Assembly: GCF_019636075.1 (NCBI RefSeq)
Contig: NZ_JAHBYG010000002.1
Coordinates: 62,001 to 126,000, forward strand
Source: Ferrovibrio sp.
GTDB lineage: Bacteria > Pseudomonadota > Alphaproteobacteria > Ferrovibrionales > Ferrovibrionaceae
Reading direction: 5' to 3'
Length of the DNA: 64,000 bases
Notes under the pieces: model-generated
Database searches by the model: none
Told to the model about the DNA's origin: nothing
The model's input: the letters and a program-made list of their open reading frames with translations, nothing else
Shown here: positions 1 to 64,000 of the stretch, piece after piece
Layout of the letters: each line of letters opens with the position of its first letter
How positions within the stretch are numbered: position 1 is the first letter of the stretch
Translations under genes and position numbers: made by a program

Positions 1-9
1 TGTGGACAT
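1..9 (-). CDS. Possible start of a gene leaving the left edge
   Basis: On the minus strand an ATG at 9-7 (ATG TCC ACA) is preceded, 11 bases upstream, by a full-strength ribosome binding site AAGGAGG (plus strand 27-21). This suggests a gene transcribed leftward out of the window and divergent from the MFS transporter at 214, so that 28-200 would hold two promoters. Only three codons are visible and nothing can be said about the product. The spacing is slightly long, so the call is tentative. Confidence 0.35.
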
Positions 10-213
10 AGCTTCTCTGGCCTCCTTGCCGGGTCTGAGCGGCGCAATGCGCGCCATCTTTATGTCTCGAAGTGGTATATTGGAGGTAACGACCGGGATT
101 TCAAGCCGAATTGCCCCCGCTATCTGCGGTTATCCTGTTCACAAGGCTGTCAGACTCCCGGCTTTGATATATAAATAGCGCGGAGCGTGGATTAACCGCG
201 CCGGAGCCCTCCC

Positions 214-1410
214 ATGAAGCCTGAATCCACCGCCCCAGCCAATCTCGGGCGCATAACGCTTATTCTCGGCGCGCTGACCGCATTCACGCCGCTGGCCATC
301 GACATGTATCTGCCGGCATTGCCGGCGATGGAAGCGCAGTTTTCCGCCGCTCCCGGGCAGGTGCAATTCACCTTGGCACTGTATTTCATCGGCCTTGCGC
401 TGGGGCAGGTCGTGTTCGGTCCGCTATCCGACCGCTATGGCCGGCTGAAGCCGCTTTTTGCCGGCTGCGTGATATTCGTGCTGGCATCCCTGGCCTGCGC
501 GCTGGCGCCCGATGTGGAAACTCTGTCGGTCTTGCGATTCGTGCAGGCTTTGGGTGGATCGTCCAGCATGGTGGTGGCGCGTGCCATGGTGCGCGACATC
601 TATCCGCCGCGCGAGGTGGCGCGGGCGTTTTCGCTGCTGATGCTGGTGCTGGGCGTGGCGCCGATCCTGGCGCCGATGCTGGGCAGCTACATGCTGATCT
701 GGTTCGGCTGGCAGGCGATTTTCCTCACCCTGGCGCTGGTCAGCGCCGTGGTGCTGGTGCCGGCCTGGCTGCTGCTGAAGGAAAGCCATCCCGGCCCCTA
801 CAAGCCGCTCACGCTGGGCGGCGTGCTGGGGGCTTATGGCAAGCTGCTGGTGGATCGCAATTTCCTGGGCTACACGCTGGCCTCGGGGCTGCCCACGGCG
901 GGCATGTTTGCCTATATCGCCGGCTCGCCGTTTCTGTTCATCCAGGTTTATGGCCTCGACCCGCAGCATTATGGCTGGCTGTTCGGCGCCAATGCGGTGG
1001 GCATGATCGCGGCCTCGCAGATCAACCGCACGCTGCTCAAGCGGTTCAGCCCGGAAAGCATGATCCCGCCGCTGGGCCTGTTCCAGGCCGCCGTCACCGC
1101 GGTGTTCCTGGCGGCGGTGTGGATCGAGCCGGCCTCGGTCTGGCTGTTGATCGTGCCGCTGTTCTTCGTGATGGCGCCGCAGGGCATGCTGATGCCCAAT
1201 GGCGGCGCGGCGGCGCTGAGCGGCGTGGGCCAGGGCGTGGGCACGGCCTCGGCGCTGATCGGCATTCTGCAATTCGCCATGGGCGGCATCAGCAGCGCGC
1301 TGGTAGGCGCCCTGGCCGACGGCACCGGCCGGCCGATGGCGCTGATCATGCTGGTCGGCACCTTCGGCGGCTGGCTGGCCCGGGCGTTGCTGGTGAAGCC
1401 GCGCAGTTGA
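214..1410 (+). CDS. Bcr/CflA-family drug:proton MFS transporter
   Basis: A 398-residue, 12-helix inner-membrane antiporter of the Bcr/CflA branch of the major facilitator superfamily. The family exports small hydrophobic compounds such as bicyclomycin and chloramphenicol in exchange for protons. Residues 30-40 hold the family-typical TM1 segment around DMYLPALPAM. The loop 2-3 signature GPLSDRYGRLKP is near residue 70, and the antiporter motif in TM5 reads LGVAPILAPMLG. Length is normal for the family. The start at 214 has GGAG seven bases upstream. The downstream gene converges and its stop codon lies only five bases away, so there is no room for a terminator between them. Substrate cannot be read from the sequence. 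Confidence 0.88.
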   Translation: MKPESTAPANLGRITLILGALTAFTPLAIDMYLPALPAMEAQFSAAPGQVQFTLALYFIGLALGQVVFGPLSDRYGRLKPLFAGCVIFVLASLACALAPDVETLSVLRFVQALGGSSSMVVARAMVRDIYPPREVARAFSLLMLVLGVAPILAPMLGSYMLIWFGWQAIFLTLALVSAVVLVPAWLLLKESHPGPYKPLTLGGVLGAYGKLLVDRNFLGYTLASGLPTAGMFAYIAGSPFLFIQVYGLDPQHYGWLFGANAVGMIAASQINRTLLKRFSPESMIPPLGLFQAAVTAVFLAAVWIEPASVWLLIVPLFFVMAPQGMLMPNGGAAALSGVGQGVGTASALIGILQFAMGGISSALVGALADGTGRPMALIMLVGTFGGWLARALLVKPRS

Positions 1411-1415
1411 TCGGC

Positions 1416-3968
1416 TCAAGCCTGCCTGAGCAGCGGCGCCGGCTTGGCGCCCAGCGTGGCCCAGGCGCCGATCAGGCCGAGCAGCAGGGCAACGGCCAAA
1501 CCGCCCAAAGCCGTCAGTGCGCCGACCTGCGGCAGCATCACGAAGGCGGCATTCATCTGCTTGGCCACGATGGCCCAGGATGCCACCAGGCCCAGCCCGT
1601 AAGCCACCAACGCGGCGCATAGGCCCACGGCTGCATATTCCATCAGGGTTGCCGCCATGATGTCGCGCCGCGTGGCGCCCAGGGCTTTCAGGATGGCGCC
1701 CTCGCGCAGGCGGCGGCGATGTTCGGCGGCCAGGGCGCCGGCCAGCACCAGCAGCCCGGCGATCAGCGTTACCACCGCGGCCCCGCGCACGGCGGCACCA
1801 AGCTGTTCCACGATGCGGTTGAGTTCGGTCAGCACATCCTTCATGCGCACCACCGAGATATTGGGATAGCTGGCGGTGATCGCCTTGAACAGGGCGGTTT
1901 CGCCATCCGGCGTGGCCTTCACGGTGGCCAGCATGGTATGCGGCGCGCGCTCCAGAAGGCCGGGCGAAAACACCAGCACGAAATTGATGCCGAAGCTGGT
2001 CCAGTCCAACCGGCGGATATTGGCGATGCGCGCCTCGATATCGCGGCCCAGGATATTCACGGTGAGCGTATCGCCGATGCCGATGCCCAGGCCGCGCGCG
2101 GCGGCTTCTTCCAGCGAGATCAACGGCGGGCCATCGTAATCCGCCGGCCACCATTGCCCTTCCACCAGGGTTGAACCCTCGGGCAGGGCGCGGGCATAGG
2201 TGATGCCGCGATCGCCTTGCAGCACCCAGCGCTGTTCGGTGGCGGCATGGCTGCTGGCTTGCTCGGCGCTTTCGCGGCCCACCCGCACCACGCGACCGCG
2301 CATGTTGGGCACGGTTTGCAGATCATGGGCGCCCGGCGTTGTGCGCACCAGGTTTTCCAGCAGCGGCACCTGGTCGGGCTGGATATCCACCAGGAAGAAG
2401 GCCGGGGCCTCGTCGGGCAGGCGTTCGGAAACCTGGCGTTGCAGATTGCCTTCCACCAGGGCCATGGTGACCAGCAGGGTGAGCGCCAGACCGAGCGACA
2501 GCATCAGGCTGGCGGTGGCCGCGCCCGGGCGATGCAGATTGCCGAGCGCCAGCCGCAGCCGCGCGGTAAACCCGCCGCTGGGCGGCAGCTTGATGGCGGC
2601 GGCGAGCCATCCCAGTCCCCAGGCGATGGCGCGGAAGAACAGGAACGACACCGTGGCCGCGCAAACGAAATAGAAGGCGAATTTCGGCTCGGCGGCACCG
2701 AAGACGGTGAGCAGGGCCAATGCCAGGAACAGGCCGGCCGCCGCCAGCACGAAGATGCGGCGCGGCCATGTGCGGCGGCCCGCAATCATGTCGCGGTACA
2801 ACGCCGCCGGCTTGATCTCGGCGGCGCGCGCAAGCGGCCAGAGCGCGAAGGCCAATGCCACCAGCAGGCCATAAAGCGCGGCCATGCCCAGCGGCAGCCA
2901 ATAGATGCCGGCGGCCAACGGCACCGGAATGATCTCGGCCAGCAGGGTGACGGCCAGATAAGGCATGGCGGCGCCGAAGATCAGCCCGATCATGATGCCC
3001 ACCGCCGACAGCAGGAAGGTCTGCCACAGATAGATGCGGAAGATCAGCCCGGTGGTGGCACCCATGGATTTCAGGGTGGCGATGGTGGGCAGCTTGCTTT
3101 GCATATGGGCATGCACCGCATTGGCCACGCCAACGCCGCCGATCAGCAGGGCCGTGAGGCCCACCAGCACCAGAAACAGCCCGGCGCGGTCCAGAAAACG
3201 CCGCAGGCCGGGGCTGGAGGCGCTCCAGTCGCGGATACGCCAGCCGGCCTGGGCGTGTTCGGCCTTGGCGCGCTCGGTCACCATCTCTGGCGTGAGACCG
3301 GGCGATAGCCGGATGCGATATTCCCAATTGCTAAGCGTGCCGGGCTGCACCAGGGCGGTGGCGGCCAATGCGGCATCCGATACCATCACGCGCGGCCCCA
3401 GCGTGAAACCATCGGTGGCGCGATCGGGTTCGCGCTTCAGCACGGCGGCCACGCGGAATCGCGCCGCGCCGATTTCGATCTCGTCGCCCACATCGATGCC
3501 GAAACGCACCAGCGCGGTTTCATCCACCAGCGCGCCCCAGGTATTGCCCTGGGTATTGTTCTGGGTATTACCTTGCCGTTGCAGCGCCTCCTGCAGCGGC
3601 AGATCGGGTTCCATTTGCGCCTGGCCATAAAGCGGATAGGCCTGGTCCACGGATTTCAGTTCGATCAGGTGGCGTTGATCGGTTTTCAACGCATGGCCCA
3701 TGGCGCGCATCTGCGCCACTTCCGAAACCTGGCCCTGGGCTTCGAGGAACAGGCGTTCCTCGGGCGTGGCCTGGCGATGGGTGAGGCGGAATTCGATATC
3801 GCCGCCCAGGATGCGGCGGCCATCGCGCTCCAGCCCGGCGAAAATGCCCGCGCTGATCGATCCGATGCCGGCGATGGTGGCAACGCCCAGCGCAAGGCAG
3901 GCAACGAAAAGCCGGAAACCCAGCAGGCCACCGCGCAATTCGCGCCAAGACAATCTGAATGACAGCAT
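1416..3968 (-). CDS. FtsX-like ABC transporter permease (YbbP type)
   Basis: An 850-residue membrane protein with one N-terminal helix (about residues 15-40), a long periplasmic domain, then FtsX-like helical blocks in the middle and at the C-terminus. This is the double-FtsX layout of E. coli YbbP (about 800 residues). Such permeases work with a YbbA/LolD-type ATPase, which here is the gene immediately upstream, ending two bases before this start. Together with the divergent TesA-like gene this reproduces the tesA/ybbA/ybbP arrangement of E. coli. An in-frame upstream ATG at 4013 is less likely because it would lie inside the ATPase gene; starting at 3968 gives MLSFRLSWRELRGG, the usual beginning of these permeases. 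The role is unproven even in E. coli; lipid or lipoprotein handling is a guess. Confidence 0.85.
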   Translation of the reverse strand: MLSFRLSWRELRGGLLGFRLFVACLALGVATIAGIGSISAGIFAGLERDGRRILGGDIEFRLTHRQATPEERLFLEAQGQVSEVAQMRAMGHALKTDQRHLIELKSVDQAYPLYGQAQMEPDLPLQEALQRQGNTQNNTQGNTWGALVDETALVRFGIDVGDEIEIGAARFRVAAVLKREPDRATDGFTLGPRVMVSDAALAATALVQPGTLSNWEYRIRLSPGLTPEMVTERAKAEHAQAGWRIRDWSASSPGLRRFLDRAGLFLVLVGLTALLIGGVGVANAVHAHMQSKLPTIATLKSMGATTGLIFRIYLWQTFLLSAVGIMIGLIFGAAMPYLAVTLLAEIIPVPLAAGIYWLPLGMAALYGLLVALAFALWPLARAAEIKPAALYRDMIAGRRTWPRRIFVLAAAGLFLALALLTVFGAAEPKFAFYFVCAATVSFLFFRAIAWGLGWLAAAIKLPPSGGFTARLRLALGNLHRPGAATASLMLSLGLALTLLVTMALVEGNLQRQVSERLPDEAPAFFLVDIQPDQVPLLENLVRTTPGAHDLQTVPNMRGRVVRVGRESAEQASSHAATEQRWVLQGDRGITYARALPEGSTLVEGQWWPADYDGPPLISLEEAAARGLGIGIGDTLTVNILGRDIEARIANIRRLDWTSFGINFVLVFSPGLLERAPHTMLATVKATPDGETALFKAITASYPNISVVRMKDVLTELNRIVEQLGAAVRGAAVVTLIAGLLVLAGALAAEHRRRLREGAILKALGATRRDIMAATLMEYAAVGLCAALVAYGLGLVASWAIVAKQMNAAFVMLPQVGALTALGGLAVALLLGLIGAWATLGAKPAPLLRQA

Positions 3969-3969
3969 C

Positions 3970-4701
3970 TCAGTCTGCCGCCTGTCGCAAGGGTGCTTGT
4001 TGATTTGCGGCATTGCCGGCGCGCATATCGGCGATCACGCCATCCTCGATGCGCAGCACGCGGTCGCATAATTCGGCCAGTTGCGGATCATGGGTGATCA
4101 GGATCAGCGTGGAGCCGAGCCGGCGCGCTTCGCCGAACAGCAGATCCACGATGCCTTGCCCGGTGCGGCCATCCAGGTTGCCGGTGGGTTCGTCGGCCAG
4201 CAACAGCGGCGGGCGCGGCGCCACGGCGCGGGCCAGCGCCACGCGCTGCTGCTCGCCGCCCGATAGCTGCGCCGGATAATGCGTGAGGCGCTTTTCCAGG
4301 CCCACTTGCGCCAGCGCCGTGCCGGCACGTTCGGCGGCATCCTGCAAGCCCGCCAATTCCAGCGGCACCATCACATTTTCCAGCGCGGTCATGGTGGGGA
4401 TCAGGTGGAAGCTTTGGAATACGATGCCGACATGACTGCGCCGCCACAGCGCCAGGGCATCCTCGCTCATGCCGTTCAGCGCCGCGCCGGCCACGTTCAG
4501 GCTGCCGCCGGTGGGCGCTTCCAGCCCGGCCAGCACCGCCAGCAGGCTGCTCTTGCCCGAGCCCGAGGGACCGACGATGCCAACGCTTTCGCCGGCCTGT
4601 ACCGAAAGATCGATGCCGCGCAGGATATCGACCGGCCCGGCCGTGCTGGGTAGAGTGAGGCGGATATTGCTGAGCTGTACGATGGGTTCGGCAGGTGTCA
4701 T
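3970..4701 (-). CDS. ABC transporter ATPase (YbbA/LolD-like)
   Basis: A 243-residue cytoplasmic nucleotide-binding subunit. Visible motifs are Walker A GPSGSGKSS, Q-loop around VFQSFHLIPTMT, signature LSGGEQQRVALARA, Walker B LLLADEPTGNLD and the H-loop LILITHD. The sequence between Walker A and the Q-loop and the GNLD sequence after Walker B are typical of the MacB/LolD/YbbA branch that drives FtsX-type permeases, and such a permease starts two bases downstream. A longer reading from 4911 would overlap the divergent TesA-like gene; the start at 4701 gives MTPAEPIVQL and normal family length. It is divergent from the esterase at 4745, so the 43-base gap must contain at least part of both promoters. 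Confidence 0.9.
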   Translation of the reverse strand: MTPAEPIVQLSNIRLTLPSTAGPVDILRGIDLSVQAGESVGIVGPSGSGKSSLLAVLAGLEAPTGGSLNVAGAALNGMSEDALALWRRSHVGIVFQSFHLIPTMTALENVMVPLELAGLQDAAERAGTALAQVGLEKRLTHYPAQLSGGEQQRVALARAVAPRPPLLLADEPTGNLDGRTGQGIVDLLFGEARRLGSTLILITHDPQLAELCDRVLRIEDGVIADMRAGNAANQQAPLRQAAD

Positions 4702-4744
4702 GAGGCTTTTTATGCTTTCGGAATTGGCTTTTAGCAGGTGCGGC

Positions 4745-5425
4745 ATGCAGACAATACACGGTTTATATGGGGCCATCCTGCGGTTTCGCCAGATAACGGC
4801 GGCATTTATGGTGATCGGGCTCACGCTTTGTGCAATCGGTGCCGCGCAGGCGCAGGCCGGCGGTAAAATGCAGGGCGGCCCGAAAATACTGGCTTTAGGC
4901 GACAGTCTCACCGCCGGCTATAATCTGCCCGCCGATGCGGCTTTTCCGAAACAGCTTGAAGCGGCTTTGCGCAAGGATGGCATTCAAGCGAATGTGATCA
5001 ATGCCGGCGTATCGGGCGATACCACCACCGGCGCGCTCAACCGTGTGGATTGGGCTTTGGCCGACAAACCCACCCATGCCATCGTGGCGCTGGGTGCCAA
5101 CGACATGCTGCGCGGCCTGAGCCCGGAAACCGCCCGGGCCAATCTGGAAAAGATCATCGTGAAATTGCAGCAGGCCGGGGTGAAGGTGATGCTGGCCGGC
5201 ATGCTGGCCGCGCCCAATCTAGGTGCCGATTACGCCGCGCGCTTCAATCCGATCTATCCCGATCTGGCGAAGCAATACGGCCTGGCGCTGTATCCGTTTT
5301 TCCTGGATGGCGTGGCGGGCCAGCCGGCATTGAATTTGTCGGACGGCATTCATCCCACCCGCGAGGGCGTGGCCGAGATGGTGAAGCGCATGCTGCCGGG
5401 TGTTAAGGCTTGGCTGGCGGGGTAG
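4745..5425 (+). CDS. tesA: GDSL-family arylesterase/thioesterase I, secreted
   Basis: A 226-residue SGNH hydrolase with an N-terminal signal peptide: a hydrophobic stretch at residues 21-36 ends in AQAQA. The four conserved blocks are present: ALGDSLTAGYN with nucleophile Ser54, a Gly in GVSGDTT, ALGANDMLRG with the oxyanion Asn, and DGIHPTREG with the catalytic Asp-x-x-His. These match TesA/lysophospholipase L1, a periplasmic enzyme that cleaves acyl thioesters and aryl esters. The divergent neighbours are the YbbA/YbbP-like ABC genes, as in E. coli. The start is chosen at 4745 (weak AGCAGG upstream); an in-frame ATG at 4712 would overlap the divergent leader and one at 4808 would leave a shorter but still usable signal peptide. 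Confidence 0.88.
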   Translation: MQTIHGLYGAILRFRQITAAFMVIGLTLCAIGAAQAQAGGKMQGGPKILALGDSLTAGYNLPADAAFPKQLEAALRKDGIQANVINAGVSGDTTTGALNRVDWALADKPTHAIVALGANDMLRGLSPETARANLEKIIVKLQQAGVKVMLAGMLAAPNLGADYAARFNPIYPDLAKQYGLALYPFFLDGVAGQPALNLSDGIHPTREGVAEMVKRMLPGVKAWLAG

Positions 5426-5473
5426 TTGGGCTTCCCGCCGCATGCGTCGCGGTGTGCTTTTGCGAAAACACAT

Positions 5474-5561
5474 CGTCACCCTCGGATTTATTCCGAGGGT
5501 CCATGCCTGGCCCATGCGCGCTGCTTGACCATGGACCCTCGGGACAGGCCCGAGGGTGACG
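5474..5561. repeat. 88-bp double-hairpin repeat element, copy 1
   Basis: Two adjacent hairpins: CACCCTCGG at 5477-5485 pairs with CCGAGGGT at 5493-5500, and ACCCTCGGG at 5535-5543 pairs with CCCGAGGGT at 5549-5557. The two halves are also inverted copies of each other, so the whole 88 bases could form a cruciform. An element of the same length and plan occurs at 55951-56038. It sits between two convergent genes and may terminate transcription from either side. Confidence 0.85.
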
Positions 5562-5591
5562 GTGGGGGCGGGTGAGTGGCGGCGATGGGCG

Positions 5592-6719
5592 TTACAGCGC
5601 CGCCTTGATCGCCGCGCCGATGCGGTCGGCGGTTTCTTCCGGCATGAAGGGGTGCATGGGCAGGGCGAGGATTTCGCCGCTCAGCTTTTCGCTCACCGGC
5701 AGTGAGCCGGGGCCGCCGCCGAATTGCGCATAAGCGGTTTGCAGATGCATCGGGCGCGGATAATACACCGCCGTGGGCACACCGGCGGCTTTCAGCTTGG
5801 CGGCCAATTCGTCGCGCTTCGGCGTGAGGATGGAATATTGCGCCCAGGCGCTTTGCGTACCCTTGGGGCGGATCGGCGTGACCACCAGGCCCTTGAGCAT
5901 GGCATCGTAATGCTGGGAGAGTTTTTCGCGCGCTTCGATCTCGGCGGCGAAGCTGGGCAGCTTGGCCAGCAGCACGGCGGCCTGAATGGTATCCAGCCGG
6001 CCATTCACGCCCACGCGCACGATGTCGTATTTATCGTCGCCCTTGCCGTGCGCCCGGATCGAGCGCAGCACATGGGCGGTTTCGTCGTCCTGCACGAAAA
6101 TCGCGCCGCCATCGCCATAGCAGCCCAGCGGCTTGGCGGGGAAAAAGCTGGTGGCGGTTGCCGGCGCCAGCAGGCCCACGCGGGTATTGTCGCGCGCGCC
6201 GCCGAAGCTTTGCGCGGCATCGGCCAGCAGCAGCATGCCGTGCTGGTCGCAGGTTTTCTTCAGCGCGCTGTAATCCGCCGGCAGGCCGAACAGGTCTACC
6301 GCGATCACGCCGCGCGGCTTGAGGCGGCCTTCCTTCTGCACCCGTGCGATGGCGGCTTCCAGGCTGGCCAGGTCGATATTGAAATCGCGGCCATCGACAT
6401 CGACGAAAACCGGCTCGGCGCCCAGCAGCAGCACCACTTCGGCGGTGGCCGTGAAGGTGAAGCTGGGCATGAATACGGCATCACCGGGGCCGATATTCTC
6501 CGCCATCAGCACCATCTGCAGCGCGTCGGTGCCGCTTGAGCAACTGATCACATGCTTGGCGCCGCAGAATGCGCCCAGCGCCTTTTCCAGTTCGGCCACT
6601 TCCGGGCCCATGATGAAGGCGCCGTGTTCCAGCACGCGGGCGATGCGGGCGTCGATATCGGCCTTCAGGTGGCTGTATTGCGCTTTCAGATCGACGAAGG
6701 GAATGGCGGCTTGGCTCAT
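5592..6719 (-). CDS. DegT/DnrJ/EryC1/StrS sugar aminotransferase (WbpE-like)
   Basis: A 375-residue PLP-dependent enzyme of the DegT/AHBA-synthase family, which transaminates keto-sugar nucleotides for surface polysaccharides. Diagnostic features are the N-terminal FVDLKAQY, the PLP-phosphate contact SCSSGTDAL (about 59-67), the PLP-stacking DAAQSFGG (167-174) and the Schiff-base lysine Lys196 in FFPAKPLGCYGDGG. The N-terminus and partner gene suggest WbpE/WlbC, the UDP-2-acetamido-3-oxo-glucuronate aminotransferase: the gene six bases upstream is a WbpD/WlbB-like acetyltransferase, the next step in the UDP-2,3-diacetamido-uronate pathway. The matching oxidation genes (wbpA/wbpB) are not in the window. 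It ends about 30 bases from the copy 1 repeat. Confidence 0.85.
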   Translation of the reverse strand: MSQAAIPFVDLKAQYSHLKADIDARIARVLEHGAFIMGPEVAELEKALGAFCGAKHVISCSSGTDALQMVLMAENIGPGDAVFMPSFTFTATAEVVLLLGAEPVFVDVDGRDFNIDLASLEAAIARVQKEGRLKPRGVIAVDLFGLPADYSALKKTCDQHGMLLLADAAQSFGGARDNTRVGLLAPATATSFFPAKPLGCYGDGGAIFVQDDETAHVLRSIRAHGKGDDKYDIVRVGVNGRLDTIQAAVLLAKLPSFAAEIEAREKLSQHYDAMLKGLVVTPIRPKGTQSAWAQYSILTPKRDELAAKLKAAGVPTAVYYPRPMHLQTAYAQFGGGPGSLPVSEKLSGEILALPMHPFMPEETADRIGAAIKAAL

Positions 6720-6725
6720 GGCTGC

Positions 6726-7301
6726 TTACTTTGATTGGAGGGGAAACAAATTGCCATCGCGTTCGGCATAGCGTTCGCCGGTGCGCGGGCAGACGAGATC
6801 GGGGCCGAGGCGTTCGCCGGTGCGGCTGACCCAGCCGATGCGGCGCGCCGGATTGCCCACCACTAGCGCGTAATCCGGTACATCCTTGGTGACCACGGCG
6901 CCGGCGCCGATCATGGCATAGGCGCCGATGGTGTGGCCGCACACAATCGTGGCGTTGGCGCCGATGGTGGCGCCGCGCTTTACCAGGGTGGGGCCGAATT
7001 CGTTCTTGCGCTCCACGAAGGCGCGCGGCGTGAGCACGTTGGTGAACACGCAGGACGGGCCGCAGAACACATCGTCTTCCAGCGTGACGCCGTTATAGAG
7101 CGCCACGTTGTTTTGCAGCTTGCAGCCATCGCCCAGGCTGACATTGGGGCCCACCATGGTGTTCTGCCCCAGCACGCAGCGCGTGCCGATGCGGCTGCCA
7201 GGCAGCACATGGGCGAAATGCCAGATCTTGCTGCCTTCGCCGATCTGCACATCGCTGTCGATGATGGCGGAGGGATGAACGTAATAGGATGGCTGGCTCA
7301 T
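6726..7301 (-). CDS. Left-handed beta-helix acetyltransferase (WbpD/WlbB-like)
   Basis: A 191-residue hexapeptide-repeat acyltransferase. Imperfect [LIV]-G-x4 repeats run from about residue 10 to 145 (for example [39 protein letters not shown]), and the family C-terminal [12 protein letters not shown] follows. Residues around [19 protein letters not shown] resemble WbpD/WlbB, which N-acetylates the 3-amino group of UDP-2-acetamido-3-amino-glucuronic acid using acetyl-CoA. A short tail ([16 protein letters not shown]) looks like the extra segment seen in some WbpD homologues. The start overlaps the stop of the deacetylase gene (ATGA), and the aminotransferase follows after four bases, so the three genes are almost certainly co-transcribed and translationally coupled. 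Confidence 0.85.
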
Positions 7302-8587
7302 GCGGCCTCTTGCAGCAGGGATACGTAGAAATCATGCATTGCGCCATGCTCTGGCCCCGGCGGCTGGCCGGTATGGTATAGCAGCACCAGATCGCCGCCG
7401 AAGCGCCGGCAGGTGGCGATGATCGGGCGGCAGAGTTCCAGCGCCTGTTGCGGCGTGCAATCGCGGTATTTGCCGCCGAACAGGCCGAATTCCATCACCG
7501 GCGTGCTGCCTTGCAGCAGATCCAGGCTTTGCCGGCGCACCAGCGAATAGGCCGGCAGCGTGCGGCAGGAGCCGCTGCGGAAACCTTCGGCTTCCGGATA
7601 GCCCAGCGAATAATCCGCCTGCATGCCGGCATCGTTCCAGATATCGGGCGAGGTATCGGCGCGCCAGGACAGGATATGCTGGCGGCCTTCGCGCACCGGG
7701 CGGCCGATGGCGGCTTCCAGTCCGTCGCGCTGGCGGCGCCATAGCGACGCATCGGTTACCGTGCCGAAGCCGGGATGAAAACCCAGGCGATGGCCGCGCG
7801 CGGCAATCTCGTCGGTCAGCTTATGCAGCAGGCCGGGCATGCTGGCGGCATAGGGGCTGTCGTAGCTGCTGTCGCTCGGCCCCATCAGATAGAAGCGCGA
7901 GCGCAGGCCGTGGCGTTCGGACAGATCGAGCAGGTCGCGCACCGAACCCCAGGGCTCGTTGCTGGCATAAGCCTGCAGCCGCTTGAAAGCCGAAAGCGGC
8001 TTGCCGCGCTTGAGCAGGTCGCCGGCGGCCAGCCGCAGCGGCTCGATGGGCCGGTGATAGGCTTTCAGGCGGTCCACGTCGTGGGTGGGGATGGCGCGAT
8101 AGCTTGTGGTGCTGGCCGGGTTGGCCTCGCCGGTGATCAATTGGGCCAGAGCCAGCAGGGCTTCATCCGCCGGCGCGTTGCCATACAGGCCCTGTTGCAC
8201 CATGAAATCGGCCTGATAGGGATAGCGGCCATAGCGGTCGCGTTCGGCATGATCGCGCTCTTCCAGGCGGCTTTGCAGCAGGAAGATCAGGCCGATGGCA
8301 TCGAACTGGCGGGGGTCCGGCCGGGGCTTGAGCTGCGCCGCGATGGCATCCAGCCGGGCGCGATTGAGATGCAGGCCATCGGCGGCAATCGTTACCGCCT
8401 GGGGAAACAGAAAGGCCGGCAGAGGGATGGCGCCAGAGGGGGGCTCGGCGCCGTAATGCAGCCAGCAGGGCGAGTCATCCGCCCGGCGCAGGCCGTAGCT
8501 CAGCGCCAGAGCCTTGCAGACATGGCCAATTTCCGGGGAATAATCCCTGGTATCGGGGCCGAGGCTGAGGCGATAGGTGCGGTTCAT
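7298..8587 (-). CDS. Polysaccharide deacetylase-like protein with N-terminal extension
   Basis: A 429-residue cytoplasmic-looking protein without a signal peptide. The C-terminal part (from about residue 160) resembles the NodB-like carbohydrate esterase fold: HDVD at 169-172 supplies the usual metal-binding Asp/His positions, and GFHPG near residue 270 fits a second metal-ligand motif. The N-terminal 150 residues resemble the extra domain found before this deacetylase type in polysaccharide gene clusters (I recall it as DUF7033, not checked). It leads a three-gene unit with a WbpD-like acetyltransferase and a WbpE-like aminotransferase, so a role in making or trimming an amino-sugar glycan is likely; the substrate is unknown. 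A 17-base dyad lies about 55 bases upstream of the start. Confidence 0.72.
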
Positions 8588-8640
8588 GGCAGGCCGTATA
8601 GGCCAGTGTTTAGCAGCCGGAAGGCGCCAGGGTCAAGGCG

Positions 8641-8657
8641 TGTTCAAGATGTGAACA
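8641..8657. promoter_or_regulatory. Dyad TGTTCA-N5-TGAACA before the sugar cassette
   Basis: A perfect 6-bp inverted repeat with a 5-base spacer (TGTTCA AGATG TGAACA) lies in the 74-base gap between the cyclase-like gene stop and the start of the deacetylase gene on the minus strand. Its position 54-70 bases upstream of the start would suit a repressor or activator site for the cassette. The regulator is unknown, and a single short dyad can occur by chance. Confidence 0.35.
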
Positions 8658-8661
8658 TGAC

Positions 8662-9798
8662 CTAGCGGGCGGTATTCAGCAGCCGGATATCGTAAAGCGC
8701 CGGCGCGGCCTCGAATTCGCCCAGTTCGCCGGTGGCCAGCCCGAGCTGGATGGCATCGCTATCCTCGCGGTCGAAGATCATCCGGGCATTGAAGGTCTGG
8801 TGCGCGTAACCGTGCTTGTCGAGGATGCGATAGACCGTGACGCCGTTGCGGATCTCGGTGGCCGAGGTGACGCTGGCGCGGATGTTGCTGATGCGGTAGC
8901 CGCCGATCTCGCGGCCCAGCAATGGCTGCATGATCTTCTCGGCGCGGGCCAGGAACATGATCGTATCGACATCCGACTGGTTCACCAGCGCGTCGGTGCC
9001 GCGATTGAACTGGCCCACCAGCACCTGATAGGGCAGCGCCTTGGCGATGATGCGGGCCAGGGTGATGGTCACGTCGCCGACGATATACTCGAAGCCGCGC
9101 GGATTGACGCCTTCCACCTGATGATAGGAAAAATGCGAGCCCACCGTGAAGGCCGCGCGCAGCGTGGGCACCAGGCGCGGATCGCCCTTGCGGCGCGCCA
9201 GCGCATTGTCGGCCAGGATCAGCAGCAGCGCCAGATAGGTGCGCAGATCGGCTTCCAGGCCCTTGCTGCGGTTCCACACATAGAAGCCGTCGCCCACCGT
9301 CGAGCGTGCCAGTTCCACGCGCAGGCCGCATTCGTTCAGCCGCTTGCTGGCGCTGTTGATGGAATATTCCAGCGAGGAAAGCTGGGCCACCTGCTCCAGC
9401 GGCGTATGCTTGGAAAACCCCACGATATCGAACAGCATCACCGCGCGGTTGGCGGTTTCGGTGACAGCGTAGCGCTTCACCAGATTTTCGATCACGCCGG
9501 GATTCACATCGGCGCGGCCCTGGCCGATGTTGAAGGGTACTTCCATGGTGAGCGGGCGGGTGCGCAGCACCTTGCAGGTTTCGGCGAAGGTATGGTCGCC
9601 CATCAGGCGGCGGCCGCGGATCAGGCGCGGATATTCCTCGGCGCGGCCCAGCACATTGTAGGGTTCGGAAAACGCGAACGACACTTCGCTGCCGCGGTGG
9701 GTCCAGCCGGCAAGGATATGCTTGCCCAGGCGCCAGGAGGAATACAGGACGAAGTCGATCTCCCGCATGCCCTGACGGACGGCGTCCTGATCGCTCAT
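8662..9798 (-). CDS. Class III nucleotidyl cyclase-like protein
   Basis: A 378-residue soluble protein. Residues 119-131 (AVMLFDIVGFSKH) and 168-173 (VGDGFY) match the two metal-binding aspartate motifs of class III adenylate/guanylate cyclase homology domains: Asp124 and Asp170 are the expected Mg/Mn ligands. The first 110 residues show no domain I recognise. The rest of the catalytic domain is unusual: I do not see the standard substrate-specifying Lys/Asp pair, and a large insertion separates the motifs from the C-terminal part, so catalytic activity is uncertain. It lies 23 bases downstream of pgi on the same strand and is probably the last gene of a glpX-pgm-pgi operon. It could be an active cyclase, an inactive nucleotide sensor, or neither. 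Confidence 0.6.
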   Translation of the reverse strand: MSDQDAVRQGMREIDFVLYSSWRLGKHILAGWTHRGSEVSFAFSEPYNVLGRAEEYPRLIRGRRLMGDHTFAETCKVLRTRPLTMEVPFNIGQGRADVNPGVIENLVKRYAVTETANRAVMLFDIVGFSKHTPLEQVAQLSSLEYSINSASKRLNECGLRVELARSTVGDGFYVWNRSKGLEADLRTYLALLLILADNALARRKGDPRLVPTLRAAFTVGSHFSYHQVEGVNPRGFEYIVGDVTITLARIIAKALPYQVLVGQFNRGTDALVNQSDVDTIMFLARAEKIMQPLLGREIGGYRISNIRASVTSATEIRNGVTVYRILDKHGYAHQTFNARMIFDREDSDAIQLGLATGELGEFEAAPALYDIRLLNTAR

Positions 9799-9821
9799 CC
9801 GAGCCTCGTTCCCCTGTATTG

Positions 9822-11489
9822 TTAGTCGACAGCGCCTTTGCGGGCGACTTCGATCAACCCGTTGGTTGCCGGATCATGATGCGGCTGTCGTTTCGGGTCC
9901 GTCAACTCCTCGAGGATCGGCTTTGCAAGGCGCTTGCCCAGTTCCACCCCCCACTGGTCGAACGAATTGATGCCCCATACCGCGCCTTGCGCGAAAATCT
10001 TGTGTTCGTAGAGGGCGATCAACTGACCCAACGTAAACGGATCGATGCGCGGCAGCAGCAGCGTGGTGGTGGGCCGGTTGCCGGGAAAGCTGCGATGCGG
10101 CGCCAGCATGCGGGATTCGTATTCCGGCTGGCCGCTCTGGCGCAGTTCGGCCATCACCTCGGCCTGCGGCCTGCCCATGGCCAGCGCTTCGGTTTGCGCG
10201 AAGGCATTGGCCAGCAGCATGGCGTGATGCCGGGTGCCATTCTCGCCCATCGGATACCGGCTGTGCAGCGGCACGATGAAATCCGCCGGGATCGGCTGGG
10301 TGCCCTGATGCAGCAATTGATAAAAGGCATGCTGGCCATTGGTGCCTGGTTCGCCGAACACCACGGGTCCGGTGGCGTAATGCACCGGGCGGCTCCAGCG
10401 GTCGACGCGCTTGCCGTTGCTCTCCATGTCGGCCTGCTGCAGATAGGCCGGCAGGCGGGCCAGGCCCTGGTCGTAAGGCAGCACGGCCAGGGATGTGAAG
10501 CCCAGGAAGTTGATGTTCCAGATGCCGGCCAGGGCCATCAGTACCGGCAGATTGCGCTCCAGCGGCGCGGTCTGGAAGTGTTTGTCCATGGCATGGGCGC
10601 CGGCCAGGAAGCTGCGGAAATTCTCCATGCCGATGGCCAGCGCGATGGGGAGCCCGATGGCCGACCACAGCGAATAGCGGCCACCCACCCAATCCCAGAA
10701 AGTGAGGCGATGATCAGGCTTGATGCCGAATGTTTCCATCTCGGCAGGCGCCGCCGACAGCGCGATGAAATGCGCCGGCCAATCGGCATCTCGGCCCAGG
10801 CCGGCCTGCAACCATGCACGCGCCGAGGCGGCGTTGGTCATGGTTTCTTGGGTGGTGAAGGTTTTGGAGGCGACGATGAACAGCGTCTCGGCCGGGTCCA
10901 GCCCGGCCACGGCACGCGCCAGATCGGCACCATCCACGTTGCTGACGAACCGCACATCCAGCCCCGGCTGGTGATCGGCGGCCAGGGCATCCACCGCCAT
11001 GCGCGGGCCCAGATCGGAACCGCCGATGCCGATATTGATCGCGGTGCGGAAAGGCTTGCCCGTCGCGCCGCGCCAGCGGCCTTCGCGGATGGCGGCCACC
11101 ATGGCAGCCATGCGTTCAAGTTCGGCCTGCGCGGTGGCGGCCACATCCTCGCCATCGAGATCGAAAGCACTGCCCGGCGGCAGACGCAGCACGCTGTGCA
11201 GCACGGCGCGGTCTTCGGTCAGGTTGATATGCTCGCCGGCAAACATTGCGTCACGCAGGCCGGTCAGATCGGCGGCCTCGGCCAGATCGAGCAGCAGGCG
11301 CAGGGTCTCGGCGGTCAGGCGCTGACGGGAGAGATCGAGCAGCAAGCCGTCCTGGCGCCAGGACAGGGTATCGAACCGCTGGGCATCGGCGGCGAACAGG
11401 TCGCGCAGAGTCTGCGGCGCCAGCGCTTCGGCATGGGCTTGCAGGGCCTGCCAGGCGGGGCTGCTATCAATCGGCGGAAGCTGATCCAT
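9822..11489 (-). CDS. pgi: Glucose-6-phosphate isomerase
   Basis: A 555-residue cytoplasmic enzyme interconverting glucose-6-phosphate and fructose-6-phosphate. Key sequences are the phosphate-binding GIGGSDLGPRM (about 152-162), SKTFTTQETMTNA, the family signature beginning near FWDWVGGRYSLWSAIGLP, and the C-terminal region with NSFDQWGVELGK, which carries a conserved active-site lysine. Length fits the long bacterial/eukaryotic Pgi type. The start at 11489 has AAAGG about 11 bases upstream. It begins 15 bases after pgm, which itself begins 15 bases after glpX, so the three form one operon routing gluconeogenic carbon through fructose-6-phosphate and glucose-6-phosphate to glucose-1-phosphate. 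Confidence 0.96.
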   Translation of the reverse strand: MDQLPPIDSSPAWQALQAHAEALAPQTLRDLFAADAQRFDTLSWRQDGLLLDLSRQRLTAETLRLLLDLAEAADLTGLRDAMFAGEHINLTEDRAVLHSVLRLPPGSAFDLDGEDVAATAQAELERMAAMVAAIREGRWRGATGKPFRTAINIGIGGSDLGPRMAVDALAADHQPGLDVRFVSNVDGADLARAVAGLDPAETLFIVASKTFTTQETMTNAASARAWLQAGLGRDADWPAHFIALSAAPAEMETFGIKPDHRLTFWDWVGGRYSLWSAIGLPIALAIGMENFRSFLAGAHAMDKHFQTAPLERNLPVLMALAGIWNINFLGFTSLAVLPYDQGLARLPAYLQQADMESNGKRVDRWSRPVHYATGPVVFGEPGTNGQHAFYQLLHQGTQPIPADFIVPLHSRYPMGENGTRHHAMLLANAFAQTEALAMGRPQAEVMAELRQSGQPEYESRMLAPHRSFPGNRPTTTLLLPRIDPFTLGQLIALYEHKIFAQGAVWGINSFDQWGVELGKRLAKPILEELTDPKRQPHHDPATNGLIEVARKGAVD

Positions 11490-11504
11490 GCTGACAAGGG
11501 CCTT

Positions 11505-13151
<1,647 letters not shown>

Positions 13152-14126
13152 TCAGGCGTGCGGCAGGCGGCTGGTGAGGTCGTATCGCGCGCCGGTGGCG
13201 GCATCCAGAATCAGTGTGTGCAGGATGGCGGTGTTGCCCTCGATGCGCACGCCCTGGCAGACCGGGCCGCTATTGATGCCGCTGGCCACGAACAGCGCAT
13301 GCTCGGCTTTCACCAGGTCGCTGCCCGCAAGCCATTTGCCGGTATCCAGGCCGAAGGCGCGCACCTTCTCGGCCTCATCGTCGCTCTGCGGATCCACGCG
13401 ACCGAAGAATTCGCCGCCCATGGCGCGCGCGAAGATCGCGGTGATCACGCCTTCCGGCGAACCGCCGGTGCCAAACAGCGCATCCACCGGCTGGCCATCC
13501 TGCAGCGCCATGAAGGCGCCGGCCACATCGCCGTTTTCCTGCAACATGGTGCGCGCGCCGGCGGCATGGATATCCTTGATCATCGCATGATGGCGCTTGC
13601 GGTTGAGCACGAAGATGCGCAATTCGCGGACCGGCTTGCGCAAGGCGTCGCTCAAGGCTTCCAGCCGCTGCTTAACCGGCCAGGCGGGATCGACCTTGCC
13701 CTTGGCGGCGGCCGGCAGCACCAGCTTGTCCATGTAGAAACTGGGGCCGAGATCGAACATCGCGCCGCGCGGCGCCAGCGCCATCACGGCCATGGAATTA
13801 TCCACGCCGTTGGCCATGTTGGTGGTGCCCTCGATGGGGTCCACGGCGATTTCGATTTCAGGATCTTTCTGGCCGATGCGTTCGCCGCGATAGAGCAGCG
13901 GCGCATTGTCCTTTTCGCCCTCGCCGATCATCACGATGGCATTGATGCCGATCTCGCTCAGCGCCTTGCGCATGGCATCCACGGCGGCGCCATCGCCGTC
14001 TTCCTTGGCGGAGCGACCGGCCCAATCGTAGGCCGCCAGCGCGGCTGACTCGGTGACCAGGCGGAGCGCAAAGGGAAAATCGGGGCGGGCAAAGGGATTG
14101 GATGCAGGCGCGTTGCTAGCAGACAT
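13152..14126 (-). CDS. glpX: Class II fructose-1,6-bisphosphatase
   Basis: A 324-residue cytoplasmic GlpX-type phosphatase that hydrolyses fructose-1,6-bisphosphate to fructose-6-phosphate, a committed step of gluconeogenesis. The conserved metal and substrate sites are present: MIGEGEKDNAP (about residues 65-75), VDPIEGTTNMANG (about 95-107), and the GTGGSPEGV loop. Length fits the family (about 320-340). An AGGAGGAG ribosome binding site stands about 10 bases before the start at 14126. It is the first gene of a probable glpX-pgm-pgi operon with 15-base gaps, an arrangement that links gluconeogenesis directly to glucose-1-phosphate supply. The 216 bases upstream hold the operon promoter, which I cannot define. 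Confidence 0.95.
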   Translation of the reverse strand: MSASNAPASNPFARPDFPFALRLVTESAALAAYDWAGRSAKEDGDGAAVDAMRKALSEIGINAIVMIGEGEKDNAPLLYRGERIGQKDPEIEIAVDPIEGTTNMANGVDNSMAVMALAPRGAMFDLGPSFYMDKLVLPAAAKGKVDPAWPVKQRLEALSDALRKPVRELRIFVLNRKRHHAMIKDIHAAGARTMLQENGDVAGAFMALQDGQPVDALFGTGGSPEGVITAIFARAMGGEFFGRVDPQSDDEAEKVRAFGLDTGKWLAGSDLVKAEHALFVASGINSGPVCQGVRIEGNTAILHTLILDAATGARYDLTSRLPHA

Positions 14127-14296
14127 GGGGTGGCGGTCTCCTCCTGGCCGGCCGATTGATCGCTTGGGAATACGGCAAAAACCCGGCTACGCCAAGGCGG
14201 ATGCATGAATTTAGCACTGCATTATGCAGGCATTGCAGGGCCGGAAATGAGACATTCAGATTATCGGGACAAGCCGCCGGAAGTGGGACAGCGGCA

Positions 14297-14360
14297 GGCT
14301 ATTGATCCCGGCGCCGCAGGCTATTGATCCCAGCGCCGCAGGCTATTGATCCCAGCGCCG
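14297..14360. repeat. 22-bp tandem repeat (3 copies) across a stop codon
   Basis: The unit GGCTATTGATCCC[G/A]GCGCCGCA occurs at 14297-14318, 14319-14340 and 14341-14360 (last copy truncated by two bases). The first copy differs at one base from the second. The third copy encodes the last codons (R-R-W-D-Q-stop) of the DUF1194 gene on the minus strand; the other two lie beyond the stop, so they are tandem duplications of the gene end. Confidence 0.9.
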
Positions 14361-15248
14361 GCGCCAGAATTCCTGGCTCTGGCGTTCGCCGATATCGCAG
14401 CCCTTGGCATAGCCCTGGTTCTGGGTGGGCATCACGCGCCAATCGTTGAGCTTGGGGCGCGGGCCGAATTGCAGCCAATCTTTGGGCACCACCGGGGCGC
14501 TGGCGATTTCCAGGATCAGCTTGCGGCGCACGGCTTCATGGAAGGTGTCGAAACCCTGAGCCACCACCACGAAGGAGCCCGGCCCGCCGGTGACACAGCC
14601 TTCGTAATAGGCGTCCAGATCCGGCAGCGTGGGAAAGCCCCAGGTATTCTGTTTGTCGTTGATGATGGTGAGGCCGTTGATCACGATGCCGGCGGCCAAT
14701 GCCATGTCGCGCGCCACATCCACCCGGCCGCCATCGTTGTTGGGGCCGTCGCCGGAAATATCCAGCACGCGCCGCATGCCCTGATAGGGTGCGGCGGCAA
14801 AGCGCGGCAGGGCATGGGTGATGGCGCCTGAAATGCTGGTGCGGCGCGCCGTGCGGATCGGCTGGGCCAGCAGATGCTGCGATACCCGCTCGGCGCTGGC
14901 GGCGTCCGAGATCAGCGTCCAGTCCATGATCTGATTGTCGGTGAAGCTGTCGGCCCATTCGAAATAGGCGACGGCGATGCGGCCATGGATGCCGCCCTGG
15001 ATAGCCTTCACCACTTTGGGATCGACGATTGCCTTGGCATAGCCTTCGCGCTGCAGGCGGGCTTCGTCGGGATCGATGCTTCCGGAGATATCCACCGCCA
15101 GCAGCAACACCAGATCCACTTGGGGTTTGTTGGGGTCGAAACCGAGGGTGCCGCCATCCCGGTTCCGGAGCTGGGCCGAAGCGGGAGCGGAAAGGGATAC
15201 CGACGCCAGCAGAGCCAGCGCAAGAATCGCAAGGCAACGCCTGATCAT
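14343..15248 (-). CDS. DUF1194 protein, secreted von Willebrand A-like
   Basis: A 301-residue exported protein. A signal peptide spans about residues 1-25 (hydrophobic core followed by APASAQ). The mature part starts a von Willebrand factor A-like fold with a metal-ion-dependent adhesion site: LAVDISGSID (about 52-61) gives the D-x-S-x-S motif. Features recalled for the DUF1194 family of alphaproteobacteria, including ISGDGPNNDGG and YYEGCVTGGPGSFV, are clear. The function is unknown; VWA domains usually bind protein partners through a metal ion. The gene is divergent from the UbiH-type gene at 15331. Its 3' end lies in a 22-bp tandem repeat, two units of which follow the stop codon. Confidence 0.87.
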   Translation of the reverse strand: MIRRCLAILALALLASVSLSAPASAQLRNRDGGTLGFDPNKPQVDLVLLLAVDISGSIDPDEARLQREGYAKAIVDPKVVKAIQGGIHGRIAVAYFEWADSFTDNQIMDWTLISDAASAERVSQHLLAQPIRTARRTSISGAITHALPRFAAAPYQGMRRVLDISGDGPNNDGGRVDVARDMALAAGIVINGLTIINDKQNTWGFPTLPDLDAYYEGCVTGGPGSFVVVAQGFDTFHEAVRRKLILEIASAPVVPKDWLQFGPRPKLNDWRVMPTQNQGYAKGCDIGERQSQEFWRRRWDQ

Positions 15249-15330
15249 GCAATCAGCCTAGCCCGGGCGCGACACCGCGTCCATCGCAGATTGCTTTACA
15301 AGCCGGCCCGGCAGGGGGATGCTGCCGGCC

Positions 15331-16599
15331 ATGACAACGCTCGATACCGATATTGCCATCGTTGGCGGCGGCCTTGCCGGCCTCACCCTGGGCATCGCCC
15401 TTGGTAGGATGGGCGGCCGTATGGGTGGGCCGGGCTTGCGGGTTTTGCTGGTAGACCGCGAAGATCCGGCCAGGGCCCTGGCTGCCGGCTTCGATGGCCG
15501 GGTATCGGCCATCGCGCTCGCCTCGCAGCGCATGCTGGATGCCATCGGCCTGTGGCGCCATGTCAGCGAGGCGCAGCCGATGTGGGATATCCGGGTATCG
15601 GATGGCGATTCCCGGCTTTTCGTGCATTACGATCACCGCGACCTGGCTGAACTGGGCGACCAGCCCTTCGGCTGGATGGTGGAAAACCGGGTGATGCGCC
15701 AAGCCCAGCAGGCGGCCCTGGCCGATTTGCCCAACGTGACCCTGCTGGCGCCCATGGGCGTGACCGGCATGCAGCTGGGCGAAAGCGGCAGCGGTCAGCC
15801 GGCCAGCCTGCAGCTTGCCGATGGCCGCGAAGTTCGCGCCCGCCTGGTGGTCGGCGCCGATGGCCGGCAATCGCAGATCCGCCAGCTTGCCGGTATCGGC
15901 GTGCAGCACTGGAGCTATAACCAGACCGGCATCGTCTGCACCGTGGTGCATGAACGGCCGCATCATGGCGTGGCGCAGGAGCGTTTCCTGCCCGCCGGAC
16001 CCTTCGCCATCCTGCCGATGACCGACGATAGCGCGGGCCGGCATCGGTCCTCCCTGGTCTGGACCGAGCCGCCGGAACGCGCCAAGGCGATCCTGGCGCT
16101 GGACGAGGCCGGCTTCGTAGCCGAGATGCGGCTGCGCTTCGGCGACCATTTCGGCAAGCTGACCAGCACGGGTCCGCGCTGGTCCTATCCGCTCACCTTC
16201 CTGCATGCGCGCGATTATTGCGCCCATCGCCTGGCGCTGGCCGGCGATGCCGCCCATGGCATCCACCCGATTGCCGGCCAGGGCCTCAATCTCGGCTTGC
16301 GCGATGTGGCCACGCTGACGGAAGTGATCGTGCAGGCGGCGCGTGTGGGGCTGGATATCGGGCAGGAAAATGTGCTGGACGATTACGCCCGCTGGCGGCG
16401 GGTGGATAGCACCGTGCTCAGCGCCGTCACCGATGGTTTGACCCGGCTATTCTCCAACGATATCGCGCCGATCGCGCTGGCCCGCCGGCTCGGCCTGGGG
16501 CTGGTGCAGAAATTGCCGCCGGCCAAGCGATTGTTCATGCGCCATGCCATGGGCGATCTGGGCAGGCTGCCCAAGCTGCTGCGCGGCGAGGCAGTTTAG
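15331..16599 (+). CDS. UbiH/UbiF/VisC/COQ6-family FAD monooxygenase
   Basis: A 422-residue class A flavoprotein hydroxylase, most likely acting on the ring in ubiquinone biosynthesis. Motifs are the FAD-binding Rossmann start DIAIVGGGLAGLTLG, the mid-protein VVGADGRQSQIR (the DG motif that touches FAD and NAD(P)H), and the C-terminal LAGDAAHGIHPIAGQGLNLGLRD that is diagnostic for this family. Which ring position it hydroxylates cannot be told from sequence; alphaproteobacteria often have UbiL/UbiH homologues with broad regiospecificity. A COQ7 homologue is at 56 kb. Starts at 15319 and 15331 are possible; AGGGGG at 15313-15318 abuts the first ATG, so the second is preferred. A strong palindrome follows the stop. 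Confidence 0.88.
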   Translation: MTTLDTDIAIVGGGLAGLTLGIALGRMGGRMGGPGLRVLLVDREDPARALAAGFDGRVSAIALASQRMLDAIGLWRHVSEAQPMWDIRVSDGDSRLFVHYDHRDLAELGDQPFGWMVENRVMRQAQQAALADLPNVTLLAPMGVTGMQLGESGSGQPASLQLADGREVRARLVVGADGRQSQIRQLAGIGVQHWSYNQTGIVCTVVHERPHHGVAQERFLPAGPFAILPMTDDSAGRHRSSLVWTEPPERAKAILALDEAGFVAEMRLRFGDHFGKLTSTGPRWSYPLTFLHARDYCAHRLALAGDAAHGIHPIAGQGLNLGLRDVATLTEVIVQAARVGLDIGQENVLDDYARWRRVDSTVLSAVTDGLTRLFSNDIAPIALARRLGLGLVQKLPPAKRLFMRHAMGDLGRLPKLLRGEAV

Positions 16600-16606
16600 C
16601 CACAAT

Positions 16607-16659
16607 CACCCCAAATCCGTCATGCCCGGGCTTGTTCCGGGCATGACGGATTTGGGGTG
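16607..16659. terminator. 23-bp perfect palindrome between convergent genes
   Basis: CACCCCAAATCC... at 16607-16629 is perfectly complementary to 16637-16659, with a seven-base loop (GCTTGTT). It starts seven bases after the UbiH-type stop codon and ends 23 bases before the stop of the convergent DUF3750 gene. It could serve as a bidirectional terminator, although neither side has a run of T. CATGCCCGG/CCGGGCATG palindromes of this sort are commonly dispersed in alphaproteobacterial genomes, so it may be a repeat element instead. Confidence 0.6.
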
Positions 16660-16682
16660 GCGGGTTCGCAGGCTACGGCTTT

Positions 16683-17447
16683 TCAGGAGCCTTCGCGGCC
16701 GGTTTCCGCCGCCATGCCGATGCGGCCGATGCCGGGCAGTTTGAGGGCAGGGCGCAGCAGGTCGATGCCGAGTGTGAGGCCGAGCAGGTTCAACTCGATG
16801 CCTTCGGCGGGCGCCAGCGTCAGGCCGGCCAGGCCGAACAGGGAAAGCTGTACGCCATGGCCGCTGGGTGCGGTGCCAATCGGCATGCCTTCGGCGATGA
16901 AATCCTTGCCCACGGCGGTAGGCGGCAGGCTCAGGCCGAGTTCCGGCACGGAGCGACCGATATGGGCGGTGAATGTGTTGGAGTTCGGCCCCGGCCACAT
17001 CACGTAACGGTCGGCATGGGGATATTCGGCAATCGCCTGCAGCACGCGGGGGATCAGCTCGGTGGCGCGAGGGCCGCGGATATCCAGCAGCAATTCCGGT
17101 TCGTTGCCGGCCCAGCGGGTATCGGGCTGGCCATAGCGTTCGCGCACATTGGGGCTGCTCCAGCGCACCACTTCAAAGCGCCGGAAGCCATCGGCGCCCT
17201 CAGGCTTCACGGCGATCCAGGTATGCACCGCGAAGGCGCCGCGCCAGCCCCATACCCGGGCGGCATAAACCTGGATGGCGGCTTCGCTGTTCTTGGTGGG
17301 ATCGGGGGCCAGGCCGGTGCTGTCCCAGCGCGCGCCGCTCCATGAACGGGGCCGGTCTTCCTGCAAAGCCAAGCCGGCCGCGCTGACACCCAGCGGCAGG
17401 AAAAGCAGGGCTAGCAATATCAGGGCAATACGTCGCGCGGTCTGCAT
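16683..17447 (-). CDS. DUF3750 domain protein, membrane-anchored or secreted
   Basis: A 254-residue protein with a hydrophobic N-terminus (about residues 7-27), a signal peptide or single anchor, followed by a soluble domain. Features that I recognise from the DUF3750 family include VYAARVWGWRGAFAVHTWIAVK, here at about residues 60-82, the DIRGP segment, and YPHADRYVMWPGPNSNTF with a conserved Asn-Thr-Phe. No biochemical function is known to me. It converges with the UbiH-type gene and is separated from it by a strong palindrome. The 85 bases upstream separate it from clpP on the same strand, so it may be the second gene of that unit. Confidence 0.82.
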   Translation of the reverse strand: MQTARRIALILLALLFLPLGVSAAGLALQEDRPRSWSGARWDSTGLAPDPTKNSEAAIQVYAARVWGWRGAFAVHTWIAVKPEGADGFRRFEVVRWSSPNVRERYGQPDTRWAGNEPELLLDIRGPRATELIPRVLQAIAEYPHADRYVMWPGPNSNTFTAHIGRSVPELGLSLPPTAVGKDFIAEGMPIGTAPSGHGVQLSLFGLAGLTLAPAEGIELNLLGLTLGIDLLRPALKLPGIGRIGMAAETGREGS

Positions 17448-17532
17448 GACCTGCGATGATAGGGCGGATTATGGCGGCAACAAGGCCGTTTTCTCCGCCC
17501 TCACCATTTCGTGGTCAGGAACCGATTTGCAG

Positions 17533-18141
17533 TCAGGCGATATCGCTTTGGTTCTGCACGATACGGCCGACCAGGCCATAGGCGATGGCCTCATCGGCGG
17601 TCATCCAATAATCGCGGTCGGTGTCCTTTTCGATCCGCTCCAGCGGCTGGCCGGTTTCGCGGGCGAAAATTTCGTTCAGCCGCTTGCGCATGCGGATGAT
17701 TTCCTTGGCCTGGATGGCAACATCCGATGCCTTGCCGCCGGCGCCGCCAGACGGCTGGTGCAGCAGGAAGCGGGTATTGGGCAGGCAGAGGCGGTTTTCC
17801 CGGGTGGCGGCGCTGAAGATCAGCGCGCCGGCCGAGGCCACCCAGCCGGTGCCGACGATGCGCACGGTGGGTTTCACGAACTTGATCGTGTCGTAGATCG
17901 TGTCGCCGGATTCGACGTGGCCGCCCTGGGAATTCAGGAAGATGGTGATCGGGTCGTCGCTGTCGGCGGCCATGGCCAGCAGCCGGGCGGTGACGCCCTG
18001 GGCCAGTTTCTGGTCGATGCCGCCGAAAATCAGGATGGTGCGGGCCTTGAACAGCCGCTCATCCAGGCCGCCGAACTTGTCCTTGGCGTCCTTTTCGTCT
18101 TTCTCTTTTTCCGGGGCGTCGTCGTTCAGCGCATACAGCAT
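17533..18141 (-). CDS. ClpP-family serine protease subunit
   Basis: A 202-residue ATP-dependent Clp protease proteolytic subunit homologue. The catalytic triad lines up with E. coli ClpP at a constant offset: Ser103 in WVASAGAL, His128 in LLHQPSGG and Asp177 in DTDRDYWM. The oxyanion region LNSQGGHVESG is also present. The N-terminus is unusual: instead of the conserved axial-loop start it has a highly charged DDAPEKEKDEKDAKDK segment (7-22). No clpX or lon follows, unlike the usual clpP-clpX-lon arrangement, so this is probably an additional ClpP paralogue rather than the main one. An AGGAG lies about 11 bases before the start. Whether it pairs with ClpA/ClpX is unknown. Confidence 0.85.
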   Translation of the reverse strand: MLYALNDDAPEKEKDEKDAKDKFGGLDERLFKARTILIFGGIDQKLAQGVTARLLAMAADSDDPITIFLNSQGGHVESGDTIYDTIKFVKPTVRIVGTGWVASAGALIFSAATRENRLCLPNTRFLLHQPSGGAGGKASDVAIQAKEIIRMRKRLNEIFARETGQPLERIEKDTDRDYWMTADEAIAYGLVGRIVQNQSDIA

Positions 18142-18291
18142 CGGTCAAACTTCTCCTGGCGGTTGATCCTGCCTAGCCCAGCCCGTTGCGGCTTGCAAGG
18201 GCCGGGGGCGCCTTGCAAGGGCCGGGGCAGGGCAGCAAGATGGTGTTACGCCGGCCAATCCGCTAGATTGCCGCCGGAAACCACAGCAAAT

Positions 18292-18315
18292 TCCACTTAT
18301 AAATCCACTTATAAA
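18292..18315 (+). repeat. 12-bp tandem duplication before the bdhA ribosome binding site
   Basis: TCCACTTATAAA occurs twice head to tail (18292-18303 and 18304-18315), directly followed by the AGGAG of the 3-hydroxybutyrate dehydrogenase gene. Each copy carries TTATAAA, a possible sigma70 -10 hexamer (TATAAA), so the duplication may have doubled a promoter element. It may equally be neutral slippage. Confidence 0.7.
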
Positions 18316-18326
18316 GGAGTGCAGCG

Positions 18327-19109
18327 ATGCTGAAAGGCAAGTCCGCCGTCGTGACCGGCTCCACCTCCGGCATCGGGCTCGGCATTGCCGATGCCCTGGC
18401 CGCGGCCGGCGCCAATGTGATGCTGAACGGCTTCGGCAAGCCCGAGGAGATCGAGGCGATCCGCGCCGGCCTGGCCGCCAAGCACAAGGTGACCGTGCTC
18501 TATAGCGGCGCCGACATGAGCAAGGGCGAGGAGGTGGCCGGCCTGGTGCAGGGCGCCGAGCAGGCCTTCGGCAGCGTGGATATTCTGGTGAACAATGCCG
18601 GCATCCAGTTCGTGTCGGCGGTGGATGAATTCCCCGAAGCGCGCTGGGCTGCCATCCAGGCGATCAACCTGTCGTCAAGCTATCACGCCATCAAGGCCGC
18701 GCTGCCGGGCATGAAGAAGCGCAACTGGGGCCGCATCGTGAATATCGCCTCGGCCCATGGCCTGGTGGCCTCGCCGTTCAAGTCGGCCTATGTGGCGGCC
18801 AAGCATGGCCAGGTGGGCCTTACCAAATCGGTGGCGCTGGAAGTGGCCGAGCAGAATATCACGGTGAATGCGATCTGCCCCGGCTATGTGCGTACGCCGC
18901 TGGTGGAAGGCCAGATCGACGACCAGGCCAAGGCGCATAACATGCCGCGCGACCGGGTGATCCGCGAAGTGATCCTGGCTTCGCAACCCAACAAGCGTTT
19001 CGTGGAAGTGGAAGAAGTGGCGCAACTGGCGCTGTTTCTCTGCGGCGAATACGCCAAGTCGATCACCGGCACATCCATTGCCATCGATGGCGGCTGGACG
19101 GCGCGTTAA
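18327..19109 (+). CDS. bdhA: 3-hydroxybutyrate dehydrogenase
   Basis: A 260-residue short-chain dehydrogenase that oxidises D-3-hydroxybutyrate to acetoacetate with NAD, used to recover carbon from polyhydroxybutyrate. The cofactor motif TGSTSGIGLGIA is at about 10-21, NNAGIQFV at about 90-97 carries the conserved NNAG, and the catalytic Ser-Tyr-Lys set appears in IVNIASAHG and SAYVAAKHG. GIQFV, SAHGLVASPFKSAY and a C-terminal GGWTAR are typical of bacterial BdhA. A good ribosome binding site AGGAG sits eight bases before the start. No other polyhydroxybutyrate gene is nearby. The gene converges with the methyltransferase gene with only nine bases between stop codons. Confidence 0.92.
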   Translation: MLKGKSAVVTGSTSGIGLGIADALAAAGANVMLNGFGKPEEIEAIRAGLAAKHKVTVLYSGADMSKGEEVAGLVQGAEQAFGSVDILVNNAGIQFVSAVDEFPEARWAAIQAINLSSSYHAIKAALPGMKKRNWGRIVNIASAHGLVASPFKSAYVAAKHGQVGLTKSVALEVAEQNITVNAICPGYVRTPLVEGQIDDQAKAHNMPRDRVIREVILASQPNKRFVEVEEVAQLALFLCGEYAKSITGTSIAIDGGWTAR

Positions 19110-19118
19110 ATCACCGCG

Positions 19119-20165
19119 CTAGGCGGCGCGCAGCACGAACACATAGCCGGCCACCGGCTTTGCATCTTCCTGGCGCAGGGTTTCCCGCGCCAGGCTTTGC
19201 AGCGCCAGGCTTTCCAGTGCTGGGCCTGCGGTTTCGGTCAGCTTGCGGATATAGCCCTCGCCATGGGCGTAGCGGCCGCTCTTGCCCGCCGTGAAACCAT
19301 CGGGGCGCAGGGCATCGGCTTCCACGGTGGCCACGAAAATGCCGCCGGGCCGCAAGGCCGCGCGGATGGCGGCGAAGGCATCCTCCAGTGCGCCGAAATA
19401 GGCCAGCACATCGGCCGCCAGCAGCAGATCGAACTTAGCCGGCCGCGCCTGCAGCCAGGCCACGATCTCGGCCACGTCCAGCGCATCGTAGAGTTTGCGC
19501 TCGCGGGCTTTCTCGATCATGCGCGGCGACAGGTCGATGCCGCTTAAATGCGTGCAGAGGTCGCGGATTTCAGGCCCCAGCAGGCCGGTGCCGCAGCCCA
19601 GATCACAGGCATTTTCCGCCTTGATGCCGACCAGTGCCGCGCGCGCGGCATCGGCCACCAGCTTGGGGGCGCGGTATTCCAGCCAATGGGTGAGCGTGCG
19701 ATCAAACGTATCGGCGAAGGCATCGAATAGCCCGGCCACATAGGCGGGATCTGGCCTGGCCGGTGCGCTGCCCGACAGCACCGCATGCATATGCGCCACT
19801 TCCGGATCGTCTGGCAGCAGGGCATGCAGGCCGGCATAGGCGGCCCCGGCCTCGGCGCGTTTATCCAGCCGCAAGGCAAGCTGCGCCACGCTGCGCAAGA
19901 GCGGGATGGATTGCGGATTGGCGGCCAGTGCACGGCTCTGGCGGGCGAATTCCTCTTCGCGCTGGCGCTTCTGCTTTTCGGCGGCCAGCAGGCTTTGCAC
20001 CGGATCGGGCGCAAAAGCCGCGGGCAGGGCGGCCGTGCCGGGCATCGCCTGTTTGCCGGCCAGGCCGAGCAGGCGGTCGCTGATCGAAGTGGCGGCAACA
20101 GGCTTTTGCGGTGGCTGCGTGTTGCCGCCTGCTTTTCCTGCTTGTCGCCGCTGCTTGCGGTTCAT
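19119..20165 (-). CDS. TPR-region SAM-dependent methyltransferase
   Basis: A 348-residue protein. The N-terminus MNRKQRRQ is a short basic motif found at the start of several alphaproteobacterial repeat proteins. Residues about 60-130 look like one or two tetratricopeptide helices (NPQSIPLLRSVAQLALRLDK, then AYAGLHALLPDDPEVAHM). From about residue 145 a class I methyltransferase domain follows, with motif I CDLGCGTGLLGPEI, the acidic GIDLSPRM and motif IV LLLAADVLAYFG. Methyl acceptor is unknown. It starts 18 bases after ettA on the same strand and is probably co-transcribed with it. Its C-terminal segment converges with bdhA. Confidence 0.78.
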   Translation of the reverse strand: MNRKQRRQAGKAGGNTQPPQKPVAATSISDRLLGLAGKQAMPGTAALPAAFAPDPVQSLLAAEKQKRQREEEFARQSRALAANPQSIPLLRSVAQLALRLDKRAEAGAAYAGLHALLPDDPEVAHMHAVLSGSAPARPDPAYVAGLFDAFADTFDRTLTHWLEYRAPKLVADAARAALVGIKAENACDLGCGTGLLGPEIRDLCTHLSGIDLSPRMIEKARERKLYDALDVAEIVAWLQARPAKFDLLLAADVLAYFGALEDAFAAIRAALRPGGIFVATVEADALRPDGFTAGKSGRYAHGEGYIRKLTETAGPALESLALQSLARETLRQEDAKPVAGYVFVLRAA

Positions 20166-20183
20166 CTGCTGGCTGTGCCGTTT

Positions 20184-21866
20184 TTAGCTGCGGACCAGGG
20201 GTTTGTACTTGATGCGATGCGGCTGATCGGCATCGGCACCCAGGCGCTTTTTCTTGTCGGCTTCGTAATCCTGGAAATTGCCCTCGAACCATTCCACATG
20301 GCTGTCGCCCTCGAATGCCATGATATGGGTGGCGATACGATCCAGGAACCAGCGATCATGGCTGATCACGATGGCGCAGCCGGCGAAATCCAGCAGGGCC
20401 TCTTCCAGCGCGCGCAGGGTATCGACATCGAGATCGTTGGTCGGTTCGTCGAGCAGCAGCACGTTGGCGCCTTCCTTCAGCATCTTGGCCAGATGCAGAC
20501 GGTTGCGCTCGCCGCCGGAAAGCATGCCGACTTTCTTCTGCTGGTCGGCGCCCTTGAAGTTGAACCACGAACAATAGGCGCGGCTGGGCACTTCGCGTTT
20601 GCCCAGCGTGATCATGTCGTTGCCTTCCGACAATTCCTCCCACACGGTTTTCTTGTCGTTCAGGCTGTCGCGGCTCTGGTCCACATAGCCCAGCTTCACG
20701 CTCTCGCCCACGCGCAGGCTGCCGGCATCGGGCGTTTCGCCGCCGGTGAGCATGCGGAACAGGGTGGTCTTGCCGGCGCCGTTCGGGCCGACGATGCCGA
20801 CGATGCCGCCAGCCGGCAGCTTGAAGTTCAAATTCTCGATCAGCAAGCGGTCGCCGAAGCCCTTGGTGAGGCCTTCCGCCTCGATCACCACATTGCCAAG
20901 GCGCGGACCCGGCGGGATCGTGATGGTGACCTGCTCCACAGCCTTGTCCTGCTGCTGGGCCAACATCTCTTCATAGGCATTGAGACGGGCCTTCGACTTG
21001 GCCTGGCGCGCGCGCGGGCTCTGGCGCACCCATTCCAGTTCGTTCTTGAGGGTGCGGCGGCGGGCGTCTTCCGCCTTGCCTTCCTGCTCCAGGCGTTTTT
21101 CCTTCTGGTCCAGCCAGGAGGAGTAATTGCCTTCCCAGGGAATGCCGGCGCCGCGATCAAGCTCCAGAATCCAGCCGGCCACATTGTCGAGGAAGTAGCG
21201 GTCATGGGTGACGGCCACGACAGTGCCGGGATATTCGTGCAGGAAGCGCTCCAGCCAGGCCACGGATTCGGCATCCAGATGGTTGGTCGGTTCGTCGAGC
21301 AGCAGCATGTCTGGCTTGGACAGCAGCAGGCGGCACAAAGCCACGCGGCGCCGCTCGCCGCCCGATAGTTTGGTCACATCGGCATCGCCGGGCGGACAGC
21401 GCAGGGCATCCATGGCGATTTCCACGTTGCGCTGCAGATCCCAGGCATCGGCGGCGTCGATCTTTTCCTGCAGCTCCGCCTGTTCGGCGATCAGCGCATT
21501 CATTTCATCGTCGTCGGTCACCTCGCCGAACTTCATCGAGACTTCCTCGAAGCGGTCCAGCAAAGCCTTGGTCTCGGCCACGCCTTCCATCACATTGCCC
21601 AGCACATCCTTGGACGGGTCGAGCGCCGGCTCCTGCGCCAGATAACCCACCTTCACGCCTTCGGCGGCCCAGGCCTCGCCGGTGAATTCGCTGTCCAGCC
21701 CGGCCATGATCTTCAGCAGCGTGGATTTGCCGGAGCCGTTCAGACCCAGCACGCCGATCTTGGCGCCGGGCAGGAAGCTCAGCCAGATATTCTTCAAAAC
21801 CTGCTTGCCGCCGGGATAGGTCTTGTTCAGACCCTTCATCACGTAAATATATTGATACGAAGCCAT
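20184..21866 (-). CDS. ettA: Energy-dependent translational throttle ABC-F protein
   Basis: A 560-residue soluble ABC-F ATPase with two nucleotide-binding domains and no membrane segments. Domain 1 has Walker [10 protein letters not shown], signature [13 protein letters not shown] and Walker [12 protein letters not shown]; domain 2 has [22 protein letters not shown] and [11 protein letters not shown]. The start [20 protein letters not shown] and the linker with [17 protein letters not shown] match EttA, which binds the ribosomal E site and gates the first peptide bonds in response to ATP/ADP ratio. Length equals E. coli EttA (555) closely. The methyltransferase gene follows after 18 bases. 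The upstream 110 bases separate it from gltS. Confidence 0.95.
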
Positions 21867-21976
21867 GTTATTGATTCCACTAGATGATCATTTCGTCGCG
21901 CGGTCGGCCCGAACGGCGCCGCGCCTGCGGCCCGCACTCTATACGTTTTCACGCCGGCCTCAATGCCCAGGGTTTT

Positions 21977-23203
21977 TCACCGGATCAGCAGGGCGATCAC
22001 CAGGGCATTCACGATATCGATGAAAAAGCCGCAGACCAGCGGCAGGATCACGAAGGCGCGGTGGGCGGCGCCGTATTGCTGGGTGACGGCGGTCATGTTG
22101 GCAATCGCCGTGGCCGTGGAGCCGAGTGTGATGCCGCCGAAACCGGCCGCCATCACCACCGCCTCGTAATCCCGGCCCATCAGGCGGAAGACCAACAGCA
22201 GCGTGTAGCCGATGGTGAGGGCGATCTGCAGCGTCAGCACCGTGATAATGAAGCCGAAGCTGCCGGCCAATTGCCAGAGCTGTAGTCCCATCAGTGCCAT
22301 GATCAGGAACAGACCGAGCGATAGATCGGAGATCAGCGCAAAGCCATGGCGGATGCCGGGCCACAGCCTGAGCAGGGTGCGGCCCACGATATGCGGCAGC
22401 ACGTTGCGCACCAGGATGCCGGCAAACAAGCAGCCGACGAATGTGGGCAGTTTCAGCCCCAGCGTATCGATCATGCCATGCAGGCCGATGCCCAGCATGA
22501 TGGTGGTGTTGAGGATCAGCAGCGCCCAGAGGATGCCGAAATAATCCAGCGGCGCATCGTCTTCATCATGGGTGGTGCCGATATCCAGCCGGGTATCGGT
22601 GGATGGCTCCACGGCATGGCGGCGCATCAGCCAGGCTGCCATCGGACCGCCGATCACGCAGGCCGCGATCAGCCCCAGCGTGTTGCCGGCCAAGCCCAGT
22701 TCCATGGCATTGCCGATGCCGAAATCGCGCTCGAAATGCGGCGCCCAGGCCAGGGTGGTGCCCACCCCGCCGGTGAGCGAGATCGACCCCACCATCAGCC
22801 CGGCGCGCGGATCCAGCCCGAAGGCTTTCGCCATCGCCATCGCCATGCCGTTTTGCAGCAGGATGAACACGCTGGCCAGCGCCAACAGCATAATCAGCGG
22901 CCTGCCGCCCTGCAGCAGGCTGCGGATATCGGATTTCAATCCGATGCCGGCGAAAAACATCAGCAGCAGAAAATCCCGCGCCGTCAGTTCGAAGCGGATT
23001 TGCTGGCCGAAGCCGAAATAGGCCAGCGCCACCAAGGCCGCACAGAGCAGGCCGCCGATCACCGCTTCATGGATGCTGTAGCGGCGCAACGGCTCGATCA
23101 GCATGGTGACGATCTTGCCCAACACCAGCAGCACCAGCGCGATGGTGAAAGAGAGGAAGGCGTCGATATCGACGACATTCACCGGTGCTGTCATCCGCGT
23201 CAT
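21977..23203 (-). CDS. gltS: Sodium/glutamate symporter
   Basis: A 408-residue inner-membrane carrier of the ESS family with about ten helices in two inverted halves. Typical features are FFAGIGLKSDI in the first half, the GVGTTLAWAP segment after SLTGG, and in the second half GFGGITLGSTATAIANM, a re-entrant GG-rich loop forming the Na/glutamate site. GltS imports L-glutamate or D-glutamate with sodium. The hydrophilic insert between the halves (RRHAVEPSTDT...) is where other GltS proteins have their cytoplasmic loop. It starts five bases after the stop of the HDAC-family gene, so the two are very likely one transcription unit. An in-frame ATG at 23194 is an alternative start. Confidence 0.93.
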   Translation of the reverse strand: MTRMTAPVNVVDIDAFLSFTIALVLLVLGKIVTMLIEPLRRYSIHEAVIGGLLCAALVALAYFGFGQQIRFELTARDFLLLMFFAGIGLKSDIRSLLQGGRPLIMLLALASVFILLQNGMAMAMAKAFGLDPRAGLMVGSISLTGGVGTTLAWAPHFERDFGIGNAMELGLAGNTLGLIAACVIGGPMAAWLMRRHAVEPSTDTRLDIGTTHDEDDAPLDYFGILWALLILNTTIMLGIGLHGMIDTLGLKLPTFVGCLFAGILVRNVLPHIVGRTLLRLWPGIRHGFALISDLSLGLFLIMALMGLQLWQLAGSFGFIITVLTLQIALTIGYTLLLVFRLMGRDYEAVVMAAGFGGITLGSTATAIANMTAVTQQYGAAHRAFVILPLVCGFFIDIVNALVIALLIR

Positions 23204-23208
23204 GCCGC

Positions 23209-24150
23209 TCAGCCCAGCATCAGCGCGCGCACATGGGCGGCGGTGGCGGAAGCCAGCGCGGCGAGGTCGTAGCCGCCTTCCAGCGTGGAAACGACGCGGC
23301 CTTGCGCGGTTTCATCGGCAACGGCCAGCAATCGTTCGGTGATCCAGGCATAATCGTCGTCCTGCAGATTCAACTGCGCCAGCGGATCGCGGGCATGGCC
23401 GTCGAAGCCGGCCGAGATCATCACCAGTTCGGGCCGGAAGGCGCGTAGCATCGGCAGCAGGCTTTCGCTGGCGGCGGCGCGGAATTCCTGGCTGCCGGCA
23501 TAGGGCCTGAGCGGCAGGTTCAGGATGTTGTTGGCACAGCCGCGTTCGCTGGGGCGCCCGGTGCCGGGATAAAGCGGCCATTGATGGGTGGAGATGTAGA
23601 AGAGGTCGGGATCGTCGTTGAAACTGGCCTGGGTGCCGTTGCCGTGATGTACATCGAAATCGATCACCGCTACCCGCCGGATGCCCCAGCGTGCCCGGGC
23701 CTGCAATGCGCCGATGGCCACGTTGTTGAACAGGCAGAAGCCCATAGCCTGTTCCGGCTCGGCATGGTGGCCAGGCGGGCGCACGGCGCAGAAGGCATTG
23801 CGCACTTCGCCGGCCATCACCGCATCCACCGCAGCGCAGACCGCGCCCGCCGCCCGCAAGGCGGCTTCGCGCGAGCCTGGGCTGACCACGGTATCGCCAT
23901 CGATATAAGACAGGCTGCGCCCCCGGCCGCTTTCCGGGATGCTGCCCAGGATATGCTGGATATGCGCTTCCGGGTGCACCCGGGCGATCTGGTCCAATCC
24001 GGCCTCCGGGGCTTCCCGGCGATCCAGCCACATGAATTCCTCGGTCTCCAGGCGTGCCAGCACGGCTTGCAACCGTTCAGGGCATTCCGGGTGTCCGTCG
24101 CCCGTATCATGGCGTAGGCAGGCTGAATGGCTGTAGAGCGCCGTGACCAT
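23209..24150 (-). CDS. Histone deacetylase-family amidohydrolase
   Basis: A 313-residue zinc-dependent deacetylase of the arginase/HDAC fold. Active-site motifs are all visible: RPPGHHAE with the catalytic His-His pair, DFDVHHGNGT with Asp and His zinc ligands, SAGFDGHARDP with the third ligand, and LEGGYDL near the C-terminus. Bacterial members act on acetylated polyamines, small molecules or acetyl-lysine proteins; which one cannot be told here. The N-terminal TGDGHPECPERL is typical of the class II-like bacterial group. The gltS gene follows after five bases, suggesting a link with amino-acid or polyamine metabolism, but this is inference only. Confidence 0.92.
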   Translation of the reverse strand: MVTALYSHSACLRHDTGDGHPECPERLQAVLARLETEEFMWLDRREAPEAGLDQIARVHPEAHIQHILGSIPESGRGRSLSYIDGDTVVSPGSREAALRAAGAVCAAVDAVMAGEVRNAFCAVRPPGHHAEPEQAMGFCLFNNVAIGALQARARWGIRRVAVIDFDVHHGNGTQASFNDDPDLFYISTHQWPLYPGTGRPSERGCANNILNLPLRPYAGSQEFRAAASESLLPMLRAFRPELVMISAGFDGHARDPLAQLNLQDDDYAWITERLLAVADETAQGRVVSTLEGGYDLAALASATAAHVRALMLG

Positions 24151-24298
24151 TAAACGTGCAGTTCCTCTGCTGCTGGCGATGGTGTGGGCAGTCGATAAAT
24201 CGTCGGATAAATACTGTCATGTCAGAACATGGCTAGGCAACGCTCGGGCTACTTGTGTATTCTCATCGCAGGCCAGCAGCCAGGATTGAACAAAACAC

Positions 24299-25432
24299 AT
24301 GAAACTCTGGGGTCAGATTGCGTTGATCGCGGCGCTGGGCGCCGCGGGCACCGGCGCCTATTTGTATCGTGACAAGATTCCCTTCCTGACCCCGCCCTCG
24401 GCGGCGCCCCAGGCGGTGCGGGCTGGCGGCGGCGGCCCGCCGGCCTTGCCGGTGGAAACCGCGGCGGTGAAGCGCATGGATGTGGTGCGCACCCTGGAAG
24501 CCGTGGGCACCGCGCAATCCAATGAAGCCGTGAACGTGACCGCCAAGGCCAACGGCATCGTCGATCGCATCAATTTCCAGGAAGGCCAACTGGTGAAAAC
24601 CGGCAGCATCCTGGTGGAACTGGAAGCCGGCGAGTCGAATGCCAAGCTGGCCGAGCTGCGCGCTGCCCGCGATGCCGCACGGCTGGCTTATGATCGCGCC
24701 ACTGCGCTGGCCGAGAGCCGTTCCGTGGCCCAGGCGCGGGTGGACGATTTATCCAAAGCCTTCGAAGCCGCCGAAGCGCGGCTGCGCGGCGAGCAGGCGA
24801 AATTCGCCGACAGCGTGATCCGGGCACCGTTCAGCGGCAAGCTGGGCATGCGGCGGGTATCGCTGGGGGCGCTGGTGCGGCCGGGCGATGTGATCACCAC
24901 GCTGGACGATACCTCGCTGATCAAGCTGGAATTCGAAGTGCCGGAAACCGCGTTGAGCGGCATCGCCGTGGGCAATGCGGTAACCGCCACGGCCAGCGCC
25001 ACTCCGGGGCGTAAATTCCAGGGCAATGTCACCGTGATCAACAGCCGTGTGGATCCCACCACGCGCGCTATCAAAGTGCGGGCGCAGATTCCCAATGCCG
25101 ACGATGCCATCAAGCCCGGCATGTTCATGACGGTTGCATTGTCGATCGGCACCAGCAACAACGCCATCGTGGTGCCCGAGGAAGCCCTGCTGGCCCAGGG
25201 CGGCGAGCAATTCGTCTATGTGATCCGCGATGGCCGCGCCAGCCGCACGCGGGTGCGGATCGGCCAGCGCCTGCCCGGCATGGCGCAGATCCTGGAAGGC
25301 CTCGATGCCGATGCCCGGGTGGCGATTACCGGCCTGCAGCAATTGCGCGATGGCATGGCGGTGCGTCCGCCGGGGCCGCCGCCAGGGCAACAGCCTGCGC
25401 CGGCCACCGCCGCAAAACCCGCCGCCAGCTAA
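24299..25432 (+). CDS. RND efflux periplasmic adaptor subunit (pump 1)
   Basis: A 377-residue membrane-fusion protein. An N-terminal hydrophobic segment (about residues 5-22) anchors or exports it; it has no lipobox. The biotinyl-lipoyl-like hairpin ends are NVTAKANGIVDRINFQEGQLVKTGSIL and VIRAPFSGKLGMRRVSLGALVRPGD, separated by an alpha-helical hairpin (about 100-155). Beta-barrel and membrane-proximal domains follow, with the family element DPTTRAIKVRAQIPNA. The C-terminus is proline-rich (PPGPPPGQQPAP). It bridges the RND pump encoded 32 bases downstream to an outer-membrane channel, not encoded here. The substrate is unknown. Nearest ribosome binding site AGGA is about 13 bases before the start, rather far. 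Confidence 0.92.
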   Translation: MKLWGQIALIAALGAAGTGAYLYRDKIPFLTPPSAAPQAVRAGGGGPPALPVETAAVKRMDVVRTLEAVGTAQSNEAVNVTAKANGIVDRINFQEGQLVKTGSILVELEAGESNAKLAELRAARDAARLAYDRATALAESRSVAQARVDDLSKAFEAAEARLRGEQAKFADSVIRAPFSGKLGMRRVSLGALVRPGDVITTLDDTSLIKLEFEVPETALSGIAVGNAVTATASATPGRKFQGNVTVINSRVDPTTRAIKVRAQIPNADDAIKPGMFMTVALSIGTSNNAIVVPEEALLAQGGEQFVYVIRDGRASRTRVRIGQRLPGMAQILEGLDADARVAITGLQQLRDGMAVRPPGPPPGQQPAPATAAKPAAS

Positions 25433-25464
25433 GACACGCCACAAACCGAAGCCGCGAGGCAGCC

Positions 25465-28400
25465 ATGGTGCTCTCCGACGTTTCCATCAAGCGACCGGTC
25501 TTCGCCACCGTGATGTCGCTGGTGCTGATCATCTTCGGCCTGTTTGCCCTGCGCGGCATGGCGGTGCGCGAATATCCCGATATCGATCCGCCGGTGGTAT
25601 CGGTGAGCACCACCTATCGCGGCGCTTCGGCCGAGATCATCGAAAGCAAGATCACCCAGATCATCGAGGACAGCGTGGCGGGCATCGAGGGCATTCGCTC
25701 GATCACCTCGTCCAGCCGCGAGGAATCCTCCTCGGTTTCCATCGAGTTCAATCTCAGCCGCTCGGTGGATGCCGCCGCCAATGACGTGCGCGACCGCGTA
25801 AGCCGCGTGCTGTCGCGCTTGCCGGCGGAAGCCGACACGCCCACGGTGGCCAAGACCGAGGCCGATGCCCGGCCGATCGTGTATCTGTCGCTGACCAGCG
25901 ACCGCATGAGCTTCCTGGAACTCACCGATTATGCCGACCGTTTCCTGGTGGATCAGTTCTCCATCGTGGATGGCGTGGCCAGCGTGAATATCTATGGCGC
26001 CCGCAAATACGCCATGCGGGTCTATCTCGACCGCATGGCGATGGCGGCCCGCAATGTGACCGTGCAGGAAGTGGAAAGCGCGATTGCGCGGCAGAATGTG
26101 GAATTGCCGTCCGGCCGCGTGGAAAGCAGCCAGCGCGAATTCACCGTGCGCACCGAAAGCGGCCTGCGCACGCCAGAGCAATTCCGCAACATCGTGCTGC
26201 GCCAGCAGGATGGCTATCTGGTGCGGCTGGGCGAAGTGGCGAAGGTGGAACTCGGCGCCGAGGATGAGCGTTCGGAACAGCGCACCAATGCCAAACCCTC
26301 CATCGGCCTGGGCATCATCCGGCAATCCAAGGCCAATGCCATGGATATTTCCAATGGCGTGCAGGCGGCGCTGGATCGGGTGAAGGATTCGCTGCCCCAG
26401 GGCGTGAATCTGGAAGTGACCTACGATCAGTCGAAATTCATCAGCCAGTCGATCTACGAAGTGTTCCATGCCCTCACGGTGGCACTGGGCCTGGTGATCG
26501 GCGTGATCTTCCTGTTCCTGCGTTCCTGGCGGGCCACGCTGATTCCGGCGGTGGCGATTCCGGTTTCGGTGATCGGCAGCTTCATCGTGCTGGGTGCGCT
26601 GGGCTATTCGATCAATGTGCTGACCCTGCTGGCGCTGGTGCTGGCTATCGGCCTGGTGGTGGACGATGCCATCGTGGTGCTGGAAAACATCCATCGCCGC
26701 ATCGAACTGGGCGAGCCGCCGCTGCTGGCGTCTTTGCGCGGCGCACGGCAGATCGGCTTCGCGGTGATTGCCACCACGGTGGTGCTGATCGCGGTGTTCG
26801 TGCCGATCTCGCTGATGGAAGGCAATACCGGGCGGCTGTTCCGCGAATTCGGCATATCGGTAGCGGCCAGCGTGCTGTTCTCGGGCTTCGTGGCGCTCAC
26901 GCTCACGCCGATGATGTGTTCCAAGCTGCTGCACGAGGCGAAGGACGAGGGCTGGTTCTACAAGATCACCGAAAAATTCTTCGTCGGCATGACCAACGCC
27001 TATGGCTGGACGCTGAAGCAGGCGTTGAACATGCCCTTCGTGGTGCTGGCGCTGGGCGGCGTGGTGTCGCTGGCCGCCTACCTGATGTTTCTGGCTTTGC
27101 CGCGCGAATTCGCGCCCACCGAGGATCGCGGCGTGTTCTTCGTTTCGATGACCGGGCCGGAAGGCTCCAGCTACGATTATACCCGGCGCAATGTGATGCG
27201 GGTGGAGCAGGTGCTGCAGCCGTTGATCGATCGCGGCGACGTGACCCGCGTGCTGGCCAATGTGGCGCCGGGCTGGGGCGGCCGGCCGGCGCCGGTGAAT
27301 ACCGGCTTCATCGTGGTGCGGTTGAAGGATTGGCATGAGCGTACGGTGAAGCAGCAGGATCTGGTGCGGGAGGTGTTTCCGCGTCTGCTCGGCATCACCG
27401 GCGTGCGCGCCTTCGCCATCAATCCGCCCAGCCTGGGCCAATCGGGCAGCCAGGCGCCGGTGCAGTTCATCATCGGCGGCCCCACCTATGCCACGCTGGA
27501 TCAATGGTCGGAACGCGTGATGGAACGCGCGTTGGGCAATCCCAACCTGCTGAATCTGACCAAGAGCTATCTGCCCACCCGGCCGGAAATCCGGGTTGAG
27601 ATCGACCGCAACCGCGCCGCCGATCTTGGTGTGCCGATCGAAACCATCGGCCGCACCATGGAAACCATGCTGGGTTCGCGCGAGGTGACCAACTTCCAGC
27701 GCGAAGGCAAGCAATACAAGGTGCTGGTGCAGGCCCGGCCGGAGGATCGCGTCACGCCGTCCGACCTCAACAATATCTATGTGCGCACCGTCTCGGGCGC
27801 GCTGATCCCGTTGCAAAATCTGGTGAAGATCGGCGAGGGCGCCAATGCCCGCGAACTCACCCGCAACGACCGTCTGCGGTCGGTCACCATCACCGCCTCG
27901 CTGACCCCGGATTACACCCTGGGCGAAGCGCTGGATTATCTGGAGAAGGTGGCCGCCGAAACCCTGCCGCCGGAAGCGCGCATCACCTATGGCGGACAGA
28001 GCCGCGAATTCAAGGATTCCTCGGCCGCCGTGTATCTCACCTTCGCGCTGGCGCTGGTGATCGTGTTCCTGGTGCTGGCCGGCCAGTTCGAAAGCTGGAT
28101 CCACCCGGTGATCATCATCTTCTCGGTGCCGCTGGCGATTACCGGCGCGCTGGGTGCGCTGCTGTTCAAGGGGCTGTCGTTGAACATCTACAGCCAGATC
28201 GGCATCATCATGCTGATCGGCCTGATCGCCAAGAACGCCATCCTGATCGTGGAGTTCGCCAACCAGCTGCGCGATGAAGGCCGCGATGTGCGCACGGCGG
28301 TGCAGGATTCCTCAACCATCCGCCTACGGCCGATTCTGATGACCACGATTGCCACGATCTTCGGTGCCATGCCGCTGGCTTATGCCACCGGGGCGGGTGC

Positions 28401-28596
28401 GGAAAGCCGCTCGGCGCTGGGCTGGGTGATTGTCGGCGGCATGAGTTTTGCCACATTACTCAGCCTTTATGCCGTGCCGGCGCTGTATCTTCTGCTGGCG
28501 GGCTTCGCCAAGCCGGCAGGCTTCATTGCACGCAGACTTTCCGATATGGATGCTAAGCAGCCGGATGTGGATGCCAAGCATGGCGTTGCGGAATAG
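25465..28596 (+). CDS. RND efflux pump, inner-membrane permease (pump 1)
   Basis: A 1043-residue HAE-type RND permease of the AcrB/MexB/MdtC superfamily: twelve helices and two large periplasmic loops. N-terminal SIKRPVFATVMSLVLIIFGL is typical. The TM4 proton-relay aspartates are in GLVVDDAIVVLENI (about residues 400-413), and a TM10 lysine partner lies in GLIAKNAILIVEFANQ. The sequence between the halves follows the usual duplication. It most resembles the branch used with a single adaptor and a separate TolC-like channel. It lies 32 bases after its adaptor gene with GAGG before the start. Exported compounds cannot be inferred. A second, more divergent RND pair is at 36.6-40.8 kb. Confidence 0.94.
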   Translation: MVLSDVSIKRPVFATVMSLVLIIFGLFALRGMAVREYPDIDPPVVSVSTTYRGASAEIIESKITQIIEDSVAGIEGIRSITSSSREESSSVSIEFNLSRSVDAAANDVRDRVSRVLSRLPAEADTPTVAKTEADARPIVYLSLTSDRMSFLELTDYADRFLVDQFSIVDGVASVNIYGARKYAMRVYLDRMAMAARNVTVQEVESAIARQNVELPSGRVESSQREFTVRTESGLRTPEQFRNIVLRQQDGYLVRLGEVAKVELGAEDERSEQRTNAKPSIGLGIIRQSKANAMDISNGVQAALDRVKDSLPQGVNLEVTYDQSKFISQSIYEVFHALTVALGLVIGVIFLFLRSWRATLIPAVAIPVSVIGSFIVLGALGYSINVLTLLALVLAIGLVVDDAIVVLENIHRRIELGEPPLLASLRGARQIGFAVIATTVVLIAVFVPISLMEGNTGRLFREFGISVAASVLFSGFVALTLTPMMCSKLLHEAKDEGWFYKITEKFFVGMTNAYGWTLKQALNMPFVVLALGGVVSLAAYLMFLALPREFAPTEDRGVFFVSMTGPEGSSYDYTRRNVMRVEQVLQPLIDRGDVTRVLANVAPGWGGRPAPVNTGFIVVRLKDWHERTVKQQDLVREVFPRLLGITGVRAFAINPPSLGQSGSQAPVQFIIGGPTYATLDQWSERVMERALGNPNLLNLTKSYLPTRPEIRVEIDRNRAADLGVPIETIGRTMETMLGSREVTNFQREGKQYKVLVQARPEDRVTPSDLNNIYVRTVSGALIPLQNLVKIGEGANARELTRNDRLRSVTITASLTPDYTLGEALDYLEKVAAETLPPEARITYGGQSREFKDSSAAVYLTFALALVIVFLVLAGQFESWIHPVIIIFSVPLAITGALGALLFKGLSLNIYSQIGIIMLIGLIAKNAILIVEFANQLRDEGRDVRTAVQDSSTIRLRPILMTTIATIFGAMPLAYATGAGAESRSALGWVIVGGMSFATLLSLYAVPALYLLLAGFAKPAGFIARRLSDMDAKQPDVDAKHGVAE

Positions 28597-28646
28597 GCTG
28601 GCGACCTGTTGCAAGCAGTGGGGTGGGGTGTGAGGATTTTCAGGCA

Positions 28647-29072
28647 ATGAGCGGCGCGGGTGCCGACGATCCGGCGAATTTCGCCGCGGCCCTGGCACAG
28701 GCGCAGGCTGCCGTGGCCGCCATGGCGGATGAGTATATCGGCTGGGTGACCGCCGATCTGGTGCGGCTGGACGAGGCGGTGGCGGCGATAGACCCCGCCA
28801 ACCCGCCAGCCGGCCTGAAAGCCGCCCATGGTGTGGCGCATGATATCAAGGGCCAGGGCGCCACATTCGGCTACAAGCTGGTGACCGATATCGCCGCCAT
28901 GCTGTGTCGATATCTGCAGCATCATGCCGAGACCGGGAGTTACGATCCCGAGGTGATCGAGGCCCATGTGCAGGCGTTGAAGACCGTGGTGGAGAACCGC
29001 GTGAAGGGCGATGCCGGCGCGCTGGGTCAGGAGATACTGGCCACCTTGCAGGAAGTGGGCGGCCCCGCCTAA
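28647..29072 (+). CDS. Histidine phosphotransfer (Hpt) domain protein
   Basis: A 141-residue, all-helical protein carrying an Hpt four-helix bundle. His65 in VAHDIKGQGATFGY is the expected phospho-accepting residue, with the usual small residues and Lys/Gly following. The protein has only this domain, so it would shuttle phosphate between a hybrid kinase and a response regulator encoded elsewhere; no two-component genes are nearby. It follows the RND pump by 50 bases and could be in the same transcript. A GTG at 28623 is an alternative in-frame start adding eight residues; 28647 is preferred as the first ATG. Confidence 0.8.
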   Translation: MSGAGADDPANFAAALAQAQAAVAAMADEYIGWVTADLVRLDEAVAAIDPANPPAGLKAAHGVAHDIKGQGATFGYKLVTDIAAMLCRYLQHHAETGSYDPEVIEAHVQALKTVVENRVKGDAGALGQEILATLQEVGGPA

Positions 29073-29245
29073 GGGCCGCATCCCGCGCCGTTAACCTTTT
29101 CGGATAAGGCCGGCACTGCGACGATCCGTCCTGATTCCCCCTCTTTTCAGGCCGGGTAGCGAGTCGTTAGTATGGCTCTACCAGCAATTCCAAGGCCTTG
29201 GATCCGCGCTGTCGCGGGCCGGGCTGCCGGGAGAGGCATTGCCCC

Positions 29246-30460
29246 ATGGACTATGAAGCCATTTTCGGCCAGGCGGTCGAGAAACTGCGCGATGAAAAGC
29301 GCTATCGGGTGTTCACCGAATTGGCCCGGCAGGTTGGGCAATTTCCGGTCGCCGACAATTTTTCGGGCATCGGCCCGGAGAAGATCACCATCTGGTGCTC
29401 CAACGATTATCTCGGCATGGGCCAGCATCCCGTGGTGGTTGAGGCCATGGCATCGGCGGTGCGCCGCTATGGCGCCGGCGCCGGCGGCACGCGCAACATC
29501 TCGGGCAACCATCACGCCATCGTGGAACTGGAAGCCGAACTGGCCGACCTGCATGGCAAGCAGGCCGCCCTGGCTTTCGGCTCGGGCTATGTCGCCAACC
29601 AGACCAGCCTGGCCACCATCGGCAAGCTGCTGCCCGGCTGCGTGATCCTGTCGGACGCCGACAACCACAATTCGATGATCGAGGGCATCCGCCAGTCCGG
29701 TTGCGAGCGGCATGTATTTCGCCACAATGACCTGGCGCATCTGGAAGAATTGCTGAAGGCGTTGCCCATCGGCAAGCCGAAGCTGATCGCTTTCGAGAGT
29801 GTGTATTCCATGGATGGCGATATCGCGCCGATCCATGCGGTTTGCGATCTGGCCGACAAATACAATGCCATGACCTATATCGACGAGGTGCATGCTGTGG
29901 GCATGTATGGCCCGCGCGGCGCCGGTGTTGCCGAACGCGACAACGCGATGCATCGCATCACCGTGATCCAGGGCACCTTGGCCAAGGGCTTTGGCGTTGT
30001 GGGCGGCTATATCGCGGCGTCGAAAGATCTGGTTGATGCCGTCCGCTCCTATGCGCCGGGTTTCATCTTCACCACCACGATGCCGCCGGCAGTGGCGGCC
30101 GCAGCCACGGCCAGCGTGCGCTATCTCAAAAACAGCCAGGTGGAACGCGCCCGCCACCAGGAACGCGCCGCCACCTTGCGCCGCATGTTGCAGGCTGCCG
30201 GTTTGCCGGTGATGATGAACCAGAGCCATATCGTGCCGGTGATGGTGGGCGATCCGGCCTTGTGCAAGCTGGCCTCCGATCTGCTGCTCAGCGACCACGG
30301 CGTTTATATCCAGCCGATCAACTATCCCACCGTGCCGCGCGGCACCGAGCGTTTGCGCATCACACCCACGCCGGTCCATACCGACGAGATGATGCGCGGC
30401 CTCACCGGTTCGCTGGGCGCGGTCTGGGAAAAGCTGGGGCTGCGGCGCCGCGCGGCCTGA
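29246..30460 (+). CDS. hemA: 5-aminolevulinate synthase
   Basis: A 404-residue PLP enzyme of the alpha-oxoamine synthase family that condenses glycine and succinyl-CoA to 5-aminolevulinate, the first step of heme synthesis in alphaproteobacteria (Shemin pathway). Recognisable stretches are [44 protein letters not shown], the PLP-pyridine contact [15 protein letters not shown], and the Schiff-base lysine in [13 protein letters not shown]. The start MDYEAIF at 29246 is preceded by GGGAGAGG and is the conserved beginning of this enzyme; an upstream extension to 29198 has no family support. It is one of the strongest taxonomic indicators in the window. No FnrL-like site is obvious upstream. Confidence 0.96.
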
Positions 30461-30667
30461 CGAGCCTTGCGCATATTTTGCTACAATTGAGGCGCCATGC
30501 TGCTGCGGCCTACCGCCGCGATCAGTGTCGAATGCTCCGTGTAGAATAGATTGCGCGCAGAATGCATAAACTCTTGAAGAGAGTGCGGGTGTAGAGCCTA
30601 CGACTGTTGCAAGGGCAAATTGCCGCAGGGTATTCTGCCGGCAAACCTTCCCCAAGAGTCCCGCTTC

Positions 30668-31156
30668 ATGGCGTCGAGAGTCTACACATCACTGGTGGAT
30701 TTCGGTTTCAAGCCGGAAGACATGAACCAGATGGCACAGCGCTTGCGCTATTCCCATGTGGTCTTCATTGCCGGACCTCCGGGCGGCGGCAAAACCGCCT
30801 GCGCCACCATGCTGGGCTGGTTCCTGTTTCAGGGCGTGAAGCGGCCATTCCGGGCCGATGGTTCCACCTTGTCGGTGGAGCAGGTGCGCGAGGCGGCGAT
30901 CCAGGGTACCCATGGCATCTTCTTCAACGAGGTGGCCACCCAGGCCGATCTCACGAAGTCGGTCTATTGCGCCGATTGCCGCATGGTGTCGCTGGTCACC
31001 AGCGTGATCGCCGAGCCGAAAGTGCCGCAGATTTTCCAGATCTTGAATTTCTTCAATCCCAAAGTGGCTGCGCGCAAGGATTTGATCCTGGTCGGCGTAG
31101 AGCCCGATGGCGACCGCTTCAAGGTCGATTGCAAGTTTCCGCCAGCACCGGTCTAA
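30668..31156 (+). CDS. Small orphan P-loop protein resembling a GspE/PilT fragment
   Basis: A 162-residue protein I cannot assign to a named family. It has a clear Walker A motif GPPGGGKT (36-43) after a hydrophobic strand HVVFIA, and a Walker B-like GIFFNEV (83-89). The segment before the P-loop (FGFKPEDMNQMAQRL) resembles the LGF-x-L-x-LL lead-in of GspE/PilB/PilT secretion ATPases, and residues 72-115 can be laid over their Walker B and following region, but the Asp box, the His box and the C-terminal zinc domain are missing. CADC at 101-104 is a Cys pair. The closing ILVGVEPDGDRFKVDCKF looks like a beta hairpin. No secretion or pilus genes are nearby. The start at 30668 is the first ATG; an alternative TTG is at 30620. 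Role unknown. Confidence 0.7.
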   Translation: MASRVYTSLVDFGFKPEDMNQMAQRLRYSHVVFIAGPPGGGKTACATMLGWFLFQGVKRPFRADGSTLSVEQVREAAIQGTHGIFFNEVATQADLTKSVYCADCRMVSLVTSVIAEPKVPQIFQILNFFNPKVAARKDLILVGVEPDGDRFKVDCKFPPAPV

Positions 31157-31167
31157 CCTGCCCAGGT

Positions 31168-32100
31168 CTAACTCGCCGGCGTGAAGCGGCGGGTGATGGC
31201 CACGCCGGTCAACACGATGGCGGCCCCGAAAGCCTGGATAAGGCTGAAGGTTTCGCCCAGCAGCAGATTGGCGCTGACGACGGCCACCACCGGTATCAGG
31301 TAGGAGTAAACCGCCGCGCGGCTCACGCCCAGGCGCGAAATGCCTTCATACCACCACAGATTTCCAAGCGCCGCCGAGCCGATCGCGGTGAACAGGAAAC
31401 AGGCGATGATCGGCAGGGTGAAGGCATCGGATGTGACGTCGCCGAGGTTGAGCAGGCCGATCGGCAGCAGGCCAAGAGCGCCGAAAAATAATGTCCAGGC
31501 CGAAACCGGCAATGCGCCCATGCTTTTCAGATAAGGCGTGGCCATCACCGAATAGAATGCCCATAGCATGGCGGCAAACAGGATTGCCGCATCGCCCAGC
31601 AGGCTGCCGCCGCCCAGGGTGATGGCGGTGAGGCTGTTGTTGAGCACCAGAAACACGCCGCCGAATGAGAGCAGGATGCCGAACCAGGCCAGCGGCCCGG
31701 GCAGGGCATCGCTGCTGCCGCCTTTGATCAGATGCCGCGCGATGCTGAACAAGTTGGTGAAGATCGGTGCGGTGGCGATCAGCACGGCGGCCTTGGAGGC
31801 GGTGGTGAGATTGAGGCCGGCGCTCCACACATACTGGTTCAGGCTGATGCCGAGCAGGCCGAGCAGGATCAGCATCGGCAGATCGCGCCGGCGCGGCAGA
31901 TAGAGCACACCGCGCCAGCGCAGCAACAGCAACAGCAGGATGCAGGCAATGAGGAAGCGGGAGGATACGAATACCGAGGGCGACAGTTCGGTCATCACGA
32001 TCTTCGCGCTGGCGAAGGTATTGCCCCACAGCATAATTGTGGCCAGCAGATAGAAATCGCCGGCGAAATTCTTAGTGCGGCGATTGGGCGCTTCACTCAT
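31168..32100 (-). CDS. EamA-family (drug/metabolite) transporter
   Basis: A 310-residue inner-membrane protein with ten predicted helices formed by two EamA (DMT) repeats of about 150 residues; the first runs from FYLLATIMLWGNTFASAKI, the second from GDAAILFAAMLWAFYSVMATPYL. The conserved Trp-Gly and the late GxxLVxxGV-type end (FGAAIVLTGVAITRR) are present. Members export amino acids or other metabolites; the substrate is unknown. The start at 32100 overlaps the stop of the upstream MFS gene as ATGA, so the two carriers are translationally coupled. Its stop lies 11 bases from the convergent P-loop gene. The same frame stays open upstream into the MFS gene; this is not a fusion. Confidence 0.9.
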   Translation of the reverse strand: MSEAPNRRTKNFAGDFYLLATIMLWGNTFASAKIVMTELSPSVFVSSRFLIACILLLLLLRWRGVLYLPRRRDLPMLILLGLLGISLNQYVWSAGLNLTTASKAAVLIATAPIFTNLFSIARHLIKGGSSDALPGPLAWFGILLSFGGVFLVLNNSLTAITLGGGSLLGDAAILFAAMLWAFYSVMATPYLKSMGALPVSAWTLFFGALGLLPIGLLNLGDVTSDAFTLPIIACFLFTAIGSAALGNLWWYEGISRLGVSRAAVYSYLIPVVAVVSANLLLGETFSLIQAFGAAIVLTGVAITRRFTPAS

Positions 32101-33323
32101 CGGCTGCTGCCTTTCAGTTTTTCCGTTCGGCGCAGCAACAGCGCCAGGCCCAGGCCGATCAGCCCGGCCAGCAGCAACAGCCAGCGACCTCGGCCCCAGC
32201 CGTCCTGGCCAGAACCGCCGCCGAATTGCGTGACCAGCAAAGCCAGCGCCGGCGGCCCCAGAAAGGCGCCGAGATTCAGCACCTGCACCACCACGCCATT
32301 CACGGTGGCGATTTCCTCTGGTTTGCGCGCATGCAGCGGCACGCTGGCCAGCACGGCGGCCGGGATCATGCCGCCAAGCCCCGATGCCAGAAAGGCGAAG
32401 CCCAGCTTGGTGCTGCCGGCGATGCCGGGGCCGAAGATCATCAAGCCGCACAGCCCCATGATGGTGCTGACGCATGCGATGATCAGCCAGCGTGCCACGC
32501 CGCGCTGCATCAGCAGCGCCGCGCAAAGCCCGCCCAGCACATTGGCCAGCACCACCAGGATCGTGCCGTAATTGCCGGCGGCCAGGCCGGCGCTGTTCAG
32601 ATAGCTGGGCAGCCAGGTGATGATGGCAAACCATTGCAGGGCGTAGAAAGCGAAACAGCCGGCCAGCAGCCATGGGCCGGCCTGCGCGAGGGCGGAAAGC
32701 TGTATCTTGCGGCGCGTCGGTTGGGCGGCGATGGCGGGGCTCAGCAGTAAGGCCAGGGCAAACAGCAACAGCATGCCGGCCATGGCAAGCCACAGCCCGC
32801 GCCAGCCCAGCCAGGCGCTGAGCGGCGGTGTCAGCAGCAGGCCCAAAGCCACACCCAGCGGCATGTAATTCGCCCACAGACCTAGCGCCAGCTTGCTTTG
32901 TTCGGGCCGGATCAGCCGGGCGATCAGGCTGGGCCCGGCCACCACGGTGAGCACGAAACCGATGCCTTCCACCAGCCGACCGGCCACCAGCAGCCAGCTT
33001 CCGTTGCCAAAATAGCCGGCCTGGACGTATCCAGCCTGGGCGCCGATCAGGTTGCCCAGACCGAGCAGGCCGAGGCCAAGCGCCTGGGCGTGGCGGCCGC
33101 CGAGCCGGTCGCTGACCATGCCGCCCAGGATGCCCAGGCCGCCGCCGATCAGGTTATAGGCTGAGGCCATAAGGCCGGCGCCCACCATGCCGAGGGCGAA
33201 TTCGGCGCGCAGGCCATCCAGCAGCGGCGGCATCTTGCCGACCTGCAGCCCGCAGGCGATGCCCGCCAGCATCACAATGCTGAAGGCAGCCCAATTGCTG
33301 TTCGTTATTGGCTTCCCGGACAT
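32097..33323 (-). CDS. MFS permease
   Basis: A 408-residue, 12-helix major facilitator. The loop 2-3 motif is GGMVSDRLGGRHAQ and the first helices read AAFSIVMLAGIACGLQVGKMPPLLDGL. The general plan resembles the cyanate/nitroimidazole (CynX/NimT-like) or anion:cation symporter groups, but I cannot assign a substrate. The C-terminus runs straight into the start of the EamA gene (ATGA overlap), so both form one unit. Two in-frame starts, 33323 (MSGKPIT) and 33368 (MAAPLPP), are possible; neither has a clear ribosome binding site, and 33323 gives the more typical length before the first helix. Confidence 0.85.
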   Translation of the reverse strand: MSGKPITNSNWAAFSIVMLAGIACGLQVGKMPPLLDGLRAEFALGMVGAGLMASAYNLIGGGLGILGGMVSDRLGGRHAQALGLGLLGLGNLIGAQAGYVQAGYFGNGSWLLVAGRLVEGIGFVLTVVAGPSLIARLIRPEQSKLALGLWANYMPLGVALGLLLTPPLSAWLGWRGLWLAMAGMLLLFALALLLSPAIAAQPTRRKIQLSALAQAGPWLLAGCFAFYALQWFAIITWLPSYLNSAGLAAGNYGTILVVLANVLGGLCAALLMQRGVARWLIIACVSTIMGLCGLMIFGPGIAGSTKLGFAFLASGLGGMIPAAVLASVPLHARKPEEIATVNGVVVQVLNLGAFLGPPALALLVTQFGGGSGQDGWGRGRWLLLLAGLIGLGLALLLRRTEKLKGSSR

Positions 33324-33451
33324 GTTTTTGATGGCACAAAAATATAAGGGCGGCAGGGGAGCCGCCATGGTCTGTCATGGCCGCCACTGTGTAGAGCGGC
33401 TGGTGCGATGGCAACCCGTTCCGCAGCGGAAACCGAATCCGGCTAAAACAA

Positions 33452-33479
33452 AACGCCCGGCAGTTTCCTGCCGGGCGTT
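33452..33479 (-). terminator. Rho-independent terminator after the binding-protein gene
   Basis: AACGCCCGGCAG (33452-33463) pairs perfectly with CTGCCGGGCGTT (33468-33479) around a four-base loop. Read on the minus strand the hairpin is followed by TTTGTTTTAG, a terminator-like T-rich run. It lies 24 bases after the stop codon of the substrate-binding protein gene. Confidence 0.9.
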
Positions 33480-33503
33480 GGCGATCAATCCTTGCGGATC
33501 GGA

Positions 33504-34538
33504 TCAGGGCATCATGCGCTCGGCCTTCGGCGGCAGGAAGGCGTTGGTGAACAGCTCGTCTGCCTTCGGCGCCCGCTCCAGGCCCACGGCTTCGGCCACG
33601 GCCTTGGCGGAACGCTCCAGGCGACCGGCATCGACATCGCCGAAGCCATTGGCCTTCACCCAGGGGGTGAGCACGTTACGCTGCAGCGAGAGGTTCAGGC
33701 GCTCCAGTTCCAGCGCCTCGTCGATCAGGCCGTCGCGGGTCTTGGCGGCAGCGGAACCGATCTTCGGATCCTTGGCGATTTCCTGCCAGGCCTTGATGGT
33801 GGCCTTCACGAAGCCCTTCACGGCATTCGGGTTGGCAGCCATGAAGCTGGGCGAGGCGATCACGGCGTTGCCGTAGAAATCCATCCCGAAATCGGAATAG
33901 AAGAACACCTGCACATCATTCGGATCGACGCCGATCTTCTTCAGGTCGAGCAGCGAGGAGAAGAAGTGGCCGGTGATGAAATCCACCGAGCCGTTCTTCA
34001 ACGAGGGCTCGCGCAGCGGCGGGGCCAGGTTGATGTTGGTCACCTTCTTCAGGTCGATGCCGGTCTTGGCGGCAAAGGCCGGAAACAGCTTGAACGAGGC
34101 GTCGAATACCGGGGCGCCCAGCTTCTTGCCTTCCATGTCCTTCGGGGTCTTGATGCCCGAGGATTTCAGCGCATAGGCGCCGAACGGCGGGGCGTCGTAG
34201 GCCATCATCACGGCCTTCACCTGCTTGTCGGCATTCTTCACGTTGTATTCGATCAGCGCGTTGATGTCGGCAAAGCCCATTTCATAGGCGCCGGTGGCCA
34301 CACGCTGCAGCGCGCCGGCCGAACCCTGGCCGGCATCCAGCGTCACGTCCAGGCCCTCGGCCTTGTAGTAACCCTTCTGTTCGGCCAGCAGGAAGGCCGC
34401 GGTGGGGCCCTGGAAGGCCCAGTCGAGGGTGAACTTGAACTTGGTCTGCGCGGCGGCCTCGCCGGCGATGCCGAAGGCCAGGCCCAGGCTCGCGCCAAGG
34501 CCAAGGAGGGCGGCGCTCAGCTTCAGTTGGATGGTCAT
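33504..34538 (-). CDS. ABC substrate-binding protein, NMT1/TauA type
   Basis: A 344-residue periplasmic binding protein with a signal peptide (hydrophobic about residues 8-28, cleavage after EAAAQ). The mature start KFKFTLDWAFQGPTAAFLLAEQKGYYKAEGLDVTL is the classic opening of the NMT1/SsuA/TauA family, which binds sulfonates, nitrate, thiamine precursors or related compounds. The gene stands alone: no permease or ATPase is adjacent and a terminator follows, so it must use subunits encoded elsewhere. CAGGGAG precedes the ATG at 34538 by nine bases; an ATG eight codons further upstream (34562) is less likely. Two copies of an 11-bp repeat lie 37-61 bases upstream. Ligand undetermined. Confidence 0.88.
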   Translation of the reverse strand: MTIQLKLSAALLGLGASLGLAFGIAGEAAAQTKFKFTLDWAFQGPTAAFLLAEQKGYYKAEGLDVTLDAGQGSAGALQRVATGAYEMGFADINALIEYNVKNADKQVKAVMMAYDAPPFGAYALKSSGIKTPKDMEGKKLGAPVFDASFKLFPAFAAKTGIDLKKVTNINLAPPLREPSLKNGSVDFITGHFFSSLLDLKKIGVDPNDVQVFFYSDFGMDFYGNAVIASPSFMAANPNAVKGFVKATIKAWQEIAKDPKIGSAAAKTRDGLIDEALELERLNLSLQRNVLTPWVKANGFGDVDAGRLERSAKAVAEAVGLERAPKADELFTNAFLPPKAERMMP

Positions 34539-34574
34539 CTTGGATGGCTCCCTGTGTGACACGTCGGTAGATGA

Positions 34575-34599
34575 TACGGCGTAGAGGCTACGGCGTAGA
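34575..34599 (-). promoter_or_regulatory. Direct repeat TACGGCGTAGA x2 upstream of binding protein
   Basis: TACGGCGTAGA occurs at 34575-34585 and 34589-34599, 14 bases from start to start, 37-61 bases upstream of the binding-protein start on the opposite strand. Position and spacing would suit an operator or activator site, but no regulator is adjacent. Confidence 0.4.
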
Positions 34600-34907
34600 T
34601 GTTTGGTGCCGGCGGCGTTCCCTGGCTATCGGGCCGGGGCGATCCAGGCGGCACAAGCGGACAGTCTATGCCGTCTGGTTGTGCGCCGCCAAGGTCGAAT
34701 CGCTACCGGGCCGCGGATCATACCGGTACCCTTTAACGGATTGTTCGTATGCAAATCCGGGACCAGTCATTGCCCCCGGGCCGATCTGCGGCAAAGCGCC
34801 GAAATTTGCGGCCACGGGGGTGGGGTGGAATGTCCTGGTACAATTATGCGGCAGGCTGCCTATTTTCTTGGCTATTTCCCCGGCGACCGGCTATCGGTAC
34901 CCCCTAA

Positions 34908-36185
<1,278 letters not shown>

Positions 36186-36327
36186 TGCAACCGGCTCGGG
36201 CGAGGATGAAAAGAGTGATGGCCGTCACGCCGGGCATAGACGCCGCTTCCGGCGGCCCGGCGGCGATGCTATCTGGTCGCCCGAGTAGCATTGTGCGTTG
36301 CAGTATAACGTGCGGGGAGCAATCCTG

Positions 36328-36588
36328 ATGCCCACGACGGTGAAAAAACGCTCCGTCATGGTGGGCGGGCATCGTACCAGCATTTCGTTGGAACGGGCCT
36401 TCTGGGTCGCCTTGCGCGAATTGGCGGCCAGCGATGGCAAGACCATCAACAAGATGGTCTCCGACATCGATGCCGAGCGTGCTGGCAATCTTTCCAGCGC
36501 CATCCGCGTACATGTGCTGGCTCGGGCCCGTCTGGGCCAATTGGCCGCCGAACCGCCCCAGGCGGCACAGGTGGAAGAAGACATATAG
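36328..36588 (+). CDS. Ribbon-helix-helix protein (RHH_4 type)
   Basis: An 86-residue small protein. Residues 5-65 resemble the RHH_4 family: the beta strand KRSVMVGGHRTSISL, then two helices with WVALRELAASDGKTINKMVSDID. Family members are thought to bind DNA, but few have been tested. A ribosome binding site GGGGAG lies about eight bases before the start. The RND efflux operon begins 46 bases downstream on the same strand, so the protein may control that pump or simply precede it. The tail (AAEPPQAAQVEEDI) is acidic and probably disordered. Confidence 0.82.
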   Translation: MPTTVKKRSVMVGGHRTSISLERAFWVALRELAASDGKTINKMVSDIDAERAGNLSSAIRVHVLARARLGQLAAEPPQAAQVEEDI

Positions 36589-36634
36589 GCGGCGCCATCT
36601 CGGCTCCGCCAGTGCGACTGGTGGAGACGGTATC

Positions 36635-37747
36635 ATGGCGGCGCTAACCCGGCCTTTGCTCTCGATCACGCTGCTGGCCTTGCTGCCGCTGCTGTCTGCC
36701 TGCGAACAGCCGCCGCCGCCGCCCGAGCCGATCCGCCCGGTGCGGGTGGCCACTGCCCAGCCCCAGCCGTTTGAAAGCCGCTCGACATATACCGGCGAAG
36801 TGCGCGCCCGTTACGAGACCAATCTGGCCTTCCGTATCGGCGGCAAGATCGTGGCGCGCTATGTGGAAATCGGCAGCGAGGTGAAGAAGGGCACGCTGCT
36901 GGCCCGGCTGGATCCAGAGGATACCAGGCTGGCCATCGAGAATGCCCGCGCCCAGGTGAATGCCGCCCAGGCCGACATGAACCAGACCCAGGCCGATCTG
37001 GCGCGCTATCGCCGGCTGTTCGATACCAAGGTGATCAGTCAGGCCGAATTCGACCGCCGCGAGGCGGTGGCGCAATCGGCCGCCGCCAAGCTGGAAAGCG
37101 CACGGTCGCAATTGCGCGTGTCGCAGAACCAGATGGCCTATACCGAATTGAGCGCCGATGCCGATGGCGTGGTTACCTCGCTGACCGCCGAGTCAGGCCA
37201 GGTGGTGGCCGCCGGCCAGACCGTGCTGCGCCTGGCGCGGCCGGAGGAAAAGGAAGTGGTGTTCAACGTGGCGGAGAACCGCCTGGATGAACTGCGCAAT
37301 GCCGGCAGCATCCGGGTTTCGCTTTGGGCCCAACAGGATGTCAGCGTGGCCGCCAGCGTGCGCGAGATCGCGCCCGGCGCCGATCCGGTCACCCGCACCT
37401 ATGCCGTGAAGCTGAGCGTGCCCAATCCGCCGCCCGGCATGCGGCTGGGTATGACCGCTTCGGTGGAAATCCTGCGCCGCGATGGCGGCAATGTGGTGGC
37501 CCTGCCGCTATCGGCGCTGTACCAGAAGCAGGCCGATCCGGCGGTATGGGTGTTCGACCCGGCCAGCGAGACCGTGAAGCTGCGGCCGGTGAAGGTGGCC
37601 GCCTACGTGGAGAAATACGTGCTGATCGCCGATGGCCTGAAGCCCGGCGAGCAGGTGGTGACCGCCGGCGTGCATAAACTGATTCCGGATCAGAAGGTGC
37701 GCCTGCTGCCCGGTGCGGCGAATGGCGCGGGGAGCCGCGCGTCGTGA
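36635..37747 (+). CDS. RND efflux periplasmic adaptor lipoprotein (pump 2)
   Basis: A 370-residue membrane-fusion protein exported as a lipoprotein: signal LLALLPLLSAC with lipobox Cys23. The lipoyl halves are NLAFRIGGKIVARYVEIGSEVKKGTLLARLD and MAYTELSADADGVVTSLTAESGQVVAAGQ, with the alpha-hairpin (about 90-150) between them. The beta-barrel segment NPPPGMRLGMTASVEI is present. It differs clearly from the pump 1 adaptor, which lacks a lipobox. Its stop overlaps the GTG start of the permease, so the two are coupled. A longer frame starts upstream in the RHH gene but the lipoprotein start at 36635 is decisive. Confidence 0.92.
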   Translation: MAALTRPLLSITLLALLPLLSACEQPPPPPEPIRPVRVATAQPQPFESRSTYTGEVRARYETNLAFRIGGKIVARYVEIGSEVKKGTLLARLDPEDTRLAIENARAQVNAAQADMNQTQADLARYRRLFDTKVISQAEFDRREAVAQSAAAKLESARSQLRVSQNQMAYTELSADADGVVTSLTAESGQVVAAGQTVLRLARPEEKEVVFNVAENRLDELRNAGSIRVSLWAQQDVSVAASVREIAPGADPVTRTYAVKLSVPNPPPGMRLGMTASVEILRRDGGNVVALPLSALYQKQADPAVWVFDPASETVKLRPVKVAAYVEKYVLIADGLKPGEQVVTAGVHKLIPDQKVRLLPGAANGAGSRAS

Positions 37748-40700
37748 GTTTTTCCGATCGCACCAATCTGTCTGCCTGGGCGCTGCGGCATCCTTCGCTG
37801 ATCGGCTTCCTGATCGCCATGCTGCTGCTGGCCGGCGGCATGGCTTATGCGAATCTCGGCCGTGCCGAGGATCCGGACTTCACCTTCAAGCTGATGATCG
37901 TGCGCTCCAACTGGCCGGGCGCCACGGCGCGCGAGATGGAGCAGCAGGTTACCGACAAGATCGAGAAGAAGCTGCAGGAGACGCCCTATCTCAGCCATGT
38001 GATGAGTTTCTCCAAGCCGGGTGAATCCACGGTTTATGTGGTGTTGCGCGACGATACTCCGCCCAAGCAGGTGGAGGGCGTGTGGTATCAGGTGCGCAAG
38101 AAGGTGAACGATATCCGCCACACCTTGCCGCAGGGCACCCAGGGGCCGTTCTTCAACGACGAATTCGGCGATACATTCGGCACCATCTACGCCTTTACCG
38201 CCGATGGCTTCACCCATCGCGAATTGAAGGATTACGTGGAAACCGTGCGCGAGGAATTGCTGCGCATCCACGATGTGGGCAAGGCCGACCTGCTGGGCGT
38301 GCAGCCCGAACGCATCTATATCGAATTCTCGAACAAGAAGCTGGCCAATCTGGGCATCACGCCGCAGCAGATCGTGGATGTGCTGCAACAGCAGAATACG
38401 CAATCCTCTTCCGGCGTGGTGGAAACCCCGTCGGACCGCATCTACACGCGCGTATCGGGCAATTTTCAGGATGTGCGCGCGCTCACCGAATTGTCGGTGA
38501 ATGCCAATGGCCGCCTGCTGCGGCTGGGCGATGTGGCCGATATCAAGCGCGATTATGTGGATCCGCCAGCGGCGCAATTCCGCTTCAACGGCGAGCCCGC
38601 CATCGGCCTGGCGGTGAGCATGGCCAAGGGCGGCAACATGATCGAGCTGGGCAAGAAGCTCGAGGCGGCGATGCGGCAGATCCGGGCCGACATGCCGATC
38701 GGCATCGAATTGCAGAAAGTGGCCGATCAGCCCACCGTGGTTCAGCGCAGCATCGACGAATTCATGAAGGTGCTGCTGGAAGCCGTCGTGATCGTGCTGG
38801 GCGTAAGCTTCCTCAGCCTCGGCCTGCGCTCCGGCTTCGTGGTGGCCCTGTGCATTCCGCTGGTGCTGGCCATCACTTTCGTTTGCATGCAGATTTTCGG
38901 CATCGATTTCCAGCGCATTTCGCTGGGCGCCTTGATCATCGCACTGGGTCTGCTGGTGGACGACGCCATCATCGCGGTGGAGATGATGCAGGTGAAGATG
39001 GAGCAGGGCATGGAGCGCGCCAAGGCTGCCGCTTTCGCCTATACCTCCACGGCTTTTCCGATGCTGACCGGCACATTGATCACGGCGGCCGGCTTTGTGC
39101 CGGTGGGTTTCGCCCGGTCGGCGGCTGGTGAATACACGTTTTCGATCTTCGCGGTGGTGACGATCTCACTGCTGGTTTCCTGGATCGTGGCGGTGATCTT
39201 CACGCCGTTCATCGGCTACAAGCTGCTGCCTACGCCCAAGCCGGGCGCCCATGGCCATGATGTGCATCATGGCGGCATCTACCGTTTCGTACGCCCGGTG
39301 GTGGGCTGGTGCGTGGGGCATCGCTGGATCGTCATCGCGGTCACGCTCGGCATTTTCGCCGGATCGGCCTACAGCTTCCAGTTCGTGCAGCAGCAATTCT
39401 TCCCGGCATCCAACCGGCCTGAATTGATGGTGGATCTGCGCCTGCCGCAGGGTGCATCCATCGCGGCTACCCAGCAGGAGGCATTGAAGCTGGAGAAACT
39501 GCTGAAAGACGATCCGGATATCGAGAATTACACCACCTATGTGGGCAGCGGCGCACCGCGCTTCTATCTGCCGCTGGATATCCAATTGCCGAACGACAAT
39601 TTCGCGCAGGTGGTGGTGCTTACCAAGGGCGATGCCGAACGCGAGCGGGTGCGCGCTCGGCTGATCAAGCTGTTCCAGGAAGATTTCGTGCTGTTGCGCG
39701 GTCGTGTGAACCGCTTGGAAAACGGCCCCCCGGTGGGTTTCCCGGTGCAGTTCCGCGTATCCGGGCCCGATCCGATGGAGGTGCGCAGGATCGCCTTCCA
39801 GGTGGCCGATGTGATGCGCACCAATGCCAATACGCGCGATGTGAATCTGGATTGGAACGAACTCAGCAAGGTCGTGAAGCTGGATGTGGACCAGGCCAAG
39901 GCACGTCTGCTCGGCATGTCGTCGCAGGATTTGTCGCTGGCGCTGAATTCCGTGCTCAGCGGCATCACCATCACGCAATACCGCGAAGGCAAGGAATTGA
40001 TCGACGTGGTGGCGCGTGCCGAGGCTTCCGAACGCCTCAGCCTGTCCGGCATCAAGGATTTGAATGTCGGCGGCGGCGAGAATGGCCGGCCGGTGCCGCT
40101 TACCCAGGTGGCGGAAGTTTCCTATGCGCAGGAGCAAGGCATCATCTGGCGGCGCGACCGCCAGCCGGTGATCACCGTGCGCGCCGATGTGGTGGATGGC
40201 ATTCAGGCGCCCGTTGTGTCGCAGCAGTTGAACCCGCGGCTGAACGAATTGCGCAGCCAGCTGGCGCCGGGCTATCGCATCGTGATGGGCGGTGCCATCG
40301 AGGAAAGCGCCAAGGGCAATGCCTCGATCGGCGCCGTGGTGCCGGTGATGATCCTGATCATGGTGACGTTGCTGATGGTGCAGTTGCAAAGCGTTTCGCG
40401 CATGCTGCTGGTGCTGCTCACCGCGCCGCTGGGGCTGATCGGCATCACGCTCGCTCTGCTCACCTTCAATGTGCCGTTCGGCTTCGTGGCCATGCTGGGC
40501 GCCATCGCGCTGGCCGGCATGATCATGCGCAACTCGGTGATTCTGGTGGATCAGATCGACCAGGATATCGCCGCCGGCCATACGCCCTGGGATGCGGTGA
40601 TCGATGCCACGGTGCGCCGCTTCCGGCCCATCGTGCTCACTGCATTGGCGGCCATCCTGGCGATGATCCCGCTGTCGCGCAGCAATTTCTGGGGTCCGAT

Positions 40701-40821
40701 GGCTTTCACCATCATGGGCGGCCTGCTGGTGGCCACCTTCCTGACGATATTGTTCCTACCGGCGCTTTATGCCGCCTGGTTCCGCGTGAAGCCGAACCAG
40801 GCGCAGGAGAATCCGGCCTAA
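37744..40821 (+). CDS. RND efflux pump, inner-membrane permease (pump 2)
   Basis: A 1025-residue HAE-type permease starting with GTG that overlaps the adaptor stop by two bases (GTGA). The TM4 aspartate pair is in GLLVDDAIIAVEMMQVKM (about residues 402-419), and the second-half equivalent region reads LAGMIMRNSVILVDQIDQD. It belongs to a different branch from pump 1, with the opening WALRHPSLIGFLIAMLLLAGGMAYANLGRAEDPDF that is common in alphaproteobacterial adaptor-lipoprotein pumps. There is no outer-membrane channel gene nearby. Its TAA stop shares bases with the stop codon of the convergent lactonase gene (40818-40821). Confidence 0.94.
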   Translation: MSFSDRTNLSAWALRHPSLIGFLIAMLLLAGGMAYANLGRAEDPDFTFKLMIVRSNWPGATAREMEQQVTDKIEKKLQETPYLSHVMSFSKPGESTVYVVLRDDTPPKQVEGVWYQVRKKVNDIRHTLPQGTQGPFFNDEFGDTFGTIYAFTADGFTHRELKDYVETVREELLRIHDVGKADLLGVQPERIYIEFSNKKLANLGITPQQIVDVLQQQNTQSSSGVVETPSDRIYTRVSGNFQDVRALTELSVNANGRLLRLGDVADIKRDYVDPPAAQFRFNGEPAIGLAVSMAKGGNMIELGKKLEAAMRQIRADMPIGIELQKVADQPTVVQRSIDEFMKVLLEAVVIVLGVSFLSLGLRSGFVVALCIPLVLAITFVCMQIFGIDFQRISLGALIIALGLLVDDAIIAVEMMQVKMEQGMERAKAAAFAYTSTAFPMLTGTLITAAGFVPVGFARSAAGEYTFSIFAVVTISLLVSWIVAVIFTPFIGYKLLPTPKPGAHGHDVHHGGIYRFVRPVVGWCVGHRWIVIAVTLGIFAGSAYSFQFVQQQFFPASNRPELMVDLRLPQGASIAATQQEALKLEKLLKDDPDIENYTTYVGSGAPRFYLPLDIQLPNDNFAQVVVLTKGDAERERVRARLIKLFQEDFVLLRGRVNRLENGPPVGFPVQFRVSGPDPMEVRRIAFQVADVMRTNANTRDVNLDWNELSKVVKLDVDQAKARLLGMSSQDLSLALNSVLSGITITQYREGKELIDVVARAEASERLSLSGIKDLNVGGGENGRPVPLTQVAEVSYAQEQGIIWRRDRQPVITVRADVVDGIQAPVVSQQLNPRLNELRSQLAPGYRIVMGGAIEESAKGNASIGAVVPVMILIMVTLLMVQLQSVSRMLLVLLTAPLGLIGITLALLTFNVPFGFVAMLGAIALAGMIMRNSVILVDQIDQDIAAGHTPWDAVIDATVRRFRPIVLTALAAILAMIPLSRSNFWGPMAFTIMGGLLVATFLTILFLPALYAAWFRVKPNQAQENPA

Positions 40822-42011
40822 TCGATATCGCGGAACTTCGCCGGATCGAGCTGGCAATCCAGGATGCGCGGCTGGAAGGTAGCGCCGATCAGCAGCCGGC
40901 CGCGATGATGGGCGGCCACGCTGGCGCCTGAAAGCAGTTCGCCTGGATCGGCGAACACTTCCTGCACCCGCGTGGCACCGCGCAGATCGCTGTGGATACG
41001 CACGATGCGGCTGGGGCTCTGTTTCTCCGGATTACGGGCATGGCCGATGAAGGCGAAGCTGTTCACATGCAGGGCGGCCCAGAGATCGCCCTCATCATCC
41101 AGCCGCAGATTATCCACGCCGCCGGGCAGGGCCAGCGAACCGGTGCGTTTGATCAGGCCGCTCAAGGGATCGCGCTGATAGGCCAGCAGCATGCGCCATA
41201 GCGTGGAACCAACCACCAGGCTTTCGCCATCCCGCCCCAGCGCGATGCCGTTGGCAAACGCGATATCCTCGGCGGCGAGGCGAGCCCCACGTTCGTCGTT
41301 GAGCACGATGGTGGAGCGCGATAGCTGCAGGATATTCTCCACTGCATGCATCCAGCGCGGGCCGGAACCGCGATCGTTGGTGAGATAGAAGCTTTCCGGG
41401 CCCGTGGCGGCCAGTGCATTCGGGCTGATGAACAGGTCGCTGGAAATCGTGCCGCGATGGCGCAGTTTGAGGGCGCTGCCTTCGCCTTCGATGACGAAGA
41501 TTTCCACCGTGCGGCGTTCGTCGGAGCGATTGTTGATCACCTGCAGATACCAGGTGCCGTCTGCCGCCGTATAAAGCGACAGGCCTTGCGGGTGGAAGGG
41601 CATCCCGGCGGGGACGGCAAGCTGCTGTGGTACGGCCGGTTGCCGGCTGAGATCGTACAGCCAGAGGCCGCCATCGCTCTGCCGGTTGCGGCGGTCCTGC
41701 GCCGAGATCAGCGCGGCCTTGCCATCGGGCAGGATCAGGATGTCTTCCGGCCCGGCCGGTGCATCCACCGCGCTGCATTGTCCGGCCACGAAGGGCCCTG
41801 CGGTTTGATAGGCGCCGCCCAGCCATATCGTGTAAAGCACATAGACCACCAGCACGATGGCCAGGAATACCCACCAGACCCTGAGGCGCGGACCGCGTCG
41901 GGGTTCATCAGCCGCACGCGCTTCGCGCGGGGATTCAGCCATACGCGCTTCGCGCGGGGATTCAGCCATACGCGCTTCGCGCGGGGATTCAGGATGCGGC
42001 GTCTTCGCCAT
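40818..42011 (-). CDS. Paraoxonase/arylesterase-like beta-propeller protein, membrane-anchored
   Basis: A 397-residue protein: a basic, repetitive N-terminus (ESPREARMA repeated), one transmembrane helix (about residues 45-63, VWWVFLAIVLVVYVLYTIWL) and a large external domain. The domain fits the six-bladed PON/SMP-30 family: GPEDILILPDGKAALIS, FHPQGLSLYTAADGTWYL, ISPNALAATGPESFYLTNDRGSG and FANGIALGRDGESLVV contain the Asn/Asp calcium ligands expected of arylesterases/lactonases. The physiological substrate is unknown. The start is uncertain: ATGs at 42011, 41969 and 41942 are all in frame and the last two fall in a 27-bp tandem repeat. At 42011 the gene would overlap the upstream ABC gene by 23 bases. 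Confidence 0.75.
   Translation of the reverse strand: MAKTPHPESPREARMAESPREARMAESPREARAADEPRRGPRLRVWWVFLAIVLVVYVLYTIWLGGAYQTAGPFVAGQCSAVDAPAGPEDILILPDGKAALISAQDRRNRQSDGGLWLYDLSRQPAVPQQLAVPAGMPFHPQGLSLYTAADGTWYLQVINNRSDERRTVEIFVIEGEGSALKLRHRGTISSDLFISPNALAATGPESFYLTNDRGSGPRWMHAVENILQLSRSTIVLNDERGARLAAEDIAFANGIALGRDGESLVVGSTLWRMLLAYQRDPLSGLIKRTGSLALPGGVDNLRLDDEGDLWAALHVNSFAFIGHARNPEKQSPSRIVRIHSDLRGATRVQEVFADPGELLSGASVAAHHRGRLLIGATFQPRILDCQLDPAKFRDID
41916..41992. repeat. 27-bp in-frame tandem repeat carrying start codons
   Basis: The unit begins ACGCGCTTCGCGCGGGGATT (plus strand) and is 27 bases long. Copies are at 41916-41942, 41943-41969 and, missing the last four bases, 41970-41992. On the minus strand each full unit reads M-A-E-S-P-R-E-A-R, in frame with the lactonase, and begins with ATG. 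The third copy contains the stop codon of the ABC gene (41989-41991). GCGCTTCGCGC inside the unit can form a small hairpin. Confidence 0.92.
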
Positions 42012-43857
42012 TTTCGCCTGCCTCGGCGCGGATCGGATTGTCGAGGAATTGCAGCCGCGCCAGGCGGGCATAGAGGCCGCCCTGGCTGATCAGGCTGTCA
42101 TGGCTGCCGGTGGCCAGGATGCGGCCCTTGTCCATAACCACGATGCGGTTGGCCTTGCGCACAGTGGCCAGGCGATGGGCGATCACCAAGGTTGTGCGGC
42201 CGCGCATCAGCCGTTCCAGCGCCTGCTGCACCTTCACTTCGCTTTCGGCATCCAGCGACGAGGTGGCCTCGTCCAGCAGCAGCAGCGGCGGATCGCGCAG
42301 CAATGCGCGGGCAATGGCTATGCGTTGGCGCTGGCCGCCGGAAAGCCGCACGCCGCGTTCGCCCAGATAGGTATCGTAGCCCTGCGGCAGCGCCTGGATG
42401 AAGCCATGGGCGGCTGCCGCCTCGGCGGCTGCGCGCACGTCATCCAGGCTGGCATCGGGCCGGCCATAGCGGATGTTTTCCGCCACGCTGGCGCCGAAGA
42501 TCACTGCTTCTTGCGCCACCAGGCCAACATGCCGGCGCAGTTCCACCGGGTCCAGCCGGGTGATATCCACGCCATCGAACAGGATGCTGCCCTGCTGCGG
42601 ATCGTAGAAGCGCAGCAGCAACTGGAACAGCGTGGTTTTACCGGCGCCCGAAGGGCCGACGATGGCCACGGTTTCGCCGGCGGCAATCGAAAGATCCAGC
42701 CCATCCACCGCCGCCTGCTTGGGCCGGGCCGGGTAATGGAAGCGCACGCCCTGGAAAGCGACAATGCCGGCTGGCTTGGCCGGCAGGCTGGCCGGCTGTT
42801 CGGGGGCGCGGATATCGGGCTGGGTATCCAGCAACTGCATCAGCCGCTCGGCGGCGCCGGCGGCGCGCTGCACATCGCCCCATACTTCCGACAATGCCCC
42901 CAGCGAGGAGGCGCAGATCACGGCATAGAACACGAAGGCGGAGAGTTCGCCGCCCGACATTTCGTTGGCATAAACCGCCTTGCCGCCGATCCACATCACG
43001 GCATTCACCGCGCCGAATACCAGCAACATCACGATGGCAGTCAGCCAGGCGCGGGCACGGGTGCGGCGCACCGCGGTGGAAAAGGCGTTTTCCGCATTGG
43101 CCGAGAAACGCGCGGCCTCGCGCGCCTCGCTGGTATAGGCTTGCACGGTGCCGATGGCGTTCAGGGTTTCGCTGGCCTGGGCGGCCAGATCGGCCACGCG
43201 ATCCTGGCTCTCGCGCGACAGCTTGCGCAGGCGGCGACCGAAAATCACGATCGGCAGCACCACCATCGGCACCACCAGGGCCACCAGCATGGCCAGCCGC
43301 GGCGAGGTGAGGCCCAGCAGCACGGCGCTGCCGACGAATAGCAGCAGGTTGCGCAGCGCCACCGAGATGGAAGAGCCCACCAGGGTCTGGATCAGTTCGG
43401 TATCGGTGGTCAGCCGCGATTGCACCTCGCCGGTACGGGTGCTTTCGAAGAAGGCGGGATTGAGCCTCAGCACATGGCCGAACACCGCCTTGCGGATATC
43501 GGCCACCACGCGCTCGCCCAGCCAGGTGACGAAATAGAACCGTGCATAGGTGGCCAGGGCCAGCAGCGTCACCACGCCGAACAGGGCGCCGAAATAGAGA
43601 TCCATCATCTGGCTGTCGGCGCCGCCGAAGCCTACATCGATCACCCGGCGGATCGCCTGGCCGATGCCCAGCACGGCGGCGGCGGCCACCACCAGCGCCA
43701 CGCCGGCTCCCAACGCCGCCCAGCGATAGGGCAGCACGAAAACCAGCAGGCGGCGCAGCGCCCCCAGATTGGCTTTGCGGTCGGCCTTTTCGCTGCTCTG
43801 GGCGGCGGCCTGAGCGGACGGAGAACGGGCGGCGGTATCAGGGTCTGATTGGCTCAT
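41989..43857 (-). CDS. MsbA/ABCB-like half-transporter, ABC exporter
   Basis: A 622-residue fused permease-ATPase. The membrane domain occupies about residues 30-340 with six helices (RLLVFVLPYRWAALGAGVALV is the first). The ATPase domain follows: Walker A GPSGAGKTT, Q-loop VAQEAVIF, signature LSGGQRQRIAIARALL, Walker B LLLLDEATSSLD and H-loop VIAHRLATV. These are type IV exporters working as homodimers on lipids, lipid A precursors, peptides or drugs; the substrate is unknown. The start MSQSDPDTAARSPS at 43857 follows an acid/Ser-rich leader and is preferred to a longer reading from 43947. The last codons run into the 27-bp repeat before the lactonase gene. Confidence 0.9.
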   Translation of the reverse strand: MSQSDPDTAARSPSAQAAAQSSEKADRKANLGALRRLLVFVLPYRWAALGAGVALVVAAAAVLGIGQAIRRVIDVGFGGADSQMMDLYFGALFGVVTLLALATYARFYFVTWLGERVVADIRKAVFGHVLRLNPAFFESTRTGEVQSRLTTDTELIQTLVGSSISVALRNLLLFVGSAVLLGLTSPRLAMLVALVVPMVVLPIVIFGRRLRKLSRESQDRVADLAAQASETLNAIGTVQAYTSEAREAARFSANAENAFSTAVRRTRARAWLTAIVMLLVFGAVNAVMWIGGKAVYANEMSGGELSAFVFYAVICASSLGALSEVWGDVQRAAGAAERLMQLLDTQPDIRAPEQPASLPAKPAGIVAFQGVRFHYPARPKQAAVDGLDLSIAAGETVAIVGPSGAGKTTLFQLLLRFYDPQQGSILFDGVDITRLDPVELRRHVGLVAQEAVIFGASVAENIRYGRPDASLDDVRAAAEAAAAHGFIQALPQGYDTYLGERGVRLSGGQRQRIAIARALLRDPPLLLLDEATSSLDAESEVKVQQALERLMRGRTTLVIAHRLATVRKANRIVVMDKGRILATGSHDSLISQGGLYARLARLQFLDNPIRAEAGENGEDAAS

Positions 43858-43928
43858 GTCTGCGCGGGTATAGCAGCGGCTTGGGGCTCTGCCCAGCGGC
43901 GGGATTATAAAACCTTCCCTCGCATATT

Positions 43929-43966
43929 TGGGGTCTAGAGGGAACAAATGTTCCCTCTAGACCCCA
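43929..43966. promoter_or_regulatory. 17-bp perfect palindrome between ABC and protease genes
   Basis: TGGGGTCTAGAGGGAAC (43929-43945) pairs perfectly with 43950-43966 around a four-base loop AAAT. It lies in the 159-base divergent region upstream of both genes, followed by an AT-rich stretch (TATATTAATG near 43981) that may hold the protease promoter and an AAGGGGAG ribosome binding site. It could be an operator, an attenuator or a dispersed palindromic element. Confidence 0.6.
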
Positions 43967-44016
43967 GTAATCAGTGCGTGTATATTAATGACAAATATTG
44001 ATTAAGGGGAGTCCTT

Positions 44017-46413
44017 ATGTCGATTGCATCCTTCCAAAAGAGCATAAAAAATAAGATTGTGATTAGAGGTATATGCGTTGTGGCTCTGCTCGGCCTTACC
44101 GCATGTCAGACGGGTGCCAATCAACGGCCTTCCACCACTTCTGCAAGTGTGCAGGAAACATCGCAGGAAGCGGCATCGAATGCCGCCGCCCCAGCCAATG
44201 CAGCCTCCGATGCAAAAAACGAACGCCGGGTTTCGCGCGAGAGCTATTCGATATTCTTTTCCCAGACCGATCATTTGAAGGCCTTGCTGGCGGAGCAGAA
44301 ATTCGATGATGCCGCCAAGCTCTATGATGAGCAGGAAGCCTATTTCACCAGCGAACGCGGAATTTCGCGCGCTGGCGACATGATCGGCCAGGTGGGGCGC
44401 CAGCAGCGCGATGCCTGGGAAACGGACCTGAGCGCAGCTTTGCAGGCTTTGTCGGCGGAGCGTGCGTTGAGCGACCGGGCGCAATGGCCTGCCTTGCGCG
44501 AGGCTGTCGGCAAGGCCGAAACCGCTGTGCAAGCCAAGGCGGCTTCCAAGCTGCTGCGCCGGCCGGAATTCCTGCCGCCATCGCTGGCGCCTACCCGCAC
44601 CGCACTGGAAGGCATGCGCGAAAGGTTGCGCCAGCAGGCGGTGGAATCCTTCCTTGCCCATGATCATGGCGGCGGGTCGTTTCTGACCGCTTATCCGATC
44701 GACTTGCCGGCGGGCGAATTTCTGCAGGCCAATTGGCAGGCGTTGCAGGCACGCCACACCCAGGCGCCGGCCACCGCGCTTGCTGCCATCGCCAAGGCTT
44801 ATCCAGAGCTTGGTGCGACTGAACGCGACACGCTCACCGCGGCATTGATCAGCCGGCGTATGGCCGAGGCCGGCAGCGATATCAAGGGCGCGCTCAACGC
44901 CGTTGCCTTCGCACGCGAGCATGGCTTGCAGCCGAAGGCGATTCCCGGCTTCAAGGTGGCTTTCGTGCAGGCAACCAGCCGCACGCTGCTTTCCAAGGGG
45001 CAGATCGACTTTCCCGCAGCCGTGGAAGTCGATCTGCCGGTGGCGAATACCTATTCCGAACTGGAAGCCGCGCTCAGCGGAGCGGGGGCCGATGCGCCGC
45101 GTTATGTGATGGTGTTCGATGTGGCGGCAGCCAAGGCCAGCCGGCGCGTGATCGGCTCTACGCCGATGCCGTCGCGCACCGTCATTGGCTATCGTCCGGT
45201 GCCAAATCCGGCCTACAAATCCGCCGAACTTGATTTGCAGAAGGCCGAGCTCGACATGCGCGGCCTGGCCGGCGACAAGGCCGCAGCGCAGATCAATTCC
45301 GCCACCTGCTACGGCCTGGGCTGCCTGGGCGCTCTGGTCGGGCAGGCGGCGGTGATTGCCAGCGAAAATAATATAAAGGGCAAGATCGCCACCGCGATGG
45401 AAACCCTGCGCAATACCCCGCAGACCATCGAGGAACCGATCTATCGGTCCTACAGCTTCACGCGCGCCGAAGTGCGCGCCACCAAGATCATGACGGTGAA
45501 CTACCACATCATCGATCTGCACGAACGCAAGCATTTCAAATCGACCTTCGATGTGGTGGAGCGGCGTTCCCTGCAGGTGGCCTACAACGTCGATCCGGCC
45601 GACCCGCAGCGCGAGGCCCATATCGCCGCCTTCACCAAGGAAGAAGAATTGCAGGAATGGGAGATCGCGCCGCAGCCGGTGAGGCTGTCGCAATTGATGC
45701 GGCAATACATGGAGGCGACCGAGCAGACGAAGCCTCTGGCCGATCTGGCGGCTTTGCGCGCCGAAATGACGGCGGATCGCGCCCAGGCGTTGGCCAAGCT
45801 GGCCGACGAGCCGGAGCAGCGGCCCTTGAACGATCCACGCTTCGATCATGTGGTGAAGGTCTATCGCGGCGGGAAAGGCGGGCATGGCAGCGGATTTTTC
45901 GTGTCCAGCGATGTCGTGCTCACCAACTGGCATGTAGTGGATGGCACGCAATTCGTGGAACTGATGGGCTACGACAAGCAGGAAAGTTTCGGCCGGGTGA
46001 TTGCGCAGGATATCCGGCTCGATCTTGCCCTGGTGCGGGTGCAGAGCCGGGGCAAGCCGGTGCGGTTCTATTCCGGCCGGCAACTCGATCTTGGGCGTAC
46101 GGTGGAGGCGATCGGCCATCCTCAAGGACTCGATTTCAGCGTCACGCGTGGGGTGGTGAGCGCGGTGCGTCCGATGCCGAATATCAACCTGCGTGGCTCC
46201 GGCGGCAGCGGAAAGGATGTGCTGTATGTGCAGACCGATACGGCCGTCAATCCAGGAAATTCCGGCGGACCGCTCTTCCTGGGAGATCGGGTGGTGGGGG
46301 TGAATACCTGGGGCCGCAACGACGCCACTGGCCTGAATTTCTCCGTGCATTATTCCGAGGTGTTGAATTTCCTGAAGGAAAATCTGCCCGGCTTTACTCC
46401 GGCGATGAATTGA
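44017..46413 (+). CDS. Trypsin-like serine protease lipoprotein
   Basis: A 798-residue envelope lipoprotein: signal peptide with lipobox LTAC and acylated Cys30. The N-terminal 600 residues are mostly helical and unfamiliar, with low-complexity (PSTTSASVQETSQEAASNAAA) after the lipobox and a glycine-rich hydrophobic stretch CLGALVGQAAVIA near 435. The C-terminal domain (about 610-790) is a chymotrypsin-fold protease of the DegP/HtrA type: His639 in TNWHVVDG, Asp669 in IRLDLALV and Ser749 in NPGNSGGPL. No PDZ domain follows, unlike DegP. Ribosome binding site AAGGGGAG precedes the start. It is followed within 9 bases by a TraT-like lipoprotein gene, so the two probably act together at the outer membrane. 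Codon use includes more A/T at the 5' end than neighbours. Confidence 0.82.
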   Translation: MSIASFQKSIKNKIVIRGICVVALLGLTACQTGANQRPSTTSASVQETSQEAASNAAAPANAASDAKNERRVSRESYSIFFSQTDHLKALLAEQKFDDAAKLYDEQEAYFTSERGISRAGDMIGQVGRQQRDAWETDLSAALQALSAERALSDRAQWPALREAVGKAETAVQAKAASKLLRRPEFLPPSLAPTRTALEGMRERLRQQAVESFLAHDHGGGSFLTAYPIDLPAGEFLQANWQALQARHTQAPATALAAIAKAYPELGATERDTLTAALISRRMAEAGSDIKGALNAVAFAREHGLQPKAIPGFKVAFVQATSRTLLSKGQIDFPAAVEVDLPVANTYSELEAALSGAGADAPRYVMVFDVAAAKASRRVIGSTPMPSRTVIGYRPVPNPAYKSAELDLQKAELDMRGLAGDKAAAQINSATCYGLGCLGALVGQAAVIASENNIKGKIATAMETLRNTPQTIEEPIYRSYSFTRAEVRATKIMTVNYHIIDLHERKHFKSTFDVVERRSLQVAYNVDPADPQREAHIAAFTKEEELQEWEIAPQPVRLSQLMRQYMEATEQTKPLADLAALRAEMTADRAQALAKLADEPEQRPLNDPRFDHVVKVYRGGKGGHGSGFFVSSDVVLTNWHVVDGTQFVELMGYDKQESFGRVIAQDIRLDLALVRVQSRGKPVRFYSGRQLDLGRTVEAIGHPQGLDFSVTRGVVSAVRPMPNINLRGSGGSGKDVLYVQTDTAVNPGNSGGPLFLGDRVVGVNTWGRNDATGLNFSVHYSEVLNFLKENLPGFTPAMN

Positions 46414-46421
46414 GGATGACA

Positions 46422-47180
46422 ATGAATTTGCAGAAATTCTTCGGACGTTCGGCGTTGATCGGCGTCGGTTTGCTGCTTGCCTCCTGCATCGGCGCTGCGC
46501 CGAGCCGCATGGGTATGGTGAAAGATCCCGATACCGGGCTGCAATTCGGCTCGGTGGTGGAGCGTTCCATCGTCACCGACCCGTCCTTCATGAATAATCG
46601 CCGGGTTAAGCTGCGGTTGCGCAACACCTCGGGCGATACGGCTTTCGATCTGCGTGGGTTTTCCGACCAGATCAAGCAGAGCTTCGCCTCTGCCGGTTAT
46701 CAACCGGTGGAGGACGATAATTTCGGCGTCTTGGTGGATGTGAATGTCACCTATAGCGGCCAGATCCAGCGCAATCTGTCTACCGAATACGCTTTTCTCG
46801 GGGCCTCCGCCGGCGGCATCGCGGGCTACCGTTCCCAGACCAGCGCCGGCACCGCGATGGGTATCGTAGGCGGCGCCACCCTGGGCTCGATCATCGGCAG
46901 TTTCGTTACCGACGACACTTATATCATCGTCAGCCAGGTCACCATCGGCTTCGTGCGCCAGCCATTGGGGCGCGACGGCCGCACGGTGGTTTTCGGTCGC
47001 TCCGCCCAGGGCAATGCGGATGAGGAGGAGGAGCGCGAACAGCGCCGCCGCCAGACCCAGCTACGCAGCAGTACGGGTACCGGAGTCTCGGTTTTCGCCG
47101 GCGGCCGGAATGTGCGGCAATCGGAAATCGCCGGCGAGGTACGCCAGCGTATTGCCCGGATTATTGGGGATATCATCTGA
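46422..47180 (+). CDS. TraT-like complement-resistance lipoprotein
   Basis: A 252-residue lipoprotein (lipobox LASC, Cys22). The mature part resembles TraT/YlpA, plasmid-encoded surface lipoproteins that give serum resistance and surface exclusion: FGSVVERSIVTDPSFMNNRRVKLRLRNTSGD and DDNFGVLVDVNVTYSGQIQRN are close in pattern. A glycine-rich hydrophobic region follows (GIVGGATLGSIIGSFVTDDTYIIVSQVTIG), then a charged insert EEEEREQRRRQ. Here it is chromosomal, next to a protease lipoprotein, with no conjugation genes. The TGAGG after the protease stop serves as ribosome binding site for the ATG at 46422; the ATG two codons earlier, at 46416, is too close to it. Confidence 0.85.
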   Translation: MNLQKFFGRSALIGVGLLLASCIGAAPSRMGMVKDPDTGLQFGSVVERSIVTDPSFMNNRRVKLRLRNTSGDTAFDLRGFSDQIKQSFASAGYQPVEDDNFGVLVDVNVTYSGQIQRNLSTEYAFLGASAGGIAGYRSQTSAGTAMGIVGGATLGSIIGSFVTDDTYIIVSQVTIGFVRQPLGRDGRTVVFGRSAQGNADEEEEREQRRRQTQLRSSTGTGVSVFAGGRNVRQSEIAGEVRQRIARIIGDII

Positions 47181-47205
47181 GCCCCAGCCACCCCAAATCT
47201 GCCGC

Positions 47206-47234
47206 TTGCAAGGGGGGCCGGGGTTCGCTATAAC
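47206..47234 (+). promoter_or_regulatory. Strong sigma70-type promoter of rpmE
   Basis: TTGCAA (47206-47211), exactly 17 bases, and TATAAC (47229-47234) form a near-consensus vegetative promoter about 85 bases upstream of rpmE. This fits a highly expressed ribosomal protein gene. The leader between them may carry autoregulation, but I cannot identify a structure. Confidence 0.75.
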
Positions 47235-47320
47235 CCGCCGCCATTGCGGAATTTTGAAAAGGTCCGCCGTTACCCTTTTGGGTTGTATGCCCTGGGTTGC
47301 GGTCGGCCAGGAGCCTGAAG

Positions 47321-47548
47321 ATGAAGCCGGATATCCATCCCGATTACCACGAGATCAAGGTGCAGATGACCGACGGCACCGTGTATTCCACCCGTTCGAC
47401 CTACGGCAAGGCGGGTGATGTGCTGGCGCTGGACATCGATTCCAAGTCGCATCCGGCCTGGACCGGCGGTCCCGCCCGCATCAACGAGGCTGGTGGCCAG
47501 GTCGCCAAGTTCAACAAGCGCTTCGCCGGCTTCGGCCTCAAGAAGTAA
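47321..47548 (+). CDS. rpmE: Ribosomal protein L31, zinc-free type
   Basis: A 75-residue 50S subunit protein. [19 protein letters not shown] is the standard opening and HPAWTG is the conserved end of the folded core; the alphaproteobacterial tail [19 protein letters not shown] follows. The four cysteines of the zinc-binding L31 form are absent: only Ser, Thr and similar residues stand in their place, so this is the C- (zinc-independent) type. The ribosome binding site CAGGAG is about 7 bases upstream of 47321; an in-frame codon at 47297 would add eight residues without support. A perfect terminator follows. Confidence 0.96.
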
Positions 47549-47562
47549 GCCGCACCGATCAG

Positions 47563-47603
47563 AAAACGCCGCGCCGGACAGATTTCCGCCGCGGCGTTTT
47601 TTT
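47563..47603 (+). terminator. Rho-independent terminator after rpmE
   Basis: AAAACGCCGCG (47563-47573) pairs with CGCGGCGTTTT (47590-47600), and the T run continues to 47603. The hairpin starts 15 bases after the rpmE stop codon. Confidence 0.9.
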
Positions 47604-47626
47604 GTGTCCGATCAAGCCTTGCCGGG

Positions 47627-47905
47627 ATGGCTAACAATATGGCGCAGGTCTATCAGTCCGCTTCCTTCAAGCTGGGGCATGAAGTGGTCACTCTCGTGAT
47701 GGTGGCGCATTCGGCGCTTTCCACCGACGAGATGGCCCGCCGTTCGTTTTCGGCCTTGCAGCCTTATTTCCCCAATTCGGTCCTGGTGCTGTGCTGCCAG
47801 AGCTTCGATGGCAAGCCGCAATTCCTCGGCCCCCGCCATGTGGTGGCGGCGCTGAATGGCAAGACTTTTGCGGATTTCCGCTGGGCGCCGATTGCCATAA
47901 CTTGA
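47627..47905 (+). CDS. Small protein of unknown function
   Basis: A 92-residue protein without a recognised family. Composition looks protein-like (LGHEVVTLVMVAHSALSTDEMARRSF, then FPNSVLVLCCQSFDGKPQFLGPRHVVAALN), with a central beta strand ending in CC and an alpha/beta pattern; there is no signal peptide or membrane segment. The first ATG is at 47627, four codons before another at 47639; no good ribosome binding site is visible for either. It stands between the rpmE terminator and the hsp20 promoter, so it should be transcribed from its own promoter. Moderately confident that it is a gene, not confident of start. Confidence 0.55.
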   Translation: MANNMAQVYQSASFKLGHEVVTLVMVAHSALSTDEMARRSFSALQPYFPNSVLVLCCQSFDGKPQFLGPRHVVAALNGKTFADFRWAPIAIT

Positions 47906-47942
47906 GGCGTCGTCACTAAAAGACCGGCCCGCAACAGGGCCT

Positions 47943-47972
47943 CTTGAAATCGCAAAACACGCTACCCACATC
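47943..47972 (+). promoter_or_regulatory. Probable heat-shock (sigma32) promoter of hsp20
   Basis: CTTGAAA (47943-47949), 15 bases, then CCCACATC (47965-47972) closely fits the sigma32 consensus CTTGAAA-N11-16-CCCCATNT. It would start a leader of about 100 bases before the Hsp20 start at 48078. Confidence 0.65.
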
Positions 47973-48049
47973 GGGTTTGTCCGGGTGCCATGATGGGCCC
48001 GGATATGCGGCGGTCCGGCCGGTTTTCGGCGGGTCGCATAACCCTGATT

Positions 48050-48070
48050 GCTCTTATCGCTCAAGGAGGA
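48050..48070 (+). promoter_or_regulatory. Candidate ROSE-like thermosensor at the hsp20 ribosome binding site
   Basis: Just before the start, the leader reads TTGCTC, TATCGCTC, AAGGAGGA. In ROSE elements of alphaproteobacterial Hsp20 mRNAs a TYGCT motif pairs imperfectly with the Shine-Dalgarno sequence; here TTGCT and TCGCT precede AAGGAGG directly. The rest of the leader contains further short hairpins. Only RNA folding or a covariance model could settle this. Confidence 0.45.
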
Positions 48071-48077
48071 TGAGACC

Positions 48078-48545
48078 ATGCGTGCTTTTGATATTTCCCC
48101 GCTGCTGCGCTCCAGCGTTGGCTTCGACAATGTGAACCGGCTGTTCGATTTCGCCAGCCGGCTCGATGAAGCCAGCCTCAGCTACCCGCCCTACAACATC
48201 GAGAAGCATGGCGAAGATGCCTATCGCATCTCCATGGCCGTGGCCGGTTTCCGCCCCGATGAACTGGATGTGACGGTGAAGGAGAACAGCCTCACCATTT
48301 CCGGCAAGGCCGCCGAAGCCGAAGCCAATGATGCGGGCGTCACCTACCTGCATCGCGGCATCGCGCGCCGGGCCTTCGAGCGCCGCTTCGAACTGGCCGA
48401 TACCGTGAAGGTGGTGGGTGCCCGTTTCGCCGATGGCCTGCTGTATATCGACCTCAAGCGGGAAATCCCCGAGGCGAAGAAGCCGCGCCAGATCCAGATC
48501 GTGGCCGGCAGCCAGCCGGTGACCCTGGAAGCCCAGGCTGCGTAA
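48078..48545 (+). CDS. Hsp20/IbpA small heat-shock protein
   Basis: A 155-residue alpha-crystallin-domain chaperone. The N-terminal MRAFDISPLLRSSVGFDNVNRLFD is typical of alphaproteobacterial IbpA-like proteins, which bind unfolding proteins without ATP. The crystallin domain covers about residues 35-130 (PPYNIEKHGEDAYRISMAVAGF, NSLTISGK, ERRFELADTVKVVGARFADGLLYIDLKREIP). A C-terminal IxI-type motif IQIVAG follows. AAGGAGG stands eight bases before the start. A sigma32-like promoter and possible ROSE thermosensor precede it, giving double temperature control, and a bidirectional terminator follows. Confidence 0.95.
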   Translation: MRAFDISPLLRSSVGFDNVNRLFDFASRLDEASLSYPPYNIEKHGEDAYRISMAVAGFRPDELDVTVKENSLTISGKAAEAEANDAGVTYLHRGIARRAFERRFELADTVKVVGARFADGLLYIDLKREIPEAKKPRQIQIVAGSQPVTLEAQAA

Positions 48546-48565
48546 TCTGGCCTACTGAAAAAACG

Positions 48566-48597
48566 AAAGCCCGGGTGGCAACACCCGGGCTTTTTTT
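48566..48597. terminator. Bidirectional terminator between hsp20 and pgk
   Basis: AAAGCCCGGGTG (48566-48577) pairs with CACCCGGGCTTT (48582-48593) around GCAA. A T run follows on the plus strand (to 48597) and a near-continuous T run (GTTTTTTC) follows on the minus strand, so it can end both hsp20 and pgk transcripts. Confidence 0.92.
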
Positions 48598-48616
48598 GCG
48601 GCTATGCAGTCGGCTG

Positions 48617-49816
48617 TCAGTCTGCGGTCTTCAGCGCAGCCACGCCGGGCAGTTCCTTGCCTTCCAGCCATTCCAGGAAGGCGCCGCCGGCGGTCGACAC
48701 ATAGGAGAATTCCTCGGCCACGCCGGCATGGCGCAAGGCCGCCACAGTATCGCCGCCGCCGGCCACGCTGAGCAGGCGGCCCGAGGCGGTGAGGGCAGCC
48801 GCCGTGCGCGCCACCATCACGGTGCCGGCATCGAAAGGCGCGGTCTCGAAAGCGCCGAGCGGGCCGTTCCACACCAGCGTGCGGCAATCGGCCAGGATGG
48901 TGCCCAGGCGGGATGCGGCCACGGGGCCGATATCCAGGATCATCTGATCGGCAGCCACACGTTCGGCAGACACCACCTTGCTGGCAGCACCAGCCTTGAA
49001 CTCGCGCGCTACCACCACGTCGTCGGGCAGGATCACGGCGCAGCCGCGCACCACGGCATCGCGCAGGATGTCGCGGGCGGTATCGGCCATGTTCTTCTCG
49101 CACAGGCTCTTGCCCACTTCGCGGCCTTGCGCGAACAGGAAGGTATTGGCCATGCCGCCGCCGATGATCAGCTTGTCCACCTTGCTCAGCAGGTTGCCCA
49201 GCAATTCCAGTTTGGTGGAAACCTTGGCGCCGCCGATCACGGCCGCCACGGGCCGCTCAGGCGCCACCAGGGCGGCTTCCAGATGCTTCAATTCCACTTC
49301 CATGTTGCGGCCGGCATAGGCCGGCAGCAGATGCGCCAGAGCCTCGGTGGAGACATGGGCGCGATGGGCGCAGGAGAAGGCATCGTTCACGTAGATATCG
49401 CCCAGCTCGGCCATCATGCGGGCAAAGGCGCTGTCGTTCTTTTCCTCGGCCTTGTGGAAGCGGGTATTTTCCAGCAGCACGATGCCGCCTTTGCGCAGCT
49501 TGGCGATGGCATCCTTGGCGGCATCGCCAACGCAATCATCGGCGAAGGCCACCGAACTGCCAAGCGCGGTGGCGAGCGCAGCCGCCACCGGCTTGAGGCT
49601 CATTTCCGGCACAACCTTGCCGTCGGGCCGGCCGAAATGCGACAGCACCACCACTTTCGCATCCTTGCGCGACAATTCGTGCAAGGTGGGCAGGATGCGG
49701 CTGATGCGCAGATCGTCGGTGATCCGGCCGTCCTTCATCGGAACGTTCAGATCCACGCGCACCAGCACCACCTTGCCGGCCACGTCCACGTTGTCGAGCG
49801 TGCGGAACCTCGCCAT
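48617..49816 (-). CDS. pgk: Phosphoglycerate kinase
   Basis: A 399-residue monomeric glycolytic enzyme transferring phosphate between 1,3-bisphosphoglycerate and ADP. N-terminal domain motifs are [17 protein letters not shown], the basic-patch SHFGRPDGK and [13 protein letters not shown]; the C-terminal nucleotide domain has [21 protein letters not shown] and [11 protein letters not shown]. Length is usual for bacteria. The start at 49816 gives the conserved [15 protein letters not shown]; longer readings enter the upstream gap gene. It lies 14 bases after gap on the same strand, forming the common gap-pgk glycolysis unit, and ends next to a bidirectional terminator. Confidence 0.97.
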
Positions 49817-49830
49817 GGCCGGGCTCCGGA

Positions 49831-50835
49831 TTACAGCTTGGCCATGGCCAGCGCGGTATCCGACATGCGGTTGGAGAAACCCCATTCGTTGTCGTACCAG
49901 CTCAGCACACGCACCAGATTGCCCTCCAGCACCTGGGTCTGCAGCAGATCGAAGGTGGAGGAATTCGGATTGTGGTTGAAGTCAGACGACACCAGCGGCA
50001 CGTCGTTGACGCCCAGGATGCCCTTCAGCTTGCCATTGGCGGCGGCCAGGATGGCGGCGTTGATCTCTTCCTTGTTGGTGGCGCGCTTGGCCACAAATTT
50101 GAAGTCGATCAGCGATACATTGGGGGTCGGCACGCGGATCGACGAGCCATCCAGCTTGCCCTTCAGTTCCGGCAGCACCAGGCCCACGGCCTTGGCGGCA
50201 CCGGTGGTGGTGGGGATCATGCTCAGCGCGGCGGCGCGGGCGCGGTAGAGATCCTTGTGCATGGTGTCCAGCGTGGGCTGGTCGCCGGTATAGGCATGGA
50301 TGGTGGTCATGTAGCCTTTTTCGATGCCCACGGTCTCATGCAGCACATAGGCCACCGGGGCCAGGCAGTTGGTGGTGCAGGAGGCATTCGAGACAACGGT
50401 ATGCTCGGGCTTCAGCTTGTCGTGGTTCACGCCGTAAACCACGGTCAGGTCGGCATCGTTGCCCGGGGCCGAGATCAGCACCTTGCGGGCGCCGGCGGTC
50501 AGATGCGCGGCGGCCTTGGCGCGATCGGTGAAGATGCCGGTGCATTCCATGGCGATATCGACCTTCAGGGCCGCCCAGGGCAGCTTGGCCGGATCGCGCT
50601 CGGCGCTCACCTTGATCGGGCCGCGGCCCACATCGATGCTGTCGCCGGTCACGGTCACGTTGCCGTTGAAGCGGCCATGCACCGAGTCGTAGCGGAATAG
50701 ATGTGCGTTGGTTTCCACCGGGCCGAGATCGTTGATGCCGACCACTTCGATATCGGTGCGACCCGACTCGATGATGGCGCGCAGCACATTGCGCCCGATA
50801 CGACCGAAACCATTGATGGCAACGCGAACCGTCAT
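49831..50835 (-). CDS. gap: Glyceraldehyde-3-phosphate dehydrogenase, type I
   Basis: A 334-residue NAD-dependent tetrameric dehydrogenase of glycolysis and gluconeogenesis. The Rossmann start [17 protein letters not shown] (about 3-19) is standard; the catalytic Cys is in [13 protein letters not shown] and its His partner is in the following strand region around IHAYTGDQ. The S-loop ([21 protein letters not shown]) and C-terminal [13 protein letters not shown] are conserved. NAD preference is likely from the acidic residue in ING... D of the second strand ([12 protein letters not shown]). GGAG lies about nine bases before the start, and pgk follows after 14 bases. Confidence 0.97.
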
Positions 50836-51076
50836 TTTTCCGTCTCCGAGAGGTAGGCCCGGCGGAGCGGTAGCAGACCCGAAAACCGGGTGGACGCCCG
50901 CGCGGGAACAGGGGAATTTTCGCGCCTCGTGTTAACGGCTTTGGCCGCGCCATGCAAGGCGGGGCGCCTGAAAATACAGCAGTTTGGCTGCCTGCCGGGC
51001 AGCGTGGCGCTTGGCGGTCGTCTCACCTTTGGTTAGAGTTGCGCAGGAAATGGGGATTTCTGTGGTTGGGGGAGAC

Positions 51077-51799
51077 ATGTTGAAGCAGGTGGTGCGGCAA
51101 CCGCTCGTATCGGTTGTGTCGCGGGGGACCGTGATTGGAATCATCGCGGTTGGTGCGGTGTCGGCGTTGGCAGCTTTTACATCCGGCGCGACTCAGGCGC
51201 AGGTGAGGGCGCAGCAGCCGCAATACCAGGCTCCCTATCAGGTGGTTCAGAATCAGCCGGCCCAGGCGCCCCAGGCCCAGGCGCCCCAGGCTCAGGCTCA
51301 GGCCCAGGCCCGGGCGCAGGCCCAGGCCGCCAAGGCAGCCCCGTCACAGTCGCAACTCGCCGATGATCCGGCTTTCTGGTCGTTCTCGGCTGGCTGGTTC
51401 GATATCAACAAGCAGAAGAACGAAGCCTTCGAAGGCCGCATCGAATATCGTGACGACCATAAATTCTGGGGCTTCAAACCCTTCGGCGGCGTGATGGCCA
51501 CGTCTGACCGCGCGGCCCATGTCTATGCCGGCATATTGATGGATTTGTATTTCGGTCGGCGCTGGGTGATCACGCCCAGTTTCGCACCGGGCTGGTATCA
51601 TGAAGGCGACGGCAAGAAGATCAGCGACGGCATCCAGTTCCGGTCGCAACTCGAAATCGCCTATCGCTTCGATGATCGCTCGCGGATCGGCATCAGCATC
51701 AACCATATCTCCAATGCCGGCATCAACGATCCCAATCCAGGTTCGGAAACGCTCGCGCTGACTTATTCGATTCCCACCTCGGGCTGGCTCGGCCGCTAA
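51077..51799 (+). CDS. PagL-like lipid A 3-O-deacylase, acyloxyacyl hydrolase
   Basis: A 240-residue outer-membrane beta-barrel enzyme candidate. A signal peptide covers about residues 15-40 (IGIIAVGAVSALAAFTSGATQAQ). A low-complexity linker follows, dominated by Ala, Gln and Pro (residues 45-85, with QAPQAQ and AQAQA repeats), then the barrel. The C-terminal part fits PagL, which removes the 3-linked acyl chain of lipid A: ISINHISNAGINDPNPGSETL contains the expected His-Ser pair and Asn-Pro-Gly. The long AQ-rich linker is not a feature of Pseudomonas PagL. The exact start is uncertain: ATG 51077 directly follows GGGGGAG (spacing too short), with 51050 as an alternative. Confidence 0.75.
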   Translation: MLKQVVRQPLVSVVSRGTVIGIIAVGAVSALAAFTSGATQAQVRAQQPQYQAPYQVVQNQPAQAPQAQAPQAQAQAQARAQAQAAKAAPSQSQLADDPAFWSFSAGWFDINKQKNEAFEGRIEYRDDHKFWGFKPFGGVMATSDRAAHVYAGILMDLYFGRRWVITPSFAPGWYHEGDGKKISDGIQFRSQLEIAYRFDDRSRIGISINHISNAGINDPNPGSETLALTYSIPTSGWLGR

Positions 51800-51819
51800 G
51801 TCGCCGATTGGATTTCGGT

Positions 51820-52959
51820 ATGGCCGATGCCCTGAAAGATATGTACGACCGTGCGGCGGTGGATTTTCTTGCCGCGCGCATTGTTGCCGTGCAGCCGAAA
51901 TTTCCCCGCCAGGCTTTCGTGCGCGAAGTGGCGGCCGACCTGCCGCCGCTGGAATTGAAGGCGCGTTCGCTGCGTATCGCGGCCGGCCTGCGCCAGCATC
52001 TGCCGCAGGATTATGCCGCGGCGCTAGGCATCATCCTGAAAAGTCTGGGCAAGGATGACAGCACGGGCGGGATTGGTGGAGGCGGGATAGAAGGCATGGG
52101 CGGCTTCCGCTTCATGCCGCTGTTGAATTTCGTTGGCGCCTATGGGCTAGACGAACCAGAGCTGTCGCTGGATGCCCTGGGCGAGTTGACGCTGTATTTC
52201 AGCGGCGAATTCGATATCCGGCCATATTTGCGCAAATATCCGCGCCAGGCCTTTGCCAAACTGCAGCAATTGTCGCGCGACAAGGATTGGCGCCGCCGCC
52301 GGTTGGCATCCGAAGGCTCGCGGCCGCGCCTGCCTTGGGGCATGGGGCTGCCCGATCTGGTGCGCGATCCATCGCCCGCCCTGCCGATTCTGCACCGGCT
52401 GCATGATGATGCGCATGACAGCGTGCGGCGTTCGGTGGCCAATCACCTGAACGATATCGCCCGCGACCATCCCGAGCTTGCGGTGGATATCGCCGGGCAA
52501 TGGGCCAAACGCGCCGGCCGGAAGCCGCCGGAAACCCTGCGCCCCACCATTCGCCATGCCCTGCGCGGCCTGGTCAAGCAGGGCCATCCGGGCGCATTGG
52601 GATTGTTGGGCTTCGAGGCCGATGTGAAACTGGCCTTGCAGGATTTCAAGCTGAAGGCGCAAAGCGTGGCCTATGGCGGGGCGCTGGAATTCAGCGCCAC
52701 ATTGATCAATCGCGGCAAGACGCCGGTCAATCTCAGTATCGATTATGCCATCTGGCATCTGCGCGCCGATGGCAGCCTGCGGCCCAAGGTGTTCAAGCTG
52801 GCAGTGCGCGAAGCGGCGCCCGGCGAAAGCATCGCGTTGACCAAGCGCCACGCCATCAAGCCGATCACCACACGGCGCTATTATGCCGGCAAGCAGGCGG
52901 TTGATATCCGCGTGAATGGCCAGGTGTTGGGCCGCTGCGATTTCACCCTGAAAATGTGA
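51820..52959 (+). CDS. DNA alkylation-repair HEAT-repeat protein (AlkC-like)
   Basis: A 379-residue protein. HEAT-like repeats occupy the middle, for instance PALPILHRLHDDAHDSVRRSVANHLNDIARDHPELAVDIAGQWAK, which resembles the AlkC/AlkD family of DNA glycosylases that remove 3-methyladenine and other alkylated bases. The C-terminal 100 residues (ALEFSATLINRGKTPVNLSIDYAIWHL) look like an immunoglobulin-like domain, as known from AlkC. A poly-glycine loop (GGIGGGGIEGMGG) interrupts the N-terminal part. The start could be TTG at 51808 or ATG at 51820; the latter is preferred. It precedes gluQRS (convergent, stops abutting) and an AlkA-type glycosylase lies just beyond. Confidence 0.75.
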   Translation: MADALKDMYDRAAVDFLAARIVAVQPKFPRQAFVREVAADLPPLELKARSLRIAAGLRQHLPQDYAAALGIILKSLGKDDSTGGIGGGGIEGMGGFRFMPLLNFVGAYGLDEPELSLDALGELTLYFSGEFDIRPYLRKYPRQAFAKLQQLSRDKDWRRRRLASEGSRPRLPWGMGLPDLVRDPSPALPILHRLHDDAHDSVRRSVANHLNDIARDHPELAVDIAGQWAKRAGRKPPETLRPTIRHALRGLVKQGHPGALGLLGFEADVKLALQDFKLKAQSVAYGGALEFSATLINRGKTPVNLSIDYAIWHLRADGSLRPKVFKLAVREAAPGESIALTKRHAIKPITTRRYYAGKQAVDIRVNGQVLGRCDFTLKM

Positions 52960-53847
52960 TCAGACCGCGAAGGCGGCAGGATCGAGCTCGAGCTGCCGCC
53001 ATAAAGCGGCCGGGTCCATGCCCTCCAGGCGCAGGTCGCGCAGGGATTTCGATCCTTTGCGTTTGGCCATGCGCGTGCCGTCGGGATCCAGCAGCAGGGC
53101 ATGATGGGCGTATGCCGGCACCGGCAAGCCGAACAAGGCTTGCAGCAGGCGATGCAGATGGGTAGCGGCAAATAAATCCTCGCCGCGAATGATATGCGTG
53201 ATGCCTTGCAAGGCATCGTCCAGCGTGACGCAGAGATGGTAGCTGGCCGGGGTATCCTTGCGCGCCAGCACCACGTCGCCGATGCCGCGCAGCAGCAGAT
53301 CGGGCGAGGCATGCTGCGGCCCGGCCTGTTCGTCATGCCAATGCAGATGCTGCGCGGCATCGCCCAGGCTGGCGAGTGCCGCTGCCATGTCCAGGCGCAG
53401 GGCATGATTCTCGCCGGCTGCGATGCGGCGCGTGCGCTCGGCGGCGGAAAGCTGCCGGCAGGTGCCGGGATAGAGCGTGCCGTCTAAACCATGCGGCGCG
53501 GCGCCGATGCGGGCGATTTCCTCCTGCACCTGACGGCGGGTGCAGAAGCAGGGATAAAGCAGGGCGCGCCGTTGCAGATCGTGCAGGGCTGCGCGGTATT
53601 CATCGAAATGCTGCGATTGCCGCCGCACGGGTTCTTCCCAGCGCAGGCCCAGCCAGGCCAGATCGGCCAGCAGATCGTCGGTCAGTTCGGGTCGGCAGCG
53701 CGTGGCGTCGATATCCTCGATGCGCAGCAAAAAGCGCCCGCCGGCCTGTCGGGCACGCAGATAGGCCAGTCCGGCTGAATAAGCATGGCCGGCATGCAGA
53801 TGGCCGGTGGGGCTGGGGGCGAAGCGGGTGACAAGCGCGGGCGGCAT
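52960..53847 (-). CDS. gluQ: Glutamyl-Q tRNA(Asp) synthetase
   Basis: A 295-residue truncated class I aminoacyl-tRNA synthetase that puts glutamate on the queuosine of tRNA-Asp. It has the Rossmann HIGH-like motif GHLHAGH and the KMSKS-like MAKRKGSKSL, and the Cys set CFC...C (YPCFCTRRQ, LYPGTCR) that binds zinc. The anticodon-binding domain of GluRS is absent, which is why it is much shorter. TRFAPSPTGHLHAGH and LRIEDIDATRCRPE are typical GluQRS segments. A longer reading from a TTG at 53868 is rejected in favour of ATG at 53847. It is divergent from the alkA-type gene with only 30 bases between starts, and its stop codon directly abuts that of the HEAT-repeat gene. Confidence 0.92.
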   Translation of the reverse strand: MPPALVTRFAPSPTGHLHAGHAYSAGLAYLRARQAGGRFLLRIEDIDATRCRPELTDDLLADLAWLGLRWEEPVRRQSQHFDEYRAALHDLQRRALLYPCFCTRRQVQEEIARIGAAPHGLDGTLYPGTCRQLSAAERTRRIAAGENHALRLDMAAALASLGDAAQHLHWHDEQAGPQHASPDLLLRGIGDVVLARKDTPASYHLCVTLDDALQGITHIIRGEDLFAATHLHRLLQALFGLPVPAYAHHALLLDPDGTRMAKRKGSKSLRDLRLEGMDPAALWRQLELDPAAFAV

Positions 53848-53877
53848 GTGCAAGCTGTTTGGCGACAAGGGAGACGG

Positions 53878-54537
53878 ATGCTTATGGCAAGTCCAGCATC
53901 GCCTGTGAAGCCGGATCGCCGCAAGCGCACGCTGGCGGCGTTGGCGGCATTATGCGCCATCGAGCCGCGCTTTGCCCATGCCTTGCAGCATTGCGGATTC
54001 ATCGCCGACCGCAGGCGGCCGGCGGATTTCGCCAATCTGTGCCGCATCGTTGTCGAGCAGCAGGTTTCGGTGGCCGCCGCCGCCACCATCTGGGGGCGGG
54101 TGACGGCTAAGGTTTCGCCTTTTACCGCCGATGCCTTGCTGGCGCATGACGAAGCCGCCCTGCTGGCCTGCGGCTTGAGCCGGCCCAAGCTGCGCTATCT
54201 GCGCCTGGCGGCCGAAGCTTTGCGCGATGGCAGCCTGAATCTGGCGGGTCTGCACAAGCTGCCCGATCATGAAGCGCAGGCGCATCTCACTGCCGTGAAA
54301 GGCATCGGGCGCTGGACCGCCGAGATATATCTGCTGTTCGCGCTGGATCGGGAAGATATCTGGCCAGCCCATGACGTGGCGTTGCAGGAAGCCGCCAAAC
54401 GCCTGTTCAACATGCGCAAGCGGCCCGATGTGAAACGCATGGACCGTATCGCCGCGCGCTGGCGGCCGCATCGCGGCGTCGCGGCGCGGCTGCTTTGGCG
54501 CTATTATGGCTTGATGAAACAGAAGGCCATGCCATGA
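53878..54537 (+). CDS. DNA-3-methyladenine glycosylase II (AlkA/HhH-GPD)
   Basis: A 219-residue helix-hairpin-helix glycosylase that excises alkylated purines. The hairpin is LTAVKGIGRWTAEIYLLFAL, followed by the catalytic Asp166 in IWPAHDVALQ, at the usual distance. It lacks the N-terminal beta domain of E. coli AlkA and so resembles the shorter MAG1/AlkA-type enzymes. The ribosome binding site AAGGGAG allows ATG 53878 (spacing four) or 53884 (spacing ten). It is divergent from gluQ and overlaps the next gene by four bases (ATGA). Together with the AlkC-like gene it makes this a small alkylation-repair neighbourhood. Confidence 0.88.
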   Translation: MLMASPASPVKPDRRKRTLAALAALCAIEPRFAHALQHCGFIADRRRPADFANLCRIVVEQQVSVAAAATIWGRVTAKVSPFTADALLAHDEAALLACGLSRPKLRYLRLAAEALRDGSLNLAGLHKLPDHEAQAHLTAVKGIGRWTAEIYLLFALDREDIWPAHDVALQEAAKRLFNMRKRPDVKRMDRIAARWRPHRGVAARLLWRYYGLMKQKAMP

Positions 54538-55241
54538 CGATACAGCGCCTTGATGGCCCCCGCCTGCCTGCACGCCAGGGGCCGGCGCAACAGCTTGTGG
54601 TGCTGCTGCATGGCTATGGGTCCGATGGCAACGATCTGATCGAACTGGCCAAGCATTGGCATGGCCTGTTGCCGCGAGCGGATTTTGTGGCGCCCCATGC
54701 GCCGGGTCTGATTCCCGGCATGGAGGCGATGGCCGGTGGCCGGCAATGGTTCGGGCTTAACGATTACGATCCCAGCCTGCTGCGCCGCGATCCCCATCAT
54801 GCCGCGCGGATTTATGAAAAGCTGCTAGCCGGCGCCGAACAGGCTTCCCCCAGCCTGGATGCCTTTCTGGACGCCGAACTGGCGCGTCTCAAACTGCCGC
54901 CTGCCAAGCTGGCCCTGGTGGGCTTCAGCCAGGGTACCATGATGGCCCTGCATGTGGGGCTGCGGCGCCGGCATGGCAGCCTGGGGGCGATTCTGGGTTA
55001 TTCCGGTGCCTTAGTGGGCGCGGCTAAGCTGAAAGACCAGGCCAGCCCGCCATCGCCGCCGATTCTGCTGATCCATGGCACGGAAGACGATGTGGTGCCG
55101 ATGGATGCCCTGTTCGACAGCGTGAATGGGTTGGGAGAGGCCGGAATTCCGGCCCGCTGGCATTTGTGCCCCGGCCTGCCGCATTCCATCGACCAGGAGG
55201 GCCTGCTGCTGGGCGGGCATTTCCTGGCCCGTACCCTGTAA
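54534..55241 (+). CDS. Alpha/beta-hydrolase, carboxylesterase/phospholipase type
   Basis: A 235-residue serine hydrolase of the phospholipase/carboxylesterase (YpfH/APT-like) family. The oxyanion region is VLLHGYGSDGNDL, the nucleophile Ser is in GFSQGTMMA, the acid is Asp in HGTEDDVVP, and the His is in LPHSI. There is no signal peptide, so it acts in the cytoplasm on small esters or acyl groups. Its ATG overlaps the stop of the AlkA-type gene, which implies coupled translation but no evident functional link. Confidence 0.9.
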   Translation: MTIQRLDGPRLPARQGPAQQLVVLLHGYGSDGNDLIELAKHWHGLLPRADFVAPHAPGLIPGMEAMAGGRQWFGLNDYDPSLLRRDPHHAARIYEKLLAGAEQASPSLDAFLDAELARLKLPPAKLALVGFSQGTMMALHVGLRRRHGSLGAILGYSGALVGAAKLKDQASPPSPPILLIHGTEDDVVPMDALFDSVNGLGEAGIPARWHLCPGLPHSIDQEGLLLGGHFLARTL

Positions 55242-55351
55242 GCCGCCCTAAATAAGGTGGTTGTCATGATGCGGTCACGCATCATATTGTATTGTCAGTA
55301 CAGCACGAGTTGATCACCTCTTTTGCCGTCCGGCGTGGGAGTAGCAACACG

Positions 55352-55897
55352 ATGGCGCCAGACAATTGTCCGGCTTTGGTACTGAATGCGGATTATCAGC
55401 CGCTGTCTTACTTCCCGCTCTCGGTCTGGCCGTGGCAGGAAGTGGTGAAGGCGGTCTGCATGGACCGTGTCACCATCCTTTCGGTTTACGATCAGGAAGT
55501 GCGCAGCCCGGGCTTTCGCATGCGGCTGCCCAGCGTGGTGGCGCTGAAGCGTTATATCCAGCCGGCCCGGCGCCCGGCCTTCACGCGCTTCAATTTGTTT
55601 CTGCGCGACCGTTTCTCCTGCCAGTATTGCGGCAGCCGGCACGAACTCACCTTCGACCATGTGATCCCGCGTTCGCGCGGCGGCCTCACGCGATGGGATA
55701 ATGTGGTGGCGGCTTGCGCGCCCTGCAATCTGCGCAAGGGCGGTCGCATGCCGCGCGAATGCAACATGTTTCCACGCATCGCCCCGCATGTGCCCAGCGT
55801 GCATGAATTGCAGCAGAATGGTCGCGCCTTTCCGCCCAACCATCTGCATGAAAGCTGGCGCGACTATCTCTATTGGGATAGCGAACTGGAGCCTTAA
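55352..55897 (+). CDS. HNH endonuclease-family protein
   Basis: A 181-residue protein with a zinc-bound HNH nuclease fold near the middle: CQYCGSRHELTFDHVIPRSRGG, then DNVVAACAPCNLRKG, giving CxxC pairs that hold the zinc and the DH-N-type catalytic set. The N-terminal part (PALVLNADYQPLSYFPLSVWPWQEVVKAVCMDRV) and the C-terminal HESWRDYLYWDSELEP are conserved in a very widespread alphaproteobacterial group whose role is unknown to me; no mobile element or restriction gene is nearby. GGGAG stands about 10 bases before the start at 55352. The copy 2 repeat follows the stop. Confidence 0.88.
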   Translation: MAPDNCPALVLNADYQPLSYFPLSVWPWQEVVKAVCMDRVTILSVYDQEVRSPGFRMRLPSVVALKRYIQPARRPAFTRFNLFLRDRFSCQYCGSRHELTFDHVIPRSRGGLTRWDNVVAACAPCNLRKGGRMPRECNMFPRIAPHVPSVHELQQNGRAFPPNHLHESWRDYLYWDSELEP

Positions 55898-55950
55898 ATC
55901 GGCTCGGCTTCGATTGTTTTCAGCAGGCTAGATTGGCATGCCCGCCAAAT

Positions 55951-56038
55951 CGTCACCCTCGGATTAATTCCGAGGGTCCATGCCTGATGCCGCAAGGCCG
56001 CTGAACCATGGACCACCGGAACAAGTCCGGTGGTGACG
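55951..56038. repeat. 88-bp double-hairpin repeat element, copy 2
   Basis: Same plan and same length as the element at 5474-5561. Hairpin 1 is almost unchanged (CACCCTCGG with CCGAGGGT). Hairpin 2 has different bases on both arms (ACCACCGGA with TCCGGTGGT) but still pairs fully, showing compensatory change. It sits between the convergent HNH and COQ7 genes. Confidence 0.85.
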
Positions 56039-56045
56039 TTCTTTT

Positions 56046-56669
56046 TTAAATCCGTTCAGACAGCCAGATCGCCAGCTTGGTGGCGTTCTTGATGCCCTGG
56101 CTCAGCACCGGATAGGCGGGGGCTTCGGCTGCCCCGGCTTCGCGCGCGGTGTCGCGGTGTTCGATTTCCTCGGCGCGGAATTCGGCGATCAACGCCTGCA
56201 ATTCCGGTTCGGCCTTGCCCTCGGCGGCGAGGCTGTCCAGCGTTTCAAGCTGGCGGGTGTAATGTTCGTCGATCACTTCCTCCACCGCCTCGGTGCAGGC
56301 CATGGCGGCTTTCTCGCCCATCAGCGCGGTGGCCGCGCCCAGCGCGAAACCGGCAACATGCCAGACCGGGCCCAGCAAAGTGGGGCGCACGCGGCGCTGC
56401 GGCAACAGGCGGTCGAAAGCGGAAAGATGCTTCAATTCCTGCTCGGCCATGTGTCGGATGGTGGGCGCATTGGCAGATTTGCCTAAGATGGCCAGCTGGC
56501 CGTCATAGATGCGTTTGGCGCCGTATTCGCCGGCATGGTCCACGCGCAGGATGCGCTCGATCATGGCACGCGGGCTGAGATCGCCCGGCAGGCGGGGTCT
56601 GGGCAGGCTGGGTCCGGGCAGATGCGGTCCGGGCAGGTGGGGCTTGATGGCCTGTGTCGTATCCGTCAT
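56046..56669 (-). CDS. coq7: Demethoxyubiquinone hydroxylase (COQ7/CAT5)
   Basis: A 207-residue di-iron hydroxylase of ubiquinone synthesis that converts demethoxyubiquinol to its hydroxylated form. The six di-iron ligands are expected in RVDHAGEYGAKRIYDGQ, AEQELKHL, ACTEAVEEVIDEHY and AEEIEHRD, all visible. COQ7 is the enzyme used by alphaproteobacteria where gammaproteobacteria use UbiF. An extra N-terminal segment (residues 8-30) is a proline-rich LPGPx repeat with no family counterpart. The ATG at 56669 overlaps the dsbB stop (ATGA), so they are coupled. Copy 2 of the double-hairpin repeat lies just beyond its stop. Confidence 0.92.
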   Translation of the reverse strand: MTDTTQAIKPHLPGPHLPGPSLPRPRLPGDLSPRAMIERILRVDHAGEYGAKRIYDGQLAILGKSANAPTIRHMAEQELKHLSAFDRLLPQRRVRPTLLGPVWHVAGFALGAATALMGEKAAMACTEAVEEVIDEHYTRQLETLDSLAAEGKAEPELQALIAEFRAEEIEHRDTAREAGAAEAPAYPVLSQGIKNATKLAIWLSERI

Positions 56670-57151
56670 GCAGCCTCCTGAAACGCGCGGCGGGCGAAAC
56701 CCAGCGCCAGCACAGCCAGCGCCAGGCCCCAGATTGCGTTCCATGCTGCCATACTCAGGCCGAGAAAGCGAAAGGCCACTTCGTCGCACCGCACGATGGG
56801 GGCGGCCATGATCTGGGCCCGCAGGGCTTCCAGGCTCTGCGCCGTGCTACCGCCGCCGCAGCTTTCCAGCCCTTTCCACCAGCCATATTCCACGCCGGTA
56901 TGAAATCCGCCGATGCCGCTGGTGGCGAGAAAGGCCAAGCCGGTCAGGGCCAGCAGCCAGGGCCGCAGCGCCTGGTTCCGCCAGGCCGCCAGGCCCAGCA
57001 GGATGGCGGCGGCATAGGGCCAGCGCTGCCACAGGCAAAGCTGGCAGGGCGCCAGGCCAAAGCCGTATTGCGCAACGAAGGCTGCGCCGAGGGTTATTGC
57101 GGCAAGGCCGGCTGAAAGCAGGCCCGCGAGACGGAGTGGGAAGCCAGACAT
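56666..57151 (-). CDS. DsbB-type disulfide bond formation protein
   Basis: A 161-residue, four-helix inner-membrane oxidoreductase that passes electrons from DsbA to quinones. The first periplasmic Cys pair Cys36-x-x-Cys39 is in APCQLCLWQRWPY and the second Cys98/Cys122 in ESCGGG and VRCDE, both positions as in DsbB. The coq7 gene, which makes part of the ubiquinone acceptor, overlaps its stop; this may be more than accidental. The start at 57151 (MSGFPLRL) is preferred to a longer frame. The yqaA-type gene ends 25 bases upstream. Confidence 0.9.
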   Translation of the reverse strand: MSGFPLRLAGLLSAGLAAITLGAAFVAQYGFGLAPCQLCLWQRWPYAAAILLGLAAWRNQALRPWLLALTGLAFLATSGIGGFHTGVEYGWWKGLESCGGGSTAQSLEALRAQIMAAPIVRCDEVAFRFLGLSMAAWNAIWGLALAVLALGFARRAFQEAA

Positions 57152-57176
57152 GATGCCATCCTTGGATGCGACGATC

Positions 57177-57758
57177 CTAGAATAGGTAGCGCACCACCAC
57201 AAAGCCACCGATCAGGCCGATGAAAAAAATCCACGTGAGCAGCACCAGCCGCTTCTCGATGAAATCGCGGATCGGGGCGCCGAAACGCCATAGCAGGGCG
57301 GCGATCAGGAAAAACCGCAAGCCGCGCGTGGCAATCGATGCCAGAATGAACACGCCCAGCGAGAAATGCGCCGCGCCGCTGGCGATGGTTACCAGCTTGT
57401 AAGGGATCGGCGTGAGGCCCTTGATCAGGATGATCCACACGCCCCATTCCCGGTAGGATTCCTGGAAGACGTGCAGCTTTTCGCCATAGCCATAAACCCG
57501 GATGATCCACTCGCCCAGGGTCTCGATCAGGAAATAGCCGATGCCATAGCCCAATATGCCGCCCAGCACCGAGGCGATGGTGCAGATCATGGCATAGCGG
57601 AAGGCGCGCTCGCGATGCGCCAGGCACATCGGAACCAGCATCACATCCGGCGGAATCGGGAAGACCGAGCTTTCCAGGAAGGAAACCAGCCCCAGCACCC
57701 GCCCGGCATTGGGCCGCGCCGCCTGGCGCATGGTCCATTGGTAAAGGTTCTGCATCAT
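57177..57758 (-). CDS. YqaA/DedA-family membrane protein
   Basis: A 193-residue inner-membrane protein of the SNARE-associated/DedA superfamily, YqaA branch. The conserved FLESSVFPIPPDVMLVPM, GYGIGYFLIETLGEW and KGLTPIPYKLVTIASGAA are visible, the latter two being re-entrant hairpin motifs. DedA proteins recycle undecaprenyl phosphate or move phospholipids; for YqaA the role is unclear. Two in-frame ATGs stand at 57758 and 57755. It leads the yqaA-dsbB-coq7 group on the minus strand. Confidence 0.88.
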   Translation of the reverse strand: MMQNLYQWTMRQAARPNAGRVLGLVSFLESSVFPIPPDVMLVPMCLAHRERAFRYAMICTIASVLGGILGYGIGYFLIETLGEWIIRVYGYGEKLHVFQESYREWGVWIILIKGLTPIPYKLVTIASGAAHFSLGVFILASIATRGLRFFLIAALLWRFGAPIRDFIEKRLVLLTWIFFIGLIGGFVVVRYLF

Positions 57759-57872
57759 CGCCGGGCGGGTTTAGCCGGAATGCCGGGTGTTGTCCATCCG
57801 CCGAGGGTTGCGCGGCGGCGCGACTTGGCTAATATCCCGGCCGCATCAGTGATCGCTGCATAATCGATCCTG

Positions 57873-57959
57873 GCCCCAGTGGTGGAATTGGTAGACGCGA
57901 CGGACTCAAAATCCGTTGCCCTCACGGGCGTGCTGGTTCAAGTCCGGCCTGGGGCACCA
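57873..57959 (+). tRNA. tRNA-Leu (anticodon CAA)
   Basis: An 87-base class II tRNA with CCA encoded. The acceptor stem GCCCCAG pairs with CTGGGGC, followed by ACCA. The anticodon stem ACGGA/TCCGT closes the loop CTCAAAA, giving anticodon CAA (reads UUG). A long variable arm (TTGCCCTCACGGGCGT) and TTCAAGTCC T-loop confirm tRNA-Leu. It stands alone between yqaA (minus) and the aminotransferase gene. Confidence 0.95.
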
Positions 57960-57995
57960 AACTCTGAAAAATCCGGCTTCAAGCAAGCAGCTTGA

Positions 57996-59378
57996 TCACG
58001 CGAACAGCTTGGTCAGGGCGCGGTCGATGGCATCCACGAAACGGTCGATCTCGGCCGGGGTGACGATCAGCGCCGGGCTGAGGCAGAGCGTGTTGTTCAG
58101 GCCGGGCAGCGAGCGGTTGGTGGCGCCGATGATCACGCCCTGCGCCATGCAATCGGCCACCACGGCCTGCACCAGCTTTTCTTCCAGTGGTTCCTTGGTT
58201 TCGCGGTTGGCCACCAGCTCGGCGCCGCAGAACAGGCCCAGGCCGCGCACATCGCCGATCACCTTATGGCGTTCGGCCAGGCCATGCAGGCCTTGCATCA
58301 ATCGCGCGCCCATCGCCAGCGTGTTGTCCAGCAGGTTCTCATCTTCGAGGATGCGCATATTCTCCAAAGCCGCCGCCGGGCCGCTGACGCAGCCGCCGAA
58401 GGTGGAGATATCACGGAAGAACGACATCGGATCGGATGGATCGTCCTTGAACAGGTTGAAAATCTCTTCCGTGGTGACGGTGCAGGAAATCGCGGCATAG
58501 CCGGAGGCCAGGCCCTTCGCCATGGTGACGAAATCCGGCTTGATGCCATAATGCTGATAGCCGAACCATTTGCCGGTGCGGCCGACGCCGCAGACCACTT
58601 CATCCAGATGCAGCAGGATATTGTGGCGCTTGCAGATATCCTGCACCTTTTCCCAATAGCCTTTGGGCGGGGTGATGACGCCGCCGCCCGCCGTCACGGT
58701 TTCCAGGCAGAGCGCGCCGATCTGGTCCGGTCCTTCGCGCAGGATCACCTGCTCGATGGCATCGGCGGCCATCTCGCCGTAATTCTCCACCTTGCCGTAT
58801 TGGCTGCGGTATTCCAGGCAATGCGGCACTTCCACGAAGCCCGGAGGCATCGGGCCGAATTGCTCGCGGCGCTGCGGCTGGCCGGCAGCCGCAAGCGTAC
58901 CCAGCGTGGTGCCGTGATAATCGCGCTCGCGGTAGAGTATCTTGTATTTGCGGCCGCCATGATGGCGATGGGCGATCTGGCGCACCATCTTGAAGGCCTT
59001 CTCGTTGGCCTCGGAGCCCGAGTTGGAATAATACACGCGGGTCAGGCCCGGCATTTTCTCGATCAGCCGCTTGGCGAATTGTGCGCCGGCGATGGAGCCC
59101 GCCGAATTGGCGAAATAGTTCAGCTTCACCAACTGGTCGCGCACCGCATTGGCGATGCTTTCGCGGCCATAGCCCACATTCACCGTCCATACGCCGCCTG
59201 AAACGCCATCCAGATATTCCCGGCCGGCGGCATCCCACAGCTTGAGGCCCTTGCCCTCCACGAAGATGCGCGGATCTACACTCTCGAAAGGCTTGTGCTG
59301 GGTGAGGTGGTGCCAGACATGGGCGCGGTCGGCTTCAACCACGTCGCGGATATCATTCGGATTGAGGGCGGTCTGCAT
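57996..59378 (-). CDS. tpa: Class III aminotransferase, probable taurine:pyruvate aminotransferase
   Basis: A 460-residue PLP aminotransferase of class III. Residues 19-85 resemble taurine:pyruvate aminotransferase (Tpa): HVWHHLTQHKPFE, EGKGLKLWD, SGGVWTVNVGYGRE; the Schiff-base Lys lies in VTMAKGLASGYAAIS. Tpa makes sulfoacetaldehyde and alanine from taurine and pyruvate, opening taurine use as carbon, nitrogen or sulfur source. Related omega-aminotransferases (putrescine, beta-alanine) cannot be excluded. No sulfoacetaldehyde acetyltransferase or tauABC is nearby. It is divergent from a LysR gene, which may regulate it; a direct repeat lies in the gap. The orphan NMT1-type binding protein at 33.5 kb could bind a similar ligand. 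Confidence 0.68.
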   Translation of the reverse strand: MQTALNPNDIRDVVEADRAHVWHHLTQHKPFESVDPRIFVEGKGLKLWDAAGREYLDGVSGGVWTVNVGYGRESIANAVRDQLVKLNYFANSAGSIAGAQFAKRLIEKMPGLTRVYYSNSGSEANEKAFKMVRQIAHRHHGGRKYKILYRERDYHGTTLGTLAAAGQPQRREQFGPMPPGFVEVPHCLEYRSQYGKVENYGEMAADAIEQVILREGPDQIGALCLETVTAGGGVITPPKGYWEKVQDICKRHNILLHLDEVVCGVGRTGKWFGYQHYGIKPDFVTMAKGLASGYAAISCTVTTEEIFNLFKDDPSDPMSFFRDISTFGGCVSGPAAALENMRILEDENLLDNTLAMGARLMQGLHGLAERHKVIGDVRGLGLFCGAELVANRETKEPLEEKLVQAVVADCMAQGVIIGATNRSLPGLNNTLCLSPALIVTPAEIDRFVDAIDRALTKLFA

Positions 59379-59452
59379 GGGATTCTCTTTGGAAAAAACA
59401 GCAACATAATGGTTAGCACCCGGCCTGCCGGCTTGGCAGGGCCAAATCGTCT

Positions 59453-59485
59453 TGGACCAGTCGATAGCCGCCGCTGGACCAATCG
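59453..59485. promoter_or_regulatory. Direct repeat TGGACCA(G/A)TCG, 22 bases apart
   Basis: TGGACCAGTCG (59453-59463) and TGGACCAATCG (59475-59485) lie 22 bases start to start, about two helical turns, in the divergent region between the aminotransferase gene and the LysR gene. This fits an activator or repressor binding array, but no match to a known motif is claimed. Confidence 0.45.
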
Positions 59486-59509
59486 CGGCAATCCCGTCAC
59501 AATCGGCTC

Positions 59510-60397
59510 ATGATCGACAAGCTCGAATACCTGATGGCCCTGGCGCGCGAACGCAATTTCGGCAAGGCCGCCGAGCAATGCGGCGTGACGCAGCCGACCT
59601 TTTCCGCCGGCATCAAGCAATTGGAAGACACGCTGGGCGTGTTGCTGGTGCAGCGTTCGTCGCGCTTCCTGGGCTTCACCGTGGAAGGCGAGCGGGTGCT
59701 GGATTGGGCGCGCCGCATCGTGGGCGACAGCCGCGCCATGCGCCAGGAAGTGCAGGCCTTGAAGCGCGGCCTGGTGGGGCATCTCAAGATTGCGGCGATT
59801 CCCACCGCGCTGGCCATGGTGTCGGCGCTCACCACGCCGTATCGCGCCAAGCATCCGAATGTGAAATTCACCATCCTGTCGCGCACCTCGGTGGAGATTC
59901 TGTCGATGCTCGACAATCTCGAAGTGGATGCCGGCCTTACTTATGTGGATAACGAGCCGCTGGGCCGTGTGCGTTCGGTGCCGATCTACCCAGAGCAATA
60001 CCGGCTGCTCACCTCGGCCGACAGCCCGCTGGGCGACCGCGATAGCGTGACCTGGGCCGAGGTGGCGAAGATTCCGCTTTGCCTGCTGACGCCGGATATG
60101 CAGAACCGCCGCATCATTAACCGGCTTTTGCGGGCTGCCGGCGCCGAACCGGAACCCACCCTGGAATCCAATTCGATGATCGTGCTGTTCTCGCATGTGC
60201 GTACCGGCCGCTGGGCCAGCGTGATGCCGGAAAAGCTGGCCGATACCCTGGGCCTTACCGAAAGGCTGCGTTCGATTCCCATCGTGCAGCCCGATGCGGT
60301 GCATATGATTGGTCTGGTGGTGCCGAACCGCGAGCCGATGACGCCGCTTACCGCCGCCCTGGTGGCAGAAGCCAAGATTCTCGCCATCGGCGCCTAG
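59510..60397 (+). CDS. LysR-type regulator, probably of the formate dehydrogenase operon
   Basis: A 295-residue LTTR. The N-terminal winged helix-turn-helix (about 1-60) includes KLEYLMALARERNFGKAAEQCGVTQPTFSAGIKQLEDTLGV, with a helix that reads GVTQPTFSAGIKQLE; the inducer-binding domain follows. Its place directly before fdsGBA matches the position of regulators seen next to soluble NAD-linked formate dehydrogenases in other alphaproteobacteria and betaproteobacteria. The T-N11-A dyad just after its stop fits a site for such a protein. It might also act on the divergent aminotransferase gene. No clear ribosome binding site is seen before the ATG. Confidence 0.85.
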   Translation: MIDKLEYLMALARERNFGKAAEQCGVTQPTFSAGIKQLEDTLGVLLVQRSSRFLGFTVEGERVLDWARRIVGDSRAMRQEVQALKRGLVGHLKIAAIPTALAMVSALTTPYRAKHPNVKFTILSRTSVEILSMLDNLEVDAGLTYVDNEPLGRVRSVPIYPEQYRLLTSADSPLGDRDSVTWAEVAKIPLCLLTPDMQNRRIINRLLRAAGAEPEPTLESNSMIVLFSHVRTGRWASVMPEKLADTLGLTERLRSIPIVQPDAVHMIGLVVPNREPMTPLTAALVAEAKILAIGA

Positions 60398-60418
60398 TTG
60401 ATTGGAATTTTCTATCAA
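60398..60418 (+). promoter_or_regulatory. LysR-type T-N11-A dyad TTGAT-N11-ATCAA
   Basis: A perfect 5-bp inverted repeat with an 11-base spacer (TTGAT at 60398-60402, ATCAA at 60414-60418) matches the canonical LysR-family binding pattern. It begins directly after the LysR stop codon and lies 208 bases before the fdsG start, suiting a recognition site for activation of the fds operon. Confidence 0.6.
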
Positions 60419-60421
60419 ATA

Positions 60422-60436
60422 ATAGTTTTTGACTAT
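60422..60436 (+). promoter_or_regulatory. Dyad ATAG-N7-CTAT, upstream copy
   Basis: ATAG TTTTTGA CTAT is a symmetric 15-base motif beside the T-N11-A dyad, in an AT-rich stretch. The same arrangement recurs at 60538-60552, 116 bases away, close to eleven helical turns. Confidence 0.5.
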
Positions 60437-60537
60437 GATTTATTGACCAATATTGCAGTGCAAAAGTATTTTATTACAGAAATTTCGGATGCTTCAGGCT
60501 GTTTATTGCGCCGCAACTGAGCAATTACCCTTGTTTA

Positions 60538-60552
60538 ATAGAAATGTTCTAT
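60538..60552 (+). promoter_or_regulatory. Dyad ATAG-N7-CTAT, downstream copy
   Basis: ATAG AAATGTT CTAT lies 74-88 bases before the fdsG start and repeats the symmetry of the motif at 60422-60436. The two could be bound together by a DNA-bending regulator. Confidence 0.5.
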
Positions 60553-60625
60553 TGCAGCACCTTACGGCTTTATTGCGGCTAAAGGCTGCCGGCTCAATCA
60601 TCGCACCAGTACGGAAAGGGTGGGA

Positions 60626-61117
60626 ATGCCTATGAATGCCCCGTGGAATGTTTCCCGCGCAACGGAAATCATTGCAGAAAACCGTGGTCTGGAAGGGCCG
60701 ATGCTGCCGATTCTGCATGCCTTGCAGGATGAGTTCGGCTATGTGCCGCAGGCCGCTTTGCCGATGATTGCCGAGGCCTTGAATGTGTCGCGCGCCGAAG
60801 TGCATGGCGTGGTCAGCTTCTATCATGATTTTCGCGACAAGCCGGCCGGCCGCCATGTGCTGAAGCTGTGCCGCGCCGAGGCGTGTCAGTCCATGCATGG
60901 CGAAGCGATGGCGGAAAAGCTGTTGCGGGATATCGGCCTGGAATGGGGCGGCACCACCGGGGATGGCCGCCTGACCGTGGAAGCCACGTATTGCCTGGGG
61001 CTTTGCGCCTCGGCGCCGGCCGCCATGCTGGATGGCCAGCCGATCGGCCGGCTCAATCAGGAAGCCCTGCTTGATCTGGCCCACGATGCCAGGCACCAGC
61101 AGGAAGGCAGGCGCTGA
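60626..61117 (+). CDS. fdsG: NAD-dependent formate dehydrogenase, gamma subunit
   Basis: A 163-residue NuoE-like subunit that carries one 2Fe-2S cluster and links the flavin and formate parts. The four Cys ligands are in LCRAEACQSMHG (Cys-x4-Cys) and TYCLGLCASAP (Cys-x3-Cys). The FdsG/NuoE opening ATEIIAENRGLEGPMLPILHALQDEFGYVPQ is clear. AAGGG stands before the ATG at 60626; GTG 60620 and ATG 60632 are near alternatives. It is the first gene of fdsGBA; its stop overlaps the fdsB start by one base (TGATG). It lies 228 bases after the LysR gene in a region with several dyads. Confidence 0.93.
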   Translation: MPMNAPWNVSRATEIIAENRGLEGPMLPILHALQDEFGYVPQAALPMIAEALNVSRAEVHGVVSFYHDFRDKPAGRHVLKLCRAEACQSMHGEAMAEKLLRDIGLEWGGTTGDGRLTVEATYCLGLCASAPAAMLDGQPIGRLNQEALLDLAHDARHQQEGRR

Positions 61118-62685
61118 TGGCCCGCATCTTTGTTCCTGCCGATGCTGCCGCGCGCGCCGTGGGCGCCGACAAGGTGGCAAGCGAGATTCAGGCCCAGGCC
61201 GCCAAACGCAGCCTGCGGGTGGATATCATCCGCACCGGCTCACGCGGGTTGTTCTGGCTCGAACCGATGATCGAGGTGGAAACCGCCGCCGGCCGCATTG
61301 CCTATGGCCCGGTGCGGCCAGAGGATGTGTCCAGCCTGTTCGATGCCGGTCTGCTGATTGCCGCCGCGCATCCATTGCGCCTGGGCCGGCCCGAGGAATT
61401 ATCCTATCTCAAACGCCAGACGCGCCTGACATTCGCGCGCTGCGGCATCGTCGATCCGTTGTCGCTGGAAGATTACCGTACCCATGGCGGCTATCGCGGC
61501 CTGCAACGCGCCCTCAGCCTGGGACCGGCCGGGATCGTGGAGGAAGTGACCAAATCCGGCCTGCGCGGTCGCGGCGGCGCCGGCTTTCCCACCGGCATCA
61601 AGTGGAAGACCGTGGCGGATACGCCAGCGGAGCGGAAATACATCGTCTGCAATGCCGATGAGGGCGATTCCGGCACTTTTGCCGACCGCATGCTGCTGGA
61701 AGGCGATCCCTTCGTGCTGATCGAGGGCATGACCATCGCCGGCATCGCAGTGGGAGCCACCAAGGGCTTTATCTATATCCGCTCGGAATATCCCGATGCC
61801 ATCCGCGTAACCACGCAGGCCATCGCCATCGCCCGCGAGGCGGGCTATCTCGGCAGCAAGCTGGCCGGCAGCAGCCATGCTTTCGATTTGGAAGTGCGGA
61901 TGGGTGCAGGCGCCTATGTGTGCGGTGAGGAAACCGCCTTGCTGGAAAGCCTTGAAGGCAAACGCGGCACGGTGCGCGCCAAACCGCCGCTGCCGGCCCA
62001 TAAGGGCCTGTTCGCCATGCCCACGGTGATCAACAATCTGATCTCGCTGGCCAGCGTGCCGGTGATATTGAGCGAAGGCGCGGCCAATTATGCCGATCTG
62101 GGCATGGGCCGTTCACGCGGCACCATGCCGATCCAGATTGCCGGCAATGTGCGCCATGGCGGTTTGTTCGAGGCCGCCTTCGGGCTCACCCTGGGCGAGA
62201 TCGTGATGGATATCGGCGGCGGTGCGGCCAGCGGCAGGCATGTGCGCGCGGTGCAGGCCGGCGGTCCGTTGGGCGCCTACTTCCCGCCGTCGCTGTTCGA
62301 CACGCCTTATGATTACGAGGCCTTTGCGGCACGCGACGGTCTGCTCGGCCATGGCGGGCTGGTGGTGTTCGACGACAGCGTGGACATGGCCCGCATGGCG
62401 CGTTTCGCGCTGGAATTCTGCGCCATCGAATCCTGCGGTAAATGCACGCCCTGCCGCATCGGCTCCACACGCGGCACGGAAGTGATGGACCGCGTGATGG
62501 CAGGCCATGATCGCGAGGCCAATCTCGCGCTGCTGGAAGATCTGTGTCAGACGCTCAAATTCGGTTCGCTCTGCGCCTTGGGCGGATTTACGCCCTATCC
62601 GGTGATGAGCGCGCTGAAACATTTCCCTGAGGATTTCGGCCGTGCACCCAACCGTGATGTTCACGCGCACGCCGCAGCCGAATAA
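61117..62685 (+). CDS. fdsB: NAD-dependent formate dehydrogenase, beta subunit
   Basis: A 522-residue NuoF-like flavoprotein that reduces NAD. It has an N-terminal thioredoxin-like region (about 1-110), then the FMN/NADH core with GRGGAGFPTGIKWK and GAGAYVCGEETALLESLEGKRG, an SLBB region, and the 4Fe-4S ligands ESCGKCTPCRIGSTRG plus a fourth Cys in FGSLCALGG. Length and order equal FdsB/FdhB of soluble, oxygen-tolerant formate dehydrogenases. Its start overlaps the fdsG stop and fdsA begins 15 bases after its stop. Confidence 0.95.
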   Translation: MARIFVPADAAARAVGADKVASEIQAQAAKRSLRVDIIRTGSRGLFWLEPMIEVETAAGRIAYGPVRPEDVSSLFDAGLLIAAAHPLRLGRPEELSYLKRQTRLTFARCGIVDPLSLEDYRTHGGYRGLQRALSLGPAGIVEEVTKSGLRGRGGAGFPTGIKWKTVADTPAERKYIVCNADEGDSGTFADRMLLEGDPFVLIEGMTIAGIAVGATKGFIYIRSEYPDAIRVTTQAIAIAREAGYLGSKLAGSSHAFDLEVRMGAGAYVCGEETALLESLEGKRGTVRAKPPLPAHKGLFAMPTVINNLISLASVPVILSEGAANYADLGMGRSRGTMPIQIAGNVRHGGLFEAAFGLTLGEIVMDIGGGAASGRHVRAVQAGGPLGAYFPPSLFDTPYDYEAFAARDGLLGHGGLVVFDDSVDMARMARFALEFCAIESCGKCTPCRIGSTRGTEVMDRVMAGHDREANLALLEDLCQTLKFGSLCALGGFTPYPVMSALKHFPEDFGRAPNRDVHAHAAAE

Positions 62686-62700
62686 CAGAGGACAAGCCCC

Positions 62701-64000
62701 ATGTCTCTCATTCATGAAATCGACTTCGGTACGCCAGCCAGCAAGGCCGGCGAAACTGTCAATCTCATCATTGATGGCCGCAGCGTGAGCGTGCCGGCCG
62801 GTACATCGGTGATGCGCGCGGCGATGGAAGCCGGCATTCAGGTGCCCAAGCTTTGCGCCACCGACATGCTGGATGCTTTCGGCTCTTGCCGGCTTTGCCT
62901 GGTGGAGATCGAAGGCCGTGCCGGCACCCCGGCAAGCTGCACCACGCCGGTGGCGCCCGGCATGAAGGTGACCACCCAGAATGATCGCCTGGCCAAGCTG
63001 CGCCGGGGTGTGATGGAACTCTATATCTCCGATCATCCGCTGGATTGCCTGACTTGCGCCGCCAATGGCGATTGCGAATTGCAGGATATGGCAGGCGCTG
63101 TGGGCTTGCGCGAAGTGCGCTATGGCTATGAGGGCGAGAACCACCTCAAGCAGCAGAAGGATGAATCGAATCCGTATTTCACCTTCGATGCTTCCAAATG
63201 CATCGTCTGCTCGCGCTGTGTGCGCGCCTGCGAGGAAGTGCAGGGTACCTTCGCGCTGACCATCCAGGCACGCGGCTTTGAATCCAAGGTCTCGCCCGGC
63301 ATGGCGGAAAAATTCCTGGATTCGGAATGCGTGTCCTGTGGTGCCTGCGTGCAGGCCTGTCCCACGGCCACGCTGATGGAAAAATCCGTCATCGAGATCG
63401 GCCAGCCCGAACATTCGGTGGTGACCACGTGTGCTTATTGCGGCGTGGGGTGCAGCTTCAAGGCCGAGATGCGCGGCGAGCAATTGGTGCGCATGGTGCC
63501 CTACAAGGATGGCCAGGCCAATCGCGGCCATTCCTGCGTGAAGGGCCGCTTCGCCTGGGGCTATGCCCAGCACCGCGAGCGCATTCTCAATCCGATGATC
63601 CGCGAAAGCATCGACCAGCCCTGGCGCGAAGTGAGCTGGGAAGAGGCGATCAGCCATACGGCGGCCGAATTCAAGCGTATCCAGGCGAAATACGGGCGCG
63701 GCAGCGTGGGCGGCATCACTTCGTCGCGCTGCACCAATGAAGAAACCTACCTGGTGCAAAAGCTGGTGCGTGCCGGCTTCGGCAATAACAACGTGGATAC
63801 CTGCGCCCGGGTGTGCCATTCGCCCACTGGGTATGGCCTGAGCAAGACCTATGGCACCTCGGCCGGCACGCAGAATTTCGATTCCGTGGAGCAGACCGAT
63901 GTGGTGATCGTGATCGGCGCCAATCCGGTTGCCGCCCATCCGGTTTTCGCTTCGCGGCTGAAAAAGCGCCTGCGAAAGGGCGCCAAGCTGATCGTGATCG
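62701..64000 (+). CDS. fdsA: NAD-dependent formate dehydrogenase, alpha subunit (5' part)
   Basis: The first 433 codons of the catalytic subunit, cut by the right edge. Order: an N-terminal 2Fe-2S ferredoxin domain (CATDM...CRLC...C), a His/Cys cluster region DHPLDCLTCAANGDCELQ, two 4Fe-4S ferredoxin motifs (CIVCSRCVRAC; CVSCGACVQACP), then the molybdopterin domain with its own 4Fe-4S ligands (CAYCGVGC, CVKGRF) and the active-site segment CARVCHSPTG. The metal ligand is thus a cysteine (encoded by TGC), not selenocysteine. It oxidises formate to CO2 on a bis-MGD molybdenum or tungsten cofactor. AGAGGAC lies before the ATG. fdsC/fdhD and fdsD are probably beyond the edge. Confidence 0.96.
   Translation, partial: MSLIHEIDFGTPASKAGETVNLIIDGRSVSVPAGTSVMRAAMEAGIQVPKLCATDMLDAFGSCRLCLVEIEGRAGTPASCTTPVAPGMKVTTQNDRLAKLRRGVMELYISDHPLDCLTCAANGDCELQDMAGAVGLREVRYGYEGENHLKQQKDESNPYFTFDASKCIVCSRCVRACEEVQGTFALTIQARGFESKVSPGMAEKFLDSECVSCGACVQACPTATLMEKSVIEIGQPEHSVVTTCAYCGVGCSFKAEMRGEQLVRMVPYKDGQANRGHSCVKGRFAWGYAQHRERILNPMIRESIDQPWREVSWEEAISHTAAEFKRIQAKYGRGSVGGITSSRCTNEETYLVQKLVRAGFGNNNVDTCARVCHSPTGYGLSKTYGTSAGTQNFDSVEQTDVVIVIGANPVAAHPVFASRLKKRLRKGAKLIVI

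Follow-up and report, generated by a model that had tools for sequence, protein, structure and literature searches.

ATPases of the PilT/GspE type are chiefly known from pili and secretion systems, in which they act as hexameric motors. VirB11, DotB, and the CpaF/TadA proteins also form hexamers, and each carries an N-terminal domain in addition to its catalytic domain. In PilB, according to the structural report (PMC5424180), a glycine takes the place of the Walker B acid, and Glu 357 of the ASP box therefore holds the magnesium, Glu 395 is the catalytic glutamate, and His 420 of the HIS box touches the γ-phosphate. Two arginines from the neighboring packing unit, Arg 271 and Arg 286, contact both Glu 357 and the phosphates, and two arginine fingers are named there as conserved. 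By residue range, and in our own reading, these fingers are Arg 271 and Arg 286 and lie inside N2D. In the report on DotB (PMC6153414), the N-terminal domain is described as docking onto the ASP-box strand of the neighbor, the following strand, and the helix that precedes Walker B. A member of the PilT clade that stands apart from these motors is the archaea-specific MJ1533-like family, in which the ATPase is fused to PIN and KH domains; it is reported never to have been found in secretion contexts and is predicted to have DNA or RNA roles (PMC4858521). Whereas the MJ1533-like protein is archaeal and composed of several domains, the protein described here, P0001, is a bare core encoded in a bacterium.

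The gene for P0001 (30668..31156, + strand) was found in the window, a stretch of 64,000 nucleotides from Ferrovibrio sp. The genome to which it belongs measures 4.01 Mb and is divided among 85 contigs. The reading frame extends from the ATG at 30668 to the TAA ending at 31156 and contains 162 codons, and its description as a gene for a single-domain P-loop protein is based on the open reading frame list, the orthologues, an AlphaFold2 model, and fold matches. A sequence-only reading of this DNA had reported a 162-residue frame with the motifs GPPGGGKT and GIFFNEV, and both are indeed present, at residues 36-43 and 83-89, respectively. The GC content at third codon positions is 0.78, close to the 0.80 of the adjoining hemA, and the gene is thus composed like a resident one.

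A full-length orthologue is present in all ten Ferrovibrio genomes searched, that of the window among them. Four of the orthologues are 81-83% identical to P0001 and five are 35-39% identical, which divides the genus into a near and a far clade. Each of the ten frames begins at an aligned ATG and is 162-168 codons long. The alignment used throughout, referred to as A1, has ten rows, one per genome, and comprises eight distinct sequences, over which 38 columns are invariant. Within the clades the dN/dS ratios lie between 0.115 and 0.296 for 18 of the 20 pairs, the other two pairs showing no amino acid change, and inside each of the two clades the gene is under purifying selection. Between the clades dN is 0.62-0.73 for the P0001 gene as compared to 0.13-0.15 for hemA, such that the divergence of the former is about fivefold that of the latter; the corresponding dS values for the P0001 gene are 0.80-1.6, and at such high values the between-clade dN/dS ratio is unreliable. 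Given the ten orthologues, the aligned start codons, the invariant columns, and the low dN/dS ratios, the frame is not a chance one but a real gene. The second match to P0001 in its own genome is weak (L002, E 0.147).

The polypeptide chain of P0001 starts at the lead-in to the catalytic domain, an SL-x-DFGF motif at residues 8-14 (30689..30709, + strand) delineated from the invariant positions of A1 and from a comparison with T2SSE proteins. Ser 8, Leu 9, Asp 11, Phe 12, Gly 13, and Phe 14 are invariant in A1. The sequence SLVDFGF in P0001 corresponds to SLEELGF, TLENLGF, ALEDLGF, and SLNDLGW in the T2SSE proteins L057, L059, L061, and L071, respectively, and in all five proteins the lead-in lies 23 or 24 residues before the P-loop. 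The lead-in had been noticed previously as resembling that of secretion ATPases, and an SLxxLGF-type motif is common to P0001 and the four T2SSE proteins. N2D with its arginine fingers is missing, in keeping with the earlier statement that the N-terminal domains are absent. The Walker A motif, GPPGGGKT at residues 36-43 (30773..30796, + strand), is defined by Gly 36, Pro 37, Gly 39, Gly 41, Lys 42, and Thr 43, which are invariant in 10/10 sequences with the consensus GPxG[GS]GKT.

Asp 64 (30857..30859, + strand), likewise invariant in 10/10, follows Lys 42 by 22 residues. The same distance separates the Walker A lysine from the ASP-box glutamate in eight of nine distinct motor genes; in the ninth, which is of the PilT type, it is 23. 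The earlier statement that the ASP box is absent is too simple and is corrected here: an invariant acid, an aspartate instead of the glutamate, occupies the ASP-box spacing, the register being set by that spacing. In the Walker B-like segment, GIFFNEV at residues 83-89 (30914..30934, + strand) by motif and A1, position 88 corresponds to the catalytic glutamate and is occupied by Glu in five of the ten rows and by Asp in the other five, those of the far clade. The preceding position 87 is Asn or His where the atypical Walker B of the motors has a glycine. Like PilB, GspE, and PilT, P0001 carries a residue other than an acid ahead of the catalytic one, and it also has in common with them the spacing between the Walker A lysine and the ASP-box acid. 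The counterpart of the HIS box was assigned by spacing to residues 103-112 (30974..31003, + strand). On that assignment Arg or His occupies the place of the first histidine and Ser or Ala, in 10/10, that of the second, which is the conserved one in the motors, so that the reported lack of a HIS box is correct for the conserved histidine.

The distance between the ASP-box acid and the catalytic acid is 24 residues in the P0001 family versus 42 or 45 in the motors. Approximately 18 residues would thus be gone after the ASP box, exactly where the N-terminal domain of a neighboring subunit docks. The loss of this stretch and the loss of N2D fit together, and they suggest, on the basis of spacing and fold, that the nucleotide site has been kept and the ring interface given up. 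The tetra-cysteine cluster of the motors is also missing in the P0001 family, which contains two to four cysteines in all. The profile-profile alignment with the motors is confident only up to approximately residue 60, and the motif map beyond the ASP box consequently relies on spacing and on the fold. The proposal that P0001 may be a degenerate ATPase is apt with respect to the hexamer parts, which have been lost, but not with respect to the acids of the nucleotide site, which remain.

The AlphaFold2 model of P0001, calculated with A1, has a pLDDT of 90 and a pTM of 0.86. A second model, that of the far-clade orthologue from G006 (37% identical to P0001), has a pLDDT of 87; the two are not fully independent given that alignment members are common to both. 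A Foldseek search with the P0001 model returned PilT (2ewv) as the best solved match, with a value of 5.5e-07, and the best 50 rows consist of 46 chains of PilT, PilB, PilF, GspE, EpsE, or DotB and four chains of an archaeal RuvB-like helicase. For the far-clade model the top match is PilF (5oiu, 2.8e-07). With VIA-align, the P0001 model matches PilB (5zfr) with a Z-score of 15.3, 158 of its 162 residues being aligned at 3.1 Å, and GspE (4pht), PilT4, and DotB with Z-scores of 14.9, 14.4, and 13.0, respectively. The archaeal RuvB-like helicase, which we take to be of the MJ1533-like kind (PINA), ties with the motors at 14.7 for 5yww and reaches 13.9 for 5f4h.

Lower Z-scores, only slightly higher than that of DnaB, were obtained for the VirB11 proteins (11.3-12.4), CpaF (11.8), and FlaI (11.3). 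VirB11, DotB, and CpaF/TadA accordingly display the catalytic fold of the P0001 model with Z-scores of 11 to 13, but they have an N-terminal domain and P0001 does not. DnaB and KaiC share with P0001 a RecA-like core with a Walker A motif, yet at 10.7 and 9.6 they fall below PilB, GspE, and PilT; FlaH gives 9.5. The far-clade model behaves similarly, with values of 14.8 for GspE and PilB, 10.7 for T7 gp4, and 10.3 for DnaB, and in both models PilB and GspE lie ∼4 Z units above the DnaB-type folds. As judged from these models, P0001 carries the catalytic-domain fold of PilB, GspE, and PilT over nearly its whole length. The comparison with PilT and GspE that had been proposed as a check thus returned these proteins as the best matches and not an unrelated P-loop family. 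The first match in a viral structure library is a phage protein named DotB (7.4e-05), which is consistent with the fold assignment and does not inform the function.

By itself the sequence is ambiguous with regard to family, most library matches being confined to the P-loop and belonging to various families. The Pfam T2SSE model (PF00437) gives P0001 13.8 bits over 40 residues, under its cut-off of 24.9, and nSTAND3 (PF20720) gives 24.2 bits, under its cut-off of 27.2, over 38 of 155 positions. Among the ten orthologues, nSTAND3 matches all ten (best 2.9e-05), AAA all ten (0.019), T2SSE nine (0.0012), and AAA_16 four (0.0007, better than the best for T2SSE). The best NCBIfam model is FtsE (9.1e-05, five members), the GspE models giving 0.0039 or worse. 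In PHROGs the DnaB-like helicases match five members (0.0005). PADLOC yielded several families, the best being Cas3e (7.5e-06, four members); for P0001 these matches span 24-33 residues around the P-loop, and no role in defense is proposed. When the profile was compared with the sequences of solved structures, no PilT or GspE chain was found among the best 60 matches, the first of which is replication factor C (0.0092). The earlier assignment of the protein as GspE/PilT-like is therefore upheld at the level of the fold, in both models, and not at that of Pfam, where T2SSE is under its cut-off and another P-loop family scores higher.

With hhalign, A1 matches a set of ten motor sequences, nine of them distinct (L092 and L101 are the same in sequence), with a Prob of 91.3. 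The ten were selected out of 17 loci by a filter that required a classical P-loop and a GE-x-R motif. The Prob is 78.2 for DnaB and 2.1 for the VirB11/Tad set, whose profile failed to align with that of P0001, and the latter value counts against a close relationship to VirB11. A search of genomes with the A1 profile is more telling than the libraries. In a sample of 385 genomes from the class, four members of the genus were recovered in full, and 21 genomes outside it have short matches (1.9e-5 to 0.001), for 16 of which loci exist. A motif filter flagged four of the 16 as T2SSE-like (ranks 1, 3, 5, and 15) and left 12 unflagged. Pfam, applied to ten of these loci, identified all four flagged ones as T2SSE; the six unflagged ones are two ABC transporters, a DnaB, a PhoH, an IPP transferase, and one with no family at 1e-10. 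One T2SSE relative, a 344-residue protein encoded at 967-1998 of L061 (G116:C10; Pfam 113 bits) with the P-loop GPTGHGKT, possibly represents another unusual branch. By the tests made, with a Pfam score under the cut-off and neither the conserved HIS-box histidine nor N2D in place, P0001 falls outside the T2SSE family, although its construction is that of the core of a T2SSE protein.

Within what was searched, the P0001 gene is restricted to the genus. No orthologue was found in eight other genomes of the family, in which there are only short P-loop matches (E at least 0.0018), and in a sample of 398 genomes from the phylum nothing was found at 1e-5 or better beyond the window's own gene; the class and phylum samples overlap, and at most nine candidates were scored per genome. 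Mobile relatives were sought as well. The phages gave no match, the viral contigs gave 311 pattern matches with no relative of P0001 among them, and the plasmids gave only seven partial matches (E 0.04-0.9), one of which is annotated as a T2SS/T4P/T4SS-family ATPase. No comparable stand-alone bacterial form was apparent in the literature at the level of titles and the opening lines of abstracts. It had been asked whether the short form is conserved: in the genus it is kept in 10/10 genomes, and outside the genus none was found in the samples.

On a different contig, the genome of the window has a single complete T2SSE motor, which by eye is the GspE of an operon for type II secretion. The cluster (G000:C38, L103 8426-18906) includes by eye a prepilin peptidase with GspE, F, G, D, and other components, and it lies not far from genes for multihaem cytochrome and iron-sulfur proteins. 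No match to PF00437 at 0.001 was found in G006 (one contig, 100% complete, 57/57 candidates scored), in G003 (99% complete, 62/76 candidates scored), or in G009 (72% complete, 29/29 candidates scored). At this threshold PF00437 misses the P0001 gene too, and an equally diverged motor could therefore be missed. Since G006 keeps the P0001 gene and shows no motor detectable with PF00437, the gene seems to be independent of a pilus, type II, or type IV secretion motor. In the window, as had been stated before, no pilus or secretion genes were recognized by eye among frames of at least 80 residues within 22000-40000 and at least 250 residues elsewhere.

The immediate upstream neighbor, on the same strand in 10/10 genomes of the genus, is hemA (29246..30460, + strand; Pfam Aminotran_1_2, 6.3e-75), the product of which we take to be 5-aminolevulinate (ALA) synthase. 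The last sense codon of hemA and the ATG of the P0001 gene are 89-210 bases apart, and there is no tight operon spacing. A diverged homologue behind hemA was sought in seven genomes from other genera of the family that have hemA, and none was found; G012, one of the seven, has only ∼600 bases beyond hemA, and in another family genome (G014) there is no hemA match at 1e-80. The downstream genes differ. In the window there is, by eye, an EamA-type transporter gene; in the near-clade genome G003 there are genes of the chlorite dismutase and YkuD families (Pfam), as in G007 and G009 by eye; and in the far clade there are OmpW in G008 and chorismate mutase in G006 (Pfam). Scans of 30300-31300 for a consensus promoter and terminator found nothing. 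The sequence GACTACCCCTGATAGTACTA, which occurs shortly before the ATG of the orthologue in three far-clade genomes (L035, L036, and L039) and as variants in the other two, could be a promoter or an operator. Before hemA in the window is an Hpt-domain gene (28623-29245; Pfam 24.5 bits, just under the cut-off). A receiver-domain gene accompanies it in far-clade genomes (by Pfam in G002) and, as judged by eye, in several of the family's other genera; in the window the gap between the Hpt gene and hemA is only 173 bases, and no receiver gene is present there. An 891-codon frame on the minus strand at 25429-28104, antisense to a gene for an RND-type transporter, is most likely a shadow frame arising from the high GC content at third positions.

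The fixed position of the gene behind hemA, and that position alone, points to HemA, or to the regulation of heme supply, as the partner of P0001 to be considered first, although we hold this suggestion to be a weak and rather doubtful one. In mitochondria ClpX is reported to activate ALA synthase (PMC7077987), and this example makes control of ALA synthase by a P-loop protein possible but goes no further.

How should a protein with an intact nucleotide site and none of the outer parts of a motor be understood? We regard as probable, if by a modest measure, that P0001 is a motor-type catalytic core by descent that acts as a nucleotide-dependent switch rather than as a motor. That it might instead belong to another P-loop branch, such as DnaB, RecA, KaiC, STAND, or AAA, and merely look like a motor domain, is suggested by nSTAND3 as the best Pfam match in every member, by the FtsE and DnaB-like helicase models that each recognize five members, by the hhalign result with DnaB, and by the lack of any motor among the best 60 solved-structure sequence matches. 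For P0001, however, the library matches center on the P-loop region, and the whole-domain structural scores of both models, together with the SLxxLGF lead-in at its shared spacing of 23-24 residues, favor PilB and GspE. We thus consider separate ancestry unlikely. Far less probable is that the frame is what remains of a GspE or PilB gene in decay, or that it arose by chance. The protein is short, its outer domains are absent, and its divergence between the clades is strong in comparison with that of HemA, all of which might be expected of such a remnant, but this interpretation is already contradicted by an intact frame of nearly equal length with an aligned start in 10/10 genomes, by the low dN/dS ratios within the clades, and by a compact and confidently predicted model.

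It could also be argued that P0001 has remained a small, active ATPase machine, either assembling into a ring by way of new interfaces or docking onto a different P-loop protein, and that it does work on a protein, for instance HemA, much as mitochondrial ClpX does on ALA synthase. The Walker A motif is intact, both acid positions are acidic, hemA is a constant neighbor, and the ClpX example provides a precedent. Against such a machine are the missing N2D arginine fingers, the missing second histidine of the HIS box, and the ∼18 residues absent after the ASP box, as well as the 89-210 bases that separate the gene from hemA, and we judge it to be slightly less likely than a separate P-loop ancestry. 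The choice of a switch over a motor follows from the combination of a nucleotide site that has been kept and hexamer parts that have been lost.

According to the switch interpretation, P0001 would descend from a motor of the PilB/GspE/PilT type, and specifically from its RecA-like catalytic domain. The Walker A motif, Asp 64, and the catalytic acid, whether Glu or Asp, would have been retained for holding Mg-ATP, and N2D with its arginine fingers, the docking stretch that follows the ASP box, and the HIS-box histidine conserved in the motors would have been lost together with the hexamer. The protein would be expected to function alone or in a small assembly, binding and releasing a partner in response to nucleotide, with ATP hydrolysis that is slow or nil and without the action of a translocating motor. 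The suggestion that it is a regulator descended from a motor, which the sequence-only reading had offered as one possibility, is plausible. A more extended history, in which the catalytic domain of a motor was freed in the ancestor of the genus, was recruited to control, in a nucleotide-dependent manner, the enzyme that begins heme synthesis, and later gave rise to two clade-specific functional types, can be envisaged but strikes us as improbable. A motor-type core that is under selection in a genome without a detectable motor would show that this fold can survive as a small switch. P0001 may also serve as a minimal domain for probing, one at a time, what the ASP box, the HIS box, and N2D contribute.
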